From positions 226,686 through 290,685 of the forward strand of contig JADJYM010000004.1 in NCBI GenBank assembly GCA_016719755.1: 64,000 nt of DNA, read 5' to 3'. Every line of letters begins with the position of its first letter. Positions within the stretch are counted from its first letter, which is position 1. The position numbers and the translations under genes were made by a program. The notes beneath the pieces were generated by a model. The model worked only from the letters and a program-made list of their open reading frames with translations, made no database searches and was not told the origin of the DNA. Shown here in pieces: positions 1 to 64,000 of this stretch. The DNA comes from Novosphingobium sp. (GTDB lineage: Bacteria > Pseudomonadota > Alphaproteobacteria > Sphingomonadales > Sphingomonadaceae).

Positions 1-290
1 TCAAGCACATCTGCGCCGACATGGCGGTGCGCGCCGCCGTGGCCAAATCGCAACTGCTCTACGCAGCCTGCGCGCTCGATGCCGGGGATGCCGACGCGGG
101 CTTCCACGTCGCTTCGGCCAAGCATCTCGCGGATCAGGCCGCGATCGACAATGGCCGCGCCAACATCCAGGTGCACGGCGGCATCGGCATGACCGACGAA
201 GCCTATCCGCACCTGTGCCTCAAGCGCGCCCACCTGCTCACCTTCGTCGCGCCGCCGGAACGCGCCGTCATTCTTGGAGAAGCCGCATGA
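1..290 (+). CDS. Acyl-CoA dehydrogenase, C-terminal fragment (5' end outside window)
   Basis: The open frame runs in from the window edge (codons in phase with base 3) and stops at 288-290, so only about 95 C-terminal residues are seen. The segment QVHGGIGMTDE followed by a short helical tail is the conserved C-terminal FAD/substrate-contact region of acyl-CoA dehydrogenases, which form the alpha-beta double bond in CoA thioesters. The stop overlaps the next ATG as ATGA at 287-290, indicating translational coupling to the enoyl-CoA hydratase, the next beta-oxidation step. The substrate cannot be inferred from the fragment. Confidence 0.85.
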   Translation, partial: KHICADMAVRAAVAKSQLLYAACALDAGDADAGFHVASAKHLADQAAIDNGRANIQVHGGIGMTDEAYPHLCLKRAHLLTFVAPPERAVILGEAA

Positions 291-1066
291 CCGACAAGGT
301 CCTCTACGAAGTCGTCGACGGTGTCGGCGTGATCACGCTGAACCGTCCCGAAGTCCACAACGCGATGGATGACGAGGCGGCCCACCTCTACAAGGTCGTG
401 CTCGACCGCGCGCTGGAGGATGACGCTGTGCGCGCCGTTCTGTTGCGGGGTGCGGGCAAGTCGTTCTGTTCAGGCCGCGACACCACGATGCTGGGCCACC
501 GCGCAAAGGATGAAAGCGACTATCATTTCGTCCTGCGCCACCAGCAGAAGCGGCTGGTAGTGCTGGACAGCCCCAAGCCGTTCATTGGCGCACTGAAAGG
601 CGCGGTGATCGGCGGCGGTTGCGAAACGGCGCTGTCCTGCGACATCCGCGTTTCCGACACCACGCTGAAGATGGGAATGCCAGAGATCAACTACGGCATT
701 CTGCCCGATACCGGCGGCACCCAGCTGATGACCAATCTGATCGGCCCCAGCCGCACCAAGTACATGGTGATGACCGGCGAACGGATCGATGCCGCCACCG
801 CGCTGGAATGGGGCGCGGTGGACTTCGTCGTCGCGCCGGAGGAACTCGACGCCAGGGCGCTGGAGATCGCGAAGAAGATCGCCGCCAAGCCCCCGCTTTG
901 CCTCGCCATGGCCAAGACCATGGTCGACCAGGCCAGCGCGGGCGCGGTGCGCAATGGCATCGCGCAGGAACTGATGGCCCAGTCCTACCTGTTCAAGACC
1001 GAAGACTATCACGAGGCCCGCGCCGCACTCCGCGAGAAGCGCAAGCCGGTCTACAAGGGGAAGTAG
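287..1066 (+). CDS. Enoyl-CoA hydratase/isomerase (crotonase) family protein
   Basis: A 259-residue crotonase-fold protein, full length for the family. The ATG at 287 is chosen because it overlaps the preceding stop and gives the usual N-terminus (MTDKVLYEVVDGVGVITLNRP). The oxyanion-hole region GAVIGGGCETAL is present. The first catalytic Glu is kept in MPEINYGILPDTGGTQ (position equivalent to Glu144 of rat hydratase). The second, usually in a helix ending MEMVLTG, reads KYMVMTG, so Glu164 looks replaced. Loss of one Glu is common in isomerases or specialised hydratases, so hydration is probable but not certain. It is followed one base later by an SDR gene in the same operon. Confidence 0.85.
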   Translation: MTDKVLYEVVDGVGVITLNRPEVHNAMDDEAAHLYKVVLDRALEDDAVRAVLLRGAGKSFCSGRDTTMLGHRAKDESDYHFVLRHQQKRLVVLDSPKPFIGALKGAVIGGGCETALSCDIRVSDTTLKMGMPEINYGILPDTGGTQLMTNLIGPSRTKYMVMTGERIDAATALEWGAVDFVVAPEELDARALEIAKKIAAKPPLCLAMAKTMVDQASAGAVRNGIAQELMAQSYLFKTEDYHEARAALREKRKPVYKGK

Positions 1067-1067
1067 G

Positions 1068-1958
1068 ATGAGCGACAACCTGAGCCAGCTGAAGGGCCTG
1101 CGTCCCGCCCCCGCCCGGGGCACGCGGATGCTGCCCGAAGGCACCTTCGCCAACGATGTCGCGGTCATCACCGGGGGCGGATCGGGCCTGGGCAAGGCGA
1201 TTGCCGCCGAGTTCGGACGGCTGGGCGGCGCGGTCGCCATCGCCAGCCGCGATCCCGACAAGCGCGCGCGCGGGGTGGCGGCGGTCGAGGAAGCGGGCGG
1301 ACGCGCCATCGGCGTGCAGCTCGACGTGCGCGATCCCGAAGCGGTCAAGGCCTGCTTTGACGAGGTCGAGGGGCAACTTGGTCCGATTACCCAGCTGGTC
1401 AACAATGCCGCCGGCAACCTGGCGGGGGCATCGGAGGACTTCAGCCTCAACGCCTGGCGCGCGGTGACGGGGATCGTGCTCGACGGCACCTGGATCTGCT
1501 CGACCGAGTTTGCCCGGCGTCGGATCGCCGATGGCCTGGGCGGTTCGATCCTCAACATCGGCGCGACCTATTCGTGGACCGGCGGGCCGGGCACCAGCCC
1601 GTCTGCCGCCGCCAAGGCCGGGGTTACCAACCTGACGCAGAGCCTGGCGGTCGAATGGGCGCCCTATGACATCCGGGTCAACTGCCTTGTCCCGGGCCTC
1701 TTCCCGCACGAGGACCGTGCCGCGCACCTCCAGTTCGTCGACAAGGACAAGAGCGACCTCGATCACCGCCAGCCCGCGCTGCGAGTGGGCCAGACCCATG
1801 AACTCGGCTGGGCGGCGGCCTATCTCTGCTCGGACTATGCGGCGTTCTGCTCGGGCCACGCCTTCGTGCTGGATGGGGCGAACTGGCTGCGCCGGTCGCT
1901 GCGGATGCCGGTGTTCGAACCGGTGCGCAGCTGGGCTCCGGCCAAGCGGCAAAAGTAA
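1068..1958 (+). CDS. SDR oxidoreductase, 2,4-dienoyl-CoA reductase-like
   Basis: A 296-residue short-chain dehydrogenase. The Rossmann motif is ITGGGSGLGKA (about residues 30-40) and NNAAGN follows near residue 110. The catalytic YxxxK is not present: the aligned stretch reads SPSAAAKAG, keeping Lys but lacking Tyr. This pattern, with LAVEWAPYDIRVN after it, is typical of 2,4-dienoyl-CoA reductases (DECR), which reduce dienoyl-CoA intermediates with NADPH. Together with the preceding dehydrogenase and hydratase it would handle unsaturated acyl chains. An N-terminal extension of about 25 residues precedes the fold. A hairpin follows the gene. The DECR call is inference from motif pattern. Confidence 0.7.
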   Translation: MSDNLSQLKGLRPAPARGTRMLPEGTFANDVAVITGGGSGLGKAIAAEFGRLGGAVAIASRDPDKRARGVAAVEEAGGRAIGVQLDVRDPEAVKACFDEVEGQLGPITQLVNNAAGNLAGASEDFSLNAWRAVTGIVLDGTWICSTEFARRRIADGLGGSILNIGATYSWTGGPGTSPSAAAKAGVTNLTQSLAVEWAPYDIRVNCLVPGLFPHEDRAAHLQFVDKDKSDLDHRQPALRVGQTHELGWAAAYLCSDYAAFCSGHAFVLDGANWLRRSLRMPVFEPVRSWAPAKRQK

Positions 1959-1965
1959 GGCTGCG

Positions 1966-1987
1966 CCCCCTCCCGCAAGGGAGGGGG
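1966..1987. terminator. Hairpin between convergent genes
   Basis: CCCCCTCCC, loop GCAA, GGGAGGGGG forms a perfect 9-bp stem located 8 bases after the SDR stop and 8 bases before the convergent CaiB stop. There is no T-run on either side, so it is either a weak bidirectional terminator or a 3'-end stabilising hairpin. Confidence 0.5.
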
Positions 1988-1994
1988 AAGCCCG

Positions 1995-4199
1995 TCAGCC
2001 GATGATCTTCTGTTCGCGGTAAGCGGCGATCTCCGCCTCGGAGAAGCCCAGTTCGCGCATGATCTCGTCGGTATGCTGGCCGATCGCGGGGGCCGCCTGC
2101 CTGAACACGATCGGCACATCGCCAAAGCACCAGAACGCGCCGAACTGCTCTACCGTGCCGTAGAGCGGCTGCTCCAGCACTGAAATCAGATTCAGCTCGC
2201 GGTGGAGCGGATTGGCGAAGAACTGCTCTTCCGCCGCCTCGAAGGTCACCCGGTCGCACGGCACCCCGGCCGCTTCCAGCGCGGCGAAGAGGTCATCGGA
2301 GGTGCGCGCGGCGGCATTGGCCTCAAACCCGTTCTCTTCCCCGCCCATGACCTGCCGCATGGCGGCGCGGCGCGCATCGGTGTGGGCGGCGACCGCAACC
2401 CAGTGCCCGTCCTGACATTCGTAGATGCGGTGATACGGCCCGAAGCCGGTCTGGTCGCTGGTCAGGTGGTGCGTTTCTGCCAGCGAGCCATCCGGCAGAA
2501 TCAGCGTCTCGCCCTGCGTGAAGGCGGAAATCCCCAGCAGCGAGGTCTGGGTGGTGTGGCCCTTGCCATGCGCGCGGCGCACGTAGAGCGAGGCCATCAG
2601 TTCCACCAGCGCGCTCTGCGCCGAGGAGACGTCCATCGTGCCGGGGCGGTTGAAGACCGGCTTGTTGCCCTCGCCCGCGTTCTCGAACTCCCACCCGGCG
2701 ATGGCGTTGAAGATCGAATCGTAGCCCGGCCAGTTGCCCCGCTGGCCCCGCTGGCCGTAGGCGCTGACATAGTTGAACGCCACGTCCGGGTTGTGCTGGC
2801 GAATACCCTCTTCCGACAGGCCAAGCTTTGCCGCGCCCTTGAAGCGCATGTTGTGGTGGACGGCCTCGGCCCATTTCAGCAGGCGTTCAAGGATCGGCTG
2901 CGCGCCCGGGTTGTTGAGGTCCAGCGCGATCGAACGCTTGGAGCGCGAGGCCGCCTGGTAATAGCGGTGCATGAAGCGGATCCGGTCGCCGGTCAGGGCT
3001 TCCACCTTGATGACGTCGGCGCCCATGTCGCCCATCATCGAGGGGCCCATCGGCCCGGCGAGGAACATGCCGAAATCGACCACCCGCACACCGGCGAGCA
3101 GTTCTGGCGGCTGGCCGTTGCTGCCAACCTGCGCCGTAGGCGGCGTCCATTCGGCATCGCCGCCTTCCCCAAGGCGCGGCGCGGGCTTTGGCTTCGTCAG
3201 GTCGGCTTCGAGGTGGAACGGCACGTTGGGCTGGACCGTGCGGCCCAGCAGCGGATCATCGACCTCCACCGCATAGCCATTGGCAACCACATCCTCGTGC
3301 CGCAGCATTTCGCCCAGCGGATAGGCGGGTTCTGCGGCGATGTCGTCGGCGCGCAGATCGGCCAGCCAGCGCTCCAGCGGGCGGCGCTTGAACGCATCAA
3401 TCACGCCTTCCTCGGTCGAAATGTCGGCGCCTTCGGCCAGCACTTCCCACATCGTCGGCATGTTGGCGTAGTCGTACTGGCGTGGCGGGTCCATGATCTG
3501 GAGCCAGTCGCCGCCCTGGCACTGGAACAGCTGCATGCTGATTGCCCGCGCTTTAAAGGGATGCGGTGGGTTGTTGGGCATCGGCCCCTTGGAATTGCGC
3601 GCCCAGATCAGCGAAAGCATGACCATGTGGCCCTGGAACAGCGAGGTATGCGCCGCGCCGCCCCGGCCCGATTGCAGCCGCGCGACCAGCCGGGCGAGAA
3701 TCCCCGCCGCCGCAAGGTGCGCCGCCGACCAACTGCCCGCGTTGAAGCGCCAGACGATCGGCCCGGCGCGGTGGCCGTCATTCTCGTAAAGCGCGCCGAA
3801 CCGCGCGGCGACCAGCAGTTCGTCGTCAGAGCGTTCGACGTCAGGGTGGTTGTAGGGACTGCCGGTGATCCCGCAGGTGACAAGCCGCGGGAAGCGCGCG
3901 GCGAGCGCCGCATCGTCCAGCCCCAACGCCCGGGCGCGGCTGGGCGTGAACTGGTGGAGCAGCACGTCCGCCCCGGCCAGACGCTGCTCCAGTTCGGCCA
4001 GACCTTCGGGCGTGGCCAGGTCCAGTTCAAGGCTGCGCTTGCCCCGGTTCCAGTTGGCGAAGCGCGCGAGCCCGCGCGAGGGATCGCCGCCAGGACGCTC
4101 GACCTTGAGCACCTGGGCGCCAAGCGCGGAGAGCATCAGCCCCGCGACCTGCACCGCCTGACCCTCGCCGATCTCGACAATGCGCAGGTCGCTCAGCAT
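1995..4199 (-). CDS. Tandem (two-domain) CaiB/BaiF family III CoA-transferase
   Basis: At 734 residues this is about twice the length of a normal family III CoA-transferase. Domain 1 starts LRIVEIGEGQAVQVAGLMLS and shows NRGKRSLELDL near residue 50. Domain 2 starts near residue 370 with VRVVDFGMFLAGPMGP and shows SRSKRSIALDL. Family III enzymes move CoA between acyl groups through an aspartyl-CoA thioester. The likely catalytic Asp is visible in domain 2 (GTMDVSSAQSALVELM), while the same place in domain 1 reads WRFNAGSWSAAHLAAAG with no Asp, so domain 1 may be structural. It is last in the operon with the Ltp-like and DUF35 genes, 12 bases after the latter. Confidence 0.85.
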   Translation of the reverse strand: MLSDLRIVEIGEGQAVQVAGLMLSALGAQVLKVERPGGDPSRGLARFANWNRGKRSLELDLATPEGLAELEQRLAGADVLLHQFTPSRARALGLDDAALAARFPRLVTCGITGSPYNHPDVERSDDELLVAARFGALYENDGHRAGPIVWRFNAGSWSAAHLAAAGILARLVARLQSGRGGAAHTSLFQGHMVMLSLIWARNSKGPMPNNPPHPFKARAISMQLFQCQGGDWLQIMDPPRQYDYANMPTMWEVLAEGADISTEEGVIDAFKRRPLERWLADLRADDIAAEPAYPLGEMLRHEDVVANGYAVEVDDPLLGRTVQPNVPFHLEADLTKPKPAPRLGEGGDAEWTPPTAQVGSNGQPPELLAGVRVVDFGMFLAGPMGPSMMGDMGADVIKVEALTGDRIRFMHRYYQAASRSKRSIALDLNNPGAQPILERLLKWAEAVHHNMRFKGAAKLGLSEEGIRQHNPDVAFNYVSAYGQRGQRGNWPGYDSIFNAIAGWEFENAGEGNKPVFNRPGTMDVSSAQSALVELMASLYVRRAHGKGHTTQTSLLGISAFTQGETLILPDGSLAETHHLTSDQTGFGPYHRIYECQDGHWVAVAAHTDARRAAMRQVMGGEENGFEANAAARTSDDLFAALEAAGVPCDRVTFEAAEEQFFANPLHRELNLISVLEQPLYGTVEQFGAFWCFGDVPIVFRQAAPAIGQHTDEIMRELGFSEAEIAAYREQKIIG

Positions 4200-4211
4200 T
4201 TCGGGGCCTCC

Positions 4212-4652
4212 TCAGGCCTTCTTGAAGTTGGGCAGCACCCAGCCGTCCTGGATGTCGGTCCATTCGACCGTCACCTTCATGCCGATGTGAACGTCCTCGG
4301 CATTACAGCCGGTGACGTTGGCGTTGAGGCGGGTGCCGGGCGCGCCATCGAGATCGACCACGACGGGGACATAGATGTAATCCTCGCCCGTCGCCGGGTT
4401 CTTGTTGCACACCACATAGCTGAACACGGTGCCGGTCCCCGGCAGCGTCGGCCATTCGACCTCGCGGCTGGAGCATTCGGGGCAATAGGCCGAAGGCGGC
4501 ATCCGGAAATGGCCGCAGGCCGCGCATTTGCAGGCGGTCAACTTGTGGTCCCGGGCCGCTTCCCAGAACGGTTCGGTGTTGGGATTGGTGGTGATGCGAA
4601 TCTGCTGGCCCGGCAGCAGCAGGGCCGGGCCGTATTGGATGGGCTCGCTCAT
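4212..4652 (-). CDS. DUF35 zinc-ribbon/OB-fold protein, partner of Ltp-like protein
   Basis: A 146-residue protein with an N-terminal rubredoxin-like zinc ribbon (CKCAACG and CPEC, about residues 41-66) followed by an OB-fold beta barrel (PGTGTVFSYVVCNKNPATG). DUF35 proteins bind acyl-CoA and work as obligate partners of thiolase-fold proteins; in actinobacterial steroid degradation ChsH2-type DUF35 domains form the retro-aldolase complex with Ltp2. This gene starts one base after the stop of the Ltp-like gene, supporting a complex. It is one of three such pairs in the window. The substrate is not known. Confidence 0.85.
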   Translation of the reverse strand: MSEPIQYGPALLLPGQQIRITTNPNTEPFWEAARDHKLTACKCAACGHFRMPPSAYCPECSSREVEWPTLPGTGTVFSYVVCNKNPATGEDYIYVPVVVDLDGAPGTRLNANVTGCNAEDVHIGMKVTVEWTDIQDGWVLPNFKKA

Positions 4653-4653
4653 G

Positions 4654-5871
4654 TCAGGCGCTCCTCAGGATCAGGCTGGAAACGGGAAGCGAGGCGGGAC
4701 CGCCGGAAACCAGCGCGAACTCAGCGTCCTTGACCTGGTTGATCGCGGTGCCGCGCACCTGCTCCACGCCCTCGACGATGTGGGTCATGCCGATGATGTA
4801 GGCTTCATTGAGATTGCCGCCGTGGGTGTTGACCGGCACGCCGCCGTTCACCCCGCCCTGCGTGGCCGCGTCATAGCGGATCTTGCCAGAGAGGACGTAA
4901 TCGTTGCCCTCGCCCTTTTCGCAGAAGCCATAGTCTTCCAGCTGCATCAGCACCATCGGGCTGAAGTGGTCATAGATCAGCGCGACGTCCATGTCCTTGG
5001 CCGAAAGACCGGACTGGGCCCAGACGCGGTCGGCGGTGAACTTGTGGCCGCTGCTGGCGAAATGCGGATCGGGCATGCCCATCCAGGCGAAGGCCCGGCC
5101 CCATTCGCGCTGCCCGCCGTGGGCGCAGGCGTGAACCACGGCCGGCTTGTGGCGGCAGTCCTTGGCGCGGTCCATGGTGGTGGTGATGACCGCCACGGCG
5201 CCGTCGGTTTCCAGGCAGAAGTCGAGCCGCCGCAGCGGATCGGCCAGCATCACCGAGGCCTCGTACTCCTCCTTGGTGAGGGGGTTCTTGCGCACCGCCT
5301 TGGGCCGGTTGTGGGTATTGGCGCGTGTCGCCATCACGATCTCGCCAAAGGCATCCTGGGTGGTGCCGTAAAGGTGCATGTGGCGCCGCGCGAGCACGCT
5401 CATCAGGTGGCCCGGACCGACCAGGCCCGACGGCTGGAGGAAGCTGTTCTCGGGGTTCGGCGCGGCCGAACCGAACACCACGCCAAGGCGGTGCTGCGGC
5501 AGTTGCTGCAGCGCCATCAGGGTAACGACGTACTTGCAGTCCTCGTTCATCAGGCCCGCCGTTGCCAGCCCGATCGCGCCGGGGCAGCCGCCCCCGCCCG
5601 AGGTCAGCGTGGCCGAGAAGGAGACATTGGGCATGCCCAGCGTTTCCATCAGGCTGGCGGTGTCGAACTTGTCGAGATAGCCCGCGCCGGCGGTGGAGTA
5701 ATAGGCGAAGCCGTCGATGTCCTTGATCGAGATGCCGGCATCCGCGCAGGCCTTCAGGATCGCCTCTCCGGCCATGTCGTTGATCGTGCGCGGCCAGCTT
5801 TTGCCGCGCACGTAATAGTCGGTTGCGCCGATCCCGACGATCGCCGTCTTGTCCTGGTTTGCCCAAGCCAC
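4654..5871 (-). CDS. Thiolase-fold lipid-transfer (Ltp/SCP-x-like) protein
   Basis: About 405 residues of thiolase fold: AIVGIGATDYYVRG at the N-terminus, SGGGGCPGAIGLA near the position of the thiolase nucleophile, IYDHFSPMVLMQLEDYG and PVNTHGGNLNEAY near the C-terminus. The GTG at 5871 is preferred over the upstream GTG at 5889 because a strong GAGGAGAGGA ribosome site lies between them. Members paired with a DUF35 protein act as retro-aldolases or acyltransferases on CoA esters. The C-terminal Cys/His of true thiolases is not obvious, which favours the aldolase-type role (inference). It heads the operon Ltp-DUF35-CaiB and has the 16-bp operator 25 bases upstream. Confidence 0.8.
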   Translation of the reverse strand: MAWANQDKTAIVGIGATDYYVRGKSWPRTINDMAGEAILKACADAGISIKDIDGFAYYSTAGAGYLDKFDTASLMETLGMPNVSFSATLTSGGGGCPGAIGLATAGLMNEDCKYVVTLMALQQLPQHRLGVVFGSAAPNPENSFLQPSGLVGPGHLMSVLARRHMHLYGTTQDAFGEIVMATRANTHNRPKAVRKNPLTKEEYEASVMLADPLRRLDFCLETDGAVAVITTTMDRAKDCRHKPAVVHACAHGGQREWGRAFAWMGMPDPHFASSGHKFTADRVWAQSGLSAKDMDVALIYDHFSPMVLMQLEDYGFCEKGEGNDYVLSGKIRYDAATQGGVNGGVPVNTHGGNLNEAYIIGMTHIVEGVEQVRGTAINQVKDAEFALVSGGPASLPVSSLILRSA

Positions 5872-5896
5872 AGCCTGTCCTCTCCTCACGAATCCA

Positions 5897-5912
5897 AGTT
5901 ATATAACCAGGT
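5897..5912 (+). promoter_or_regulatory. Shared 16-bp operator, site 1 (AGTTATATAACCAGGT)
   Basis: It lies 25 bases upstream of the Ltp-DUF35-CaiB operon and after the stop of the fusion gene. It contains a perfect 10-bp palindrome GTTATATAAC. It is one of five near-identical copies at separate promoters in the window. Confidence 0.75.
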
Positions 5913-5946
5913 GAGATATGACGGCCAGAATCGCTTGTCCAGCGCT

Positions 5947-7173
5947 TTAGGCGAAATGCAGGCGCCGGTACTTGCCCCGGAAGTAGAGCAGCGGGTCGCG
6001 GCGCGGTTCGAACTGCGCGCGCACCACTTCGCCCACCAGCAGGAAGTGGTCCCCGCCCTCGTGCACTTCAAAACGCTTGCACTCGAACGAGACGAGCGAG
6101 CCGTCGAGCAGCGGAACGCCGGTCTCCCCCGGCCCCCAGGCGGTCGCGGCAAAGCGGTCCTCGCCCTTGCCGGCAAAGCGGTTGGATGCCGCCTGCTGAC
6201 TCGTCTGGAGCACGTTGACGCCGAACCGCTCCGCTTCGCGCAGCACCGGTGCGCTGCCCGCCGTGTTGGCGATGCAGACCAGCAGCAGCGGCGGATCGAG
6301 GCTGACCGAGGTGAAGCTGTTGGCGGTCAGGCCAACCGGCGTGCCATCGGGGGCGGTGGCGGTAACGATGGTGATGCCGGTGGCGAAACAGCCCATCGCG
6401 TCGCGCAGGGTGCGCGCATCGGACCCGGCGCGAAACTCGGTCGCGGCGCGCGGCTGCTTGCGCTCCAGAAAGTCGAGCAGGTGGCCCAGGAACGCCTCGG
6501 TCCGGTCGGTCACGACCAGCAGGTCGGCATCTTCCACCTCGACGCTTTCGGCATTGGGCAGCGCGGCGGCAAAGGCGCTGTCGGCATCGCGGTCAGCCAG
6601 CCGGCTCAACCCGCCGCGCACGAACAGCACCGGCAGGGCCAGCGCCGAAGCGGCGGCGGTAACCCGATCCGGCACATCGAGCGTTTCCAGCCGGTCAAGC
6701 AGGCGCGCGTCCCAGCGATGCTCGCCATCCGCCGCGTCAACCTCCTGGCGCAGACGCTCGCCAAAGGCGGTGAAGGTTTCGGGATCGCGCCGCGTCGGCA
6801 GGTCGACCAGCACCAGACCCGCGGCCAGCAGCGCCGCATCGGTTTCCAGCGCCGCTGCGGCAACCCAGCCGCCCAGCGTTGCCGCGACGACCACCGGGCG
6901 CCCGCCCATCTGCGCCAGCACGGCGCGCAGGTCCTCGACGAAAGCCTCGAATTCGTAGCGCCCGTCGGCGGGCCACTCACTGCCCCCATGCCCGCGCAGG
7001 TCAAGGCTGACGACGCGGCGGCCGGACTGGACCAGCGCCTGCGCCACCTCATGCCACACGGCGCGGGTCTGCCCCGCACCATGGACCAGCAGGATCGCCG
7101 GATCGTGTTCGTCGCCGATGACTTCGGCTTCCAGGCGAACCCCGCCGAAGCCCTTGAACTGCACTGTTGTCAC
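5947..7173 (-). CDS. Alpha/beta-hydrolase-fold and flavin-reductase fusion protein
   Basis: About 408 residues in two parts. Residues 1-240 have an alpha/beta-hydrolase layout (ILLVHGAGQTRAVW, VVSLDLRGHGGS). Residues 250-408 are an FMN-binding split-barrel flavin reductase of the HpaC type (GLTANSFTSVSLDPPLLLVC, GDHFLLVGEV) that would supply reduced flavin. The nucleophile elbow reads VVVAATLGG, with Thr99 where Ser is normal, and neither the usual acid (RGGLSRLAD) nor the usual His (DADLLVVTD) is clear, so the hydrolase half may be non-catalytic. The GTG start at 7173 overlaps the GntR stop (GTGA) and follows a GGGGAG ribosome site. No two-component flavin monooxygenase partner is present in the window. 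Confidence 0.8.
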   Translation of the reverse strand: MTTVQFKGFGGVRLEAEVIGDEHDPAILLVHGAGQTRAVWHEVAQALVQSGRRVVSLDLRGHGGSEWPADGRYEFEAFVEDLRAVLAQMGGRPVVVAATLGGWVAAAALETDAALLAAGLVLVDLPTRRDPETFTAFGERLRQEVDAADGEHRWDARLLDRLETLDVPDRVTAAASALALPVLFVRGGLSRLADRDADSAFAAALPNAESVEVEDADLLVVTDRTEAFLGHLLDFLERKQPRAATEFRAGSDARTLRDAMGCFATGITIVTATAPDGTPVGLTANSFTSVSLDPPLLLVCIANTAGSAPVLREAERFGVNVLQTSQQAASNRFAGKGEDRFAATAWGPGETGVPLLDGSLVSFECKRFEVHEGGDHFLLVGEVVRAQFEPRRDPLLYFRGKYRRLHFA

Positions 7174-7871
7174 GTTTTCTCCCCGGATGGCTGCCTGACC
7201 CACTCCGCAATGGTGTCAGAGCGCCGCTTCATCATCAATTGCGCGACATCGCTGTCGCGGTCCAGCACCGCGCGGCACAGGTCGCGCTGCTGCTTGCGGC
7301 AGATCGCGCGATGCTCCGGATCGCGGTAGAGCGCCACGCCCTGTTCCTCCATACCGAACGAATAGCCGATCGCCATGACCAGCTCGATCACCGGGTTGCC
7401 GCTCATCGCCGCAAGCAGGCGTGCGATTTCGGTTTCCGCCGCGATCATCGCCGATGGGCTGTCGTTACTTTCGATCCCTGCGGCAAATTCCTCAAGCCGC
7501 AGCCGCAGCCCATCGTCCTGGCAGGCGCAGGCCAGCTGCGCGGCCTCCTCTGAAACGTGGCGGCTGACCGCCATGATATCGGACAGGGTTGCGCCGCGCA
7601 GCCGCAGAAACCGGGCGAGCGTGCGGATCGCGTCGTCCGCATCGGGGCGGCTGGCGTAAAACCCGCCGCGAATCCCGCGCCGGACGCTGATCATACGGTC
7701 GTTTTCGGCGATCTTGGCGGCCTGGCGCAGCGTTGGCCGGCTGACCCCGAGGCGGGCCAGAAGTTCGTCCTCCGCCCCCAGAAACTCGCCCTCCGCGCTG
7801 TTCAGGCTGATTTGCGACAGCGCCCGCGCGGTGCGCGCGACCAGCGATTCCGCAGGGATGGTGTGCTGCAT
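7170..7871 (-). CDS. GntR-family transcriptional regulator, FCD subfamily
   Basis: About 233 residues: an N-terminal winged helix (GAEDELLARLGVSRPTLRQAA, recognition helix at SRPTLRQA) and an all-helical ligand domain of FCD type (LEEFAAGIESND, later HRAICRKQQRDLCRAVLDRD). FCD regulators usually sense organic acids or acyl-CoAs. The second ATG (7871) is chosen because the AAAGGA ribosome site sits directly against the first ATG. It is divergent from the amidohydrolase at 7994. The 16-bp operator in that gap and at four other promoters fits the TNGT-N3-ACNA pattern expected for FCD proteins, so this is the best candidate for the regulon controller (inference). Confidence 0.85.
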   Translation of the reverse strand: MQHTIPAESLVARTARALSQISLNSAEGEFLGAEDELLARLGVSRPTLRQAAKIAENDRMISVRRGIRGGFYASRPDADDAIRTLARFLRLRGATLSDIMAVSRHVSEEAAQLACACQDDGLRLRLEEFAAGIESNDSPSAMIAAETEIARLLAAMSGNPVIELVMAIGYSFGMEEQGVALYRDPEHRAICRKQQRDLCRAVLDRDSDVAQLMMKRRSDTIAEWVRQPSGEKT

Positions 7872-7883
7872 GGCCATTCCTTT

Positions 7884-7897
7884 AACAGGTATCTGTT
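7884..7897. promoter_or_regulatory. Small inverted repeat upstream of the GntR gene
   Basis: AACAG-GTAT-CTGTT is a perfect 5-bp inverted repeat located 12 bases before the GntR start. It may be an autoregulatory site; its sequence differs from the 16-bp operator. Confidence 0.35.
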
Positions 7898-7940
7898 TTA
7901 GTGCGAAAGCGGAGCGAGGTCCGGCAAATACCTTGCGACG

Positions 7941-7956
7941 AGTTGTATAACCAGGT
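7941..7956 (+). promoter_or_regulatory. Shared 16-bp operator, site 2 (AGTTGTATAACCAGGT)
   Basis: It lies in the 122-base gap between the divergent GntR gene and the amidohydrolase at 7994. It contains TTGTATAACCA, matching the FCD-type TNGT-N3-ACNA pattern. TATAAC could also serve as a -10 element for the plus-strand gene. Confidence 0.75.
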
Positions 7957-7993
7957 ATTCATTTAACCAACCAGACGAATCGGGAGAACCACC

Positions 7994-9109
7994 ATGAAGC
8001 CTTTCGTTTTCAGCGCGGACAGCCATATCATGGAGCCGCCGACGATCTTTCTCGATGGCCTGCCGGCCAGCCTCAAGCGCCACGCGATCCACGCCCGCAA
8101 GGAGGGTGAGTTCCTGATTACCGGCACCGAGGACAAGATAATCTACCGCCTGCGCGTCGGCCAGCATCGCGAGAAGCAACTGGGGGATAACGAGCGCAAG
8201 GGCATCCGCGAGATCCCTGGCCGACTTGAGGACATGGAACTGGAAGGGATCGACGCGGAGATCTGCTTCCCCAGCCTTGGCCTGTGGCTCTACTGCCTTG
8301 ACGATCCGGAGGCAGAGGCTGCCTCGGCCCGTCTCTACAACGACTGGAACGACAGCTTCCTGGGCGGCAATCCGAACCGCTTCGTGCGCTGCGGAATGCT
8401 GCCTGTGCTCGATTTCTCGAACACCATTGCCGAACTGGAATACCTTGCCGCCAAGGGCTTCACCTCGGCCATGCTGCCCGCCGTCACCCCGCCGGGCCTG
8501 CCCAAGTACAACGATGAAAAGTGGGACGCGGTCTTCGCCAAGGGCGCGGCGCTGGGCATCGTCTTTGTGATGCACACCGGCACCGGCCTTGAAACCGTGA
8601 TCCACGAACGCGGCCCGGGTGCGGGCATCATCAACTATACCAAGCAGATGAACGATGCGCAGAACTCGGCAATGTACCTTGTCGCGGGCGGCGTTCTCGA
8701 TCGCAATCCGGGCGCCAAGGTGGCCTTCATCGAAAGCGGCGCAAGCTGGCTGGTGGCCCTGGCTGAACGGATGGACGAGGTGGAGGAAGCCCACTCCAAC
8801 TTCGTCTTCCCCAAGCTGTCGCGCCACTGCAGTCAGATCATCGACGATCAGGTCTGGGCCAGCTTCCAGCACGACCGTTCGTGCATCGTCGCCGCCAATG
8901 CGGGTCTGGCGGGCGCGAAGAACGTGATGTGGGGTTCGGACTATCCGCACGCGGAAGGCACCTTCCCGATCAGCCGCCGCATCGTCGACGACCTGTTCGA
9001 GGGCCTGAACGTCAGCGACGAATGCCGCCGCAACGTGTTGGGGCTTAACGCCGCGCGGCTGTTCCGGATCGAACCTGTGGTCCAGACCAGCGCCAAACTC
9101 GCTGCCTGA
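7994..9109 (+). CDS. Amidohydrolase-2 family metal-dependent hydrolase/decarboxylase
   Basis: A 371-residue TIM-barrel protein of the amidohydrolase-2 family, which includes ACMSD-, LigW- and OMPDC-like decarboxylases and C-C hydrolases. The N-terminal metal motif reads SADSHIMEPP (D-x-H rather than H-x-H). VMHTGTG supplies the next His and GSDYPHAEGTFP the C-terminal Asp. It is paralogous to the protein encoded at 11120 and more distantly to that at 31808. AGAACC before the ATG gives only a modest ribosome site. It is the first gene downstream of operator site 2. Whether it decarboxylates or hydrolyses cannot be told from the sequence. Confidence 0.8.
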   Translation: MKPFVFSADSHIMEPPTIFLDGLPASLKRHAIHARKEGEFLITGTEDKIIYRLRVGQHREKQLGDNERKGIREIPGRLEDMELEGIDAEICFPSLGLWLYCLDDPEAEAASARLYNDWNDSFLGGNPNRFVRCGMLPVLDFSNTIAELEYLAAKGFTSAMLPAVTPPGLPKYNDEKWDAVFAKGAALGIVFVMHTGTGLETVIHERGPGAGIINYTKQMNDAQNSAMYLVAGGVLDRNPGAKVAFIESGASWLVALAERMDEVEEAHSNFVFPKLSRHCSQIIDDQVWASFQHDRSCIVAANAGLAGAKNVMWGSDYPHAEGTFPISRRIVDDLFEGLNVSDECRRNVLGLNAARLFRIEPVVQTSAKLAA

Positions 9110-9141
9110 ACACCCTGCGCCAGCAAGGGATACTGCCGGTC

Positions 9142-10918
9142 ATGGTCGCGCTCAGCCTCTCAAGCGAACAACAGGCCATGATCGACAGCGTCGGCGGGGC
9201 GCTGGCACAGCGGGGCGAGCGCCCCGCCGACGAAGTGCTGGCGGAACTTGGCGTCGAGGCCCTGCTTGCGGAAGGCGGCAACCTGCTCGACGCCGCGCTG
9301 GTAGCAGAAGCGGCGGGCCGAGAGGGCGCGAATCCCTTCCCGGATGAGCGCATTCTGGTTGCCGCCGCCTGTGTCGGCATGGCCCGCCGCGCGCTGGACG
9401 ATGCCGCAGCCTATGCCTGCGAGCGGGTCGTCTTCGGTCGGCCCATCGGTGAATACCAGGGCGTAGCCCATACGCTCGCCGATGCCGTGACCCAGGTCGA
9501 CGGCACGCGCCTCCTCATCTGGCGCGCGCTTGCCGAACGCGCCGAAGGCCACGCCGATGCCGCGCTGCGCGATGCCCAGGCCTTCTGGTGGGCGGCGAAA
9601 GCCTGCATTCCCGCGATCCGCGCCGCGATGCGCACGTTTGGCGGCTATGGCGTGAGCGAGGATTCGCCGCTCCCCGCGCTCTACCGCACCGCGCGCGCCG
9701 CGCTGCTGGCCGCAGGTGATCCCGACCGGGTGCTGGACGATCCGCTGCCTGCGCTTGCCCCGATCGAACCAGTGCCGGTAACCTTCACGCAGGACAGCGC
9801 GGCCGACGAATGGGAAGCGCGCACCCTGCGCTTCCTCGAAGAGAACTTCACGCAGGACCACAAGCGCGCCTTCGCCGCCGCGCCTGACAACCATATCCCT
9901 GACCTGCACCGCAAGCTGGCGGCAGCGGGGCTGCTGTTTCCGGACTGGCCGGTGGAATGGGGCGGATCGGCCGCACCCGCCTTTGCCACGTCCGCGGTCC
10001 ACCGCACGCTCAGCCGCGCGGGCTGGCCGATCTCGGTGCTGGTGGTGTCCGATTCCATCGGAAAGCTGCTGATGCTGTTCGGTACTGCCGAGGCCAAGGC
10101 GGAAATCCTGCCACGCCTGGCCCGGGGTGAAGCGCTGGCCTGCCTTGGCCTGTCAGAGCCTTCGGGCGGCTCCGACGTGTTCGGCGCGAAAACCCGCGTG
10201 CGCCATGACGGCACCCGCTGGCTGGCCGACGGGCAAAAGGTGTTCACCACCAGCGCTCATCTGGCCGACTATGTCCTGCTGCTGGCCCGGGCCGAGGCGG
10301 GGCTGACCCTGTTCGTCGCGCCGCTGGGAGAATGGGGGCTTCGACCTCGCCCCGGTCCAGACCTTCGCGGGCGAGCGGACCAACATCACGTTCTATTCCG
10401 ACTTCGCCATTGCCGACCGCTACCTGCTGGGCGAGGCCGGCAAGGGCACCAAGGTGCTGGCCGCGACCATGGCGCTGGAGCACAATCAGGGCGATTATTA
10501 CCTGGGCGCGCTGGAACTGGTGCAACGCGAATTGCGCGCGGCTCTGCCCCGGCTGCTGGACCTGCCCGGCGTGCGGGACAAGGCCAATGCCGTGCGCCAT
10601 TCGCTGGCCCGGCTCGATGCCCATGTCGCCCTGCTCGAATGCCTGTCGATCCGCGCGATCTGGGCGGGCGAGGCAGGTGTCTCGCAGCGCTGGTACGGGC
10701 CGATGTGCAAGCTTTTCGGCACCGAAAGCTGGGCCGCCTGCTGCGCCGAGCTGGTCGAACGCTTCGCGCCGCACTCGCTTGACGGCACCATCGAGGCACT
10801 GGCCGTGACCGAAAGCGAAGCGCGCAGCGGCATCCAGGCGACGATCTATGGCGGAACCAGCGAAGTGCAGCGCAGCCAGATCGCGGAAACCTGCCTGGGA
10901 CTGCCGCGCAGCCGGTAG
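9142..10918 (+). CDS. Fused acyl-CoA dehydrogenase, interrupted by a +1 frameshift
   Basis: As given, the frame from 9142 stops at 10782 after unrelated residues, but dehydrogenase sequence resumes in another frame at about 10331 (NGGFDLAPVQTF...) and ends at 10918. One extra base around 10325-10337 (CTGGGAGAATGGGGG) explains this; the corrected product is about 591 residues. Residues 1-205 look like a shortened dehydrogenase made of the C-terminal helical domain (RVVFGRPIGEYQGVAHTLAD, FGGYGVSEDSP). Residues 215-591 are a full dehydrogenase (ACLGLSEPSGGSDVFG, YGGTSEVQRSQI). Such fusions mimic the alpha-beta pairing of heteromeric FadE enzymes used for bulky CoA esters. It is either a broken gene or a sequencing error. 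Confidence 0.75.
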
Positions 10919-10953
10919 TTTTCGGCGGAGCGCCACCCAAGAAATTCGGGGTT

Positions 10954-10983
10954 CGTCAATGCGAGCCAGGCGAAGCAATGACG
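10954..10983. repeat. Degenerate copy of a hairpin (REP-like) repeat
   Basis: A 30-base element beginning CGTCAATGCGAGCC and ending GCGAAGCAATGACG has complementary ends with one mismatch. It closely resembles the longer element at 44943-45023, so the two look like members of one dispersed intergenic repeat family. It lies just after the dehydrogenase stop. Confidence 0.5.
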
Positions 10984-11012
10984 ATAATGAGGTATTTTTA
11001 ATCGGACTTTTG

Positions 11013-11042
11013 TTGCCCCGTTTGACCTCGATCAATTATAAG
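11013..11042 (+). promoter_or_regulatory. Possible sigma-70-type promoter before the amidohydrolase at 11120
   Basis: TTGCCC (11013-11018) and TATAAG (11037-11042) are 18 bases apart. A 7-bp inverted repeat GAGGTAT (10989-10995) and ATACCTC (11045-11051) brackets this promoter. The left arm shares AGGTATT with the flank of operator site 2, which stands before the paralogous gene. Confidence 0.35.
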
Positions 11043-11119
11043 AGATACCTCTTTAGACATTCTCCTCTTGCAAGGGCACGGCGAAGACTCGCCGCTGGCC
11101 CGGGATTGAGGAGCAAGGC

Positions 11120-12349
11120 ATGACCGACAAGATTCGCCCCTTCGTGTTCAGCTGCGATGCCCACGTGGCCGAACCGCCGGACCTGTTCGTCAAGGCCATG
11201 CCCGACCACCTCAAGCAGTACGTGATCCATTCCGAAGCGCAGGGCGACGTGCGCATCACCCGGATCGGCGAGCAGGTGATCCTCAAGATCAACACCAATT
11301 TTCACGCCCACAAGACCGGCGAGGGCGACGCCGCCTTCAATGCCCAGGCAGGCGGCGGGGCTTCCGCTGACCGGGCCTGCACCGACGCGAGCGACAACTT
11401 CGTGTCCGATTGCGCGGTCGATACCAAGCGGCGTGGCGCGCGCGATCTTGAACTGCGGCTGGCCGACATGGACCGCGACGGGGTGGATGCCGAACTGGTG
11501 TTCCCCTCGCTCGGTCTGATGCTGCCGCGCATTGCCGACCGCGAAGGGCAGGCCACCGCCTGCCGGATCTGGAACGACTGGGCTTGGGACTATACCGCCC
11601 CGGTGCGCGATCGCCTGATCCCGGCGGCGATGATCCCCTGCATCGATTTCGAAGACGCCCTGGCCGAATGCCAGCGCACCGCCGCCAAGGGCTTTGCCGC
11701 CTTCTGCCTTTCAGAGGGCCTCAACAACTACAACGATGCGCGCTGGGATCCGATCTTCGCCTTCGCGGCGCAGCAGGGCATCCCGCTGGTGTTCCACACC
11801 GGGGTCGGCAATATCAACATCCGCGCGCTCAAAGGGCCGGGCGGTGCGCTCTATAACTACACCCGCCAGATGAACGACGCGGTGGACGTGATCACCCAGT
11901 TGGTCGCCGGCGGCGTGCTCGATCGCAATCCGGGCGCGCACATCCTGTTCGCCGAACACAGCGCCGGCTGGCTGTGGGGTCTGGCCGAGCGGATGGACGA
12001 GGTCTACAACGGCCATGCCCCCTCGATCTCGCCCAAGCTGTCGCGCCTGCCCAGCCAGATCGTCCGCGATCAGGTGCATCTGGCGCTGCAGAACGACGGC
12101 AATTCCTCGATGGCGATCCGCAAGGGCGTGGGCATCGACGCGCTGCTGTTCGCATCGGACTATCCGCACGCAGAAGGAACCTTCCCCTTCACCAGACAGG
12201 TCGTCGACAAACTGGTCGCAGATAACCCCGACGTCACGACCGAGGAACTGGTCGCGGTGCTGGGCGGCAATGCGGCCAAGCTGTTCAAGCGCGCCAACCT
12301 GAAGCCCCAGGTCGATGCGCGTCGCGCGGAGCTGCTGGCTGCGGCCTGA
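11120..12349 (+). CDS. Amidohydrolase-2 family metal-dependent hydrolase/decarboxylase (paralog of 7994 gene)
   Basis: A 409-residue protein closely related along its length to the product of 7994-9109, with an insertion near residues 60-110. Metal motifs are SCDAHVAEPP, VFHTGVGN and FASDYPHAEGTFPF. RQMNDAV and LVAGGVLDRNPGA are shared with the paralog. TTGAGGAGCAAGGC gives a good ribosome site before the ATG. Duplicate copies around an acyl-CoA dehydrogenase suggest two related substrates or sequential steps in one pathway. A terminator follows. The reaction type is unresolved. Confidence 0.8.
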   Translation: MTDKIRPFVFSCDAHVAEPPDLFVKAMPDHLKQYVIHSEAQGDVRITRIGEQVILKINTNFHAHKTGEGDAAFNAQAGGGASADRACTDASDNFVSDCAVDTKRRGARDLELRLADMDRDGVDAELVFPSLGLMLPRIADREGQATACRIWNDWAWDYTAPVRDRLIPAAMIPCIDFEDALAECQRTAAKGFAAFCLSEGLNNYNDARWDPIFAFAAQQGIPLVFHTGVGNINIRALKGPGGALYNYTRQMNDAVDVITQLVAGGVLDRNPGAHILFAEHSAGWLWGLAERMDEVYNGHAPSISPKLSRLPSQIVRDQVHLALQNDGNSSMAIRKGVGIDALLFASDYPHAEGTFPFTRQVVDKLVADNPDVTTEELVAVLGGNAAKLFKRANLKPQVDARRAELLAAA

Positions 12350-12377
12350 CGCTTCTTCTACCCATTCTCCCCACCTG

Positions 12378-12409
12378 CCCCGCCGGAGATAACTCCCCGG
12401 CGGGGTTCT
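12378..12409 (+). terminator. Rho-independent-type terminator
   Basis: CCCCGCCGG and CCGGCGGGG form a perfect 9-bp stem around a 14-base loop (AGATAACTCC plus flanking bases) and are followed by TTCTT. It lies 29 bases after the amidohydrolase stop and in front of the convergent methyltransferase end. Confidence 0.65.
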
Positions 12410-12413
12410 TGTG

Positions 12414-13124
12414 TCAGGCGGGAGTGGACGTCTTCATGATGAAGAACAGCCAGGTCTTGCGGCCGATGTTGGTCTTGTAGCTTTCACGGAACGACACCGA
12501 GACCCGGTGGCCGAACCATTCGGCCAGGACATAGGGCACCACCTGCGGCCGCACCCCGAAGGGGTCCATCTCGCCAGCTGCCAGCGGGCTTTGCTCATCG
12601 CTGTGTTCAATCACCACCACTCCGCCGGGCCGTACCTGACCCAGCCAGGTTTCCAGCGCCACGCGCGGCTGCCACGACTGGTCGAGCGAGTTCGAATAGA
12701 CGAAATCGAAGGCCCCCAGCCATTCCGCACGCTCATCGTGGAAATCCCAGACGACCGAGTTGGGAAAGTCCGCCGCACTGGGGGAAATGTCGGTGCCGGT
12801 CACCTTCCATCCGGGATGCTGCGCGTTCAGGTGGTTCTGCTCGAACCCGTTTCGGGTGCCATGGCACAGCCCGCGCAAGGGGCCACTGCCCAGCCGCGCG
12901 ACGAGCTCGTCCGCCAGCAGATCAAGCGTCTGCGGATCGGCCCAGACCCGCTTCAGCTTGCGCAGGTTGTGATAGATCTGAACCTGCCGGTATTCCTCGT
13001 AAGAGGAGTAGCGATAGAGATAGACGTCGATGAACGCCTTGCTGCCGATGACATCGACAAGCAGGTAGCGGAGCAGTTCGTTCGCCTTCTGGATCGCCCC
13101 ATCACGAATTTGCCTGAAGCGCAC
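12414..13124 (-). CDS. Class I SAM-dependent methyltransferase-like protein
   Basis: About 236 residues. The GTG at 13124 is chosen because AAAGGA lies six bases upstream; the frame stays open further back. The C-terminal half has a Rossmann-like methyltransferase pattern: CHGTRNGFEQ, then VTGTDISPSA (acidic residue binding the ribose), DFVYSNSLDQSW and LGQVRPGGVVVIEHS. The glycine-rich SAM loop is atypical. The N-terminal 90 residues (ANELLRYLLVDVIG, YRYSSYEEYRQVQ) are not recognisable to me. It stands alone, downstream of and in the same direction as the phosphatase. The substrate is unknown. Confidence 0.6.
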   Translation of the reverse strand: MRFRQIRDGAIQKANELLRYLLVDVIGSKAFIDVYLYRYSSYEEYRQVQIYHNLRKLKRVWADPQTLDLLADELVARLGSGPLRGLCHGTRNGFEQNHLNAQHPGWKVTGTDISPSAADFPNSVVWDFHDERAEWLGAFDFVYSNSLDQSWQPRVALETWLGQVRPGGVVVIEHSDEQSPLAAGEMDPFGVRPQVVPYVLAEWFGHRVSVSFRESYKTNIGRKTWLFFIMKTSTPA

Positions 13125-13210
13125 GCACGGTCCTTTGCATTGAAATCGAGCTGGTCGCGCCGCCCGCATTCTCGGCGAACCGCGCTGGCGACGCTATGTT
13201 TGTGGCCCGG

Positions 13211-13969
13211 TCAGGCCGGGCAGGCCGCTGCGCTGACCGCGCGCGCACGGCGCAATTCCTTGCGCGCGGCATCCAGGTCCTTGCGGAACTGCGGCTCGGC
13301 GTGAAGCCGGGCGACCGTTGCCGCCCCAATCACCGCTCCGGCCTCGACATCGCTCAGCCAGTGGACGTTGCAGACGCGGCGGCTGTCGGCAAATTCACGG
13401 CCCCGCGCGGCAAGCCGGGTGGCACGGGCGGGCACCAGCTCGGCCAGGATCAGGCCCCAGCCATAGCCGATCGCGGCATGGCCTGACGGATAGGAGCCGT
13501 CCTTTGCCAGGATCGCGCTGGCCTCGGGCGTGCAATTCGCCTCGCCATTGACCACGAAGGGGCGGGTGCGCTGGTAACGGGTCTTGGCGGCATAAGTAGC
13601 AAGACCAAGATCGGGGAGCGTCTTGCGCAGCAGCGCGTCCAGCCTGGGCGTGGTCTTTGGCCCGATCTCGATCCCCGCCGCGCAGGAAAAGGCTCCGGTC
13701 GCGGCGGGGCTGAACAGATCGGCATCGCGCGCGGCAAGCTGCCAGCGCCCGCTCCCGCGCTGGGCCAGCGACGCGCTCGCCGCCTCGCGGTCGCGCGCCT
13801 CGGCGGCGGAACCGGGCGCGGGCGGAGGCGGCAGCAGGGTCAGGCTGTCCGGCAGGGCAGCGGGATCGAGATAGCCCTTGCCCAGGCGCGCCTGCGCGGT
13901 TGGCGCATCGGCAGCAAGGCCCGGCGCGGTCAGCGCAAGGGCCAGCGCGGCAAGCAGGCTGGTTCGCAT
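13211..13969 (-). CDS. Secreted class A acid phosphatase/PAP2 family protein
   Basis: About 252 residues with a signal peptide (MRTSLLAALALALTAPGLAA). The phosphatase signature is spread over KTRYQRTRPF, GSYPSGHAAIGYG and SRRVCNVHWLSDVEAG, matching the KX6RP, PSGH and SRX5HX3D motifs of the vanadium-haloperoxidase/PAP2 superfamily, with the DGSYPSGH form seen in PhoN-type enzymes. The start at 13969 follows GAGGGGAG; the frame is open upstream without another good start. It would cleave phosphate esters in the periplasm. It is 19 bases after a crotonase gene, an unexpected partner in a catabolic operon. A GC hairpin overlaps its stop. Confidence 0.8.
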   Translation of the reverse strand: MRTSLLAALALALTAPGLAADAPTAQARLGKGYLDPAALPDSLTLLPPPPAPGSAAEARDREAASASLAQRGSGRWQLAARDADLFSPAATGAFSCAAGIEIGPKTTPRLDALLRKTLPDLGLATYAAKTRYQRTRPFVVNGEANCTPEASAILAKDGSYPSGHAAIGYGWGLILAELVPARATRLAARGREFADSRRVCNVHWLSDVEAGAVIGAATVARLHAEPQFRKDLDAARKELRRARAVSAAACPA

Positions 13970-13988
13970 CGGCTTGGCTCCCCTCATC

Positions 13989-14762
13989 TCAGCGGCCCTG
14001 CCACACCGGCGCGCGCTTCTGCGCAAAGGCCAGCGGCCCCTCGCGCGCATCCGCGCTGGCACGCAGCGCGGCGAAGGCGGGATAATCGGCCTGGTTGGCG
14101 ATTGCCGCGGCCAGGCTTGGCTCGTCAAGCCCGCGATAGGCCGCTTCCTTGGTGGCGCGGATCGACATCGGCGAACACTTCAGCACCGCATCACAGAACC
14201 GCTGCGTCGCCGCGCCAAGATCGGCATCCGGCACGACTTCGGTGACGAAGCCCAGCCGCAGCCCTTCCGCCGCATCGACCTGCCGCGCGGAAAGCAGCAT
14301 CCCCATCGCCTGCTTGAGGCCGATTTGCCGGGCCAGCCGGTGCACCCCGCCGCCCAGCGCCATGGCGCCGACCAGCGGCTCGGGCAGGCCGAAGCGCGCG
14401 CTTTGCGCCGCGATGATCACATCACAGGCCAGCGCAACCTCGAACCCGCCGCCCAGCGCCAGGCCGTTGACCGCCGCCACGATCGGCTTGGGGCAATCGA
14501 ACCGCTCGATCAGCCCGGCATAGCCGTGGGCGGGATAGGGCCGGTAATCCCCTTCGCTCGCCGCCTTGAGGTCGGATCCGGCGCAAAAGCCCCGGCCCGC
14601 GCCGGTGACCACGCAGACGAACTGGTCCGGATCGTCGGCAAATGCGTTGAACGCGGCTTCCAGCTCGTCATGCATGTCCGGGTTGATGGCATTGAGCCGT
14701 TCAGGGCGATTGAGCGTGATGGTGGTTACTCGCTCCGCCCGTTCGACGATGATATGCTGCAT
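13989..14762 (-). CDS. Enoyl-CoA hydratase/isomerase family protein
   Basis: A 257-residue crotonase, normal length. ITLNRPERLNAINPDMHDEL, GRGFCAGSDL and VNGLALGGGFEVALACD give the CoA-binding and oxyanion regions. The first catalytic Glu is kept in GLPEPLVGAMALGGG. The second position, in LKQAMGMLLSA, is Gly, so activity may be isomerase or hydratase with altered geometry. Its ATG overlaps the MFS stop (TAATG at 14760-14764), so the two are translationally coupled. The operon order TonB receptor, MFS, crotonase, phosphatase links uptake to CoA-ester metabolism. Confidence 0.85.
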   Translation of the reverse strand: MQHIIVERAERVTTITLNRPERLNAINPDMHDELEAAFNAFADDPDQFVCVVTGAGRGFCAGSDLKAASEGDYRPYPAHGYAGLIERFDCPKPIVAAVNGLALGGGFEVALACDVIIAAQSARFGLPEPLVGAMALGGGVHRLARQIGLKQAMGMLLSARQVDAAEGLRLGFVTEVVPDADLGAATQRFCDAVLKCSPMSIRATKEAAYRGLDEPSLAAAIANQADYPAFAALRASADAREGPLAFAQKRAPVWQGR

Positions 14763-16015
14763 TACTGCTCCTCAAGCGGACGCGCCGTCCGCCCGGCCAT
14801 GATTGCCGCAATTCCGCCGATCAGCAAGCAGCCCGAGATCAGCGCCAGTGCCGGTTGCAGCGATTTCTCGCCATAGCCTGCCGCGAAGGCCTGGCTGGCA
14901 TAGCCCGCCACGGTTCCGCCCACCCCGGTTCCCGCCAGGCCGATGACCATGCCGATCGAGGCCGACATGGTCGCCCGCATCGCCACGGGCACCTGCGCAT
15001 AACACAGCGCGATGATCGGTCCGAGGTGAAGGGTCATCATGAACTTGACCACCACAAAGCAGGCCAGCGCGACATAGGGATCCGGAGACAGCGCGAAGCC
15101 CACCCCGAACGGGAACGAGGCAATCAGCCCCAGCCCGGCGAACCAGCCGTTGAAGCGCGGATCGGATTTGCCATAGCGGTCGCTGACCCAGCCGGCGACG
15201 AGATTGCCGATCACCAGCCCCGCCGCCATGGCCGCGCCCAGCCAGAAGCCGGTTTCCGCCTTGCCCATGCCGTGGACCCGCTGGAAGAACGAGGCTCCCC
15301 ACAGGATGAAGGCGAACCCGGTCAGCGGCACCATGCACAGCAGCAGCCCTACCCAGCGCAGCGAGACATTGCCGCCGATGGTGCGCAGCACTTCGCCCAG
15401 TGGCACCGGCTGGGGCGGCGCGACCACCGCGCCCTTGCCCCGGCGCGGTTCGGCGGCCAGCAGCAGGACGGCAAGGCCGATCAGGATGCCCGGCAGGCCG
15501 AGGATCAGGAACACCTCGCGCCAGGTGAAATAGTTCGACAGCCAGCCGCCCAGCGCCAGCCCGCCGGAAATGCCCACCGCATTGGCCGCCAGCATGATCG
15601 AGATGACGCTGGTGCGCCGCTCCAGCGGGAAGATTTCGGTGAGCAGCGAGCTGGATGCCGGCCCGGCCCCCGCCTCGCCCGCGGCCAGGCCGATCCGGGC
15701 CAGCATCAACTGCCAGAAGCCGGCGGCGATCCCGCACAGCGCCGTGGCCGTACTCCAGACCATGACGCAGACCGCGATGATCTTGCGCCGGTCGCCGACA
15801 TCGGCAAGGCGCGCGATCGGGAAGGCGGCAAGGGTGTAGAACAGGGCAAAGGACATGCCGGTCAGCAAGCCCAGTTGACCGTCGCTCAGCCCAAGCTCCT
15901 GCTTGATGTCATCCTGGAACAGCGTGAACACCTGGCGGTCGACATAGCTGAGGATCGCCACAACCATCATCAGCCCAAGCGTCAGGTTGCGGTGCCCCCG
16001 CGAAACGATGGCCAT
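14762..16015 (-). CDS. MFS transporter, spinster-like type common in sphingomonads
   Basis: About 417 residues with twelve predicted membrane segments, starting LGLMMVVAILSYVDRQVFTLF. The loop-2/3 motif is IARLADVGDRRKI, close to the MFS GxLaDrxGrR signature, and a second copy appears as AGWVSDRYGKSDPR. The ATG at 16015 follows GGGGGAG; the longer reading adds a hydrophilic tail with no ribosome site. It sits between the TonB receptor and a crotonase, so it probably moves the pathway substrate across the inner membrane (inference). Confidence 0.85.
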   Translation of the reverse strand: MAIVSRGHRNLTLGLMMVVAILSYVDRQVFTLFQDDIKQELGLSDGQLGLLTGMSFALFYTLAAFPIARLADVGDRRKIIAVCVMVWSTATALCGIAAGFWQLMLARIGLAAGEAGAGPASSSLLTEIFPLERRTSVISIMLAANAVGISGGLALGGWLSNYFTWREVFLILGLPGILIGLAVLLLAAEPRRGKGAVVAPPQPVPLGEVLRTIGGNVSLRWVGLLLCMVPLTGFAFILWGASFFQRVHGMGKAETGFWLGAAMAAGLVIGNLVAGWVSDRYGKSDPRFNGWFAGLGLIASFPFGVGFALSPDPYVALACFVVVKFMMTLHLGPIIALCYAQVPVAMRATMSASIGMVIGLAGTGVGGTVAGYASQAFAAGYGEKSLQPALALISGCLLIGGIAAIMAGRTARPLEEQ

Positions 16016-16111
16016 TGGCCCAGACTCCCCCGAAAGAAAAAGGGGAAGAGCGGTTTCCCGCCCCTCCCCCAAAGGATTTGCCGGTCGCCCTTTGCGGGCG
16101 TTCCCGGGTAA

Positions 16112-18487
16112 TCAGAACTTGGCGGTGACGGTCACGCCGTAGGTCGCCGGATCGTTCCAGGTAGCGCCGACATAGTTGATGCCGCCCAGATAGAGCACGT
16201 AGCCGGTGCGGCGAACGTCAAAGATGTTCTTGCCCCAGACCGCGATTTCGTAGTTTTCGTCCGGACCGAACGCCAGCGCGGCGCGGGCGTTGGTGTAGCC
16301 GCCAGCCTTGGTCGTGGTGGCATCGAGCAGCACGGCTGCCTGGGCAGCGGTGAAGCCCTGACCGCCCGGGGTCGAAGCCGGAGCGGTGTAACGGGCCAGG
16401 GTATTGCCATCCTGGGCCATGTCATCGAGCCACGAATAGGTCACGTTGAACTTGAACGTACCCATTCCAATGTTCTGTTCGTAGTTGGCGCCCAGCACGA
16501 ACTGCTTCTCGACCACGCTGACAAGGCGGGTGTCCTTCTTGTCGTTCGGGGTCAGTACGCCGCCGACGACCACGAAGCCGTTGTACTTGGTGTACTTGGG
16601 ATCGATCAGCGAGCCATTGGCGAACAGATCGAGGCCCGGCGCGACACGGACGTTCAGGTCAGCCTCGACGCCCCAGGTTTCCATGCTGGCATTTTCCAGG
16701 ATGGTCTGGCTGGTGCCGCCCACCGCAAGAATGACCGAACGCTGGGCATCGCTGACCTTGTTGTGGAAGCCGGCGATGTTGAAGCGCACCTTGCGGTCCA
16801 TGAACTCGGTCTTGAGGCCGATTTCCTGCTCGTTGTTGATTTCGGGATTGGCCGGGGTGGTGTCGTTAAGGGTGAGCGAGCGCAGCTGCTGGGCGCCCGC
16901 GCGGTAACCCTTGCTGTGCTTGGCATAGACCATAACGTCAGGCGTGATCTTGTAGTCAAGCCCGATGGTGTAGGACAGATTGCTCCAGCTATCCTCGCGG
17001 CCACGGGCGCAATCTGCCGCCAGCAGTGCAAGATTGACCGGGGTACAGGCGGTCAGCGGGCCGCGATTCGGCACGGCACCAGACTGCTGGGTGATACCCT
17101 TGCGGTCATGCGACCAGCGCAGACCGGCGGTGATGTTCAGCGCCTCATTCACGGCATAGCTGGCCTGACCGTAGAGACCCCACGAGGTGTTGTCGACGGT
17201 GCCGAGGAACTGGGCCCAGGCGGCGCTGCCGAAGGTCGAGGAGTGCGACCGGTCCGTACCGGTTTCACGGAACCAGGTTGCGCCCAGCGCGAATTTCAGC
17301 GCATCGTCCATCGCCGAGCCGGTATACTGCAGTTCGCTGGAATACGACTTGAGGTCTACCGTGCTGGCCGTGAAGTGCAGCGGCACACTTAGACCATCGA
17401 GGTCGATCAGGTTGTCCGCCTGGACGCCGCGATAGCCGGTAATCCACTTCAGTTCGCCATTGCCCAGTTCGTACTTGACCTTGGCCATGTAGGTCTGGGT
17501 CTTGACGTCGTTGAACAGGCCGCGCGCGGGAGCACCCGGGTGCGCCGCAGCCGGGGTGGCCGCAACTAGGTCAGGATTGCCGACGAACTTTGCCAGTTCC
17601 GCATCAGCCGAAGCCTGAAGGCCAGCGACCGTAGCCATCGCCTGGGAAGAAGTACCGAACAGGAACGGGTTAAGGAACAGCGCCAGGCCCTGACGCAGAT
17701 CGCCGTCCATCTTGCCGTGCCACCATTCGCCCGAAAGTTGCACGGTCATCTTGTCATAGGGTTGCCAGGTCAGCTTGATGCGGCCGTTGACCGACTCACG
17801 CCCGTTGTACTTGTGGCCGGTATTGACGTCGCGCTTGTAGCCGTCGCGCTCGCCATAGCTCAGCGCGCCGCGGATCGCGAGATTGTCACCCACCGCCAGG
17901 TTGACCACGCCGGTCGCGTTCCATTCGTTGAAACGGCCATAGGTCAGCTTGATCGAGCCCGAGGTTTCGCCCAGCTTGGCATCATTGGTGGTCAGCAGCA
18001 GCGCGCCGGCCGAGGTGTTGCGGCCAAACAGAGTGCCCTGCGGCCCCTTCAGCGCCTGGACGTTGGACATGTCCATCATCTCGGCATTGAGGCCATAGGC
18101 GCGGGCGATGTACATTTCGTCGAGATAGACGCCGACCGAAGGTTCAAGCGTGGCGAGCACGTCGTTCTGCACCTGGCCGCGCATCGAAAGGGCGATCGCG
18201 GTGGGGTTGTTGCTGCCCGCGCGGATGTTGAAGCCCGGCGTGAACTTGCCGAGGTCGCTGAATTCCTTGATCCCCTGGTTCTCCAGCGTTTCGCCCGTGA
18301 AGACGGTGATCGCGGTCGGGGTGTCCTGGATATTGGCTTCGGTCTTGGTGACGCCGATCACGGTGATGACATCGGCTTCGTTTTCGTCAGCGGCCTGCGC
18401 GAAGGCGGTGCCGGACGAAATGGCGATGGCGGAAACGGCTGCGCCGGCCAGAATCCTCGAAACGAGGCGCTTGGTGGTGGTCTTCAT
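16112..18487 (-). CDS. TonB-dependent outer-membrane receptor
   Basis: A 791-residue protein. A signal peptide (LAGAAVSAIAISSGTAFAQA) is followed by a TonB-box-like ITVIG, a plug domain (about 45-165: TPTAITVFTGETLENQGI, VQALKGPQGTLFGRNTSAG) and a 22-strand barrel ending VTVTAKF with the C-terminal Phe typical of outer-membrane proteins. Such receptors import large or hydrophobic molecules in sphingomonads, not only siderophores. A strong GGAGGAGAG ribosome site precedes the ATG, and operator site 3 lies 48 bases upstream, so the receptor probably belongs to the regulon. It heads the operon with MFS, crotonase and phosphatase genes. Confidence 0.9.
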   Translation of the reverse strand: MKTTTKRLVSRILAGAAVSAIAISSGTAFAQAADENEADVITVIGVTKTEANIQDTPTAITVFTGETLENQGIKEFSDLGKFTPGFNIRAGSNNPTAIALSMRGQVQNDVLATLEPSVGVYLDEMYIARAYGLNAEMMDMSNVQALKGPQGTLFGRNTSAGALLLTTNDAKLGETSGSIKLTYGRFNEWNATGVVNLAVGDNLAIRGALSYGERDGYKRDVNTGHKYNGRESVNGRIKLTWQPYDKMTVQLSGEWWHGKMDGDLRQGLALFLNPFLFGTSSQAMATVAGLQASADAELAKFVGNPDLVAATPAAAHPGAPARGLFNDVKTQTYMAKVKYELGNGELKWITGYRGVQADNLIDLDGLSVPLHFTASTVDLKSYSSELQYTGSAMDDALKFALGATWFRETGTDRSHSSTFGSAAWAQFLGTVDNTSWGLYGQASYAVNEALNITAGLRWSHDRKGITQQSGAVPNRGPLTACTPVNLALLAADCARGREDSWSNLSYTIGLDYKITPDVMVYAKHSKGYRAGAQQLRSLTLNDTTPANPEINNEQEIGLKTEFMDRKVRFNIAGFHNKVSDAQRSVILAVGGTSQTILENASMETWGVEADLNVRVAPGLDLFANGSLIDPKYTKYNGFVVVGGVLTPNDKKDTRLVSVVEKQFVLGANYEQNIGMGTFKFNVTYSWLDDMAQDGNTLARYTAPASTPGGQGFTAAQAAVLLDATTTKAGGYTNARAALAFGPDENYEIAVWGKNIFDVRRTGYVLYLGGINYVGATWNDPATYGVTVTAKF

Positions 18488-18534
18488 GGTCAGGCTCTCC
18501 TCCCAGGAGCGATTCGTGGCCGCTCCGGACAGGG

Positions 18535-18550
18535 AGTTGTATAACTAGGT
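18535..18550 (+). promoter_or_regulatory. Shared 16-bp operator, site 3 (AGTTGTATAACTAGGT)
   Basis: It lies 48 bases upstream of the TonB receptor ATG, which is on the opposite strand. It is identical to site 4 and differs from site 2 at one base. Confidence 0.75.
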
Positions 18551-18597
18551 CTACCAAGACACACAAGAGTCTGCGCATTTACCCTACGGCTATGGCA

Positions 18598-19614
18598 TTA
18601 AGGCAACAGTCGGGCGAGCGCCGGAACGTCGGAAAGGGCACGCAGCACGTCGTTGAGATGCGTGCAGCCCAGGGTGGATGGCAGCGTTTCCAGCACGGCA
18701 CCGCGAAACGCGGCCACATTCTGGCCGATCATCCGCGTGGCCTTGACCGCCGCGCCGGGGCATTCGCGGAACGGCAGGATCATCGGCAGGACTTGCAGCG
18801 CAACCAGCTTGCCGCTGGCTTCGTCCACTTCGGCGAACAGGCGGTATTCGTGGATCGCGGTGCGCCCGCCATTGGGGTTGGAGCCGCTGTCCTGGAACGC
18901 GGCATCGATCTTGGTCAGGCCGTCCTCGCGCCACAGGTCGATCCGGCGCGAGCGTCGCTTTTGCGGTCCCTGCTGGAACGGCATCGGGTGCCAGCCGATC
19001 GCGTCGTCCGGGTTCTCCAGCGGGCCGACCTCGGAATAGGACTGGTCGACGGTGTTGCTGCTGCCATCCTCGTGCAGCGAGCTCGCCCCTTCGGCAAAGC
19101 CGGTGCAGACGTTGAGCATCTTGCCGCCCTTGCCCGCGGTCGAGCGGGTGCCGGCCTCGCGGCTGCGGGCCATCCAGTCATCGCTCCACTGCGACCAGAT
19201 CCACCCCGCGACCAGGCTGGCCCCGGCATAGTCGTCGAGCAACTGGAACAGCGGCGTGCCCGCAAGGTCGCCCAGCTTGTCCGCCAGCGCGACGCGGCTG
19301 GCCCCGCCCGCGCGCACGCCGACCATTTCCTGCAGGCGGGGATGATCGGTGCTGGCCTCGATCGACAGGATCTCGCGGATCGGCGAGGCCATGATCCGGA
19401 ACTGACCGGTGGCCAGCACGCGCGGCTCCGACCCGTCCACGGGCGTAAGCAGGTCGCGGGCGCGGCCGATCATCTCCCACGGCTGGCCAAGGCCGTCCGG
19501 CCAGTCCGAATCGATCGAGGTGGTGCGGCGGATCGAACCCGGCCGCCGCAGCGGCGACGGTCCCGCGCTCTGGCGGGCGAAGGGAAACTGCTGCGGCCGG
19601 TTCATCTTGGGCAT
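18598..19614 (-). CDS. DUF2889 domain protein of unknown function
   Basis: 338 residues. The N-terminus (PGSIRRTTSIDSDWPDG) and C-terminus (HEYRLFAEVD, PFRECPGAAVKATRMIG, GCTHLNDVLRAL) match what I recall of the DUF2889 family, with conserved Cys and His in CPGA and GCTHLND. No function is established for the family as far as I know. The conserved Cys/His/Asp cluster could bind a metal (inference). The fourth codon (ATG at 19605) has better ribosome-site spacing than the first. It is the last gene of the CoA ligase, DUF35, Ltp, SDR operon, 2 bases after an SDR, so it probably serves the same pathway. Confidence 0.7.
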   Translation of the reverse strand: MPKMNRPQQFPFARQSAGPSPLRRPGSIRRTTSIDSDWPDGLGQPWEMIGRARDLLTPVDGSEPRVLATGQFRIMASPIREILSIEASTDHPRLQEMVGVRAGGASRVALADKLGDLAGTPLFQLLDDYAGASLVAGWIWSQWSDDWMARSREAGTRSTAGKGGKMLNVCTGFAEGASSLHEDGSSNTVDQSYSEVGPLENPDDAIGWHPMPFQQGPQKRRSRRIDLWREDGLTKIDAAFQDSGSNPNGGRTAIHEYRLFAEVDEASGKLVALQVLPMILPFRECPGAAVKATRMIGQNVAAFRGAVLETLPSTLGCTHLNDVLRALSDVPALARLLP

Positions 19615-19616
19615 CC

Positions 19617-20411
19617 TTACTTGGGGGGCATGCGGATCGCGCCGTCAAGGCGGATGCACTGGCCGTTGAAATAGGTGTTGCGGGCCAGTTCCAGCACCAG
19701 GCTGCCAAACTCCGCCGGGTTGCCCAGCCGCTTGGGGAACGGCACCGATGCTTCAAGGCCGGCGAAGATCGCGGGCGCCTTGTCCTTCACCCCCAGCATC
19801 GGCGGGGTGGCGAAGATGCCGGGCAGGATCGCATTGACCCGAATGCCCACGTCCATCAGATCGCGCGCCATCGGCAGGACCATCGAGTTTACCGCCCCCT
19901 TGCCGCCGCCATAGGCGACCTGGCCGATCTGGCCGTCCTGCGATGCGGCGGACGAGGTCAGGATGATGCAGCCGCGCTCACCATCTTCGTTGAGAGGTTC
20001 GGAATTGGCCATGCCGACCGCCGCAATCGAGGCGATCCGGTAGGAAGCGGTAAAGATGCCGTCAGCCGAACGCGCGATCATTTCTGTCGGGTTGCGCTTG
20101 TAGGTGCCGGTCGTCTTGTCGAACGACACGGTCTTGCCCCCGCCGGTCACGACCGCGCAGTGCACCACCACGCGCTCCTGCCCGTGGGCGGCGCGGGCCT
20201 TGGCAAAACCGGCCTCGACGCTGTCTTCGGACAGGATGTCGACCTTGCAGAACAGGCCGCCGATTTCGCGTGCGACAGCCTCGCCCGCTTCCTCGTTCAC
20301 GTCGAAAATGGCGACCTTGACCCCGGCTGCGGCCAGGGCCTGGGCGCTGGCCTTGCCCAGGCCGGAAGCCCCGCCGGTAACCACGGCGGCAATGGTATTG
20401 TCGATCTTCAT
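19617..20411 (-). CDS. SDR, 3-hydroxyacyl-CoA dehydrogenase type II-like
   Basis: 264 residues. VVTGGASGLGKASAQAL is the cofactor site, ILTSSAASQ and YGGGKGA give Ser, Tyr and Lys of the catalytic triad, and NAILPGIFATPPM follows. The long insertion with CAVVTGGGK and FDKTTGTYKRNP, and the C-terminal GQCIRLDGAIRM, resemble HSD17B10/type II 3-hydroxyacyl-CoA dehydrogenases, which oxidise 3-hydroxyacyl-CoAs and some steroid alcohols with NAD. The ATG at 20411 follows TGAGGAGCAAGAC. It is fourth from last in the CoA-ligase operon and would supply the third step of beta-oxidation. Confidence 0.8.
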   Translation of the reverse strand: MKIDNTIAAVVTGGASGLGKASAQALAAAGVKVAIFDVNEEAGEAVAREIGGLFCKVDILSEDSVEAGFAKARAAHGQERVVVHCAVVTGGGKTVSFDKTTGTYKRNPTEMIARSADGIFTASYRIASIAAVGMANSEPLNEDGERGCIILTSSAASQDGQIGQVAYGGGKGAVNSMVLPMARDLMDVGIRVNAILPGIFATPPMLGVKDKAPAIFAGLEASVPFPKRLGNPAEFGSLVLELARNTYFNGQCIRLDGAIRMPPK

Positions 20412-20430
20412 GTCTTGCTCCTCAAGCGTG

Positions 20431-21219
20431 TCATTGCAGGGTTTCAAGGTTGCCGCCATCCACCACCAGCACCTGGCCGGTAATGAACCCGGCAAGGTCC
20501 GAACAGAGGAAGGCGGCCGCATCAGCCATGTCCTCGGGCTGGCCCATGCGGCGGACCGGCCATTCGGCGACCCGGCCCGCAATGTGCTGATCGTAAGTCT
20601 CACCCCGGTCGGCAGCGATTTTGGTGAAGACGGTGCGAAACTGCTCGGTCTCGATCGCCCCGGTGCCCAGCGTGTTGACCGTGATCCCGAAGGGGCCAAG
20701 CTCGGCCGATAGCGTCTTCGACAGGGCCAGCGCGCCGACGCGGTAGGTGTTCTGCGCGGCGCGCGGCAGCTTGCGGTGGGGCTGCTTCACCGAATTGGTG
20801 CCGATGGTCAGGATCCGGCCCCAGCCGCGCTCCTTCATGTGCGGCCAGACCTGCTGCACCAGCCAGCGGAAGGCCATCACGTTGTTGGTGTTGGCGGCAG
20901 CGAAGGTTTCGTCGTCCACGTCCAGGAACGCGCCCTTGGGACCGGAATCGACGTTGAAGATCGCGATGTCGGGCGCGCTGCCAAACGCGTCGCGGCAGGC
21001 CTGCACGGCCTTGGCCACGCCTTCCTTGCTGGTGCAGTCAGCAGAGATGCCCGCACAGTCTCCGCCGATGGAGGCCACCGCCGCGTCAATGTTCGCCTGC
21101 GTGCGCGCCGCAATCATCACCTTGCAGCCTTCCGCCGCAAAGCGCCGCGCGCAGCCCAGGCCAATGCCCTGCGATCCGCCGGTGACCAGCGCCACCTTGC
21201 CTGCAATGCCAAGATCCAT
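20431..21219 (-). CDS. SDR oxidoreductase lacking the standard YxxxK
   Basis: 262 residues with a normal Rossmann start (ALVTGGSQGIGLG) and SDR end (ADAAAFLCSDLAGFITGQVLVVDGG). The catalytic region reads TIGTNSVKQPHRKLPRAAQ, then NTYRVGALALSKTL. Where Tyr and Lys normally stand I read Gln and Arg, so it may be a divergent reductase or a non-redox SDR. It lies between two SDRs with intact triads, 3 bases after one and 19 bases before the other. Three consecutive SDR genes suggest several alcohol/ketone or hydroxyacyl-CoA steps. Confidence 0.7.
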   Translation of the reverse strand: MDLGIAGKVALVTGGSQGIGLGCARRFAAEGCKVMIAARTQANIDAAVASIGGDCAGISADCTSKEGVAKAVQACRDAFGSAPDIAIFNVDSGPKGAFLDVDDETFAAANTNNVMAFRWLVQQVWPHMKERGWGRILTIGTNSVKQPHRKLPRAAQNTYRVGALALSKTLSAELGPFGITVNTLGTGAIETEQFRTVFTKIAADRGETYDQHIAGRVAEWPVRRMGQPEDMADAAAFLCSDLAGFITGQVLVVDGGNLETLQ

Positions 21220-21222
21220 GGC

Positions 21223-22032
21223 CTAGTGCTCCACTTGTGCCTTGAGGCGGTCCTGCAGGATGTCTCCCCGCCCGCTGCGTCCCGGCGCAAGCGAAGATCC
21301 GCCGTCCATGACAAGGCTCGCGCCTGTGACATAGCCCGCGCGCGGCGAGGCGAAGAACAGGCAGGCATGGGCGATATCCGCCGGCGTGCCCGCGCGCCCC
21401 ACCGGCACGGTCGCGCCATAGGCGGCCAGCCCTTCTTCCCCCAGCACGCGCAGCGCGTTGTCGCTGGCGACGAGGCCGGGCTGGATCGCGTTGACCGTGA
21501 TGCCATCGTCCACGACATCCAGCGCCGCCCCGCGCACGAAGGCGAGCAACGCGGCCTTGGCCATGCCGTAGGCGGTCATGTTGGGCACCACGGTCGCCGT
21601 GCCGTTGACCGAGCCGATGGCGATGAACCGCCCGCCAGAGGGCGCGGCGGCCAGGTGGGGGCGCGCCGCATCGAGCAGCCACCAGGCCGCCTTGGCGATG
21701 CTTGCCAGGCCGGACTCAAGCTTTTCGTCCGAGACATGGCCCAGCCCGCCGTGTGGAATGTCCGCCGCGCAGTGGACGATCACATCCACCCCGCCGAATG
21801 CCGCCACAGTCACCTCAACCAGCGCGCGGCACTCGTCATGCCGGGTGACGTCACAGCGGAAGGCCCGCGCGTTTCCGCCGATTGCGGCAGCCGCTTCCTC
21901 GGCGGGCTCCAGCGTGCGCGAGCCGAGCATGACCCTTGCCCCCGCCGCCGCGAAGGCTTCGGCCACGCCCCGGCCCAGCCCGCGTCCGGCCCCGGTGACC
22001 AGCACCCGTGTGTCCCTGAAATCCTCGCTCAC
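21223..22032 (-). CDS. SDR oxidoreductase
   Basis: 269 residues. RVLVTGAGRGLGRG binds the cofactor, GSVNGTATV and YGMAKAA give Ser, Tyr and Lys, and VTGASLVMDGG ends the fold. The GTG at 22032 is preferred (GGGAGAG upstream, starting VSEDFRDTRVLVTG); the longer open frame only overlaps the preceding gene. The role is an NAD(P)-dependent alcohol/ketone or 3-hydroxyacyl-CoA step in the same operon. A C-terminal tail of about 20 residues after the fold is unusual but small. Confidence 0.8.
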   Translation of the reverse strand: MSEDFRDTRVLVTGAGRGLGRGVAEAFAAAGARVMLGSRTLEPAEEAAAAIGGNARAFRCDVTRHDECRALVEVTVAAFGGVDVIVHCAADIPHGGLGHVSDEKLESGLASIAKAAWWLLDAARPHLAAAPSGGRFIAIGSVNGTATVVPNMTAYGMAKAALLAFVRGAALDVVDDGITVNAIQPGLVASDNALRVLGEEGLAAYGATVPVGRAGTPADIAHACLFFASPRAGYVTGASLVMDGGSSLAPGRSGRGDILQDRLKAQVEH

Positions 22033-22045
22033 CAGTTCTCTCCCA

Positions 22046-23227
22046 CTATTCCCGCACCAGCAGCATCGCCCCGGCCAGCGGGCCGCCAGCGGTGGACGTC
22101 GCGCACACCTGCGGATTGCCCCGCACCTGCCGCTCGCCCGCCCGGCCCCACAGCTGGGTGCAGCCTTCCCACACCGCGCCGTATGCATGGAGCCGCCCGC
22201 CCGACAGCGCGCCGCCCCCGGTGTTGACCGGAAGCTCCCCCTCCAGCGCAATCCGCTTGCCGCCCTCGATAAAGTCCTTGGCCCCATAGCGTTCGCAGAA
22301 GCCGAAATTTTCCAGCCAGTTGAGCGTGTGAAAGCTGAACCCGTCATAAAGCTCGGCAATGTCGACATCGGCGGGCTTCAGATCGGTGCGCGACCACATC
22401 ATTTCCGCGACTTTCGGCTGAGCCTGGGTGTCGACCTCGGCCAGCTGGGTCCAGGAATTGCGGTACTGCATCGAACTGCCCACCGCCTCGATCCGGATCG
22501 GCGAGTTGCGGCAATCGCGCGCGGCATCGATGGCGGAAACGATGATCGCCGCCGATCCGTCGATCGGCACATCGCAGTCATAGATCCGCAGCGGCCCGGC
22601 AATGCGGGGGCTGGCCATGTAATCATCCAGCGTCATCGGATCGCGGTAGATCGCGTGCGGGTTCAGCCCCGCATTGCGGCGCTGGTTGATCGCGATCATC
22701 GCCTGCTGTTCGGGCTTGATGCCGGACTTGTGAACATAGGCGTTGAAGTACAGCGACTGCTGCAAGGCCGCCGCGTGAACGTGATAGGGCGCATACCAGG
22801 CGAACCCGCCGCGCTGGCGCTCGCCCGCTTTGACCAGCGAATTGGCGAAGGCCAGCTTGCGCGCGCTGGCCTCGTACATCGAGCGATAGATCAGCACGTG
22901 GCGTGCCAGTCCCGCGTTGATCGCACCAATTGCGTTGAACACCGCGCCGTATTGCCCCGGCGATTCCCCGCCATTGGAATACCAGCCCAGTTTCAGCCGC
23001 AGCGCATCCTGCAATTGCGCGATCCACACCGGCGCAAAGCCGCTGGCATTGCCATCGCCGCCCGGCCAGGTGGCGATCCCGTCGATGTCGCTGCGCTTCA
23101 GGCCCGCGTCGGCAATCGCATCCAGCGCGGCATCGACCGTCAGTTCGAGCGAGGACTTGTCCGACCCGCGCGACACTTCGGAAATGCCGACCCCGGTGAT
23201 GGCGCAATTCTTTTCCCCGTAGCGCAC
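22046..23227 (-). CDS. Thiolase-fold lipid-transfer (Ltp/SCP-x-like) protein
   Basis: 393 residues, starting with GTG after GGAGG. ITGVGISEVSRGSDKSS, then WYSNGGESPGQYGAV where true thiolases carry the nucleophilic Cys (here no Cys), ELYDGFSFHTLNWLENFGFC and LPVNTGGGALSGGRLHAYG. Loss of the thiolase Cys and a Tyr in LYDGFS are compatible with the Ltp2-type retro-aldolase mechanism, which uses tyrosines (known for steroid side-chain cleavage). Four bases downstream of its DUF35 partner, it is likely to act in complex with it. The substrate is inferred only as a 3-hydroxyacyl-CoA. Confidence 0.8.
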   Translation of the reverse strand: MRYGEKNCAITGVGISEVSRGSDKSSLELTVDAALDAIADAGLKRSDIDGIATWPGGDGNASGFAPVWIAQLQDALRLKLGWYSNGGESPGQYGAVFNAIGAINAGLARHVLIYRSMYEASARKLAFANSLVKAGERQRGGFAWYAPYHVHAAALQQSLYFNAYVHKSGIKPEQQAMIAINQRRNAGLNPHAIYRDPMTLDDYMASPRIAGPLRIYDCDVPIDGSAAIIVSAIDAARDCRNSPIRIEAVGSSMQYRNSWTQLAEVDTQAQPKVAEMMWSRTDLKPADVDIAELYDGFSFHTLNWLENFGFCERYGAKDFIEGGKRIALEGELPVNTGGGALSGGRLHAYGAVWEGCTQLWGRAGERQVRGNPQVCATSTAGGPLAGAMLLVRE

Positions 23228-23231
23228 CGGA

Positions 23232-23645
23232 TCAATCCTCCACCGGTTCGAACAGCGGCACCCACAGGTCCTCGCATTGCTCGAACAGCACCTTGACCGG
23301 CATCCCGAACGTCACCGCATCGGGATCGCAGTTCACCACGTTGCAGGGCACCAGCACGTCCTCCTGCTCCGCCAGCGCGACCAGCGCGAGCACGTAGCGT
23401 TCGGGCAGGCCCGGCACCCATTGCTTGTAGTTGATGGTGAAGGTGTAGACACTGCCCAGTCCCGAAACCGGCTGCGGCGCAACATCGCGGCTCTCGCATT
23501 CCGGGCAGAAACGGACCGGCGGGTGGACGTAATAGCCGCAGTCCCCGCAGCGGCAGATCAGCAGTTCGCCTTTTTCGCCGCCGGTCCAGTATGCCGCGTT
23601 GTCGCGGTCCAACGCCGGGAGCGGCCGGGGCAAGCTGCCGCTCAT
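23232..23645 (-). CDS. DUF35 zinc-ribbon/OB-fold protein, partner of Ltp-like protein
   Basis: 137 residues. The zinc ribbon is CRCGDCG and CPEC (about residues 31-52) and the OB fold follows (GLGSVYTFTINYKQWVPG). DUF35 domains bind acyl-CoA and assemble with thiolase-fold proteins. Its ATG overlaps the stop of the CoA ligase (ATGA) and its stop is 4 bases before the Ltp-like start, so ligase, DUF35 and Ltp are coupled. This pair is the closest in form to the pair at 35449-37028. Confidence 0.85.
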   Translation of the reverse strand: MSGSLPRPLPALDRDNAAYWTGGEKGELLICRCGDCGYYVHPPVRFCPECESRDVAPQPVSGLGSVYTFTINYKQWVPGLPERYVLALVALAEQEDVLVPCNVVNCDPDAVTFGMPVKVLFEQCEDLWVPLFEPVED

Positions 23646-25282
23646 GCCGCGAACAGCGCCTTGAGGCCGGGGGCCGAAGGCTTCATCGAGGGCGTGCGGG
23701 GGAAATCCTCCACCACCTTGAAATGGACCGGCACCTGATAGGCGATCAACCGCTCCTTGAGGAACGCCTTCAGCTCTTCCACATCGGGCGTTTCCGCCCC
23801 ATCACGCAGGATCAGCGCGGCGGCGGGCACTTCGCCCAGCCGCGCATCGGGCACGCCGATCACCGCCGCTTCGCGCACGGCGGGATGCTGGTGTAGCGCC
23901 TTGACCACGTCGTCGGGGTGGACCTTGAAGCCGCCTCGAATGATCGCGTTGTCAGCGCGGCCCCGGATGAACAGGAAGCCGTCGGCATCAAGCACCGCCC
24001 GGTCGGTGGTGCGCAGCCATGCCTCGCCCGCCAGCGGATAGTTCGAGCCCAGCTGGTCGCCCTTCAGCTCCAGCAGACCCTCCTCGCCGTGAGGAAGGAC
24101 CGCGCCGCTTTCGGGATCGACCACCCGGGCGGCGATGTTCGACTGGACCCGCCCCACCGCGCCGCGCTTGGCCTGCCAGTTCGCCTTGAAATCATCGAGC
24201 GTCCACCCGGCGATGGCCCCGGCAAATTCGGTCGCGCCGTAGTTGCCGAGAATCGGGATGCCGTATTTGTCCAGAAACGCATCGACCAGATCGGGCGACA
24301 GCGGCGCCGTGCCGGAAATCAGCGCGGACAGGCTGGAAAGGTCCGCCGGATCGACATCCGCCTCCAGCAGCATCCGCACCGCCGATGGCACCGCGCCCGC
24401 CACCCTGGGCCGATTGCGACGGATCGCCTCGACCCAGCCTGCGACCGTGAACTTTTCCAGCAGGCCGATCTTGCGCCCCGCCATCAGCGCGCCGATGCAG
24501 CCATAGATCCCGCCGATGTGGGTCAGCGGGTTGTTGACCATGGTCACGCCCGATCTCAGCCGGGGCTTTTCCGCATGGTCGCGGTTGCGCTCGTACTGGG
24601 CGAAGCCGGCGAAACTGGCATCGAAGGCGGCACGGGTCAGCGGCACGCGCTTGGGGCTGCCGGTAGTGCCGCTGGTCAGCATCTCGATCGCCACCCCGGG
24701 CGATGTGGCGGTGCTGCCGCGCGGCTTTTCGCAGCCGGGGAGCAGCCGCACGCCTTCCAGCCGCGCGCCGATCACCAGCACCGCAGTGCCCGCCTGCGCG
24801 AAGGCATCGGCGATGCCGGGGCGGGCGACGTCGCTCTCGTCAGCGATGATCGCGGGCAGGCCAAGGCCGGTGACATCGGCGAACAGCTTGTCGTCCGGCA
24901 GGATCGGGTTGAGCGAGACCAGGCAGCGGTCGGTCGACAGCACGGCGAGGATCGCGGCGATGTGCCCCGGGCGGTTGCGCAGCATGACACCGACGCGCGC
25001 TTCGGCGGGCAGGCCCATTTCATCCAATGCGGCTTCAATCGCGCGCACCACCCGCGCAAGCTCGCCCCAGGTGTAGTCACGCCCTTCGAAATCGATTTCC
25101 GCCGCGTTCGGATCGAGCGCCATGATCGCGCGCAGGTTTTCGGTAATCAGCCCGGGGGGGGGGGGGGGGGGGGGCGCCACCTCGGCCGGCTCCCCCAGCA
25201 CCGCCGGGGGGGTGGGGCCTGTCGCGCACGCGATCCGGCGGCGGGGGACAAGAGGGCCCCTCTCGGGCAATTGTGCAGACAT
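23642..25282 (-). CDS. Acyl-CoA ligase (AMP-forming), with a homopolymer in the 5' end
   Basis: 546 residues of ANL superfamily. LTSGTTGSPKRVPLT is the P-loop, NYGATEFAGA and RTTDRAVLDADGFLFIRGR are the adenylation core. The C-terminal catalytic Lys region reads FPRTPSMKPSAPGLKAL, an altered form of the usual T-SGKI-R. It would make the acyl-CoA that feeds this operon. The first 45 residues include a Pro run encoded by a 21-G tract (plus strand 25154-25174) and do not look like ligase sequence; the conserved fold starts about GLITENLRAIMALDP. The true start or the frame through the tract is therefore uncertain. AGGTGAG stands just before the ATG. Confidence 0.8.
   Translation of the reverse strand: MSAQLPERGPLVPRRRIACATGPTPPAVLGEPAEVAPPPPPPPGLITENLRAIMALDPNAAEIDFEGRDYTWGELARVVRAIEAALDEMGLPAEARVGVMLRNRPGHIAAILAVLSTDRCLVSLNPILPDDKLFADVTGLGLPAIIADESDVARPGIADAFAQAGTAVLVIGARLEGVRLLPGCEKPRGSTATSPGVAIEMLTSGTTGSPKRVPLTRAAFDASFAGFAQYERNRDHAEKPRLRSGVTMVNNPLTHIGGIYGCIGALMAGRKIGLLEKFTVAGWVEAIRRNRPRVAGAVPSAVRMLLEADVDPADLSSLSALISGTAPLSPDLVDAFLDKYGIPILGNYGATEFAGAIAGWTLDDFKANWQAKRGAVGRVQSNIAARVVDPESGAVLPHGEEGLLELKGDQLGSNYPLAGEAWLRTTDRAVLDADGFLFIRGRADNAIIRGGFKVHPDDVVKALHQHPAVREAAVIGVPDARLGEVPAAALILRDGAETPDVEELKAFLKERLIAYQVPVHFKVVEDFPRTPSMKPSAPGLKALFAA
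25154..25174. repeat. 21-G homopolymer inside the CoA ligase 5' region
   Basis: An uninterrupted run of 21 G (C on the coding strand) encodes consecutive Pro residues near codon 40 of the ligase. A second run of 7 G lies at 25206-25212. Such a tract would be prone to slippage in replication and to miscalling in sequencing. Confidence 0.9.
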
Positions 25283-25302
25283 ATCTCACCTAGTGCAATA
25301 TG
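25280..25302 (-). promoter_or_regulatory. Diverged operator-like or ribosome-site element at the ligase start
   Basis: On the minus strand this reads CACTAGGTGAGATATG around the ligase ATG, sharing AGGTGAGATATG with the right flank of operator site 1. It also has CATAT/ATATG ends. The AGGTGAG part may simply be the Shine-Dalgarno sequence, so operator function is doubtful. Confidence 0.3.
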
Positions 25303-25326
25303 TCTTTGACGGGAGACTGGCGAATG

Positions 25327-25890
25327 TCAGTCGATCAGCGATTGGAACGTCGCAGCCAGCCAGCGCCGGGTTTCATCGTCGATCCCGCCCGCGAAAGCCT
25401 CCAGCGGATAGAGGTCGCGGTAGACCGTGAAACCCGAGGCGAGCGCGGAGAAGCACGCGGCCTTGGCCGCGCCGCGCGCACCCCCGTACCATGCCGTCAG
25501 CGGCTCGATGAACACGTCCATCAGCAGGCGGTGGCTGATCGCCCGCGCGGTAGGATCGGCGCTGGCCAGCAGCATCATCGGCAGCGGATTGCGCTGGCCC
25601 GGCACAGTCGCGGTCAGGATCGCCACCACCGCCTCGCCAAAGGCTTCGCGCCGCAGCGTGGTGATCGTGCGCGCGTCGAGCAGGTCGGCCAGCGCGGCTT
25701 CGTAGAGCTTTTCCTTTGATCCGAAATAGCGGCTGACCAGCGCCGGGTTGGCCCCGGCTGCCGCCGTGATCTCGCGCAGGCCGGTATCGAGGTAGCCGGT
25801 GCGCGAAAATGCCTCCTGCGCGGCGGCAAGGATCGCGGCACGCGTGCGCTGGGCATCGCGCACGGGCTTGAGGACAGCGGATTCAGCCAT
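25327..25890 (-). CDS. TetR-family transcriptional regulator
   Basis: 187 residues. The N-terminal helix-turn-helix is complete (RAAILAAAQEAFSRTGYLDT, then ITAAAGANPALVSRYFGSKE). The C-terminal part (LPMMLLASADPTARAISHRLL) is a helical ligand domain. It is divergent from the P450-ALDH-SDR operon, with a good TetR-type palindrome at 25902-25917 in the gap. It is therefore probably the local repressor of that operon and of itself (inference). Confidence 0.85.
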   Translation of the reverse strand: MAESAVLKPVRDAQRTRAAILAAAQEAFSRTGYLDTGLREITAAAGANPALVSRYFGSKEKLYEAALADLLDARTITTLRREAFGEAVVAILTATVPGQRNPLPMMLLASADPTARAISHRLLMDVFIEPLTAWYGGARGAAKAACFSALASGFTVYRDLYPLEAFAGGIDDETRRWLAATFQSLID

Positions 25891-25901
25891 TGACAGGATA
25901 T

Positions 25902-25917
25902 GTAAACCACCGTTTAC
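25902..25917. promoter_or_regulatory. Palindromic operator GTAAAC-N4-GTTTAC
   Basis: A perfect 6-bp inverted repeat (GTAAAC, spacer CACC, GTTTAC) lies between the divergent TetR and P450 genes, 12 bases from the TetR start. It fits a TetR-dimer operator. Confidence 0.65.
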
Positions 25918-25956
25918 TTAAGGGCAATAGCAACCTTGGGAGAGGAGCGCGATTCG

Positions 25957-27150
25957 ATGGCGACATCAGCGCCCGAGCGCCGGCGCGAGCCGGTGTATGA
26001 ATTCGACTATGTCAGCGACCCGGCAATCATCGCCGATGTTCACGAAGCCTACTGGCAACTGAAGCAGAAGGCCCCGCCGGTGTTCTGGACATCGGCCCAT
26101 GGCGGCCACTGGGTGGTAACCAGCGCCGATGCCGCGATCGAGGTGCTGCGCCATCCCGACCGCTTTTCCAGCCGGTTCCTGTCGATCCCGCCCAACCCCC
26201 AGCAGCCGCGCATGATCCCGGAATCGCTCGATCCGCCGGAACACCGCCCCTATCGCCAGCTGCTGCGCCCCTATTTCGAAAGCAAGGCGATCGAGCCGCT
26301 GGAACCGCGCATCCGCGAATGGGCGGAGCAGCTGATCGATGGCGTTGCGGCGCAGGGCGAATGCGAATTCGTCGATGCGCTGGGTTCGCGATTCCCGGTC
26401 TCGGTGTTCATGGAACTGTTCGGCTTTCCGCTGGAGCAGTTCGATTTCTTCCGCGCCACGGTGGTCGAATACTTCAACGCCCAGGTGGCGATGGAACGGC
26501 GCATGGAACTGACCATGCAGATCCTTGGCACACTCAATGCGCTGCTCGAAGCGCGCCGGGCCGAACCGCAGGACGATCTGGTATCGAAGCTGATCGCCGC
26601 CGAATTCGAAGGCCGCCAGCTTGACCATGAGGAGCTGATGTCGATCTGCTTCCTGATGTTCCTGGCCGGGCTGGATACGGTGGTCAACGCGCTGAGCTTC
26701 GGGATGCGCCACCTTGCCCATGACGAGGCGCTGCGCACCCGGATGATCGAGGATCCGGCTTCGATTCCCGGCATCGTTGACGAACTGATGCGCCGCTACA
26801 CCTTCGTTTCCACCCCGCGCTACATCACGCAGGACACCGAGATCGCCGGGACCAAAGTCTACGAAGGCGATTCGGTGCTGGTGCCGCTGCACATGGTCGG
26901 CTGGGACGAGAAGCTGACCGAATGTCCGGCAGAGGTCCGGCTGGACCGCCCGCACTGCCGCCACGCGGGGTTCGGATCGGGCGTCCACACGTGCCTGGGC
27001 ATCCACCTCGCACGGCTGGAAATGACCGTGTTCTATGAAACCTGGGCCAGGAAGATCGGCCATTTCCGCACCAGCGCGGACCAGCACCTCGTCTATCGCG
27101 GCGGCTCGGTCCAGGCGCTCGAAGCCCTGCATCTCGAATGGAATACCTGA
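25957..27150 (+). CDS. Cytochrome P450
   Basis: About 397 residues, soluble bacterial P450 size. The I-helix reads LAGLDTVVNAL (Val after Thr where T/S is more usual), the ExxR is ELMRR and the heme loop is GFGSGVHTCLGIHLAR with the ligand Cys. Proximal Arg residues in HPDRFSS and PPEHRPYRQLL are typical of bacterial CYPs. The ATG at 25957 follows GAGAGGAG. P450s hydroxylate C-H bonds; the downstream aldehyde dehydrogenase and SDR would oxidise the resulting alcohol and aldehyde. No ferredoxin gene is adjacent, so electrons must come from elsewhere. Confidence 0.9.
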   Translation: MATSAPERRREPVYEFDYVSDPAIIADVHEAYWQLKQKAPPVFWTSAHGGHWVVTSADAAIEVLRHPDRFSSRFLSIPPNPQQPRMIPESLDPPEHRPYRQLLRPYFESKAIEPLEPRIREWAEQLIDGVAAQGECEFVDALGSRFPVSVFMELFGFPLEQFDFFRATVVEYFNAQVAMERRMELTMQILGTLNALLEARRAEPQDDLVSKLIAAEFEGRQLDHEELMSICFLMFLAGLDTVVNALSFGMRHLAHDEALRTRMIEDPASIPGIVDELMRRYTFVSTPRYITQDTEIAGTKVYEGDSVLVPLHMVGWDEKLTECPAEVRLDRPHCRHAGFGSGVHTCLGIHLARLEMTVFYETWARKIGHFRTSADQHLVYRGGSVQALEALHLEWNT

Positions 27151-27162
27151 GGAGACACCCTG

Positions 27163-28635
27163 ATGTCCGACATCCCCACCGTCCACCTGCACATCGGCCA
27201 TGAAACCCGCACCACCGGTTCGGGCGGCACGCGCACCCACATCCACCCCGTGACCGGCGAAGCGCTGGCCCAAGTGCCGCTGGCTGGCCCCGCCGAAGTT
27301 GCCGAAGCCGTCGCCCGCGCCGAAGCGGCGCGCGAAGGCTGGCGCCGCACCTCGCCTGAAGCGCGCGGGGCGATCCTCTACAAGCTGGCCGATCTGCTGA
27401 TGCAGAACCAGAAGGAGTTTGGCCGGATGGCCGCGCTGGATGGCGGCACCCCGCTGATGCAGGGCGAACGCGGGGTCGAAACCGCGGTCAGCTGGATGCG
27501 CTATTACGCGGGCTGGTGCGACAAGCTGACCGGCGACCTGATGAGCACGTTCGACACGCGCGGCGAGTTTTCCTACTCGGTGCCAGAACCCATCGGCACG
27601 GTCGGGATCATCAACACCTGGAACGGCCCGCTGATCGGCATGGGGATGAAGGTTTCCCCGGCGCTGGCGGCAGGCAACTGCGTAATCCTGAAGCCCGCCG
27701 AAATCACGCCCTTCGCGCCAGAACTGTTCGCGCGGTGCTGCAAGGAAGCGGGCATTCCCGACGGCGTCATTTCGGTGCTGCCGGGCACGGGCGAGGCGGG
27801 CGACGCGATCGTTCGCCATCCGCGCGTGCGCAAGATCAGCTTCACCGGCGGGCCGATCACCGCGCGCAAGATCCTCACCGCGGCGGCCGAGCAGATCAAG
27901 CCGAGCGTGATGGAACTGGGCGGCAAGTCTGCCAGCCTGGTCTTCCCGGACTGCGACCTTGATGCCGCCGCCGAGCGCGCAGTGTTCTGGACCATCGGCT
28001 GCCTTGCGGGCCAGGGCTGCGCGCTTCCCACCCGTCAGCTGGTCCACGCCGACATCTATGACGAATTCGTCGCCAAGATGGTCGAGATCGCCAAACTGTT
28101 CAAGGTTGGCGACCCGATGGAGCCGGGCGTGATGGTTGGCCCGGTGATCAGCGCCGCCGCCGTCGAACGCATCACCGGGATGTTCGACCGCGCCACCGCC
28201 GACAACGCCTGCAAATTCCTGATCGGCGGCAAGCGCGCGGGCGGGGATCTGGCCAAGGGCAACTTCATCGAGCCGACGATCATGGTCGACGTGAACCCCG
28301 ACCATGAAATCGCCCAGGTCGAAATCTTCGGACCCGCCGTGGCGATCATCAGGTTCGAGACCGAGGACGAGGCGGTCGCCATTGCCAACAACAGCGAATA
28401 CGGCCTGGCCGCCTATATCCAGTCGAACGACATCCAGCGCGTCCACCGCCTGGCCGAACGGCTCAACGCGGGCGGCGTCTATGTCAACGGCGGCTTCCAG
28501 ATCAATTCGCACACGCCCTTTGGCGGAGTGGGCATTTCCGGCTTCGGCAAGGAAGGCGGCAAGGCCGGGATCGACGAATTCCTCCACTACAAGACCGTCA
28601 CGGTCGGGGTCGGCGCGCCGATCTTCCCCAAGTAA
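27163..28635 (+). CDS. Aldehyde dehydrogenase (NAD(P)-dependent)
   Basis: 490 residues, normal for the ALDH superfamily. NTWNGPLIGMGMKVSPALAAG and FTGGPITARKIL form the cofactor domain. The catalytic Glu is in MELGGKSASLVF (about 253) and the nucleophilic Cys in GQGCALPTRQLV (about 288). It oxidises an aldehyde to an acid. It starts 12 bases after the P450 and is followed 13 bases later by an SDR, forming an oxidation cassette alcohol to aldehyde to acid. Confidence 0.9.
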   Translation: MSDIPTVHLHIGHETRTTGSGGTRTHIHPVTGEALAQVPLAGPAEVAEAVARAEAAREGWRRTSPEARGAILYKLADLLMQNQKEFGRMAALDGGTPLMQGERGVETAVSWMRYYAGWCDKLTGDLMSTFDTRGEFSYSVPEPIGTVGIINTWNGPLIGMGMKVSPALAAGNCVILKPAEITPFAPELFARCCKEAGIPDGVISVLPGTGEAGDAIVRHPRVRKISFTGGPITARKILTAAAEQIKPSVMELGGKSASLVFPDCDLDAAAERAVFWTIGCLAGQGCALPTRQLVHADIYDEFVAKMVEIAKLFKVGDPMEPGVMVGPVISAAAVERITGMFDRATADNACKFLIGGKRAGGDLAKGNFIEPTIMVDVNPDHEIAQVEIFGPAVAIIRFETEDEAVAIANNSEYGLAAYIQSNDIQRVHRLAERLNAGGVYVNGGFQINSHTPFGGVGISGFGKEGGKAGIDEFLHYKTVTVGVGAPIFPK

Positions 28636-28648
28636 GGAGCGCAGAAAC

Positions 28649-29437
28649 ATGGCTGATTTCAGCAACAACGAGTTCCGCCTCGATGGCAAGGTGGCGATCG
28701 TCACCGGCGCGGGCGGGCGCGGCAATTCGATCGGGCGGGCCTATGCGGTGGCGCTCGCCAATGCGGGTGCCAGCGTGGTTGTCGCCGACCTCAATGGCGA
28801 GGGCGCGCAGAAGGTGGCGGACGAGATCGCCGCGCTGGGCCACAAGGCGGTGGCCGTGCAGGTCGACATCACCGACACCGCCTCGGTCGAGGCAATGGCG
28901 GCGGCCGCCAAGGCGGCGTTCGGCGGGATCGACATCCTGGTCAACAACGCCGCGCTGATGGTCGAGATCGTCGACAAGCCGCTGATGCAGACCGACCGCG
29001 CCCGTTTCGACAAGGGCATGGCGGTGAATGTCTGGGGCGCGATCAACTGTGCGCAAGTCGTCGCCCCGTTCATGGCGGAGCGCGGCGGCGGGTCCATCGT
29101 CAACCAGGTTTCAGCCGGGGCTTACCCCGCGCAGTCCTATTACGGCGTCACCAAGATCGCGCTGCACGGCGCGACCACCACGCTGGCGACGGAGCTTGGC
29201 AAGCAGAACATCCGCGTCAACGCCATCGGCCCGGGCATGACCAAGACCGACGCCGGCCTTGCCCTGACGCCGGAAGACAGCCCGCTGGTTCAGGCCATCT
29301 CCTCGCGCACCCCGATCCAGCTGCGCGACACGCCTGACGCGCTGTGCGGCGCGCTGCTGCTGCTGGTGTCGGAAGCCGGGCGCTGGATGACGGGGCAGGT
29401 GCTCAACGTCGATGGCGGCTGGGTGATGCGCGGCTGA
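28649..29437 (+). CDS. SDR oxidoreductase
   Basis: 262 residues, ATG at 28649 after AAGGAGCGCAGAAAC. IVTGAGGRGNSIGRAYAVAL is a slightly expanded cofactor loop, VNQVSAGAYPAQSYYGVTK gives Ser, Tyr and Lys, and TGQVLNVDGGWVM ends the fold. It is last in the P450-ALDH-SDR operon and probably oxidises the P450-generated alcohol (inference). A strong terminator follows at 29539. Confidence 0.85.
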   Translation: MADFSNNEFRLDGKVAIVTGAGGRGNSIGRAYAVALANAGASVVVADLNGEGAQKVADEIAALGHKAVAVQVDITDTASVEAMAAAAKAAFGGIDILVNNAALMVEIVDKPLMQTDRARFDKGMAVNVWGAINCAQVVAPFMAERGGGSIVNQVSAGAYPAQSYYGVTKIALHGATTTLATELGKQNIRVNAIGPGMTKTDAGLALTPEDSPLVQAISSRTPIQLRDTPDALCGALLLLVSEAGRWMTGQVLNVDGGWVMRG

Positions 29438-29453
29438 GCGCCCACTGAATGCT

Positions 29454-29471
29454 CTCCCCCTCAAGGGGGAG
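29454..29471. repeat. Perfect GC hairpin in an intergenic spacer
   Basis: CTCCCCC, loop TCAA, GGGGGAG. It lies 17 bases after the SDR stop. The whole spacer 29438-29581 is C- and G-run-rich and resembles the intergenic hairpin arrays common in sphingomonads. Confidence 0.5.
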
Positions 29472-29538
29472 GGTCGGGTGGGTGTGTTCGGAGCGAGCGT
29501 CCAGTCCCCCACGGGACAGTCCAATCCCCCCACCCCAA

Positions 29539-29564
29539 CCCCTCCCCGCCGGGGAGGGGCTTTT
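29539..29564 (+). terminator. Strong rho-independent terminator
   Basis: CCCCTCCCC, loop GCC, GGGGAGGGG, then CTTTT. It ends the P450-ALDH-SDR operon between convergent genes. Confidence 0.75.
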
Positions 29565-29581
29565 CTGTGCCTGCGTGCGGC

Positions 29582-29761
29582 TCAATCCTCGTCCAGCATG
29601 AAGTCCGCCTTGGCTGCGGCGCATTCCGGGCAGACCCAGTCGTCGGGCACGTCGTCCCACAGGGTGCCCGGCGCGATGCCCTCGTCGGGCCAGCCGAGCG
29701 CCTCGTCATAGACGGTGCCGCAGTAGAAGCAGATGAAGCGGCGGGTGCCGGGCTCGCTCAT
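29582..29761 (-). CDS. Rubredoxin
   Basis: 59 residues. The two iron-binding knuckles are CFYCG and CPECA, with the aromatic/acidic core of rubredoxins between them ([22 protein letters not shown]). The ATG at 29761 overlaps the P450 stop as ATGA, so it is coupled to the P450. Rubredoxins carry one electron through an Fe(Cys)4 centre and normally serve alkane hydroxylases. Here it is the only small redox protein next to a P450 and may be its electron donor (inference). No reductase gene is adjacent. Confidence 0.9.
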
Positions 29762-30978
29762 TTGACGCTCTTCGGGTCCCAGACCAGTTCGAGCTGGGTC
29801 AGCGTCGCCACCGAACGCGCGCTGACGCGGGGGTTGGTGCCCGGCTTCACCTGGAAGTCGGGAATCCGCTTGAGCCATTCCTCAAGGAAAATCCTGAGTT
29901 CGGTGCGGGCGAGGACGGAGCCCACGCAGCGGTGGACTCCCCCGCCGAAAGTGGAATTGGCCCCGGGCTTCACCCGGGCAAAATCGACGTTCAGCGGATC
30001 GGCGAACTTGGTTTCATCGAGCCCGTCCATCGGAGTGGGCACCATCACCATGTCGCCGGGCCGCATCGTCACCCCGCCCATCTCGACCGCGGCCTTCACT
30101 TCGCGGGCGAGGATCGCGATCGGAAAGCGCCGCAGCAGTTCCTCGTTGGCATTGGCGATGAGCTCAGGATTTTCCACCAGCTGGCGGCGATGGTCGGGGT
30201 GGGTGGCAAGGAACTGGGCGTAGAAGCCCAGCGTCGAGGCGACCGTATCGAGCCCGCCCAGCAGCAGCAGCAGGATCATGCCGGTCAGCGGAAAGTCCTC
30301 GATCGGCTTGCCCTCGATCTCGGCCTTGACGATGGTCGAGATCAGGTCGCTCCCCGGATTGGCGCGGCGCTCGGCCACCTTGGCCATGCCATAGGCCATC
30401 AGCTTGCCCCCGGCCTCGTTGCGCTCGGCCTCGCTCGCGCCGCGCATCGCGGTTTCGGCAACTTCGGTCAGATAGGGCCGGTCGGACGCCGGCAAGCCGA
30501 CGATTTCCATGAAGATCGCGATTGGCAGGTGCTGGGCGAACTGGCCGATGAATTCGCAGTGGCCATCGTGCTTGAAGCCGTCGATAAGCTCGATCGAAAG
30601 CTCGCGCGCGCGCTCGCCCAGCTTGCCCACGGCCTTGGGCGAAAGCGCGGCCTGGAGCAGCGCGCGGTAAGGTGCGTGGTGCGGCGGATCGAGCTGGAGC
30701 GGCACCAGTGGCGGGCGGCCATCGTCCACCGCGCCGACCATGATCCGGCGCGAGGAAAAATGATCGCTGTCGGCCAGCACCTTGGCGACATCGGTGTGGT
30801 TCTTGACGATCCAGTGCCCGCCGTTGCGCGGGGTCCACAGCACTTCGGCCGGATTGCTCTGGAAGATCCGGCGCATCGAGCCTTGATAGTCGAGCCCTTC
30901 GACCGGGAAATCGTAAAGGTCGAAGTCGATCACCCGCTCCGGCGGCACGGTCGCGGGGGCGGCAAGAGTATCGGTCAT
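29758..30978 (-). CDS. Cytochrome P450
   Basis: 406 residues. The I-helix reads [14 protein letters not shown], the ExxR is ELLRR, and the heme loop is [19 protein letters not shown] with the ligand Cys. Compared with the P450 at 25957 it is clearly paralogous but divergent. The ATG overlaps the TetR stop (30975-30978) and its stop overlaps the rubredoxin ATG, giving the tightly coupled operon TetR-P450-rubredoxin. The substrate is not predictable. Confidence 0.9.
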
Positions 30979-31760
30979 GCGGGGTTCTCCTCTCCAGCCG
31001 CAGATGCGCGGCCTGTTCCCAACAGTTCGGTGATGATGGCGACCAGCCGTTCGCCAGCGGTCTGGTCCGTCGGGGCGATCCCCAGCCGGGCCTCGGCGAT
31101 CAGCTGCGGACTGAACGATTGCAGCGCCTTGCCCAGCACCGTGGCGGACACGCGGCTGGTGCCGGCGCGGGCGATAAACGCCTCGCCCAGGCGCAGCGTG
31201 CGCGCCTCAAGCTCCTGCGTGAAGGCGCGGTAGCGCGGGGCGAAGTCGGGATTGCGCAGCGCCTCGATCTGCAATTCGGTGGCGAACAGCGCGTCTTCGG
31301 CGCTGCGGGCAAAGGCATCGAAGCGTTCGCGCAGCGCGGGGAGGACATCCTCCAGCGTGCCGGGCGTATCCAGCAGCGCCTGCCATGCCTCGATCTCGCG
31401 CCGCTGGTGTTCGCCCAGCAGTTCCAGCAGCAGGTCATGCTTGCCCGCATAGTTGGCATAGAACGCCCCGCGCGAAAATCCGGCGCTTTCGCTGATCCGG
31501 TCGATCGAGGCCGCCGCGATACCGCGCCGCGCGAATTCCGCCCGCGCCGCGCTGCGCAGCCGTGCACGGGTCAGGGCCTGACTGTCCTTGCGGTTGGTGG
31601 GGCCTTGCGGTTGGTTGGGGCCTTGCGGTTGGTTGGGGCCTTGCGGTTGGTTCGCGGCATTGGCGGCTCGAATCCAGATACAGTTGTGTATCCGGATAAG
31701 CCCGATCCCGCCGCCACACGCCTTGATCCAGGTCAATGTTTGGAATTGACGCCTCGTCAA
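30975..31760 (-). CDS. TetR-family regulator with uncertain start and repetitive N-terminus
   Basis: The TetR helix-turn-helix is clear (ARLRSAARAEFARRGIAAAS, then ISESAGFSRGAFYANYAGKHDLL), followed by a helical domain. No ATG or GTG occurs in frame upstream of it. The only starts are TTG at 31760, which lies inside a palindromic operator, and TTG at 31736. The region between holds a 26-bp palindrome and 17/18-bp tandem repeats coding QPQGPN units. The start is therefore unresolved. It is first in the TetR-P450-rubredoxin operon and divergent from the amidohydrolase operon, and probably binds the TGACG-N3-CGTCA sites. Confidence 0.7.
   Translation of the reverse strand: MTRRQFQTLTWIKACGGGIGLIRIHNCIWIRAANAANQPQGPNQPQGPNQPQGPTNRKDSQALTRARLRSAARAEFARRGIAAASIDRISESAGFSRGAFYANYAGKHDLLLELLGEHQRREIEAWQALLDTPGTLEDVLPALRERFDAFARSAEDALFATELQIEALRNPDFAPRYRAFTQELEARTLRLGEAFIARAGTSRVSATVLGKALQSFSPQLIAEARLGIAPTDQTAGERLVAIITELLGTGRASAAGEENPA
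31586..31652. repeat. Tandem repeat, 3.7 copies of a 17/18-bp unit
   Basis: Units of CCTTGCGGTTGGTTGGGG at 31603, 31621 and 31639 (partial), and a 17-base copy at 31586 that lacks one T. The one-base difference shifts the reading frame of the repeat peptide (QPQGPN becomes TNRK) just before the TetR DNA-binding domain. Confidence 0.85.
31672..31697. promoter_or_regulatory. 26-bp near-perfect palindrome upstream of the TetR domain
   Basis: ATCC-A-GATACA, centre GTTG, TGTATC-C-GGAT pairs at all but one arm position. It is a plausible regulator site; if it is an operator, the TetR coding start must lie downstream of it or the site is inside the coding region. Confidence 0.5.
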
Positions 31761-31762
31761 TT
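31744..31762. promoter_or_regulatory. Operator palindrome A: AATTGACG-N3-CGTCAATT
   Basis: A perfect 8-bp inverted repeat with spacer CCT in the divergent region between the TetR-P450-rubredoxin operon and the amidohydrolase operon. It is the best copy of a motif found four times in this region. Confidence 0.7.
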
Positions 31763-31807
31763 ATGCGGGAGGCAGATACCAACAACGACAAGAGAGGATC
31801 CGGCCCC

Positions 31808-33123
31808 ATGAACATGGAAGATATGGTGATCGCCAGCGTCGATGATCACATCATCGAACCCCCGACGATGTTCGATGCCCACGTGCCAAAGGAACTGCTG
31901 GCGAAGATGCCGCGCTATGTCACCGGGGCTGATGGCCATGCCTTCTGGCACTGGGCGGCGGAGGACAAGACCACCTTCAACATCGGCCTCAACGCCGTGG
32001 TTGGCCGCCCCAAGGAAGAATACGGGATGGAGCCCGCCAACATCGAACAGATGCGGCGCGGCACCTGGGACGCGAAGGCCCATGTCGACGATATGAACGT
32101 CGGCGGGATCTATACCTCGGTCTGTTTCCCCACCTTCATCGGCTTTGACGGATCGTGGCTGTGGGACGCGAAGGACAAAGCCCTCGCCGAGCGGGTGGTC
32201 CAGGCCTACAACGATTGGCACATCGATGAATGGTGCACCCCTTTCCCCGGGCGCTACATCCCCACCGCCGTCCTGCCGCTGTGGGATCTGGACGCCACTT
32301 TGCGCGAACTGAAGCGGCTGGTGAAGAAGGGTTGCCGTTCGGTGACCTTCCCGTCCAACCCCTCGGTCAAGGGGCTCAAACCCATCCACGATCCGGCCTA
32401 CGAGCCGATCTGGGCCTTCTGCAACGACAACCACGTGGTGCTGAACTGCCATATCGGCACCGGCCAGGCGCCGCTCTACGCCTCGGAAATGTCGCCGATC
32501 TCGGCGTGGATCTCCTCGCTGCCGATGGCGATTTCCACCGATGCATCGGACCTGCTGCACCTGCGCGCGCTGCTGCGTTATCCGAACCTCAAGTTCTCGC
32601 TGTCGGAAGGCGGGATCGGCTGGATTCCCTATTTCCTCGAACGTGCCGACTTCACCTATCGCCACCACGGCGCCTGGGTGCGCTGCGACTGGGGCGGCAA
32701 GCTGCCGAGCGAGGTGTTCCGCGAACACTTCCTGTCCTGCTTCATCGAGGACAAGTTCGGTTGCCGCCACTATGACGAGATCGGCGAGGACATCATCGCC
32801 TATGAATGCGACTATCCGCATTCAGACTGCACCTGGCCGGACGTGGCCGAAGGGCTGTGGGACAATGTCAGCCACCTGCCCGACCGGATCATCGACAAGA
32901 TCACCCACCAGAACACCTATGCGTTCTTCGGGGTCGATCCGATCGCGGCTGGCGGCGGGCGGGACAACTGCACCGTTGGCGCGCTGCGGAAAAAGCGGCG
33001 GCAGGGGTGGATACCGCCCCGGTCTCGCTGCCCGGCAAGGACGCGCGGGTAGAGGGCGATTTCGACCATCCGGTGACCGCCGGGGACGTGTGGAAAACGC
33101 TCAGCGAGCGCAAGAAGGGCTGA
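31808..33123 (+). CDS. Amidohydrolase-2 family protein, C-terminus frameshifted
   Basis: As given, the frame stops at 33052 after non-family residues. One missing base in the A5 run at 32990-32994 restores KKAAAGVDTAPVSLPGKD and a stop at 33123, giving about 438 residues. The ATG at 31808 is preferred over the upstream in-frame reading. Motifs are ASVDDHIIEPP, LNCHIGTGQ and YECDYPHSDCTWPD. It is a more distant paralog of the proteins at 7994 and 11120, with extra length. Members act on metal-coordinated aromatic or ring-cleaved acids. Operator A lies upstream. Confidence 0.75.
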
Positions 33124-33156
33124 GCGATCCGGAAGTGCCTTGCATGACTCCCGGAA

Positions 33157-33173
33157 ACTGACGTAGCGTCAAC
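33157..33173. promoter_or_regulatory. Operator palindrome B: TGACG-TAG-CGTCA
   Basis: A perfect 5-bp repeat (33159-33163 and 33167-33171) with the same 3-base spacer as palindrome A, located between the amidohydrolase and the SDR start at 33223. Confidence 0.6.
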
Positions 33174-33190
33174 TGCAAGATCGCAGCGCC

Positions 33191-33203
33191 TGACGCCGCG
33201 TCA
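33191..33203. promoter_or_regulatory. Operator palindrome C: TGACG-CCG-CGTCA
   Basis: A second perfect copy, centred 32 bases after copy B (three helical turns), 20 bases before the SDR start. The spacing suggests two dimers on one DNA face. Confidence 0.6.
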
Positions 33204-33222
33204 TTCCGGGAGAGTGCGAGAC

Positions 33223-34014
33223 ATGGAGCATCTGGCGGGCAAGGTCGCCGTGGTCAGCGGGGCCTCGAAGGGCATGGGGCGGCACTTCGTTGCCGCCATG
33301 GTCGATGCGGGGATGAAGGTTGCCGCGCTGGCCCGGCCTTCCCCCCAGCTTGACGAGCTGGCCGCGCGGCACGGTGATGCCGTGCTGGCGATCCCCTGCG
33401 ATGTCACCTCCAGCGAGGCGGTGAACCGGGCCGTGGCGCAAACAGCTGAAAGGTTCGGGCGGATCGACGTGCTGGTCAACAACGCGGCGATCTATCACCC
33501 CTTTGCGTTCGGCGAAGGTTCGGACGCCATCATCCGCGCCCATCTGGACATCAACGTGCTGGGGGTGGCCTGGCTGATCCGCGCGGCAATTCCGCACCTT
33601 AAACAGACGCAGGGCCAGATCGTCAGCATCTCCAGCGAGAGCGTGCATATGCCCTTCCCGATGCTGGCGCTCTATGCCGCAACCAAGGCGGCGGTCGAAA
33701 CGCTGTCGGCGGGCCTGCGCGATGAACTGCGCAGCGACGGTATCCGGGTCAGCGTGCTGCGCTCCGGCTCGGTCTCGGGCGGGTCGGGCGGGGAAAGCTG
33801 GTCTGACGCGGAAAAGCAGGCGTTCTACACCAAGATCGTGGCGACCGGCCACGCCGCCATGTCCGGATCGCCCGCCACGCCGGAATCGATGGCCCGGGCG
33901 CTGATCGCCACCATCGGGCTGCCACGCGACATCAGCGTCGACCTGATCGAGGTCCGCGCCGCGCAGGAGGGTCTGCCCGAAGGCGCCCGGCAGGTAACGG
34001 ACAGCCCTTCGTGA
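33223..34014 (+). CDS. SDR oxidoreductase
   Basis: 263 residues from the ATG at 33223 (GGGAGAG upstream; the GTG three codons earlier is too close to it). VVSGASKGMGRHFVAAM is the cofactor site, NNAAIYHPF follows, and SISSESVHMPFPMLALYAATK gives Ser, Tyr and Lys. The C-terminal part is short and variable, resembling general SDRs rather than hydroxyacyl-CoA dehydrogenases. Its stop overlaps the MFS start (GTGA). It is preceded by palindromes B and C, so it probably begins a separately controlled transcript. Confidence 0.8.
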   Translation: MEHLAGKVAVVSGASKGMGRHFVAAMVDAGMKVAALARPSPQLDELAARHGDAVLAIPCDVTSSEAVNRAVAQTAERFGRIDVLVNNAAIYHPFAFGEGSDAIIRAHLDINVLGVAWLIRAAIPHLKQTQGQIVSISSESVHMPFPMLALYAATKAAVETLSAGLRDELRSDGIRVSVLRSGSVSGGSGGESWSDAEKQAFYTKIVATGHAAMSGSPATPESMARALIATIGLPRDISVDLIEVRAAQEGLPEGARQVTDSPS

Positions 34015-35417
34015 ATCCTCCCGCCCGGATGCCCTGGGCCTTGCTCGGGGCGCTGTGGGTCGCGGAAATGACCAGCAGCTTCGAAAGCGCGATGATCCTT
34101 GCCGCGCTGAAGGTGCTGGTCGTCCAGTTCGGCGATGCGGCCAAGGTCGGCTGGCTGGTTACCGCTTTCCTGATCGTAGGCGCGGCGATGTCGGCTCTGG
34201 TCGGGCGGCTGGGCGACATCTACGGGCGCCAGCGGGTGCTGCTGGTGGTGCTGGCGATCGGCATGGCCGGATCGCTGCTGAGCGCGGCCAGCTCCAGCTA
34301 TGGGCTGGTCCTCGCAGGCCGGGTGATGCAAGGCGCGACTACCGCGATCCTGCCGCTGGTGATCGGGCTGGTGCGCGAGAACCTGCCGCCCGAGCGCGTG
34401 CCTGCGGGCATCGGCCTGATGATTTCCGGCGCCTCGATCGGCACGGCGGCCGGGCTGATCCTGGGCGGGGCGATCGTCGATCTGGCCAGCTGGCATGGCA
34501 TCTTTGTGGCCAGCGCCGCCTTCTGCCTGATCTCGCTGCTGCTGGTCCGCAGCCTGGTTCCGCCCTCGCGCCGTGCGGCGTTGAGCCAGCCGGTCGACTG
34601 GTGGTCGGGCATCCTGTTCGCGCCGGGGGTCACGCTGGTGCTGCTCTACCTGGCGGGCGGCAAGGCCTGGGGCTGGGGTAGCCCGGCGGCGCTGGCCCTG
34701 ATCGTTTCCGGCACGGCGCTGTGTGTGCTGTGGTGGCGCCGCGCGCTGTCCAGTGCCAATCCGCTGATCGACGTGCGCACGCTGACGCACCGTCCGATCG
34801 CCGTGGTCTGCGCCGCCAGCGCGCTGGTGGCGATGGGGACGCTGCAGATTACCGTGTTCTTCTCGCTGCTGCTTCAGGCGCCGGTCTGGACCGGGCTGGG
34901 CCTGGGCCTGTCTGCGACCGTCGCGGGGCTGGTCAAGCTGCCCTCCAACCTCACTTCGGTTTTCGCCGGGCCGCTCAGCGGCTGGCTGACCGGGCGCGGC
35001 GGCGGGCGCACGGCGATGGTCGCGGGCGGGCTTGTCACCACCCTGGGCTGGATTCTGGTGCTGTTCGATACCAGCAGCGTCGGGATCATTGTCGCCCAGC
35101 TGATCGTCATTTCCTTCGGCACGACCATGCTGTTCGCGGTCGCGCCGACAATCATCGCCGCCGAAGTCCCGACCGAGCGGACCAGCGAGGTTACCGGCAT
35201 GCTGGGCGTGATCCGCGGGCTGTTCATGGGTGTGGGCTCGCAGATCGTCACCACGATTCTCGCGCTCGACAGTGTCACGCGGGGAGCGGAGCGCTATCCT
35301 TCGCCCCAGGCCTATCAGTGGGCACTGATCGCGATCATCGCGCTGACCGCCGGGGCGACCGCGATTGCGCTGGCCCTGCCCAAACGCACCGCGCTTGCCT
35401 CGGCAGCGCATAATTGA
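34011..35417 (+). CDS. MFS transporter, DHA2/EmrB-like (14 helices)
   Basis: 468 residues, GTG start overlapping the SDR stop. The motif GRLGDIYGRQRVLL is the MFS loop 2-3 signature and GRVMQGATTAILPL is typical of the DHA2 drug/proton antiporter branch. About 14 hydrophobic segments are visible. It could export toxic intermediates or take up substrate. It lies between an SDR and the DUF35/Ltp pair of the same strand. Confidence 0.85.
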   Translation: MNPPARMPWALLGALWVAEMTSSFESAMILAALKVLVVQFGDAAKVGWLVTAFLIVGAAMSALVGRLGDIYGRQRVLLVVLAIGMAGSLLSAASSSYGLVLAGRVMQGATTAILPLVIGLVRENLPPERVPAGIGLMISGASIGTAAGLILGGAIVDLASWHGIFVASAAFCLISLLLVRSLVPPSRRAALSQPVDWWSGILFAPGVTLVLLYLAGGKAWGWGSPAALALIVSGTALCVLWWRRALSSANPLIDVRTLTHRPIAVVCAASALVAMGTLQITVFFSLLLQAPVWTGLGLGLSATVAGLVKLPSNLTSVFAGPLSGWLTGRGGGRTAMVAGGLVTTLGWILVLFDTSSVGIIVAQLIVISFGTTMLFAVAPTIIAAEVPTERTSEVTGMLGVIRGLFMGVGSQIVTTILALDSVTRGAERYPSPQAYQWALIAIIALTAGATAIALALPKRTALASAAHN

Positions 35418-35429
35418 CATATCGTCAAT
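35413..35429. promoter_or_regulatory. Operator palindrome D: ATTGACA-TAT-CGTCAAT
   Basis: The fourth copy of the local palindrome, with one base change in the left arm (TGACA). It overlaps the MFS stop and lies 20 bases before the DUF35 GTG start. Confidence 0.55.
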
Positions 35430-35448
35430 AAACCAACCGGAGAGTCCC

Positions 35449-35856
35449 GTGCTGCCCCTGCCCGAACTGACGGCCGAGAATACCGCCTTCTGGACCGGAG
35501 GCGAACGCGGCGAACTGATGATCGCCTTTTGCGAGGATTGCGCCCACGCGGTTCATCCCCCGCAGCTGCTCTGCCCCCGATGCCATTCGCAGCGGGTAAG
35601 CCCCCGCGCGGTTGCGGGCACCGGGACGGTCTACACCTTCACCGTCAACCACCAGCCTTGGATTCCGGGCATGGACGTGCCGTTCATCCTCGCCGTGGTC
35701 GATGTCGACGGCGCCCCCGGCGTGCGCGTCACCACCCGCCTGACGGGGGCGGACCCGCAAGCGGTCCGCATCGGCCAGCGGGTGCGGATCGGCTTCGAGC
35801 AGAGCGGCGACGTCTGGATTCCCGTATGGCACGCCAATGAGGGAGACGCGGCATGA
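35449..35856 (+). CDS. DUF35 zinc-ribbon/OB-fold protein, partner of Ltp-like protein
   Basis: 135 residues from a GTG at 35449 with GGAGAG upstream. The zinc ribbon is CEDCAH and CPRC, and the OB fold contains GTGTVYTFTVNHQPWIPG. It pairs with the following Ltp-like gene, whose ATG overlaps its stop (ATGA). It is similar in form to the DUF35 at 23232. It would bring acyl-CoA substrate to the thiolase-fold subunit. Confidence 0.85.
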   Translation: MLPLPELTAENTAFWTGGERGELMIAFCEDCAHAVHPPQLLCPRCHSQRVSPRAVAGTGTVYTFTVNHQPWIPGMDVPFILAVVDVDGAPGVRVTTRLTGADPQAVRIGQRVRIGFEQSGDVWIPVWHANEGDAA

Positions 35857-37028
35857 GCGCGCTGGCCAAGGCCACGATCACCGGCGTCGGCATGTCCGAC
35901 ATCGGCCGCAACACGAACCGGCCCGCGATCCTCCACCTCGCCGAAGCGGCCGACCGCGCGCTGGAACGCGCCGGTCTGACCCGCGCCGATATCGACGGGA
36001 TCGCCACCTATCCCGGCAAGGCGGAAAATTCCCCCGGGATGTCGCCGCTCGGCACGGGCGAAGTGCGCGGCGCGCTTGGCCTCCAGACCCGCTGGCACAG
36101 CGCGGTGCCCGATGGCCCGGCGCAGATGGCGCCGATCATGGTTGCGGCCATGGCGGTGATGACCGGGCAGGCGCGCCATGTGCTGTGCTTCCGCGCCCTG
36201 ACCGAAAGCTCCTCGCAAACGGCGGGCCGCCGCGCCTCCATCGCCGGGGCGGGCAAGGCGCAGATCGGCGGCTGGATGAGCTGGCTGGCCTCGGTCGGCG
36301 CGCTTTCCGCCTCGAACTGGGCGGGCTGGATGGCGCAGCGCTGTTTCCACGAATTTGGCATGACCCGCGAACACCTGGGCATGATCGCGGTGGCCGAGCG
36401 CCAGTTCGCCTGCCTGAATCCGATGGCGGTGATGCAGAAGCCGCTGACGATGGAGGATTACATGGCGGCGCGGATGATCTCCACCCCGCTGTGCCTGTTT
36501 GACTGCGACGTGCCGATCGACGGCGCGGCGGTGGTGATCGTGTCCGCCGCCGATGCCGCGCGCGATTGCCGCCTGCCGCCGATCCGGATCGAGGCGATGG
36601 GATCGGCGCTGCGATCACAGGAAACCTGGGACCAGCGCGCCGACCTCACCACCATGGGATCGCACGATTCCGCCGCAGACATGTGGGCGCGCACCGATAT
36701 CAAGCCGCATGAGATCGACGTGCTGGGGCTGTATGACGGCTTCTCGATCTTCGTGCCGATGTGGCTGGAGGCGCTGGGCCTGTGCGGCCACGGCGAGGCG
36801 AAGGACTTCATCGCGGAGGGCAACATCGCCCCCGGCGGACACTATCCGGTCAACACCGGGGGGGGGCAGCTGTCGGGCGGGCGGCTCCACGGCTTCGGCC
36901 TGCTGCACGAGGTCTGCCTGCAACTGTGGGGCCAGGCCGGCGCGCGCCAGCTGGCCGATCCCAAGGTTGGCGTCTGCGGCATGGGCGGCGGCTTCATTGC
37001 CGGATCGATGCTGCTCCAGCGCGACTGA
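35853..37028 (+). CDS. Thiolase-fold lipid-transfer (Ltp/SCP-x-like) protein
   Basis: 391 residues. ITGVGMSDIGRNTNRPA is the N-terminus; the site of the thiolase nucleophile reads WHSAVPDGPAQMAP with no Cys; GLYDGFSIFVPMWLEALGLC and YPVNTGGGQLSGGRLHGFG are close to the 22046 protein. It lacks the thiolase Cys, which favours a retro-aldolase role with DUF35. Its last 35 bases overlap the convergent amidohydrolase gene, so transcription of the two may interfere. Confidence 0.8.
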   Translation: MSALAKATITGVGMSDIGRNTNRPAILHLAEAADRALERAGLTRADIDGIATYPGKAENSPGMSPLGTGEVRGALGLQTRWHSAVPDGPAQMAPIMVAAMAVMTGQARHVLCFRALTESSSQTAGRRASIAGAGKAQIGGWMSWLASVGALSASNWAGWMAQRCFHEFGMTREHLGMIAVAERQFACLNPMAVMQKPLTMEDYMAARMISTPLCLFDCDVPIDGAAVVIVSAADAARDCRLPPIRIEAMGSALRSQETWDQRADLTTMGSHDSAADMWARTDIKPHEIDVLGLYDGFSIFVPMWLEALGLCGHGEAKDFIAEGNIAPGGHYPVNTGGGQLSGGRLHGFGLLHEVCLQLWGQAGARQLADPKVGVCGMGGGFIAGSMLLQRD

Positions 37029-38346
37029 AGGCAACCCGCCCGCCAATCAGGGTCAGGCGCAACCGCTCGGCGGTGAGGTCTGCCAGCACATCGGCGAGCG
37101 TGCCCTCGCACAGGATCAGGTCGGCGGTTGCGCCCGGCGCAATCTTGCCCCGGCAATAGAGCTTCAGCGCCGTCATGGGCGCCAGCCGCTGTCCCGCCCC
37201 CAGCACAGCGCCGCCCGCCGTTTGCCGCACAACCGCGCTGCGCATCGCCAGCCACGGATCGGCGCAGGCATAGGGCGCGTCCGACCCGCCGAGCAGGGCA
37301 ATGCCCGCAGCGGCCAGGCTGGCGGCGGGATACAGCTCCTCCCCGCGCGCCACCCCCAGCGTCTCGCGGTAGCGCTCGCCCCGGTCGTGGATGAAGGCCG
37401 GATTGGTGCAGACGATCAGCCCGGCTGCCGCGATCACCGGCACGAAGGCGGCGGGGATCAGCCCGCCATGCTCGATCCGGTCTCCAGTCCGCGCGCCGCC
37501 CGCCAGGTCCAGCGCGGCAAGGTAGAGCGCCAGTTCCGCCTCGGTCACGCAGTGCGCCGCGACCGCGCGTCCCGCAACCCGCGCGGCGCCAATCCGCGCG
37601 GCAAGGTCTTCCAGCGGCGGCGGATCGCGCTCGTCGAAGGCCAGCTTGAGCGGGCCGAGGGTATAGCCCTCCCCCGCCGCCAGTTCCTCGCTGCCCATCA
37701 GCGTCAGCCGCTGCGGCACGGCGCCGCTAAGGATCGCGGCTTCCTCCGGTCCGTTGTGCGCGGTGGCATCGGTCAGCGCGGTGAGGCCCAGCGCGGCAAG
37801 CCTGGCTCCTTCGGCGCCAAGGTCCGGCAGCGCGCCGGATAGCGCCCGGGCCAGCCAGGCGTCCTCGCGCCAGAAGCGCCCGGTGGGGCGGCCCGCCGCA
37901 TCGCGCTCCGCGCCTGGCGGCAGCTCGGCTGCCAGCAGGGCCAGCGCCGCCGAGTTCAGCACCCGTAGCGCGCCCGTCCGGTCAGCCAGGCGCACGGGCC
38001 GGTCCGCCACCCAGCCATCCAGCAGCGCCGCATCGGGTAGGCCGCAGGCGCGCTCGTCATAGCCGACCGCGCGAATCCAGCCCTGCCCCGGGGCCGCGCG
38101 CAAGGCCCGCGCGACAGCCCCGGGATCGGTCAGCCCGGCCAGATCGACCGACTGCTGCCGCGCGGCGAGCGCCAACAGATGCAGGTGATGATCGTGGAGG
38201 CCTGGCAGCAGCACACCGCCCCCGCCGTCGATTTCCTCGCCGCAGGCGGGCAGACCCGGTCCGACCGCCACGATGGTGCCACCGGCCAGCGCGACGTCCA
38301 TCGGATCGCCGCCCCATGGCCGAACATCGCGCAGCACCAGCCTCAC
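36994..38346 (-). CDS. Amidohydrolase-3 family protein
   Basis: 450 residues from a GTG at 38346 that overlaps the CaiB stop (GTGA). PGLHDHHLHLLALAA carries the H-x-H pair, with further His in AAHCVTEAELAL and RIEHGG, and GGSDAPYACADPW the C-terminal Asp. A beta-sandwich flank at both ends (VRLVLRDVRPWGGDPMD, ADLILCEGTLADVL) matches YtcJ-like amidohydrolases. It hydrolyses C-N or C-O bonds of unknown substrates. It ends the MaoC-crotonase-CaiB-amidohydrolase operon. Confidence 0.8.
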   Translation of the reverse strand: MRLVLRDVRPWGGDPMDVALAGGTIVAVGPGLPACGEEIDGGGGVLLPGLHDHHLHLLALAARQQSVDLAGLTDPGAVARALRAAPGQGWIRAVGYDERACGLPDAALLDGWVADRPVRLADRTGALRVLNSAALALLAAELPPGAERDAAGRPTGRFWREDAWLARALSGALPDLGAEGARLAALGLTALTDATAHNGPEEAAILSGAVPQRLTLMGSEELAAGEGYTLGPLKLAFDERDPPPLEDLAARIGAARVAGRAVAAHCVTEAELALYLAALDLAGGARTGDRIEHGGLIPAAFVPVIAAAGLIVCTNPAFIHDRGERYRETLGVARGEELYPAASLAAAGIALLGGSDAPYACADPWLAMRSAVVRQTAGGAVLGAGQRLAPMTALKLYCRGKIAPGATADLILCEGTLADVLADLTAERLRLTLIGGRVAFSRAGAASIRQ

Positions 38347-39266
38347 GCCAGCAGCTCCGCATAGGTCGCCGCGACGGGGGCCATCGCCATGTCGATCACT
38401 CCGCGCCCGCCCGCCAGCACGGCCAGCGCCGCTTCCAGCCCGGTCAGCGGATCGGCCAGCGCATCGCCCAGAAAGCGCGGCTCGCCGATGTCCCACCGCA
38501 CCAACCCGCCCGCCACCGCGCAGTCATCGCCAAAGCCGACGCGGCTTGCGCCCGCGCCGGTAAAGCCGTGCGCGGAGATCGCCACCCAGGCGAGCTTGGG
38601 GAAACGCGCGGGCTCCAGCCCAAGCCGCGCCAGCGCCGCCGGGCGGGCGCTGGTCACCACCGCGTCCGCATCGGCCAGCAGCGCGTAAAGCTCCGCGAGC
38701 CCCGCCTCACTCGCCAGATCGAGCGGCACCCGGCGCTTGGCGCCGTTCAGCAGCGCATCGAGCCGGGGGGAGGATTGCGGCGTCGGATCGGGGCGGCGCA
38801 GGCTTTCCACCCGCACCACTTCCGCCCCCGCGCGCGCCAGCAGACCGGCGCACAGCGGCCCGGCCCACAGCGCGGAAAAGTCCACGACCCTGCGCGGCAC
38901 CCGCGTTCCATCCAGAGCAGCCAGGGGAAGCGGCACCGCCTCAGCCAGCACGGCAACCGGCAATTGCAGTTCAGCGGCGCGGGCGCAAAATTCGGCCGCC
39001 GGAAGGCTGCGCGCCAGTTCTTCCAGCGAAGGCCACGGATCGCCCTCCTCCCCAGTCAGCGCCGGCACGACCGCGCGGTCGTCCTCGCGCGCCAGGTTGA
39101 GTGCAATCCAGCCATCGGCGGCAGCGATCAGGCGGCAATGGCGGTTGGCGGAACTGCGCCCCGGTGCATCAAGCCCGCCGGGGGCGTCGCGCGCCAGAAG
39201 CTGCGCCGGAGTCAGGCCAAAGCGCGCGGTCCGCTCTGCCAGCAGCGCGTGGAGCCGTTCGATCAT
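38343..39266 (-). CDS. CaiB-family CoA-transferase with unusual domain order
   Basis: 307 residues, short for the family (about 400). The normal N-terminal core occurs late: RRVVDFSALWAGPLCAGLL begins near residue 126, and the catalytic-Asp region DALADPLTGLEAALAVLAGG is close to the C-terminus. Residues 47-110 (ADGWIALNLAR, LPAAEFCARAAELQLPV) resemble what usually lies at the C-terminal end. The order thus looks circularly permuted, or like the middle of a tandem CaiB with both ends gone. The ATG overlaps the crotonase stop (ATGA). Confidence 0.7.
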   Translation of the reverse strand: MIERLHALLAERTARFGLTPAQLLARDAPGGLDAPGRSSANRHCRLIAAADGWIALNLAREDDRAVVPALTGEEGDPWPSLEELARSLPAAEFCARAAELQLPVAVLAEAVPLPLAALDGTRVPRRVVDFSALWAGPLCAGLLARAGAEVVRVESLRRPDPTPQSSPRLDALLNGAKRRVPLDLASEAGLAELYALLADADAVVTSARPAALARLGLEPARFPKLAWVAISAHGFTGAGASRVGFGDDCAVAGGLVRWDIGEPRFLGDALADPLTGLEAALAVLAGGRGVIDMAMAPVAATYAELLA

Positions 39267-40249
39267 GGCTCTACCGCGTGGATCAGGCCCCAGTCACGGG
39301 CCTGCGCGGCGCCCAGCCGGAACGCGCCGAGCGTCAGCCAGAACAACCGGTGCCGTCCCACGGTACGCGCCAGAGTGACCGTGCCGCCCGCTCCGGGGAT
39401 CAGCCCCATGCGCAGTTCGGGCAATTGCACCAGCAGGTCCGGTGCGGCGCGGCGGCGGGCGGCGGCGGCGGGCACTTCGATCCCCGCACCGATGCAGGCG
39501 CCGTGGAGATGAACCTCGGCGCGGGGGCCGAGCAGGTGGAGCAGGCGCGCGCAGCTGCGCTGGGTCCGGATCACGTGCGCGGCGGCGAGATCACCAGTGC
39601 TGCCGAATTCCGCGAGCGCCCCGCCGCTGGAAAAGCAGCGGCCATCGCCTTTCAGGATCAGGCGCGGCAGCGACGGGTCTTCCAGCACGTTGACCAGCGC
39701 CTCGTAAAGCGCATCGCGCATCGCCGCCGTCATCGCGTTCCGGCTGGCGGGAGAGGCGAGCGTCAGGGTGACGGTATCGTCATCGCGTTCATAGCGGACT
39801 GTGCCTCCGGCGACGGCGGCGGGATCGCCCCGCGCCGCAAGCCAGCGGGCGAACTCGGCTCCACCCAGCAGCGCAGAGTAAGCCAGCGATTCAAGCTCAA
39901 GCGCGGCATCGAAACGCAGCTCCTCGCCATGCCGCAGCACCCGCGCCAGCAGAGCGGTGGCGACCGGGCTGGCCGCCGCAGTGGCCCTGATCGCCGCAAG
40001 CTGCGCGTCGATCCGCTGCGGCGCAACGCTGACCCACGGCGCGGGCGCTGCGGGACGGCAGGTCACCATCGCATCGTAAAGCGCCGGATCGAGCGCGGGC
40101 AGGTCCCCCGCCCGGTCCAGCGCCACCGCGACCGCGCCGGGCGGAACGCGCGCGCCCGGCGCGAGCACCGCCAGCGGCGACCCGCCAAGCGGCGAATACG
40201 CCTCTGCGGCCAGGAGATCAGATGGGACGGACGGCATCGGCCCGTTCAT
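39263..40249 (-). CDS. Crotonase with an N-terminal extension resembling a crotonase C-terminus
   Basis: About 328 residues. The crotonase core starts late (VTLTLASPASRNAMTAAM near 165) and ends soon after PELRMGLIPGAGGT and GLIHAVEP, without the usual last 50 residues. The first part contains a helical stretch (SPVATALLARVLRHGEELRF, ALELESLAYSALLGG) like the missing C-terminal segment. The PE Glu is kept; the second Glu position reads FWLTLG. The start is uncertain (ATG at 40249 or 40237). It is coupled to the CaiB gene. Similar long crotonases exist in actinobacteria as I recall, but the function is not known to me. Confidence 0.65.
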   Translation of the reverse strand: MNGPMPSVPSDLLAAEAYSPLGGSPLAVLAPGARVPPGAVAVALDRAGDLPALDPALYDAMVTCRPAAPAPWVSVAPQRIDAQLAAIRATAAASPVATALLARVLRHGEELRFDAALELESLAYSALLGGAEFARWLAARGDPAAVAGGTVRYERDDDTVTLTLASPASRNAMTAAMRDALYEALVNVLEDPSLPRLILKGDGRCFSSGGALAEFGSTGDLAAAHVIRTQRSCARLLHLLGPRAEVHLHGACIGAGIEVPAAAARRRAAPDLLVQLPELRMGLIPGAGGTVTLARTVGRHRLFWLTLGAFRLGAAQARDWGLIHAVEP

Positions 40250-40290
40250 CGGCCAATCCGCCGCCCCAGGCAATGGTCCGGCGTGGCGGC

Positions 40291-41577
40291 TCAGTCGCCG
40301 CCAAGCTCCCAGTGCCGCGCCATCATCCGCGCTGCCGTTTCAGCCAGGTCGACGGGGACTTCCGGGTAGAGCGGCAGCGGCCTATCCTTGCTCGGCAAGG
40401 CGATGGTGGCGCTGGCGCGGACCGATTCCTCCCCGCGCTGGTTCACGAACCTGACCGCGACATCGACCAGGTGCTGGCCGTTCTCGATGCGCTTGCCCAG
40501 CACTTCGCCGGTCACCCGCTGGACATCGCCCATGTAGTTGAACTTGCGGACCTCGTCGTGGACGTGAACGATGATCCCATCGTCCCCGGCCCAATCGTTG
40601 AGGTACTGCCACAGGTAGTTTTCGCGCATTACCCCATAGTCATAGGCCATCGGATTGCCGATCGCCTGGGCCCAGACCGGGTCCCAGTGGAGCCGCTGGG
40701 CAACATCGGGAATGCCATGCTCGTTGCGGACATAGAAGGCCGGAATGCGCTGGCGGTTCTTGTGCGCGCGGCGGTTGGCGGTGGGGGCATAGGGGGTGAA
40801 GCCATAGCCGGCGGCGTGGAAGCAGATCACGTCGGTCACGGTCAGCGGGCCCTTGGCCTGCGCGCCAAGCGAATCGCCCTTCTCAACGTCCTCAAAGTAG
40901 CGCTTGGCGGCGCCCTGCACCTGCTCGGCGGCGTAGATGCTTTCAATCTCCTGCCATTCCTCGTCGGTGTAGCTGGCGGGCTGCACGGCAGAATACTTGC
41001 CCTTCTTCACCGCCGTCTTGCGTTCGGTCAGGACGCGCAGAATGTCATAGGTTGCAACCACTTCGGCGCGCTGGTTGACCTTGACGCGGCGGCTGGTGAT
41101 GATCACCGAACGGCCCGCGAATTCCGATTGCTTGACCTCGCAGGTCAGATCGCCGCCATAGGTGTAGATGCTGTCGCCGGGGCGGACAGGGCGATAGAAA
41201 TTGAAGTCCGATCCTGAAACGAACACGTGGATGCCCTTGAAAAGGCTCTTTTTCAGGGCCTTGATCTCGTCCGGAACGGGATCGCCCTTCATCGGCTTGC
41301 TGATCTGGCCGACCATCATGCCGGGCGCGATGACCCCGCCCCAGCGGGTCTTCTTCGCGTAGTTCGGATCGGTGAACAGCGGGTTGTCGTCGCCGCAGCC
41401 ATAGGCCCAGTTGCGGATCGAATCGACCGAAGCCGTCTGGACATATTCCGCCGTCTTCATCGGTTCCCAGAACCCGATCAGCTTCCTCTGCCGCTCGATA
41501 TCCGAATCGAGAATTTCGTAAGCGACGGCTTTTTGCCATTCCTCGCTTTGCTTGATATCGGTTTTGGCGTCGGTCAT
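40291..41577 (-). CDS. MaoC-like (R)-enoyl-CoA hydratase with two hotdog domains
   Basis: About 428 residues, a double-hotdog protein. The first half has RNWAYGCGDDNPLFTDP with the hydratase Asp and GGVIAPGMM. The second half (GPLTVTDVICFHAAGYGFTP and VRKFNYMGDVQRVTGEV) is the other hotdog. MaoC hydratases add water to 2-enoyl-CoAs in degradation of branched or steroid side chains. The ATG at 41577 is chosen because AAGGAG is 8 bases upstream. It heads the four-gene operon, and operator site 4 lies 21 bases upstream, shared with the divergent CoA ligase. Confidence 0.8.
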   Translation of the reverse strand: MTDAKTDIKQSEEWQKAVAYEILDSDIERQRKLIGFWEPMKTAEYVQTASVDSIRNWAYGCGDDNPLFTDPNYAKKTRWGGVIAPGMMVGQISKPMKGDPVPDEIKALKKSLFKGIHVFVSGSDFNFYRPVRPGDSIYTYGGDLTCEVKQSEFAGRSVIITSRRVKVNQRAEVVATYDILRVLTERKTAVKKGKYSAVQPASYTDEEWQEIESIYAAEQVQGAAKRYFEDVEKGDSLGAQAKGPLTVTDVICFHAAGYGFTPYAPTANRRAHKNRQRIPAFYVRNEHGIPDVAQRLHWDPVWAQAIGNPMAYDYGVMRENYLWQYLNDWAGDDGIIVHVHDEVRKFNYMGDVQRVTGEVLGKRIENGQHLVDVAVRFVNQRGEESVRASATIALPSKDRPLPLYPEVPVDLAETAARMMARHWELGGD

Positions 41578-41597
41578 GTCCATTGCTCCTTGATCCC

Positions 41598-41613
41598 AGT
41601 TGTATAACTAGGT
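41598..41613 (+). promoter_or_regulatory. Shared 16-bp operator, site 4 (AGTTGTATAACTAGGT)
   Basis: It lies between the divergent MaoC operon and the CoA ligase start at 41649, identical to site 3. One site could control both directions. Confidence 0.8.
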
Positions 41614-41648
41614 AATAGATGCCGAGAGGCCAGGCAAGGGATTTGAGA

Positions 41649-43145
41649 ATGACCGAAGTTCGGCGCATCAGCGACGCGCTCAAGGTGCGGGCCATGCACC
41701 AGCGTGACGAGATCGCCCATGACGGCATCACCCGCGCCATCACCTTTGCCCAGTGGGATGCCGAGGCCGACGAAATCGGCGGCGGGCTGGCGGCGGCGGG
41801 GCTGGTGCCGGGCGACCGGGTGTTCCTCCCCATCAGCAATGCCCATGCGGTGGAAATGGCGATCGCGGTCTTCGCCGTGTTCCGCGCCGGCGGGATCGCC
41901 TGCCCGATCAACACCCGCCTCACCGCGCGCGAGATCGCCGACTTCGCCGCGCTCACCACCCCGCGCTGGTGCATCACCGACGTGCCGGAAATCGTGAAGG
42001 ACCTTGCGCTCGACGGCTGCTGGAGCGTCGATGCCATGCCCCGCAACCTTGCCGCGCTGCCCGATCAGGCCAGCCTCGATCCCAATGCCGATGCCGAAAT
42101 CCTCGGCACTTCGGGCACGACCGGCAAGATCAAGGGCGTCGTCGTCTCCCACCCCGATCTGATGAAGGGCGTGACCGGCACCAACATGGACCGTTCGCGC
42201 TCCACCCTCCACGCCCTGCCGCTGACCGGATCGGGCGGGAACCTGGGCATCGTCATGCTGCCCGCGCGCGGCGGAGCGAAAGCGATCACCCAGCCCAGGT
42301 TCGATCCCAGGGGCTTCCTGGAACTGGTCAGGGAGAAGCGGCCCGACCTCGTCTACCTCGTCCCCTCGATGCTGCGGCTGGTGCTCGATCACCCGGACGT
42401 GGCGCAATACGACTTCGCGGGCGTCAAGTACCTGATGACCGGCACCGCGCCGCTGCCGCACGATTCGGTTCTGCGCGCCCTGGCGCTGTGGCCGCACGTG
42501 CGGATGCGCAATTCCTACGGCATGTCCGAAGGCGGGATCGGGGTCGGCACCAGCACGAAGGAGCAGGTCCTCAAACCCGGCTGCGTCGGCAAGCTGCCCG
42601 AACACATGCAGCTGCGCGATGAGGACGGCAACGTCATCACCCAGCCGGGCGTGGTGGGCGAGATCTACGGCTTCCAGCAGCACCCGCGCCGCTACTGGAA
42701 CGATCCGCAAGCCACCGCCGCCAGCTTCATCGGCGGCTGGACCCGCACCGGCGACCTTGGCTATGTCGATGCCGACGGCGACCTGATCATGGCCGGGCGC
42801 TCCAAGGAACTGATCATCCGCGGCGGCTACAACATCACCCCGCTCGAAATCGAAACCGCGCTCCACCTCCATCCGGCCGTCCAGCAGGCCGCCGTGGTCG
42901 GCGTCCCCCACGAAGTGCTGGGCGAGGACATCGCCGCCGCCGTCACCCTGCGACCCGGAACCAGCGCCACCCCCGAAGACATCATCGCCTTCTGCAAGCA
43001 GCACCTCGCCGACAACAAGGTCCCCAGAACCCTCCTCATCCTCGATACCATGCCACTCAACCCCAACGGCAAAATCCTCAAAAAGGAACTCGCGCCCGTC
43101 ATGGAAAAAGCGGCGAATGAAGCGAGGATGAAACGGGTCGCCTGA
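41649..43145 (+). CDS. Acyl-CoA ligase (AMP-forming)
   Basis: 498 residues. GTSGTTGKIKGVVVSH is the P-loop, RNSYGMSEGGIG the adenine pocket, TRTGDLGYVDADGDLIMAGRSKE the hinge and PLNPNGKILKKEL the catalytic Lys. It is a standard carboxylic acid-CoA ligase. The ATG at 41649 is chosen because AAGGGA lies upstream; an earlier ATG sits directly against the operator. It is divergent from the MaoC operon through operator site 4. A D-aminoacylase-like amidohydrolase follows on the same strand. Confidence 0.85.
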   Translation: MTEVRRISDALKVRAMHQRDEIAHDGITRAITFAQWDAEADEIGGGLAAAGLVPGDRVFLPISNAHAVEMAIAVFAVFRAGGIACPINTRLTAREIADFAALTTPRWCITDVPEIVKDLALDGCWSVDAMPRNLAALPDQASLDPNADAEILGTSGTTGKIKGVVVSHPDLMKGVTGTNMDRSRSTLHALPLTGSGGNLGIVMLPARGGAKAITQPRFDPRGFLELVREKRPDLVYLVPSMLRLVLDHPDVAQYDFAGVKYLMTGTAPLPHDSVLRALALWPHVRMRNSYGMSEGGIGVGTSTKEQVLKPGCVGKLPEHMQLRDEDGNVITQPGVVGEIYGFQQHPRRYWNDPQATAASFIGGWTRTGDLGYVDADGDLIMAGRSKELIIRGGYNITPLEIETALHLHPAVQQAAVVGVPHEVLGEDIAAAVTLRPGTSATPEDIIAFCKQHLADNKVPRTLLILDTMPLNPNGKILKKELAPVMEKAANEARMKRVA

Positions 43146-43185
43146 TCGGTTAGCTTGCGTCCGAATCACAAGAACGAGAGGATGG

Positions 43186-44907
43186 ATGGCGATGGGCGCC
43201 CAGTACGATCTGGTTATTCGCGGCGGGGAAATCGCCGACGGAACGGGTGGGGAAACCTACATGGGCGATGTCGCGGTCAAGGACGGCCGCATCGCCGCGA
43301 TCGGCAAGGTCGACGGATCGGGCGTGGAGGAAATCGACGCGCGGGGCCGCATCGTCACCCCGGGCTTCGTCGACGTACATACCCATTACGACGGCCAGGC
43401 GATCTGGTCACGGCACCTTGCGCCCTCGTCCTCACACGGTGTCACCACGGCGGTGATGGGCAATTGCGGCGTCGGTTTCGCGCCTTGCCGCAAGGCTGAC
43501 CACGAACTGCTGATCAAGGTGATGGAAGGGGTGGAGGACATCCCCGGCGTGGTCATGGCCGAAGGGCTGGACTGGCACTGGGAAAGCTTCACCGAATACC
43601 TTGATGCGGTCGAAGCCGGGCAGCGCGACATCGATGTTGCCGCCTATCTCCCCCATTCGCCGCTGCGGGTGTTCGTGATGGGGACACGCGGGGCCGAGCG
43701 CGAGCCGGCCACGGCGGAGGATCTGGCCAGAATGCGCGAATTGGCGCGCGAGGCGATGGAGGCCGGAGCGGTGGGTTTTTCCTCCTCGCGGCTCAACATT
43801 CACCGCACCGCCGATGGCGGCAAGATCCCCAGCTTTGAAGCCCCGGCCGACGAGCTGAAAGCCATCGCCATGGGGATGAAGGACGCCGGGTCGGGCACGC
43901 TGCAGATGGTGCTCGATGCGCCCTATCGCGCCTGGGCAGACGAAGTGGGGATCCTGGTGGACATTGCCGAGGCCTGTGAACGGCCCGCGACCTTCTCGAT
44001 GATCAACGGCAACCATGACGTGAACTCGTGGCGCAGCGCCATCGCCCAGGTCGAGGCGGCCAACGCGCGCGGCGCGCACGTTACCGCGCAGGTCCTGCCG
44101 CGCCCGATCGGGCTGCTTTCTGGGCTGGAACTGTCGATCAACCCCTTTGTGCTGTGCCCCAGCTTTGCGCCAATTGCCGACCTGCCGCTGGAGGAAAAGC
44201 TGGCCGCGATGCGCGATCCGGCCATGCGCGCGCAGCTGCTGTCCGAACCGATGGACGGGGGCCATCCGCTCGCTATGCTGGGCCGGTCGTGGAAGTGGAT
44301 GTTCCCGCTGGGCGAGACACCGAACTACACGCCGGAACGTGACGAATGCATCCTCTCGCTCGCGCAGGCAGCAGGGGTCACGCCCGAGGAATGGGCCTAT
44401 GACTACCTCGTCGCGGGCGACGGGCGGAACATGATCCTTGGCGCGCTTGCCAATTTCCCCGAATGCCGGATCGATGCTCTGGAAGAGATGCTCAAGCATC
44501 CGGACTGCGTGATCGGTCTGGGCGATGGCGGAGCGCATTACGGCGCGATCTGCGATGCCAGTTATCCCACCTTCCTGCTGACCCACTGGGTGCGCAAACT
44601 GGGCAAGATCAGCGTGGCAGAGGCGGCGGAAATCCTTGCCGCGAAGCCCGCGCGCGCGCTCGGCTTCCGTGATCGTGGCGTGCTGCGCGTCGGAGCGAAA
44701 GCCGACATCAATGTGATCGATCTGACCGCAATGCACCTGCCCGCACCACACATCGAGCGCGATCTGCCCGCTGGCGGGCGGCGGCTCGACCAGCGGGCCA
44801 AGGGTTACGACGCAACGATCGTCTCGGGCACGATCATCCGCCGCTTCGACCAGCCAACCGGCGCGCTGCCGGGCCGGTTGGTGCGCAGCGGACAGCTGGC
44901 TGCCTAG
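43186..44907 (+). CDS. N-acyl-D-amino-acid deacylase-like amidohydrolase
   Basis: 573 residues, about 100 longer than classical D-aminoacylases but the same architecture. [17 protein letters not shown] carries H-x-[11 protein letters not shown] the Cys-bearing metal loop, [16 protein letters not shown] a further site, and [10 protein letters not shown] the C-terminal Asp. The C-terminal sandwich ([16 protein letters not shown]) is complete. Such enzymes remove acyl groups from N-acyl amino acids or amides. It is downstream of a CoA ligase, suggesting release of a free acid that is then activated (inference). REP-like hairpins follow. Confidence 0.8.
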
Positions 44908-44942
44908 TCGTTCAGGGAATTAGAGGCGGTGCTTGAGCGCTA

Positions 44943-45023
44943 CTGGATTGCTTCGCTTCGCTCGCAATGACGGACCGTGCTTGGGTTCGTCATTGCGAAG
45001 GGCGCAGCCCAGCGGCAATCCAG
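44943..45023. repeat. Two-armed REP-like intergenic hairpin repeat
   Basis: A left unit begins CTGGATTGCTTCGCTTCGCT and ends GCAATGACG. A right unit in inverse orientation starts CGTCATTGCGAAGG and ends GCAATCCAG. The pair folds into a long imperfect hairpin between convergent genes. A related single unit is at 10954-10983. Such elements are widely dispersed in sphingomonad genomes (recalled) and may act as terminators or transcript stabilisers. Confidence 0.7.
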
Positions 45024-45054
45024 AGCGTCACGGACCGCCCTTTGAGCCCACCAC

Positions 45055-46146
45055 TCAGGCCGGGACTTCCTCCTCGGCCACGAACCCCGCCCAGGTCGCC
45101 ATGTAATCGACGAAAGCGGGTGAAAGCCCCTCGCCCAGCAAGTGGGCACGGCTGACCGGGTTCGGCAGGGAAGCGAAGTCCGGGTCCGCCGCCATCAGCT
45201 GCGGAAAATCGTGGTGGATGATCGCGGCGCGGCCCAGCAGGACGAAATCCGCTCCCGCCTCGAGGCACTGGCGCACCGTGGCGGCGCTCATGATCTTGCC
45301 AGCAACCCCAAGGCGGCAATTGCCGCGCTTCAGGTCGGTGAACCATTCGATCAGCGGACGGCTGGCGAACGCTTCCTCGACCGGGGTCTTGAAGCAGCTC
45401 CACAGCGACATGTCGATGTAGTCGACATCGCCCGATAGCATCAGCGATTCGGCGAGCTCGCGCGCCTCGGCTGTGGCCATGCCGTGGCGTTCGGGCGAGA
45501 TCCGCACCCCCAGCTGGAACTGCGGAGCGGTGCGCGCGCGAATGCCCGCGATGATCGTGTCGAGAAACTTGCGCCGCCCCGCAAAGGAGCCGCCCCAACC
45601 GTCGTCGCGCTGGTTGCCGGTGTCGAGGAACTGGCAGATCAGGTAGCTGTGCGCGCCGTGCAGCTCGACCCCGTCGAACCCGGCCTGCTCGCAGCGCACC
45701 GCCGCCGCGATAAAGGCCTCCACGGCCTCCTCGACCTCAGCGGTGGTCATGGCGCGCGAATTGGTGTCGGCATGGGCAAACGGCCCCATCGACTGCTGAC
45801 CCGTAAATTCCGGCATCGCCCGCCAGCCGCCGTGGTGGAGCTGGACCGAAGACAGGCTGCCCGCCGCGCGAATCGTGTCGGCAAGGCGCCTCAGCCCCGG
45901 CAGGTGATCGTCCGACCACACGCCCAGCTGGCCCTTGAACGCCTGCCCTGCCGGAAGAACGTGCGCCGCCGCCGTCATGGTCAGGCCGAAGCCGCCCTCT
46001 GCGCGCCGCGTCAGCCAGTGAGTCTCCTCGTCCGACAGCGTGCCATCGGCATGGCTCTGCATGTTGGTGAGCGGCGCCAGCATGAAGCGGTTCTTCATTG
46101 CCGGCCCGCGCGTCAGGGTCATCGGAGCGAAGGGATCGGTGGCCAT
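45055..46146 (-). CDS. NADH:flavin oxidoreductase (old yellow enzyme family)
   Basis: 363 residues, a single TIM barrel without the C-terminal Fe-S/FAD domains of true 2,4-dienoyl-CoA reductases. FMLAPLTNMQSHADGTLS, the flavin/substrate site VELHGAHSYLICQFLDT with N-QRDDGWGGSF, and FVLLGRAAIIHHDFPQ are visible. OYE members reduce the C=C of enones with FMN. It is the last gene of the APH-ACAD-ACAD-OYE operon and may reduce a ring enone during pathway operation (inference). Two bases of the usual HxxN are modified to HGAH, typical of a subgroup. Confidence 0.85.
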   Translation of the reverse strand: MATDPFAPMTLTRGPAMKNRFMLAPLTNMQSHADGTLSDEETHWLTRRAEGGFGLTMTAAAHVLPAGQAFKGQLGVWSDDHLPGLRRLADTIRAAGSLSSVQLHHGGWRAMPEFTGQQSMGPFAHADTNSRAMTTAEVEEAVEAFIAAAVRCEQAGFDGVELHGAHSYLICQFLDTGNQRDDGWGGSFAGRRKFLDTIIAGIRARTAPQFQLGVRISPERHGMATAEARELAESLMLSGDVDYIDMSLWSCFKTPVEEAFASRPLIEWFTDLKRGNCRLGVAGKIMSAATVRQCLEAGADFVLLGRAAIIHHDFPQLMAADPDFASLPNPVSRAHLLGEGLSPAFVDYMATWAGFVAEEEVPA

Positions 46147-46172
46147 GGGTCAGGTCCTGCTTTGAAACGGAT

Positions 46173-47393
46173 CTACTTCAACTGCTCGAACGGCACGTCC
46201 TTGTCCATCCGGACCTCGCCCGGCATCCCCAGCACGCGTTCGGCGATCTGGTTGCGCAGCACCTCGTCCGCCCCGCCTGCGATCCGCATGACGGTGGAGT
46301 AGATATAGTCGTACTGCAGGTCGGGAGTGAACGTATCGGCGGGATCGGCCGCAAGCGCGTCCAGCCCGCGCAGTTCCATGCCCAGCCCCAGCACGCGCTG
46401 CTGGCGGCCCGCGTAGCCGAGCTTGACCATCCCGGCGAGCGCGCCCGGATTTTCACCCTTCGACACCATGGTGCGCAGTCGTGCCTGGAAGTGGTTGAGC
46501 CCACGCTCGTCGGCCAGCGCCTCGGCCAGCTGGAGGCGGATCGAGCGGTCGTCGAGCATGGTCGCACCGCGCCCGTCGGGCGTGGCGGCGGCATAATCGA
46601 CCAGCGGCTCCACCCCGCTGCGGTGCGCCCCCGAACCCAGACGCTCGCCCATCAGCACGGTCATGCAACAGGCCCAGCCCTCACCCTCCGCGCCGATCCG
46701 GTTGGCATCGGGAATACGCACGTCGGTGAGGAACGTCTCGTTGAACTCGCTCATGCCCGAAATCTGGCGGATCGGGCGGGTCTCGATCCCCGGCGTCTTC
46801 ATGTCGACCACGAAGAAGGTCAGCCCCTTGTGCTTGGGGACGGTCGGATCGGTGCGAACGACCAGGATGCCCCAGTCGGTCAGGTGCGCCCAGCTGGACC
46901 AGACCTTCTGCCCGTTGACGATCCAGTCACCCGACCCGTCATCGGCGCGCACCGCCTTGGTGCGCAGCGCGGCAAGGTCGGATCCGGCGGCGGGTTCGGA
47001 GAACAGCTGGCACCAGGTGACATCGCCCTTCAGTGTCGCCTCGATGAAGCGGGCGCGCTGCTCGTCGGTCCCGTGCTTCGCGATCACGGGCAGCGCCATT
47101 CCGGTGCCGATCGAAGTGAACGGCCCCTTGGGCAGGTGATACCTGCTTTCCTCCTCTGCAAAGATCACTGCCTCGATCCCGCTCAGGCCGCGACCGCCAA
47201 GCGCCTTGGGGAAGGTCAGCCCGGCCCAGCCGCCATCGAACAGCTCGCGCATCCAGGCGCGGCCACGGTCGGCTTCCTCGGTGTCGGGAATCTTGATGCC
47301 CGCGGGCAATTCGTGGGCCGGGGCATGGCTCGCCAGCCAGGCGCGCGCTTCGGCGCGGAAGGCGGCTTCGGCGGGAGTGTCGGTAAAGTCCAT
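46173..47393 (-). CDS. Acyl-CoA dehydrogenase, subunit of a likely heteromeric pair
   Basis: 406 residues. WCQLFSEPAAGSDLAALRTK is the FAD-binding middle domain, VNGQKVWSSWAHLTD and FFVVDMKTPGIETRPI follow, and MRIAGGADEVLRNQIAERVLG is the C-terminal region. It is full length. It starts 4 bases before the stop of the next dehydrogenase gene, and two tandem dehydrogenase genes of unequal length (406 and 362) resemble the alpha2-beta2 FadE pairs used for bulky substrates such as steroid CoA esters (known in Mycobacterium, inferred here). Confidence 0.85.
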   Translation of the reverse strand: MDFTDTPAEAAFRAEARAWLASHAPAHELPAGIKIPDTEEADRGRAWMRELFDGGWAGLTFPKALGGRGLSGIEAVIFAEEESRYHLPKGPFTSIGTGMALPVIAKHGTDEQRARFIEATLKGDVTWCQLFSEPAAGSDLAALRTKAVRADDGSGDWIVNGQKVWSSWAHLTDWGILVVRTDPTVPKHKGLTFFVVDMKTPGIETRPIRQISGMSEFNETFLTDVRIPDANRIGAEGEGWACCMTVLMGERLGSGAHRSGVEPLVDYAAATPDGRGATMLDDRSIRLQLAEALADERGLNHFQARLRTMVSKGENPGALAGMVKLGYAGRQQRVLGLGMELRGLDALAADPADTFTPDLQYDYIYSTVMRIAGGADEVLRNQIAERVLGMPGEVRMDKDVPFEQLK

Positions 47394-47396
47394 GGT

Positions 47397-48485
47397 TCAG
47401 GCCGCCTTTCCTTGCGCACCCGGCAGGGCGTCGAGCAGCCGGTCCGCCCAATAGCCACGATTGCCGAGATTCACCGCGAGCAGCCGCTCGCGCCGGTAAT
47501 AGAAGTGGCAGTTCGCCTCAAAGGTGTAGCCGATCCCGCCGTGGACCTGCAGATTCTCGCGCGCGGCCATTTCAAAGGCGCGGATTGCGGAGAGCCGCGC
47601 GGCAGATGCGGCAGCGGGCAGGTCGTCGGGCGAGGCTTCGGCGGCCCAACCGGCGAAATAAGCGTTGGACTTCGCCACTTCGTTCGCCACGGCCATATCC
47701 GACAGCTTGTGCTTGATCGCCTGATAGCTGGACAGCGACCGGCCGAACATCTGGCGCTCCTTGACATAGGCCAGACCCATTTCGAGGCAGGCTTCGGACG
47801 CACCGACCGCTTCGAACGCGGCCTGCACCGCGGCACGGTCGAGCAACAGGGGCAGCAGACCCCTGCCCGGCATGGCCTCGGCCCCGGCGCCATCGAAGTC
47901 GATCCGGTAATGCGGGCGCAGCTGGTCGAAGCTGTCGAGCCGGGTGCGCGTGACGCCCGCCTGATCGAGCCGGACCAGCGCCAGCCCATCACCAACCTGC
48001 ACCACGGCAAGGTTTGCCACTCCGGCATCGGCGACCGGCTGCTTGGTGCCGGTGAGCTTGCCGCCATCAAGGCTGGCACCCTGCCCCAGCAGCGGCCCCG
48101 GCCCTTCGGCACTGGCAAAGCAGGCGATCACTTCGCCGCTCGCCAGTTTCGGCAGCCACTCGTCCTTCTGCGCCTCGCTTCCAGCCAGGCGGATCGCGTC
48201 CGCCGCCAGGACGATCGAGGAGAAGAACGGCACCGCCGCGTTGACCCGGCCCAGTTCCTGCTGGATCACGCCCAGGTCAAGCTCGCCCATGCCAAGCCCG
48301 CCGAAGGCCTCGGGGATGTTCGCCCCAAGGAAGCCCATTTCGGCGAGCTCGCGCCACAATGGCTCGTCCCATTCCGCGCCCGCGTCGATCAGCTTGCGCA
48401 AGTTGTCATAGGGCGTGCGCTCGGCCAGCAGGCCGCGCGCCTGTTCGGCCAGCATCTTCTGTTCGTCGGAAAGATCGAAATCCAT
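47397..48485 (-). CDS. Acyl-CoA dehydrogenase, partner subunit
   Basis: 362 residues, shorter than typical. The FAD region reads ACFASAEGPGPLLGQGASLD, lacking the usual GSD motif, while ERQMFGRSLSSYQAIKHKLSD and VHGGIGYTFEANCHFYYRR are intact. A degenerate middle domain in one of two tandem genes fits the non-catalytic or half-site subunit of heteromeric dehydrogenases. It is separated by 3 bases from the APH-like gene upstream and 3 bases from the second dehydrogenase downstream. Confidence 0.8.
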   Translation of the reverse strand: MDFDLSDEQKMLAEQARGLLAERTPYDNLRKLIDAGAEWDEPLWRELAEMGFLGANIPEAFGGLGMGELDLGVIQQELGRVNAAVPFFSSIVLAADAIRLAGSEAQKDEWLPKLASGEVIACFASAEGPGPLLGQGASLDGGKLTGTKQPVADAGVANLAVVQVGDGLALVRLDQAGVTRTRLDSFDQLRPHYRIDFDGAGAEAMPGRGLLPLLLDRAAVQAAFEAVGASEACLEMGLAYVKERQMFGRSLSSYQAIKHKLSDMAVANEVAKSNAYFAGWAAEASPDDLPAAASAARLSAIRAFEMAARENLQVHGGIGYTFEANCHFYYRRERLLAVNLGNRGYWADRLLDALPGAQGKAA

Positions 48486-48487
48486 GG

Positions 48488-49855
48488 TCAGGCAAGGTCC
48501 TCGTACCAGGTCGTGGCGAGAGCGCCCATGGCATCAGCCATGATGAAGGTCTCGCGCGTGACGCGGTTGTGGCAGAGCTGGAGGGCAGCGGCAAAGGGCA
48601 CCGCATCGGCGGCGATCGCTTCGGCAAGCGCGGCGCGCGCACCGGGCAGATTGTCGGGCACGGAAGGCATCAGCACCCTGATCTCGGCAAGTTCCGCCGC
48701 ATCGCAGGCCGCGCCGTGACTGGCCCGGCGCCGCCAGAACTTGACCAGGCGCGCCAGTTCCTTGGCCTTGGCCGAAGCCCGCTGGTTGCCTGCGGCGGGG
48801 ACGATGTCATCCTTGAGGTCGGCAAGCGCAGTGGCGAAGAAGCGGTCGGTCCAGTCGGGCTTGCAATCGGGCAATTCGGGATCGGTGACCGTGATCCCGG
48901 CCAGTTCGGCGACCGAGCGGACCATCACCCGCTTGTGCATCGTGCCATAGAGCAGCCCGGTGCCTGTCGCGCCCACGGACGAGCCTTCGGCACTGGCGAG
49001 CGCGGTGCTGGGCACTGAAAAGCTCAGCTGGAAATAGAGCCGGTGATACTTGAACCGCGCGAGGTCGACCGGCGTGCCGCTCGCCTCCTCGTAGGCCGCG
49101 AAGACCTCGGCCATCGGCACGAACGGCTGGATCAGGCTGCGCACCGCGATCTGGGCCAGGTCCTCCATCGGATCGCCGAGATGGGTCAGTTCCCAATCGA
49201 CCAGCGCGGCGACCCGGTTGTCCTCGCCGAACAGGAAGTTGCCCGGGCCGGCATCGCCGTGAAGCACAACCGCAGGGCCGCGATCCTGCGGCACGTTCTC
49301 CGCCAGCCAGGCGAGCGCGAGTTGCAGGATCGGATCGGGACCGGCGCCGAGGTTGAGGCGCCGCCACTGGGCCACGTTCGTGCGAATCCGTTGCGCCGGC
49401 GGCTCGCCCGCATCGCCCAGCGGGGCGAGCGCGGGATGGCTGGCGTCGACGCGGTGGAGCGCGGCAAGCTGGGCGATGAAATCATGCGCCAGTGCGGGCT
49501 TGTCGCTTGCCTGCGGAAAGCGGTCGTTACCCGCCACGAATCCGCTGAGCAGCGCTAGGTGCGAAGGGAAGCTGGCGAGCAGCGGCGCAACCTTGACCCC
49601 GGCATCGGCGAGCGGTCCGGACAATGCACCCAGAATCGCGGTTTCGCGCTGGAAATAGGGCAGGCGCGAGGGATCGCCCGCGCGCCCGTCCCAGGCGAGA
49701 TAGCAACGCTGCTCATTCCCGTCGGGATGGCGTAGCGTCACCTCCGCGCCCTGGCGCGACGCACCGCCGCCACCGCGCGCCTGTTCGGCAGCGATGACAG
49801 CGCCGGTCTGGCGTTCTACCTGTTCACGCAGGTCTGCGGGGATTGCGCTTGCCAT
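48488..49855 (-). CDS. APH-like (aminoglycoside phosphotransferase fold) kinase
   Basis: About 455 residues. VLHGDAGPGNFLFGEDN carries the catalytic Asp loop HGD-x4-N and LVDWELTHLGDPMEDLAQ the DxD-type metal Asp. The C-terminal 120 residues are an extra helical domain. The ATG at 49855 follows GAGAGG. In LvaA of Pseudomonas and in animal ACAD10/ACAD11 an APH-like kinase phosphorylates 4-hydroxyacyl-CoA, working with an acyl-CoA dehydrogenase fold; here it is directly upstream of two dehydrogenases. A similar role is likely (inference) and antibiotic resistance is unlikely. Operator site 5 lies 11 bases upstream. Confidence 0.8.
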   Translation of the reverse strand: MASAIPADLREQVERQTGAVIAAEQARGGGGASRQGAEVTLRHPDGNEQRCYLAWDGRAGDPSRLPYFQRETAILGALSGPLADAGVKVAPLLASFPSHLALLSGFVAGNDRFPQASDKPALAHDFIAQLAALHRVDASHPALAPLGDAGEPPAQRIRTNVAQWRRLNLGAGPDPILQLALAWLAENVPQDRGPAVVLHGDAGPGNFLFGEDNRVAALVDWELTHLGDPMEDLAQIAVRSLIQPFVPMAEVFAAYEEASGTPVDLARFKYHRLYFQLSFSVPSTALASAEGSSVGATGTGLLYGTMHKRVMVRSVAELAGITVTDPELPDCKPDWTDRFFATALADLKDDIVPAAGNQRASAKAKELARLVKFWRRRASHGAACDAAELAEIRVLMPSVPDNLPGARAALAEAIAADAVPFAAALQLCHNRVTRETFIMADAMGALATTWYEDLA

Positions 49856-49865
49856 CAAGCCTCTC

Positions 49866-49881
49866 AGTTATATAACTAGGT
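49866..49881 (+). promoter_or_regulatory. Shared 16-bp operator, site 5 (AGTTATATAACTAGGT)
   Basis: It lies between the divergent APH operon and the crotonase starting at 49926. It contains the perfect palindrome GTTATATAAC, as in site 1. Confidence 0.75.
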
Positions 49882-49925
49882 CAAACAGCATTGCCTTACA
49901 CACATCGGGCAGGAGAGAGTCAAGC

Positions 49926-50726
49926 GTGAGCTACGAAACCATTCTTGTCGACGTTGCCGATCACGTCGCCACCATCACCATCAACCGCCCCGAAGCCATG
50001 AACAGCTTCACCCGGACGATGATGGAGGAATTCCGCCAGCTGTGGCACGAAATTTCGTGGAACGACGACATCCACGTCTCGGTGGTGCGCGCCGCCCCCG
50101 GCCGCGCCTTCTGCACCGGAGTGGATGTCAATTCCGCCGCCAAGGGCGAAGCTCCGGCGGTCGATCTCGACAACATCTGGCACTGCTTCGATCCCGGCGA
50201 CTACCTTGGCCCGAAGTCGATGCACTGCTGGAAGCCGATGATCTGCGCGGTTCACGGCATGGCCGCGGGCGGCGCGTTCTACTGGTTGAACGAGGCGGAT
50301 ATCATCATCGCATCCGAAGAAGCGACTTTCTTCGATCCCCACGTAACCTACGGCATGACCAGCGCGCTGGAACCCATCGGCATGACCTACAAGATGCCGC
50401 TGGCCGACGTGCTGCGCATGGTCCTGCTGGGCAACGACGAACGGATGAGCGCGGAATATGCGAAATCCATCGGCCTCGTCAGCGAAGTGGTGAAACTGGA
50501 AGACCTGTGGAGCCGCGCCCACGAACTGGCGTTGCAGATCGCCGCCAAGCCGCCAGCCGCGATCCAGGGCAGCGTCAAGGCGATCTGGACCAGTCTCGAC
50601 ATGCCGCGCTCGGTCGCGCTGGCGAACGGCCTGAAATACCCGCAGATCGGCAATCCGGTTGGCGTGCCGCAGGTGAACCGCGAGGCGCTGATGGCCAACA
50701 AGGCCAAGAAGTACACCCTGCGCTAG
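49926..50726 (+). CDS. Enoyl-CoA hydratase/isomerase family protein without both catalytic Glu
   Basis: 266 residues, GTG start at 49926 after GGAGAGAGTCAAGC. ITINRPEAMNSFTRTMMEEF, PGRAFCTGVDV and HGMAAGGAFYWLNEAD are normal. At the first Glu the protein has FDPHVTYGMTSALEP (His in place of Glu), and the second region reads DVLRMVLLG with no Glu. It may be an isomerase, a decarboxylase or a hydrolase of CoA esters, rather than a hydratase. It shares operator site 5 with the APH operon and is followed 10 bases later by a CoA ligase. Confidence 0.75.
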   Translation: MSYETILVDVADHVATITINRPEAMNSFTRTMMEEFRQLWHEISWNDDIHVSVVRAAPGRAFCTGVDVNSAAKGEAPAVDLDNIWHCFDPGDYLGPKSMHCWKPMICAVHGMAAGGAFYWLNEADIIIASEEATFFDPHVTYGMTSALEPIGMTYKMPLADVLRMVLLGNDERMSAEYAKSIGLVSEVVKLEDLWSRAHELALQIAAKPPAAIQGSVKAIWTSLDMPRSVALANGLKYPQIGNPVGVPQVNREALMANKAKKYTLR

Positions 50727-50736
50727 GATCGCCCCG

Positions 50737-52242
50737 ATGACCCACCCGCGCCTCCATGCCCGGGCGAACCCGGACAAGCCCGCCGTCGTGATGACCGACG
50801 GCTCGCCCGGCCTGAGCTATGGCGAGCTTGAGGACCGGGCCAACCGGGGGGCGCACCTGCTGCGTGAACTCGGCATCGGTCAGGGCGAGACGATTGCCTA
50901 CTGGCTGCCCAACTGCCCCGAAGTGTTCGAGGTCTATTGGGCGGGGCAGCGGGCGGGATGCTACATCACGCCGATTGCCACGGCCCTGACGGCGGAAGAG
51001 GCGGACTACATCATCGGCAATTCGGGCGCGCGGCTGCTGGTGGCGGACAGCGCGATCCCCGGCCTTGCCGCCCTGCCCGCCCGCCCGGGCGTGACCGTGA
51101 TGACCCGCGAGGAATGGCGCGCGGCGCTGGATCGCCAGCCGCAGGGGCAGATTGCGGATGAAGCGCCGGGCTTTCACATGGTCTATTCCAGCGGCACCAC
51201 CGGGCGGCCCAAGGGCATCCGCCTGCCCTTGCCCGAGGGCGAGGTAACGGCCTCGCACCAGCTCGCCGAACAGATCGGCGGGCGCTATGGCCTGGGGCCG
51301 GATGACACCTATCTCTCGCCCGCGCCGCTCTATCACACCGCGCCGCTGGCCTATACCACCGCCGCCCACCGGCTGGGCGCGACCGTGGTGGTCATGCCGA
51401 AGTTCGACGCCGAGGAAGCGCTGAAGGCGATCCAGGACCACCGCGTCACCATGACGCAGATGGTGCCGACGATGTTCGTGCGGATGCTCAAGCTGTCTGA
51501 GACGGTTCGCAAGAGCTATGACCTGTCCTCGCTCCGCCATGTCGTCCACGCCGCCGCGCCCTGCCCCGTGCCGGTCAAGCACGCAATGATCGAATGGCTG
51601 GGACCGATCGTGTTCGAATATTACGGCGGCTCGGAAGGCAACGGCTCGACCGCGATCACCTCGGAGGAGTGGCTGCGAAAGCCGGGTTCGGTCGGCCGCG
51701 CCAGCTGGGGCACGATCCACATCTGCAACGATGCGGGCAACGAGTTGTCGGCGGGCGAACAGGGGATCGTCTATTTCGAGGGCGGCTGGGATTTCAAGTA
51801 CCTGGGCGACGAGGAGAAGACCCGCGATGCCCGCAATCCCAGGCATCCAACCTGGTCGACGCTGGGCGATGTCGGGTATCTGGATGAGGACGGCTACCTG
51901 TTCCTCACTGACCGCAAGAGCTACATGATCATTTCGGGCGGGGTGAACATCTACCCGCAAGAGGTAGAAAACCTGCTCATCACCCACCCGCGCGTGGCCG
52001 ATGCAGCGGTGATCGGCGTGCCAAATCCGGACTTTGGCGAGGAAGTGAAAGCGGTGGTCCAGCCGCTCGATCCTGCCGATGCGACCCCGGCCTTCGCCGC
52101 AGAACTGATCGCGTTCTGCAAGGAACACCTCAGCCCGATCAAGTGCCCGCGCTCGGTCGATTTCGACCCGGCCCTGCCCCGGCTCGACAACGGCAAGCTC
52201 TACAAGCGGCTGATCAAGGACCGCTACTGGAAGAAGGACTGA
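50737..52242 (+). CDS. Acyl-CoA ligase (AMP-forming)
   Basis: 501 residues. VYSSGTTGRPKGIRLP is the P-loop; EYYGGSEGNGSTAI the adenine pocket; WSTLGDVGYLDEDGYLFLTDRKS the hinge, and PRLDNGKLYKRLIKDRYW the catalytic Lys. It resembles ligases for medium or bulky acids. It is second in the crotonase-ligase operon. Its 3' end overlaps the convergent CapA-like gene by 29 bases. Confidence 0.85.
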   Translation: MTHPRLHARANPDKPAVVMTDGSPGLSYGELEDRANRGAHLLRELGIGQGETIAYWLPNCPEVFEVYWAGQRAGCYITPIATALTAEEADYIIGNSGARLLVADSAIPGLAALPARPGVTVMTREEWRAALDRQPQGQIADEAPGFHMVYSSGTTGRPKGIRLPLPEGEVTASHQLAEQIGGRYGLGPDDTYLSPAPLYHTAPLAYTTAAHRLGATVVVMPKFDAEEALKAIQDHRVTMTQMVPTMFVRMLKLSETVRKSYDLSSLRHVVHAAAPCPVPVKHAMIEWLGPIVFEYYGGSEGNGSTAITSEEWLRKPGSVGRASWGTIHICNDAGNELSAGEQGIVYFEGGWDFKYLGDEEKTRDARNPRHPTWSTLGDVGYLDEDGYLFLTDRKSYMIISGGVNIYPQEVENLLITHPRVADAAVIGVPNPDFGEEVKAVVQPLDPADATPAFAAELIAFCKEHLSPIKCPRSVDFDPALPRLDNGKLYKRLIKDRYWKKD

Positions 52243-53338
52243 CCACCCAGCCCGCGCCCTCGCGGCGCAAATTCAGCGGCGGCAGCCCCCCCTTTTCGCC
52301 GATGTCCGCGATGTAGCCCGCGATCGTCTCGGCGCGCTCTCCGGCAGGCACCGGGCGGCCCGGCGGTTCGAACCAGATTGGGATGAACCCGGCCTCGATC
52401 CGCCCGTCCGCGTGCCACAGCAGGCGGCCGATCATGCCATTGACCGCTTCGGGATGAAACGGCGCGAGCGGATAGGCGGGGTCCGGCTCGAAGCCAAACA
52501 TGCGCTTGCGGCGCTCAACCCACTCGGCGCGGGCAGGATGATCCTGCGCCGGGGCCAGCGCGTGGGTTACGACGCAGCCGTTGCCAAGGCCGTGGAACAC
52601 CGGCTTGCCATCGACCAGTTCAATCCCCCGGGCGATATGCGCGTGATGCCCGGCAACGACATCGGCACCGGCGCGGATCGCGGCGGCGGCCAGTGGACGC
52701 TCATAGGCGGCAAGCTCTGCCGGGCGGTGGGTGATCCCCTTGTGCAGCGCGACCACGACAAGGTGCGCAAGGCGCCGCGCGGCAGCGATGTCCGCTTCCA
52801 TAAGCGCCTGCGAGGCCGGATCGATCTCGACAAGTTCGGCCTGCGGCCGACTTGGCCCGCCATCGCTGGCCAGCACGTTCACATAGGCGCAACCGGGCTG
52901 GTCCTGCGCCGCCCAGCACAGCTCCGGCCCGACGCAATTGTAGCTGAGCAGCGCCACGGTTCGCCCACCCAGCGGGATCAGCGCCGGTTTGCGAGCTTCG
53001 GCCAGGCTCATGCCCGCCCCGGCGTGGGCTATGCGATTGCGGTCCAGACCGGCGATGGTTTCGGCCAGTCCGGTCACGCCGCAATCCATCATGTGGTTAC
53101 CGGCCATCGACACCGCGCCGATCCCCGCCCGGGCGAGCGCATCAAGGTGCGCGGGGTTCGCGCCCGGCGCGGGAACATCGCCCGGCATTTCCTCCTCGCT
53201 GGTAGTATAAGGCACTTCCAGATGGCCGATCACGAGGTCTGCCGCGCGGGTCAGCGGGGCGATCCCGGCCAGCCAGTTGTCCGGCTCCGGCACGTCGAGG
53301 ATCAGATCGCCCAGCAGCAGAATCTCTTGCGCGGCCAT
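52214..53338 (-). CDS. CapA-like metallophosphoesterase-fold protein
   Basis: 374 residues. LLLGDLILD, GHLEVPYT, MAGNHMMDCG, HKGITHRP and GHHAHIARGIE are the spaced metal-binding motifs of CapA/PgsA-type proteins (calcineurin-like metallophosphatases linked to poly-gamma-glutamate synthesis). No signal peptide or membrane segment is seen, unlike many CapA proteins, so it is probably cytoplasmic. It is the last gene of the TRAP-CaiB operon, 3 bases after a CaiB gene, with no capsule genes nearby. It may be a hydrolase for a CoA-pathway intermediate (speculative). Confidence 0.75.
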   Translation of the reverse strand: MAAQEILLLGDLILDVPEPDNWLAGIAPLTRAADLVIGHLEVPYTTSEEEMPGDVPAPGANPAHLDALARAGIGAVSMAGNHMMDCGVTGLAETIAGLDRNRIAHAGAGMSLAEARKPALIPLGGRTVALLSYNCVGPELCWAAQDQPGCAYVNVLASDGGPSRPQAELVEIDPASQALMEADIAAARRLAHLVVVALHKGITHRPAELAAYERPLAAAAIRAGADVVAGHHAHIARGIELVDGKPVFHGLGNGCVVTHALAPAQDHPARAEWVERRKRMFGFEPDPAYPLAPFHPEAVNGMIGRLLWHADGRIEAGFIPIWFEPPGRPVPAGERAETIAGYIADIGEKGGLPPLNLRREGAGWVVSPSSSSGP

Positions 53339-53341
53339 GGC

Positions 53342-54526
53342 CTAGATCGCTTTTTCGTCGCGTAGCGCGGCGATGGCCGCCGCATCGTAGCCCAGTTCGT
53401 CCAGCACGGCATCGGTATCCGCGCCCAGCACCGGAACGCGCGGGAGTTCGCCGGGTGCGTCAACCGCAAAGCCCGGGCCAAGCACGCCCAGCGGCCTTTC
53501 ATACCCTGGCAACAGGGCATGCTGCACCAGTCCGCGCGCGGACATATGCGGCTCGCTCAGCGTCTCGCCAATCTCACGCAGGCGCGCGGCGGGGACCCCG
53601 GCGCCGTTCAACTGCGCCTCAAGGTCAGCGCCTTCCCGTGTCAGCAGGTATTCGGTCAGCCAGCCTTTTAGCGCGGCGTAGTTCTCCACCCGCGCGGCGT
53701 GGGTAGCAAAGCGCGGATCGGCCAGCATATCAGCCTTGCCCCACACGGCGAACATCGCTTCAATCTGGTGCTGGTGATTGGCCCCCAGCGCGATCCAGCC
53801 ATCGGCGCAGGCGTAGTATTCGGCCGTCGCCACCAGCCGGAAGCCCCGGTTGCCCGTGCCTTTCGGCGCCTCGCCGGTATAGGACCACACGCTGGCCGCA
53901 GTGCCCATGATCTTCAGCGCGGCATCCAGCATCGCAACGTCGATCGCCTTGCCCTGCCCGGTCGCGTCCCGCTCACGCAGGGCCGCCAGAACCGCGATGG
54001 CGCCAAGATAGCCGGTAAAGCAGTCGACCACCGGAATGCCGATCTTGAACGGCCCCGCGTCTGTCCCGTTCATGATCGCCATGCCCGATACCGCCTGGGC
54101 GATGTGATCGTAAGCTCCCCAGTCGCGCCACGGACCGGTCTGCCCGAAGCCGCTCAAGGAAAGCATGATCAAGCCGGGGTTGCCCTCGCTCAGCGCCTGG
54201 TAGCCAAGGCCCAGCCGGGCAATCACCCCGGGGCGGTAGTTTTCTGCCACCACGTCGGCGCGCGCGGCCAGTTCCCGCGCGATTCGCAGGCCCGCCGCCG
54301 ACTTGAGGTTGAGCGTGACCGAACGCTTGCCGAAATTGGCCGCGGCAAAGGGAACGCTCATCCCCGGCAGGCCGGCGTGCTCGGTATAGTGGCGAAAGTC
54401 GTCGCCCTTTTCCGGCGGCTCGATCTTGATGACCTCGGCCCCCAGTTGCTGGAACATTTGCGTCGCGGTTGGCCCGGCGATGGCGTGGGTGAAATCAAGC
54501 ACCCGGATTCCGGCAAGCGGCAGCAT
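53342..54526 (-). CDS. CaiB/BaiF family III CoA-transferase
   Basis: 394 residues, standard length. IRVLDFTHAIAGPTATQMF at the N-terminus, ANFGKRSVTLNLKSAAGL, SGFGQTGPWRDWGAYDHIAQA and GIPVVDCFTGYLGAIAVLAAL with the likely catalytic Asp are all present. The family transfers CoA between carboxylates. The ATG at 54526 overlaps the stop of the previous CaiB gene. It is one of three in this operon, suggesting alternative CoA donors or acceptors. Confidence 0.85.
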   Translation of the reverse strand: MLPLAGIRVLDFTHAIAGPTATQMFQQLGAEVIKIEPPEKGDDFRHYTEHAGLPGMSVPFAAANFGKRSVTLNLKSAAGLRIARELAARADVVAENYRPGVIARLGLGYQALSEGNPGLIMLSLSGFGQTGPWRDWGAYDHIAQAVSGMAIMNGTDAGPFKIGIPVVDCFTGYLGAIAVLAALRERDATGQGKAIDVAMLDAALKIMGTAASVWSYTGEAPKGTGNRGFRLVATAEYYACADGWIALGANHQHQIEAMFAVWGKADMLADPRFATHAARVENYAALKGWLTEYLLTREGADLEAQLNGAGVPAARLREIGETLSEPHMSARGLVQHALLPGYERPLGVLGPGFAVDAPGELPRVPVLGADTDAVLDELGYDAAAIAALRDEKAI

Positions 54527-55714
54527 CAGCCGCGCTCCTCGGAAAAGGCTCCCGCCGTCTCCAGTGCCGCCGGATCGAAGCCCAGCTCGCCAAGAACTGC
54601 GGCGTTGTCCGCGCCCGCCGCCCCGGCGGCGCGCGGTGCCACCGGCGCGCTGTCCGACAGGGTGAAGGGCAGCGACAGCTGGCGAACCGGCTCCTGCCCC
54701 GCTAGCGGCACCTCGATCACCCGCCCGCGCGCAAGATTATGCGGATGGGCCAGCGCTTCTTCCGGCGAGTAGACCGGCATCGCCTGCGTCTCCGCACCAG
54801 AGAGGAGCGCGAACCACTCTTCGCGACTGCGGGTCAGGAACAAGGCCCTCAATTCAGACTCGACTTCGGCATGGCGGGAAAAATCATGCTGGAGGCCCGC
54901 GAACTCCGGCCGCCCCACCGCCGCGCAGAACCGGCGCCAGTAGGCGGGCTCCATGTCCGTGGTGCAGATGTAGCCGCCATCGCCGCACAGCCACACCCCG
55001 CCCTTGGGATGCCATTGCCCAAGCGGCGGCAGCTTGCCCATGTCATCCTCGCGCCCCATGCCGACCAGCAGCAGCGGCAGCGAGGCATCGGACATCGCAA
55101 CATCGGCGTGCTGGCCCCGCCCGCTCCGCTCGCGCGCGGCCAGCGCCAGCAGCATCGCGATCGAGGCGTGCGCGCCTGCCAGCACATCGGCTACCTGAAG
55201 GCCCGGCAGCGAGGGCACCGGCAGGCCATTCAGCCGCCCGAGCGCGCCCGCCAGCGCGAGCGCCATGGGATCGTGCCCGGCACGGCCGGCATAGGGACCA
55301 TCCTGCCCGGCAAAGCTGACCGACAGGTAGATCAGGCGCGGGTTGAGCGCGGCCATTGCCTCATAGCCATAGCCCATCGCCGCCATCACCCCGGGACGGT
55401 AGTCCTCGATCAGCACGTCCGCGCCGGCGATCAGCTTTTCCAGCACGGGCCGCGCGGCGGCGTGGCCCGGATTGATCATCAGGCTGCGCTTGTTGCGGTG
55501 ATAGCTTGGCCGGGCGCGGCGCCCGCGCGGCCTGTGCTGGATCGTCATCCCGCCCGAACATTGCCGCATGCTTGGCGATTTCGCGCGGATGCTCGATCCG
55601 CACCACCTCGGCGCCCATGTCGGCGGCGATCCAGCTGGGATAGGCGCCCGGCAGGAAGCGCGAGAAATCGACGATTTTCAGGCCATCAAGCGCCGCTGCG
55701 TCACGATCCGGCAT
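54526..55714 (-). CDS. CaiB family III CoA-transferase, interrupted by a +1 frameshift
   Basis: The N-terminal part starts at 55714 (MPDRDAAALDGLKIVDFSRF) and continues to about 55512. The rest of the domain (SYHRNKRSLMINPGHAAARP, ending 54526) is in another frame. One extra base near 55506-55511 explains the break; the corrected product is about 395 residues. VADVLAGAHASIAMLLALA carries the likely catalytic Asp. The start overlaps the dehydratase end by 14 bases. It is either a mutation or a sequencing error. Confidence 0.75.
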
Positions 55715-58078
55715 GACGCGCCTCCGCGCGCTGGGTGGCGGGACCTTCGATGAATGCGGTGATCGCCGCCTCGATCCCGGCGTCGTCCTCCCCCTCGCGG
55801 TTGAAGTTGTCGGCGGTGAGTTCCAGCACCGGCACCCCGGCTGCACGCAGCGCCCGCACCACGAAAGGGTCGGCATCCTGCAAGGCCACGGCGGCATCGA
55901 CCGCATGGGTCTGCGCCTCGTGCACGTGCCACGGCCCGGCCCAGGTCGGCATGCGCAGTTCATCGCCCATGCAGACCACGCGGCTGGCCAGCGCGCGCAG
56001 CGGATCGCCGCCCTGCGACAGGTCACGGATATAACCGTCGGCGGCGAGCGCGAGATACATCGACCAGACGAACACCGCGCCGTGGCTTTCCTCCCACTTC
56101 TGGTAGAAGCCCATTTCGCTCCACAGCCCGCGCCCGACCCACATCAGGCGAATGCGCTCGTTCGGGCAGGCGGGAAGGCCCGCATCGACCCGCGCCTTGA
56201 CCTCTTCGTAGAAATCGCGCGCCGCATCTCGCGCCCATTCGGTGCCGCGATGCCACTGCGGGACCATGGTGGCGGGCATCGAATCGACCACGCCGATCGG
56301 GGCGGGGATCGTCCGGGCGACAAGATCGCGAGTCAGACGGTAGTAGGTCTCCTGCTCGTTGACGAGGTCCATCACCTCGGCAAACCGCTGAGGCGAGAAG
56401 GTGCGGCCGGTCTTCGCCTCGATCCGGGCAATCACCTCGCGCATTTCATCGACCATCAGGTCGACGCGCTCGGCCTCCACCGCCTGCTCCCAGTTGCCGG
56501 GAAGCTGGACCCACCAGTCGGAATAGAGATCGGGACGCGGGTCGATCGTGCGTTCGTAGATATAGCAATCGGCGCCGGTCTGCCCGGCCCATTCCTCGAA
56601 CAGCTTGAGCGTCGGGTCGGAACTGACCACCGCATGGACGAAATTGGGGCGCGGCAACCCCTCCCACGGCGCGTTTTCGGCATCGTTGTCGAAGGCGGCG
56701 GCAAGCCCCTGGGCGCTATAAGCCTCGACATCGGCGGGATAGCCGTGCGCCCGCAGCAGACCCTGATAGCGGCGCGACTGCTGCTTGGCCGCAACGATCG
56801 AGGCCCACCACTGGTTGACCACGAAGGGCACGTCCAGCGCGCGCAGGATTTCCTGCGGGGCATTGGCATTGGCCATGGCGAAGGGCGCACCAGCGGCAAC
56901 CTGTTGGCGCACCGAGGCAAACCAGTCGCGCTGGTAGGCGTTGAAGCTGGCAACCGAGGTCAGCGACTTGCGGCTGCGGCCCTGTTCGGGGCGCGGCCTG
57001 GCAGGCGCGGGTGGCGCAGCCCTTGGAGCGGGCGGTGCCAGCGGGCGGCCCGCGATCAGCGCCGCGACCTGCTCGGCAAAGCGGTCATCGGGCCGGGCCT
57101 TGCAGCGCACGGTTGCGAAGGGAACGCCCTCTCCCAGCGCGCGGCGGATCGCAGCCACGTCCCACGGCGCGGCCTCGTCACCGTCGATCCGCAGGTGAAG
57201 GACGAGGTCGGGTTTCAGGGTGGCAACGTCCTGTGCCACCCGGCGCGCAAGGTCATCGGGCACGGTGACGCGCGGCGGGGTCAGTTCCCCCCGCGCAAAG
57301 GGCATGCCCCAGGCATGGCTTTCGCCCACCACGTGGCCGCCCGCTGCCTCGATCGCGCGGGTCAGGGCGGCGCCTTCGTGCGGCGTGCCGCACAGGTAGA
57401 CGCGCTTGCCGGTCACGGCTTCGGCAGGCACGGCCAGTTGTGCTTCCAGCGCGGCAATGGCCTCTTGTGGAGCCAGCACCGCCGATGCGCCGATGGCTTC
57501 CAGCATCGTGCTGCCCGCAAGCTCGCCCGCACGGCGGCGCAGGTCCAGCTTTGCAAGCAGGTCCGCCTGACGGGACAGCAGCGCATCGGCAGCGGCGATC
57601 CCGCAGCGTCGGGTCGCGCGCCACCAAGGCTGACCAGCCAGTCATCGAGCTGGGCGAGCCGCGCCGCGTTGTAACGGCGCGAAGCGTCGCGGTTCAGGTG
57701 CAGCAGATCGAGGAAATGGACGTGCTCAGGTACCGGCTCGCCCAGTCGGCCCAGTTCGCGCAGCGCCGCAAAGATCTGCGGCTGCTCGATATCGGCCTGG
57801 GTGATCAGCACCGGGACCTGCGGATGGACGGGATCGATCAGCGCTTCCAGCAGCCGCCGTCCGCGCGGCCCCATCTCGGCTTGCCCCAGCACCGCATCGG
57901 CGCGCGGTGCGGCATCAAGGTAGGGCGCGACCAGCCGCACCGGCTGAAAGCCCGCCGCGATCAGGCGCGCGCGCGGAGTATCGAAGCCCAGGGTGCGGAT
58001 CGGGCGGCGGCCCGCTTCCAGCGCGCGGGCGATCTCTCCCAGGGGATCGGCATAGGCGGCAGCCAGGCGGGCGGGCAT
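55701..58078 (-). CDS. Fused 2-hydroxyacyl-CoA dehydratase-like protein, interrupted by a frameshift
   Basis: The N-terminal part from 58078 (GFDTPRARLIAAGFQPVRLV, HVHFLDLLHLNRDASRRYNA) loses frame near 57600; DALLSRQADLLAKLDLRRRA and then the 601-residue rest follow in a second frame. One missing base in CCC at 57600-57602 reconciles them, giving about 792 residues, roughly two HgdA/HgdB-type subunits in series. Canonical members ligate [4Fe-4S] by Cys; here the aligned places read DAVLGQAEMG and VSSDPTLK, with no Cys in the first 155 residues, so radical chemistry may be absent. No activator (HgdC-like ATPase) gene is in the window. Confidence 0.65.
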
Positions 58079-59331
58079 CAGATTGCCCCGGCCTGCCTGA
58101 GCGCGGCGATCTTTTCTTCGTTATAGCCCAGCAGGTCGCCATAGACCGCCTGGTTATGCTGGCCGATCGACACTGCCAGCGCATCATCGAACCCGGTGGT
58201 CGCGCCGGAAAACTGGATCGGGATGCCCGCCGTGCGCAGGTCGATGCTGGAGCCGTGGACCGGATGGGAAACCGCCATGGTCTCCTTGCGCTCGACCACC
58301 CGGGGATCGACCAGCGCGTCCTCAGGGTGACGTACCGGGGCGACCGGCACGCCCTGCGCCTCAAGGCTCTTCACCACTTCGACCAACGGCAGCTGGCGCG
58401 ACCAGGCGTTGATTCGCGCTTCCAGTTCAACCGCGTTGGCAACCCGCGCATCGCGGTTGCAGAAGCGCGGGTCCTCGCTCAGTTCAGGTTCGCCCATCGC
58501 CGCGAACAACCCGCGCGCCAGCGGTTCGTGGACCGCGACGACGGCGGCGTAGCCATCCTTGCATTCGAACACCCCGAACGGCGAAAGCCGCTGCACGGTA
58601 AGCCCCGTGCGCGATGGCATGCCCGCCGCGGCCATCGCCGACCAGTTCTCGATCGCGACGAACGAGGTCAGCGCGCCCAGCATCGAGACGTCGATGTGCT
58701 GGCCCGTGCCGGTGCGGTGGCGCTGCTCGATCGCGGCGAGAATGCCGATCACGGTAAAGACGGGGGCGAGCATATCGGCAATCGGGATGCCGATCCGCAC
58801 CGGCGGCTGGCCGGGCTCACCGCTGGTGAACATCGCTCCCGACAGCGCCTGGACGATCACGTCCATCGCCTTGCCGCCATCGCGGTCGTTCGCGCCGAAG
58901 CCGGACAGCGAGGCGAAGATCACGCGCGGGTTCACCGCGCGGCAGGCCTGGTAGCCGACGCCGAGCCGGTCGGAAGTTCCGGCGGTGAAATTCTCCACCA
59001 CGATATCGGCCTGGCGGACCAGATCGAAGAACACCTCGCGCCCCGCCTCGCTCTTGAGGTCGAGCGAGACGCCCAGCTTGCCGCGCGCGCGGGTGAGGTG
59101 GGACAGCGATATGTCATCGTCGTGGCTGCGCTCCACGGTGATGCCGTCGCGCCCCAGATAGGGGCTGTTCTCGCGCGCCATGTCGCCGCCGCGCGGCTCT
59201 TCCACCTTGATCACTTTCGCGCCAAGGCCCGCCAGCAGCAGGGTGCAATAGGGGCCTGCCAGCGCGCGGGTGAGGTCGATCACCGTCAGCCCTTCAAGCG
59301 GGCGGTGCATGACGTCGCTGCCGTTACTCAC
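58078..59331 (-). CDS. CaiB/BaiF family III CoA-transferase
   Basis: 417 residues. LTVIDLTRALAGPYCTLLLA, GKLGVSLDLKSEAGREV, LSGFGANDRDGGKAMDVI and VRIGIPIADMLAPVFTVIG with the likely catalytic Asp. The stop shares one base with the dehydratase start (TGATG), and the start overlaps the DctP stop (ATGA), so uptake, CoA activation and dehydration are translationally linked. A second ATG (codon 8) is possible. Confidence 0.85.
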   Translation of the reverse strand: MSNGSDVMHRPLEGLTVIDLTRALAGPYCTLLLAGLGAKVIKVEEPRGGDMARENSPYLGRDGITVERSHDDDISLSHLTRARGKLGVSLDLKSEAGREVFFDLVRQADIVVENFTAGTSDRLGVGYQACRAVNPRVIFASLSGFGANDRDGGKAMDVIVQALSGAMFTSGEPGQPPVRIGIPIADMLAPVFTVIGILAAIEQRHRTGTGQHIDVSMLGALTSFVAIENWSAMAAAGMPSRTGLTVQRLSPFGVFECKDGYAAVVAVHEPLARGLFAAMGEPELSEDPRFCNRDARVANAVELEARINAWSRQLPLVEVVKSLEAQGVPVAPVRHPEDALVDPRVVERKETMAVSHPVHGSSIDLRTAGIPIQFSGATTGFDDALAVSIGQHNQAVYGDLLGYNEEKIAALRQAGAI

Positions 59332-60389
59332 TTCGATACTCCCGAAATTCCGGCCGGGCAGCGGATTTCACCCCCGGCGATGAGGCGCTGGGCCTCGGTC
59401 AAGACCGGCACCCCGTCGATGCCATAGGCGCTGAGCCCCTTGGCCTGGCGAAGTGCGAAAATGTTGTAGAGCGCGGCGAAGCGCCGCTGGTCAGCCGGGG
59501 GCAGGGCCAACATCTCCACCCCGTGTCCCGAGGCATAGGCCACGCCGTCCTTCTCGGCCTTGAGGATCTGCCGGGCGAGCGCGCCCTCCCATACTGGCTT
59601 CGACTGCGTCATCAGGGCCTGCAGATCGGGCGGCAGGCGCCGCCACGCCGCGTCCGACATGGCCCGCGCCGGATAGGCGCCGCGGCTGAAATGAAGCGCG
59701 GTGAAATGGCGGGCAACCTCGGCGAAATGAAGGCTCTTGATCGTGTCGGCGGGCGCCACCACGCCGTCGATCACCCCCTTGGCCAATGCCGAATAGACCT
59801 CGCCCATCGGCATGTTGACGGGGTCCGCGCCCAGTTCGCGCAGCACGTCGATCGCATCGCTCTGCGCGCGCAGGCGCAGGCCCTTGAGATCGGCCAGGCT
59901 GCGCACCGGACGGTCGCGGGTCAGCACTCCCGGGAAGTTGCCGCCCTGCACCGCGAGCACGTGGAGCCCTTCCAGTTCCTTGCCGAACTGCGGGAACTGC
60001 CCGGCCAGACAATCGTAGACCGCAACCTGGTCCTGCAGGCTCTTCACCCCGCCATAGAAGCCCGACTGCGCGCGCAGCAGGTGCGCCCCGCCGCGGGAGT
60101 AGATCGGCGTGATCAGACCGATATCGGCAAGGCCGTGGCGGATTTCGACCATGCTCATGTCAGACGAAAGCAGCGCTCCCGACCAATAGGGACGGAACGC
60201 GATCCGCCCGCCACTGGCCTGCTCGACATGACGCATCCAGTCGATGTCCGCCTTGCTGAAGGGATGGCCCGGCGGATAGGGCGAGGCATAGGTCAGCACG
60301 ACCTCGGCATTGGCCTGCGCTGGTGGCTGGGGCACGGGTTTGCAGGAGGCAAGCAGGGCGGCGGCGACGAGCAGGATGAACGTGCGCAT
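59328..60389 (-). CDS. dctP: TRAP transporter solute-binding lipoprotein (DctP family)
   Basis: 353 residues. The N-terminus is a lipoprotein signal (LLVAAALLASC) with the lipobox Cys16. PYPPGHPFSKADIDWMRHVE and GLRLRAQSDAIDVLRELGADP are typical of the DctP fold, and the Arg in RLRAQ is the usual carboxylate ligand, so the ligand is an organic acid. It starts 4 bases after the DctM gene. It delivers substrate to DctQM and is coupled to the first CaiB gene. Confidence 0.85.
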   Translation of the reverse strand: MRTFILLVAAALLASCKPVPQPPAQANAEVVLTYASPYPPGHPFSKADIDWMRHVEQASGGRIAFRPYWSGALLSSDMSMVEIRHGLADIGLITPIYSRGGAHLLRAQSGFYGGVKSLQDQVAVYDCLAGQFPQFGKELEGLHVLAVQGGNFPGVLTRDRPVRSLADLKGLRLRAQSDAIDVLRELGADPVNMPMGEVYSALAKGVIDGVVAPADTIKSLHFAEVARHFTALHFSRGAYPARAMSDAAWRRLPPDLQALMTQSKPVWEGALARQILKAEKDGVAYASGHGVEMLALPPADQRRFAALYNIFALRQAKGLSAYGIDGVPVLTEAQRLIAGGEIRCPAGISGVSK

Positions 60390-60393
60390 GAGA

Positions 60394-61701
60394 TCAGCCT
60401 CCCACCACCGACGGCAGCCACAACGTCAGCGCCGGGAAGCCGATCAGGAAGCCCAGGTGAACGAAGTCGGCGGCCAGGAAAGGAATGACGCCCCTGAAAA
60501 TCGTGCCGAGCGACAGGTCCTTGGCGATGCCCTGAATGACATAGATATTCAGGCCCAGGGGCGGATGGATGAAGCCGATCTCCATCGTGCGCACCAGGAA
60601 GATGCCGAACCAGATCGGGCTGTAGCCCAGGTCGACGGCAATCGGCAGGAAGATCGGCGTGGTCAACAGCATCAGCGCCACTCCGTCCAGGAACGAACCC
60701 AGCAGCAGCAGCAGCAGCGCCATGACAATGATCGCGGTAAGCGGGCTGGCATCCAGATCGCGGACTATCCCGGACAAGGCATCGGTAATGCCGGTGATGC
60801 TGACGAACGTGGCAAACAGCAGCGCGCCGATGATCACCACATAGATCATGCCCGTGGTGCGCAGGGTGGATTGCAGCGCGTCGACCATCGCCGCCCGGCT
60901 GAACTGGCCGCGCACCGCCAGCAGCAGCATCGCGCAGGTAACGCCGACCGAGGCCGCTTCGGTGGGAGTGAACCAGCCAATCATCAGCCCGCCGATCACG
61001 AAGACGATCAGGGCAAAGATATCGATCACCTTGCGCAACGAGCGCAGGCGTTCGGACCAGGGAACCCGCGCCGTTGCCGGTCCCAGCCCGGGCATGAAGG
61101 CGCACAGGATCACAATCGCGATCATGTAGAAGATCGCCTGGCTGATCCCCGGCACGACGGCCGCCGCGAACAGCTTGCCGATCGATTGTTCGGCGATGAT
61201 CCCGAACACGATCAGCGCGCCCGATGGCGGAATCAGCGAACCCAGCGTGCCGCCGGCCGCCAGCGCGCCCGAGGCGAACCCCGGGTGATAGCCAGCCTTG
61301 CGCATTTCCGGCAGGGCGACCGAGCTGATCGTCGCCACGGTGGCCAGGCTCGACCCGCTGATCGCGCCAAACCCTGCGCAGCCCCCGATCGAGGCCAGCG
61401 CCAGCCCGCCGCGCCGGTGGCCGACAAACTTGGCCGCAACGTCGAAAAAGTCGCGGCTCGCCCCCGCCGCGAAGCACAGGTGCGCCATCAGCAGGAACAG
61501 GGGCAAGACGCCCAATTCGTACTTCATGATGACTTCGAACGAGACGACGCCCGCCTTGATCACCGCCGCTTGCGGCGAGATCATCACCGCCAGCCCGCCC
61601 AGGCCGACCAGCGACAGGCTGTTGCCGATCGGCACGCCCGCCGCCAGCATGGCCAGCAGGATCAGGATGCCGCACAGGCCGATCAGTTCGGGCGCGATCA
61701 T
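60394..61701 (-). CDS. dctM: TRAP transporter large permease subunit (DctM family)
   Basis: 435 residues with about 12-13 hydrophobic segments. GIPVGNSLSLVGLGGLAV is a typical N-terminus in shape, GSLIPPSGALIVFGIIAEQS and the C-terminal FIHPPLGLNIYVIQG carry signature Pro/Gly motifs. It moves the solute using the sodium or proton gradient. The ATG overlaps the DctQ stop (ATGA at 61698-61701). Confidence 0.9.
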   Translation of the reverse strand: MIAPELIGLCGILILLAMLAAGVPIGNSLSLVGLGGLAVMISPQAAVIKAGVVSFEVIMKYELGVLPLFLLMAHLCFAAGASRDFFDVAAKFVGHRRGGLALASIGGCAGFGAISGSSLATVATISSVALPEMRKAGYHPGFASGALAAGGTLGSLIPPSGALIVFGIIAEQSIGKLFAAAVVPGISQAIFYMIAIVILCAFMPGLGPATARVPWSERLRSLRKVIDIFALIVFVIGGLMIGWFTPTEAASVGVTCAMLLLAVRGQFSRAAMVDALQSTLRTTGMIYVVIIGALLFATFVSITGITDALSGIVRDLDASPLTAIIVMALLLLLLGSFLDGVALMLLTTPIFLPIAVDLGYSPIWFGIFLVRTMEIGFIHPPLGLNIYVIQGIAKDLSLGTIFRGVIPFLAADFVHLGFLIGFPALTLWLPSVVGG

Positions 61702-62252
61702 GCTTCATGGCCCCCGTCGGCGCGCAAGGCGTAGCGCAGGAACCGCCAGGCAATTAGCACGGCGAAGACCGTCCACAGCAGGCGCAGCCAGCGCAGCGGA
61801 ATATGCAGCAATTCGGTCTGTTCGTGGCCGTTCCACAGTTCCGCGCCGATCCAGGCCGATCCGGCCGCGAAGACCAGGAAGACGAATGCGGAGAGCAGCG
61901 CGGCAATCCGCGCCAGACGGGCGGCGGTGACCGCCCGCAATCGTTCGGTCAGCATGTGAACCGAGGCGTGACCGTGAACGATGGTGACGATCAGCATCGC
62001 CGAACTGGCCAGAATCACCACCATGGCCTGCACCAGTTCGATCGAGCCAAGCAGGTGAAGCCCGGTGTGACGCCCCGCGACCGCCAGCGTATCCGCCGCC
62101 GTCGCGCCCAGCAGCCCGAAACCGCCCAGCAGATAGGCGATGCGCGCCAGCGGCCCATGCGCCTGCGCAGGGACATCGCTTACCAGATCGGCCATCGTGT
62201 CTTCGGGCGATGGATGATCCTGCCCTGAAGGGGACGCCTTGCGTTCCGTCAT
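61698..62252 (-). CDS. dctQ: TRAP transporter small permease subunit (DctQ family)
   Basis: About 184 residues. Four hydrophobic segments are visible (IAYLLGGFGLLGATAADTLA, LVQAMVVILASSAMLIVTIV, LLSAFVFLVFAAGSAW, LLWTVFAVLIAWRFL). The ATG at 62252 follows GGAGAGGACA, and an upstream ATG in frame has no ribosome site. It is first in the ten-kilobase operon ending at 52214, divergent from a MarR gene. Confidence 0.8.
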   Translation of the reverse strand: MTERKASPSGQDHPSPEDTMADLVSDVPAQAHGPLARIAYLLGGFGLLGATAADTLAVAGRHTGLHLLGSIELVQAMVVILASSAMLIVTIVHGHASVHMLTERLRAVTAARLARIAALLSAFVFLVFAAGSAWIGAELWNGHEQTELLHIPLRWLRLLWTVFAVLIAWRFLRYALRADGGHEA

Positions 62253-62335
62253 TGTCCTCTCCGCCTCGCTGCGCAAGTTGCCCTTGCGCACGCTGGTTGA
62301 CACGGGCAGGGCAGACCCCTCTAATACCCCATGCC

Positions 62336-62383
62336 ACTAGACTGTAGAATATTTCAACTGTTCTGCAAGTCAACCATTCTAGT
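62336..62383. promoter_or_regulatory. Inverted-repeat operator region in the DctQ/MarR divergent promoter
   Basis: ACTAGA (62336-62341) pairs with TCTAGT (62378-62383), and TGTAGAA (62343-62349) with TTCTGCA (62361-62367), one mismatch. The nested repeats lie between the TRAP operon and the MarR gene and fit MarR-type binding. Confidence 0.45.
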
Positions 62384-62395
62384 CGGAAGCCGCTG

Positions 62396-62902
62396 ATGAA
62401 CCTCAAGCCACGTGTTGCGAAGCGTCCCGCCAGCGCGGAGCCCGCCCGTTCGACCCCGGTGGTCAGCCTTGGCAGGCTTGGCAATTTCGTCGGTTTCCGG
62501 TTGCGCCGGGTCCAGAACCAGCTGTCGCGCAATTTCACGGCGGTAACAACCGAACTGGGGCTGCGCCAGGGGCTGTTCTCCTCGCTGGCGATCGTTGCGG
62601 CCAACCCCGGCATTTCCCAGAGCGAACTCTCGCGCGAGGTCGGGCTCGACAAGTCGGTGACCGTGACCATGGTGGACGAGATGGAGAAGTTCGGCTGGGC
62701 CGAGCGCCGCCGCTCGCAGGAAGACCGCCGCCGCCACGCGCTCTACATCACCCCGGCCGGCGAGGCCAAGCTCGACCAGCTGTTCGCGCTGATGGAGCAG
62801 ACCGAGGCGGAAGTGCTCCACGCCCTGACTCCGGCGGAAATGGCGCTACTCAGCGAACTGCTCGACCGGATGTACGACGCGATCGTCCGCGACGAGCCAT
62901 AA
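62396..62902 (+). CDS. MarR-family transcriptional regulator
   Basis: 168 residues. The winged helix is clear (NPGISQSELSREVGLDKSVTVTMVDEMEK, wing AERRRSQEDRRRHALYITPAG). It is divergent from the TRAP-CaiB-dehydratase operon and probably controls it through the nested inverted repeats upstream (inference). MarR regulators usually respond to aromatic or CoA-type ligands. An N-terminal tail of about 25 residues is longer than average. Confidence 0.85.
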   Translation: MNLKPRVAKRPASAEPARSTPVVSLGRLGNFVGFRLRRVQNQLSRNFTAVTTELGLRQGLFSSLAIVAANPGISQSELSREVGLDKSVTVTMVDEMEKFGWAERRRSQEDRRRHALYITPAGEAKLDQLFALMEQTEAEVLHALTPAEMALLSELLDRMYDAIVRDEP

Positions 62903-62910
62903 GCGCGGCA

Positions 62911-62953
62911 TTGCTATTTCCGCCGCGCGCGATATTGCTCTTCCGAATAGCAA
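62911..62953. promoter_or_regulatory. Inverted repeat TTGCTATT/AATAGCAA between two MarR genes
   Basis: TTGCTATT (62911-62918) and AATAGCAA (62946-62953) are perfect complements; a closer pair TTGCT (62935) and AGCAA (62949) lies inside. Probably an autoregulatory operator of the second MarR gene. Confidence 0.45.
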
Positions 62954-62972
62954 AATTTCGGAGCCTGGAGCG

Positions 62973-63395
62973 TTGCCACAGCCGCCTGACGACCCGCTTG
63001 GCCAGCTTCCGGGCTATGCGCTGCGCCGTGCCGCCCAGGCGATGATGGCGGAACTGAGCCAGCGCCTTGCTCCGCTCGACCTACGTATCTCCGACGCCTC
63101 GGTCCTGATGCTGGTCGCCGCTCGCCGCGACATGACCTCAAGCGAAATCGGCAAGGCGCTGGACATCCAGCGCGCCAACATGGTCCCGCTGCTCAACCGG
63201 CTGGAAGGGGCCGGTCTGATCCGCCGTGAGCCGATCGACCGCAAGTCACAGGCCATCGTACTCAGCGATGCCGGACTTGCCCGGCTTGAGCAGGTCCGCG
63301 CAATCACGACGCGTTTCGAGGACGATCTGCTCGCCCGGATTCCGGCCCAGCACCGGCCGCACTTCGTTCCGGCCCTGCAAGCGCTGCTGGACTGA
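62973..63395 (+). CDS. MarR-family transcriptional regulator
   Basis: About 140 residues with a TTG start at 62973 following CTGGAGCG; no better start is seen upstream. DMTSSEIGKALDIQRANMVPLLNRLEGAGLI is the winged-helix core and RKSQAIVLSDAGLARLEQV the wing. It is separated by 70 bases from the first MarR gene and may be a second controller or of unrelated function. Its last 92 bases overlap the convergent AraC gene. Confidence 0.8.
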   Translation: MPQPPDDPLGQLPGYALRRAAQAMMAELSQRLAPLDLRISDASVLMLVAARRDMTSSEIGKALDIQRANMVPLLNRLEGAGLIRREPIDRKSQAIVLSDAGLARLEQVRAITTRFEDDLLARIPAQHRPHFVPALQALLD

Positions 63396-64000
63396 GCCAG
63401 GCCCGCTCGCGGCGAAAGGCGCTTGCCGTCATCCCGGCGCGAGCCTTGAAGAACCGCGCGAAATAGGCGGGATCGGCAAAGCCCAGGTCATCCGCGATCT
63501 GGCTGACGCTGGCGCGGGTATAGGTCAGTGCGCGCATCGCCTCCAGCAGCACCCGATCCAGCACCAGTTCGCCGGGCGCCTTTCCGGAGATCGCGCGGCA
63601 ATGCCGCGTCAGGGTCGGCACCGTGGCTCCCAGCGCGGCGGCATAGCGCGCCACGCTCCAGCCCTCGCGAAAGTGCTGCTCGGCGAGCTGACGGAAGCGG
63701 CGAACCAGATCGGCGCGATGCGCCGCCGTGTGAACCTCCTCCTGGTCTTCGGCGAGAAGCGCACCCGCAATCGACAGCACCAGCGCCAGCTGCGCGGCGA
63801 CCGGATTGGGCAGCGAGCCGGAGCGATCTCCGGCCAGCGCTTCGGCGAGATCGGCCAGCAACCAGCCAAGCCGCCGTGCCTGCCGGTCGCCGACCGGCAA
63901 TTGCAGCCAGCGCGGCGCGCCTCCCGCAAGGTCGCCCGCGTCGAACAGAGCCGCGATGCGCGCATCGCCCAGCAAGTCCGCAGCGATGGACAGAACCCAG
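63304..64000 (-). CDS. AraC-family transcriptional regulator (N-terminus outside window)
   Basis: Open to the window edge, about 231 residues seen. The two-helix AraC DNA-binding domain is complete (VARYAAALGATVPTLTRHCR, then SVSQIADDLGFADPAYFARFFKARAGMTASAFRRER). The N-terminal part (WVLSIAADLLGDARIAALFD) is a ligand domain. It ends inside the convergent MarR gene, giving a 92-base overlap, which is unusual; the C-terminal 30 residues after FRRER are beyond the family fold, so the real stop or a frame change might be earlier. Confidence 0.75.
   Translation of the reverse strand, partial: WVLSIAADLLGDARIAALFDAGDLAGGAPRWLQLPVGDRQARRLGWLLADLAEALAGDRSGSLPNPVAAQLALVLSIAGALLAEDQEEVHTAAHRADLVRRFRQLAEQHFREGWSVARYAAALGATVPTLTRHCRAISGKAPGELVLDRVLLEAMRALTYTRASVSQIADDLGFADPAYFARFFKARAGMTASAFRRERAWLSPAALAGPERSAAGAGPESGRADRPRNAS

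Follow-up and report, generated by a model that had tools for sequence, protein, structure and literature searches.

Enzymes of the HGD-D superfamily are noted for chemistry that requires low-potential [Fe–S] clusters and an ATP-driven activator. Among the described systems closest to the locus reported here are the class I benzoyl-CoA reductases BzdNO and MbdON and the (R)-2-hydroxyisocaproyl-CoA dehydratase HadBC, the latter being associated with the class III CoA-transferase HadA. HadBC, as portrayed in PMC11574389, carries a cluster in each subunit and is served by an activase, and the same source attributes the need for a radical route to the β proton of a 2-hydroxyacyl-CoA, whose acidity is too low for ordinary bases. 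In the account of BzdO given in PMC11971306, the catalytic cluster is ligated by Cys95, Cys128, and Cys380, with Glu65 and His131 alongside, and the thioester oxygen is bound by Tyr97, Tyr298, and Gln274. That source also describes the double-cubane cluster protein DCCP (PDB 6ENO), with a double cubane per monomer, and TudS, a 4-thiouridine-5′-monophosphate desulfidase that has moved off radical chemistry.

The window analyzed here, a 64,000-nucleotide stretch of Novosphingobium sp. DNA, encodes a protein with the two-subunit fold of BzdNO (8S02) and MbdON (9G87), its N-terminal half matching BzdN and its C-terminal half BzdO, with the tyrosines at the thioester oxygen conserved. It differs from these reductases in being fused, in lacking the ligand cysteines tested, and in having Gln in place of Glu65, and no activator was found in the source genome. 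With HadBC (3O3M) it shares the fold, the HGD-D domain, and an association with class III CoA-transferases, whereas the cluster ligands and activator are absent and the score with the NCBIfam HadB model is 68.5, its cut-off being 750. Unlike DCCP, it has no cluster ligands; it would resemble TudS in a shift away from radical chemistry within the superfamily, although the latter has one domain and still carries a [4Fe-5S] cluster (PMC11971306). The window protein belongs to the HGD-D superfamily and, if cluster and activator are taken as the defining features, lies outside the 2-hydroxyacyl-CoA dehydratases. Searches of the open-licence PMC library turned up no description of the fused gene cluster. 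We favor, with a probability of roughly 0.55, the reading that it is a single-chain fusion of the two-subunit benzoyl-CoA reductase/2-hydroxyacyl-CoA dehydratase type that has no [Fe–S] cluster and would perform ionic chemistry on a carboxylate-derived acyl-CoA.

A Fused Gene with One Frame Change

Two minus-strand ORFs, 57413-58078 and 55701-57506, are pieces of one gene. L042, an intact fused homologue of 795 aa that an uncultured Novosphingobium encodes in a single open frame, aligned to both pieces by tblastn at 89-90% identity, its residues 1-156 at 58078-57611 and residues 189-793 at 57515-55710 in another frame. The frameshift that an earlier note on this DNA had placed near 57600 was thereby located as one frame change at ~57515-57611, a zone also delimited by the ORFs and by codon-usage segmentation. 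The first part of the gene (57611-58078, minus strand) encodes the N-terminal, BzdN/HadC-like half of electron-relay type, without cysteine ligands, and the remainder (55701-57515, minus strand) encodes the rest of that half, a linker, and the catalytic-type half. Pfam PF06050 (HGD-D) matched residues 215-587 of the 601-aa ORF (1.2e-40; 140.6 bits versus a curated cut-off of 28.4), which places the BzdO/HadB-like domain at 55746-56864 on the minus strand. The N-terminal window piece had no match in the Pfam search, but for the fused family both profiles (BzdN, E = 5.4e-17; HadC, 2.4e-11) and the predicted structure of a homologue identify this half as HGD-like. Both subunit types of the reductase/dehydratase fold, BzdN/HadC and BzdO/HadB, are represented, and the earlier description of one fused protein with two HgdA/B-like halves holds by alignment, Pfam, profiles, and predicted homologue structure alike.

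A second frame break lies 3′ of the fused gene in the next CoA-transferase (~55509-55541, by tblastn of the L042, L043, and L051 homologues). Frameshifts in both genes are what decay to a pseudogene in the source strain would leave, a reading that we nonetheless regard as unlikely. Both pieces of the fused gene are under purifying selection (N-terminal piece: dN 0.077, dS 0.56, dN/dS ~0.14; C-terminal piece: dN 0.063, dS 0.57, dN/dS ~0.11), and homologues at 38 loci have open frames. Moreover, an acyl-CoA dehydrogenase ~45 kb away (window 9142-10918) has a C-terminal domain that continues in another frame (break at ~10.3-10.6 kb, by codon-usage segmentation and Pfam), which makes assembly error a plausible explanation of the frameshifts. 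The source genome (3.7 Mb, 16 contigs) has a completeness of 100 and a contamination of 1.32, and the closest relatives at the fused-gene locus are Novosphingobium. The window copy may be nonfunctional owing to the frameshift, a question that leaves the family-level finding untouched.

Cluster Ligands and the Thioester Pocket

Scanning named genomes gave 194 confirmed relatives, the best 80 of which were analyzed: 38 fused, 2 truncated, 39 unfused, and 1 without a clean ORF. L115, which has no clean ORF, was left out, and L070 and L074, which end at contig ends, were counted apart. Among these best 80 of 194, the 38 fused proteins are all from Proteobacteria (Sphingomonadales, Niveispirillum, Povalibacter, Alteromonas, and Rubrivivax), and the 39 unfused ones are mostly from Firmicutes, with one from Chloroflexi, two from Actinomycetota, and two from proteobacterial bins. 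Going by their taxonomy, the Proteobacteria listed live in air and the Firmicutes listed live without it. All three catalytic cysteines plus one more are kept in 30 of the 39 unfused rows; the other nine (Lachnospiraceae, Intestinimonas, and kin) carry Asn, Asp, Gly, and Asp at the four cysteine sites.

Ligand columns were set by HMMER alignment to BzdO, HadB, and MbdO, with two canonical rows sitting one column off at the Cys128 site. None of the 39 fused rows, window included, has Cys at any of the three ligand sites of the catalytic half. The Cys95 column holds Glu (36/39) or Asp (3/39), Glu being encoded in the window at 56724-56726, and the Cys128 column holds Ser (28/39) or Thr (11/39), with a Ser codon at 56619-56621. 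The Cys380 column is a gap in all 39 rows, the ligand segment having been deleted to leave a short loop (55866-55889; all three features on the minus strand). Gln occupies the Glu65 column in 38/38 filled rows, and the His131 column contains Thr (36/39) or Ala (3/39). The fused family accordingly has neither the [4Fe-4S]-OH2 site and Glu65/His131 acid–base pair of a class I benzoyl-CoA reductase nor the three catalytic [4Fe-4S] cysteines of component D of a 2-hydroxyacyl-CoA dehydratase. A replacement cysteine elsewhere in the fused family was rejected: the best-filled Cys column reaches 28/39, none is fixed, and this column is not at a ligand position.

The relay half gives the same picture. 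At the three relay columns, Cys occurs throughout in the canonical reference rows (3/3) and nowhere in the fused ones (39 filled rows out of 40, each window piece having its own row), and the Cys333-type site of the fused rows is Asp, Glu, or Ser; the three relay-subunit ligands of component D are likewise missing. Of the unfused partner proteins (n = 36, excluding the L076 partner, which is not an HGD gene), just one has a Cys at any of the three relay columns, and at one column only. The earlier note had suggested that the ligand cysteines were lost from both halves and had named a profile alignment as the means to locate them and conserved ligands as grounds for abandoning the idea; the alignment found none in the fused family, and comparison with homologues in related genomes revealed the loss to be common to that family. 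The loss is fixed across the fused family and is no quirk of one broken gene; an artefact of the frameshifted copy was rejected, as the ligands are equally missing from 38 fused homologues whose frame is unbroken.

The pocket that holds the thioester in BzdO has fared differently. The equivalents of Tyr97, Tyr298, and Gln274 are Tyr, Tyr, and Arg in 39/39 fused rows, encoded on the minus strand of the window at 56718-56720, 56055-56057, and 56130-56132, respectively (thioester contacts as given for BzdO in PMC11971306). Since the tyrosine pair is also present in cysteine-bearing and canonical relatives, it speaks for a retained pocket and not for changed chemistry. Loss of all the ligands combined with retention of residues that hold a CoA thioester suggests that the fused protein probably carries out ordinary, non-radical chemistry.

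One divalent metal could instead occupy the vacated site, coordinated by Glu/Asp, Ser, and acidic residues close by, so that the protein would still be a metalloenzyme and the metal a Lewis acid acting on the acyl-CoA. The ligand replacements are indeed mainly polar or acidic (Glu/Asp, Ser/Thr, and Ser), the residue after the Cys128 site is Asp in 35, Glu in 3, and Ala in 1 of the 39 fused rows, all nine cysteine-free Firmicutes rows share the Asn-Asp-Gly-Asp pattern, and the residues at the Cys333-type site of the N-terminal half fit as well. Against this reading, which we hold to be rather improbable, the third ligand segment is deleted in every fused row, the alignment columns of the ligands contain no His (the invariant His681 and His740 stand at other columns), and the residues in place of Cys differ between the two cysteine-free groups.

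Distribution of Activators

Within the window's family, an HGD-D gene occurs in 17 of 199 genomes, comprising 5 of the fused type, 10 of a related unfused type (here Y), and 2 with canonical pairs. The absence of an HgdC-type activator, claimed earlier from the window, extends to the whole source genome, which yielded no match to PF01869 and therefore has no counterpart of the ATP-dependent component A that accompanies component D. Matches were also absent from the four other fused-type genomes of the family (0 in 4/4), and the ten Y genomes had none above the cut-off and one fragment below it. Nine named fused-type genomes were divided, with four lacking PF01869 and five having a match (one below cut-off). 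An NDxCAAGTG-type motif, which we take to be the signature of the ATP-dependent activator (component A), was absent from the six loci inspected.

A conventional radical dehydratase, sensitive to oxygen and working through a ketyl, would have the same fold and superfamily membership. This reading is barely credible for the fused protein, given that every ligand and Glu65 are replaced and the genome has no activator. As a control, the cysteines are retained in both canonical pairs encoded by G088, a genome of the window's family, and an activator is present in G088 and G152 alike (2/2 genomes with canonical pairs), with a motif-bearing frame in the same loci. The earlier note had counted homologues lying beside activator genes in anaerobes as evidence against a repurposed protein. 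Part of that scenario exists, in that most unfused relatives keep the catalytic cysteines (30/39) and all seven Firmicutes genomes tested have a motif-bearing activator; adjacency was not borne out, as none of the 79 family loci, taken with at most 10 kb of flanking sequence, contains the motif.

Unfused Relatives and the Catalytic Cluster

A 38-row tree, with ligand columns masked, was built from 9 of the 39 fused, 8 of the 9 cysteine-free, and 21 cysteine-bearing rows. The fused group and the cysteine-free Firmicutes group each form one side of a branch (100/100), and a single origin of the two was rejected (2 changes; p-AU 4.03e-5), in a test whose groups were named after a quick tree had been seen and in which the long branches of the Y and fused groups meet. 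Because change counts are blind to gain versus loss, we infer that the cluster was lost. Most likely, the catalytic cluster disappeared at least twice from a lineage whose relay half was already without ligands; the 36 unfused partners, which together have just one Cys at the relay columns, point to this order of events. A broader proposal, to which we would assign slightly less than even odds, is that this branch of the reductases and dehydratases dropped all its [Fe–S] clusters at least twice, once on the way to the fused protein of air-living Proteobacteria and once in gut and rumen Firmicutes, and now performs ionic acyl-CoA chemistry in the old substrate pocket.

The cysteine-free unfused Firmicutes relatives (L085, L086, L087, L088, L089, L093, L106, L110, and L116) keep the thioester tyrosines. 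In Geosporobacter (L077:8761-13612), a relay-type subunit without cluster ligands is paired with a catalytic-type subunit that keeps four cysteines, possibly a one-cluster intermediate form. The Y family (L036:8154-12396; also L032 and L033), found in 10/199 family genomes, keeps two of the three catalytic sites in the 4 of 10 proteins aligned, with CxxC and CDC retained and Asn at the third ligand; the Y loci examined contain a degenerate partner of ~290 aa, and L036 also has a long CoA-transferase. The source genome itself encodes a second HGD-D pair on contig C16 (L034:8431-10853), with Pro, Gly, and Asp and no Cys at the catalytic ligand sites, near a CoA-transferase-like gene and a putative TonB receptor. 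Of 385 genomes in a class-level sample, 14 gave a match and just 4 a strong one (E below 1e-100), which makes the family uncommon there.

A Conserved Gene Neighborhood

Three class III CoA-transferase genes (PF02515), indicative of a CoA-transferase-linked acyl-CoA pathway, lie with the fused gene in its operon: one directly upstream (58078-59331), one frameshifted as described above (54526-55711, start approximate; PF02515 on ORF 54526-55569), and one at 53342-54526. They are joined by a PGA_cap (CapA-like) protein of the conserved cluster (52214-53338, PF09587) and the TRAP transporter genes DctP, DctM, and DctQ (59328-62303; PF03480, PF06808, and PF04290), all on the minus strand. The aerobic look that had been attributed to the neighborhood is real to the extent that its P450 (29758-30978), TonB receptor (16112-18487), and OYE (45055-46146) are all located in the window.

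Across the 34 fused-type loci that span 19 kb or more, class III CoA-transferase and TRAP relatives occur within 7 kb in every case (34/34 each), a TonB-receptor relative in 25, and PGA_cap in 21. Among unfused relatives, for which reference sequences were few and loci of uneven length, CoA-transferases accompany 29/30 cysteine-bearing and 9/9 cysteine-free proteins, PGA_cap 8/30 and 3/9, and CitMHS-type transporters 8/30 and 7/9. The transporters in three Firmicutes loci (L077, L085, and L108) are CitMHS/DcuC-like, a hint of a di- or tricarboxylate substrate. Matches of the CoA-transferases in the PDB are broad and fix no substrate. The same is true of PGA_cap, which matches three PDB sequences named poly-gamma-glutamate synthesis protein and falls far below the cut-off of the NCBIfam MslH epimerase model; its pairing with dehydratase-like genes recurs across the Proteobacteria and at some of the Firmicutes loci.

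So constant an association raises the alternative that the fused protein binds a CoA thioester without catalysis, serving the class III CoA-transferases as a scaffold, carrier, or allosteric subunit, while these or PGA_cap do the chemistry. The universal presence of the transferases at the long loci, the 106 CoA-transferase ORFs clustered across 38 loci (single linkage, fragments included), and the complete disappearance of cluster chemistry would all suit such a role. It is an improbable one in our estimation, as the fused family has 67 invariant positions with polar or aromatic residues, those of the pocket among them, and the catalytic-type half is under purifying selection.

Proposed Chemistry

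We infer a working, non-radical enzyme, and the earlier suggestion of a repurposed family member finds support at the level of anatomy, in ligands lost from both halves, no activator, and an aerobic-looking neighborhood. In the putative direction of flow, a carboxylate would enter via the TonB receptor and TRAP transporter and be loaded with CoA by a class III CoA-transferase of the operon. The resulting thioester is predicted to bind in the C-terminal half, where the two tyrosines and the arginine would hold its oxygen, and the substrate would be converted by ionic (enolate-type) acid–base chemistry, with hydration/elimination and isomerisation among the candidate reactions; the acidic residue in place of Cys95 may serve as general acid or base. 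The N-terminal half, once an electron relay, would now be structural. Speculatively, the radical route might be dispensable for polycarboxylates or other substrates whose β position is activated. The same overall reaction might even be run with or without the cluster, as cysteine-bearing unfused relatives occur in a similar CoA-transferase context (29/30); these relatives offer a natural with/without comparison.

If correct, this reading would describe a cluster-free enzyme derived from a cluster-dependent radical one, within an uncharacterized carboxylate pathway. Fixed and repeated cluster loss with the thioester pocket kept would show a radical enzyme turning ordinary, the cluster-free form would permit study of the fold in air, and "dehydratase" labels in such genomes may mislead. 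Elsewhere in the window, a 734-aa protein (1995-4199) matches CoA-transferase III in two stretches and is thus a tandem or fused transferase.
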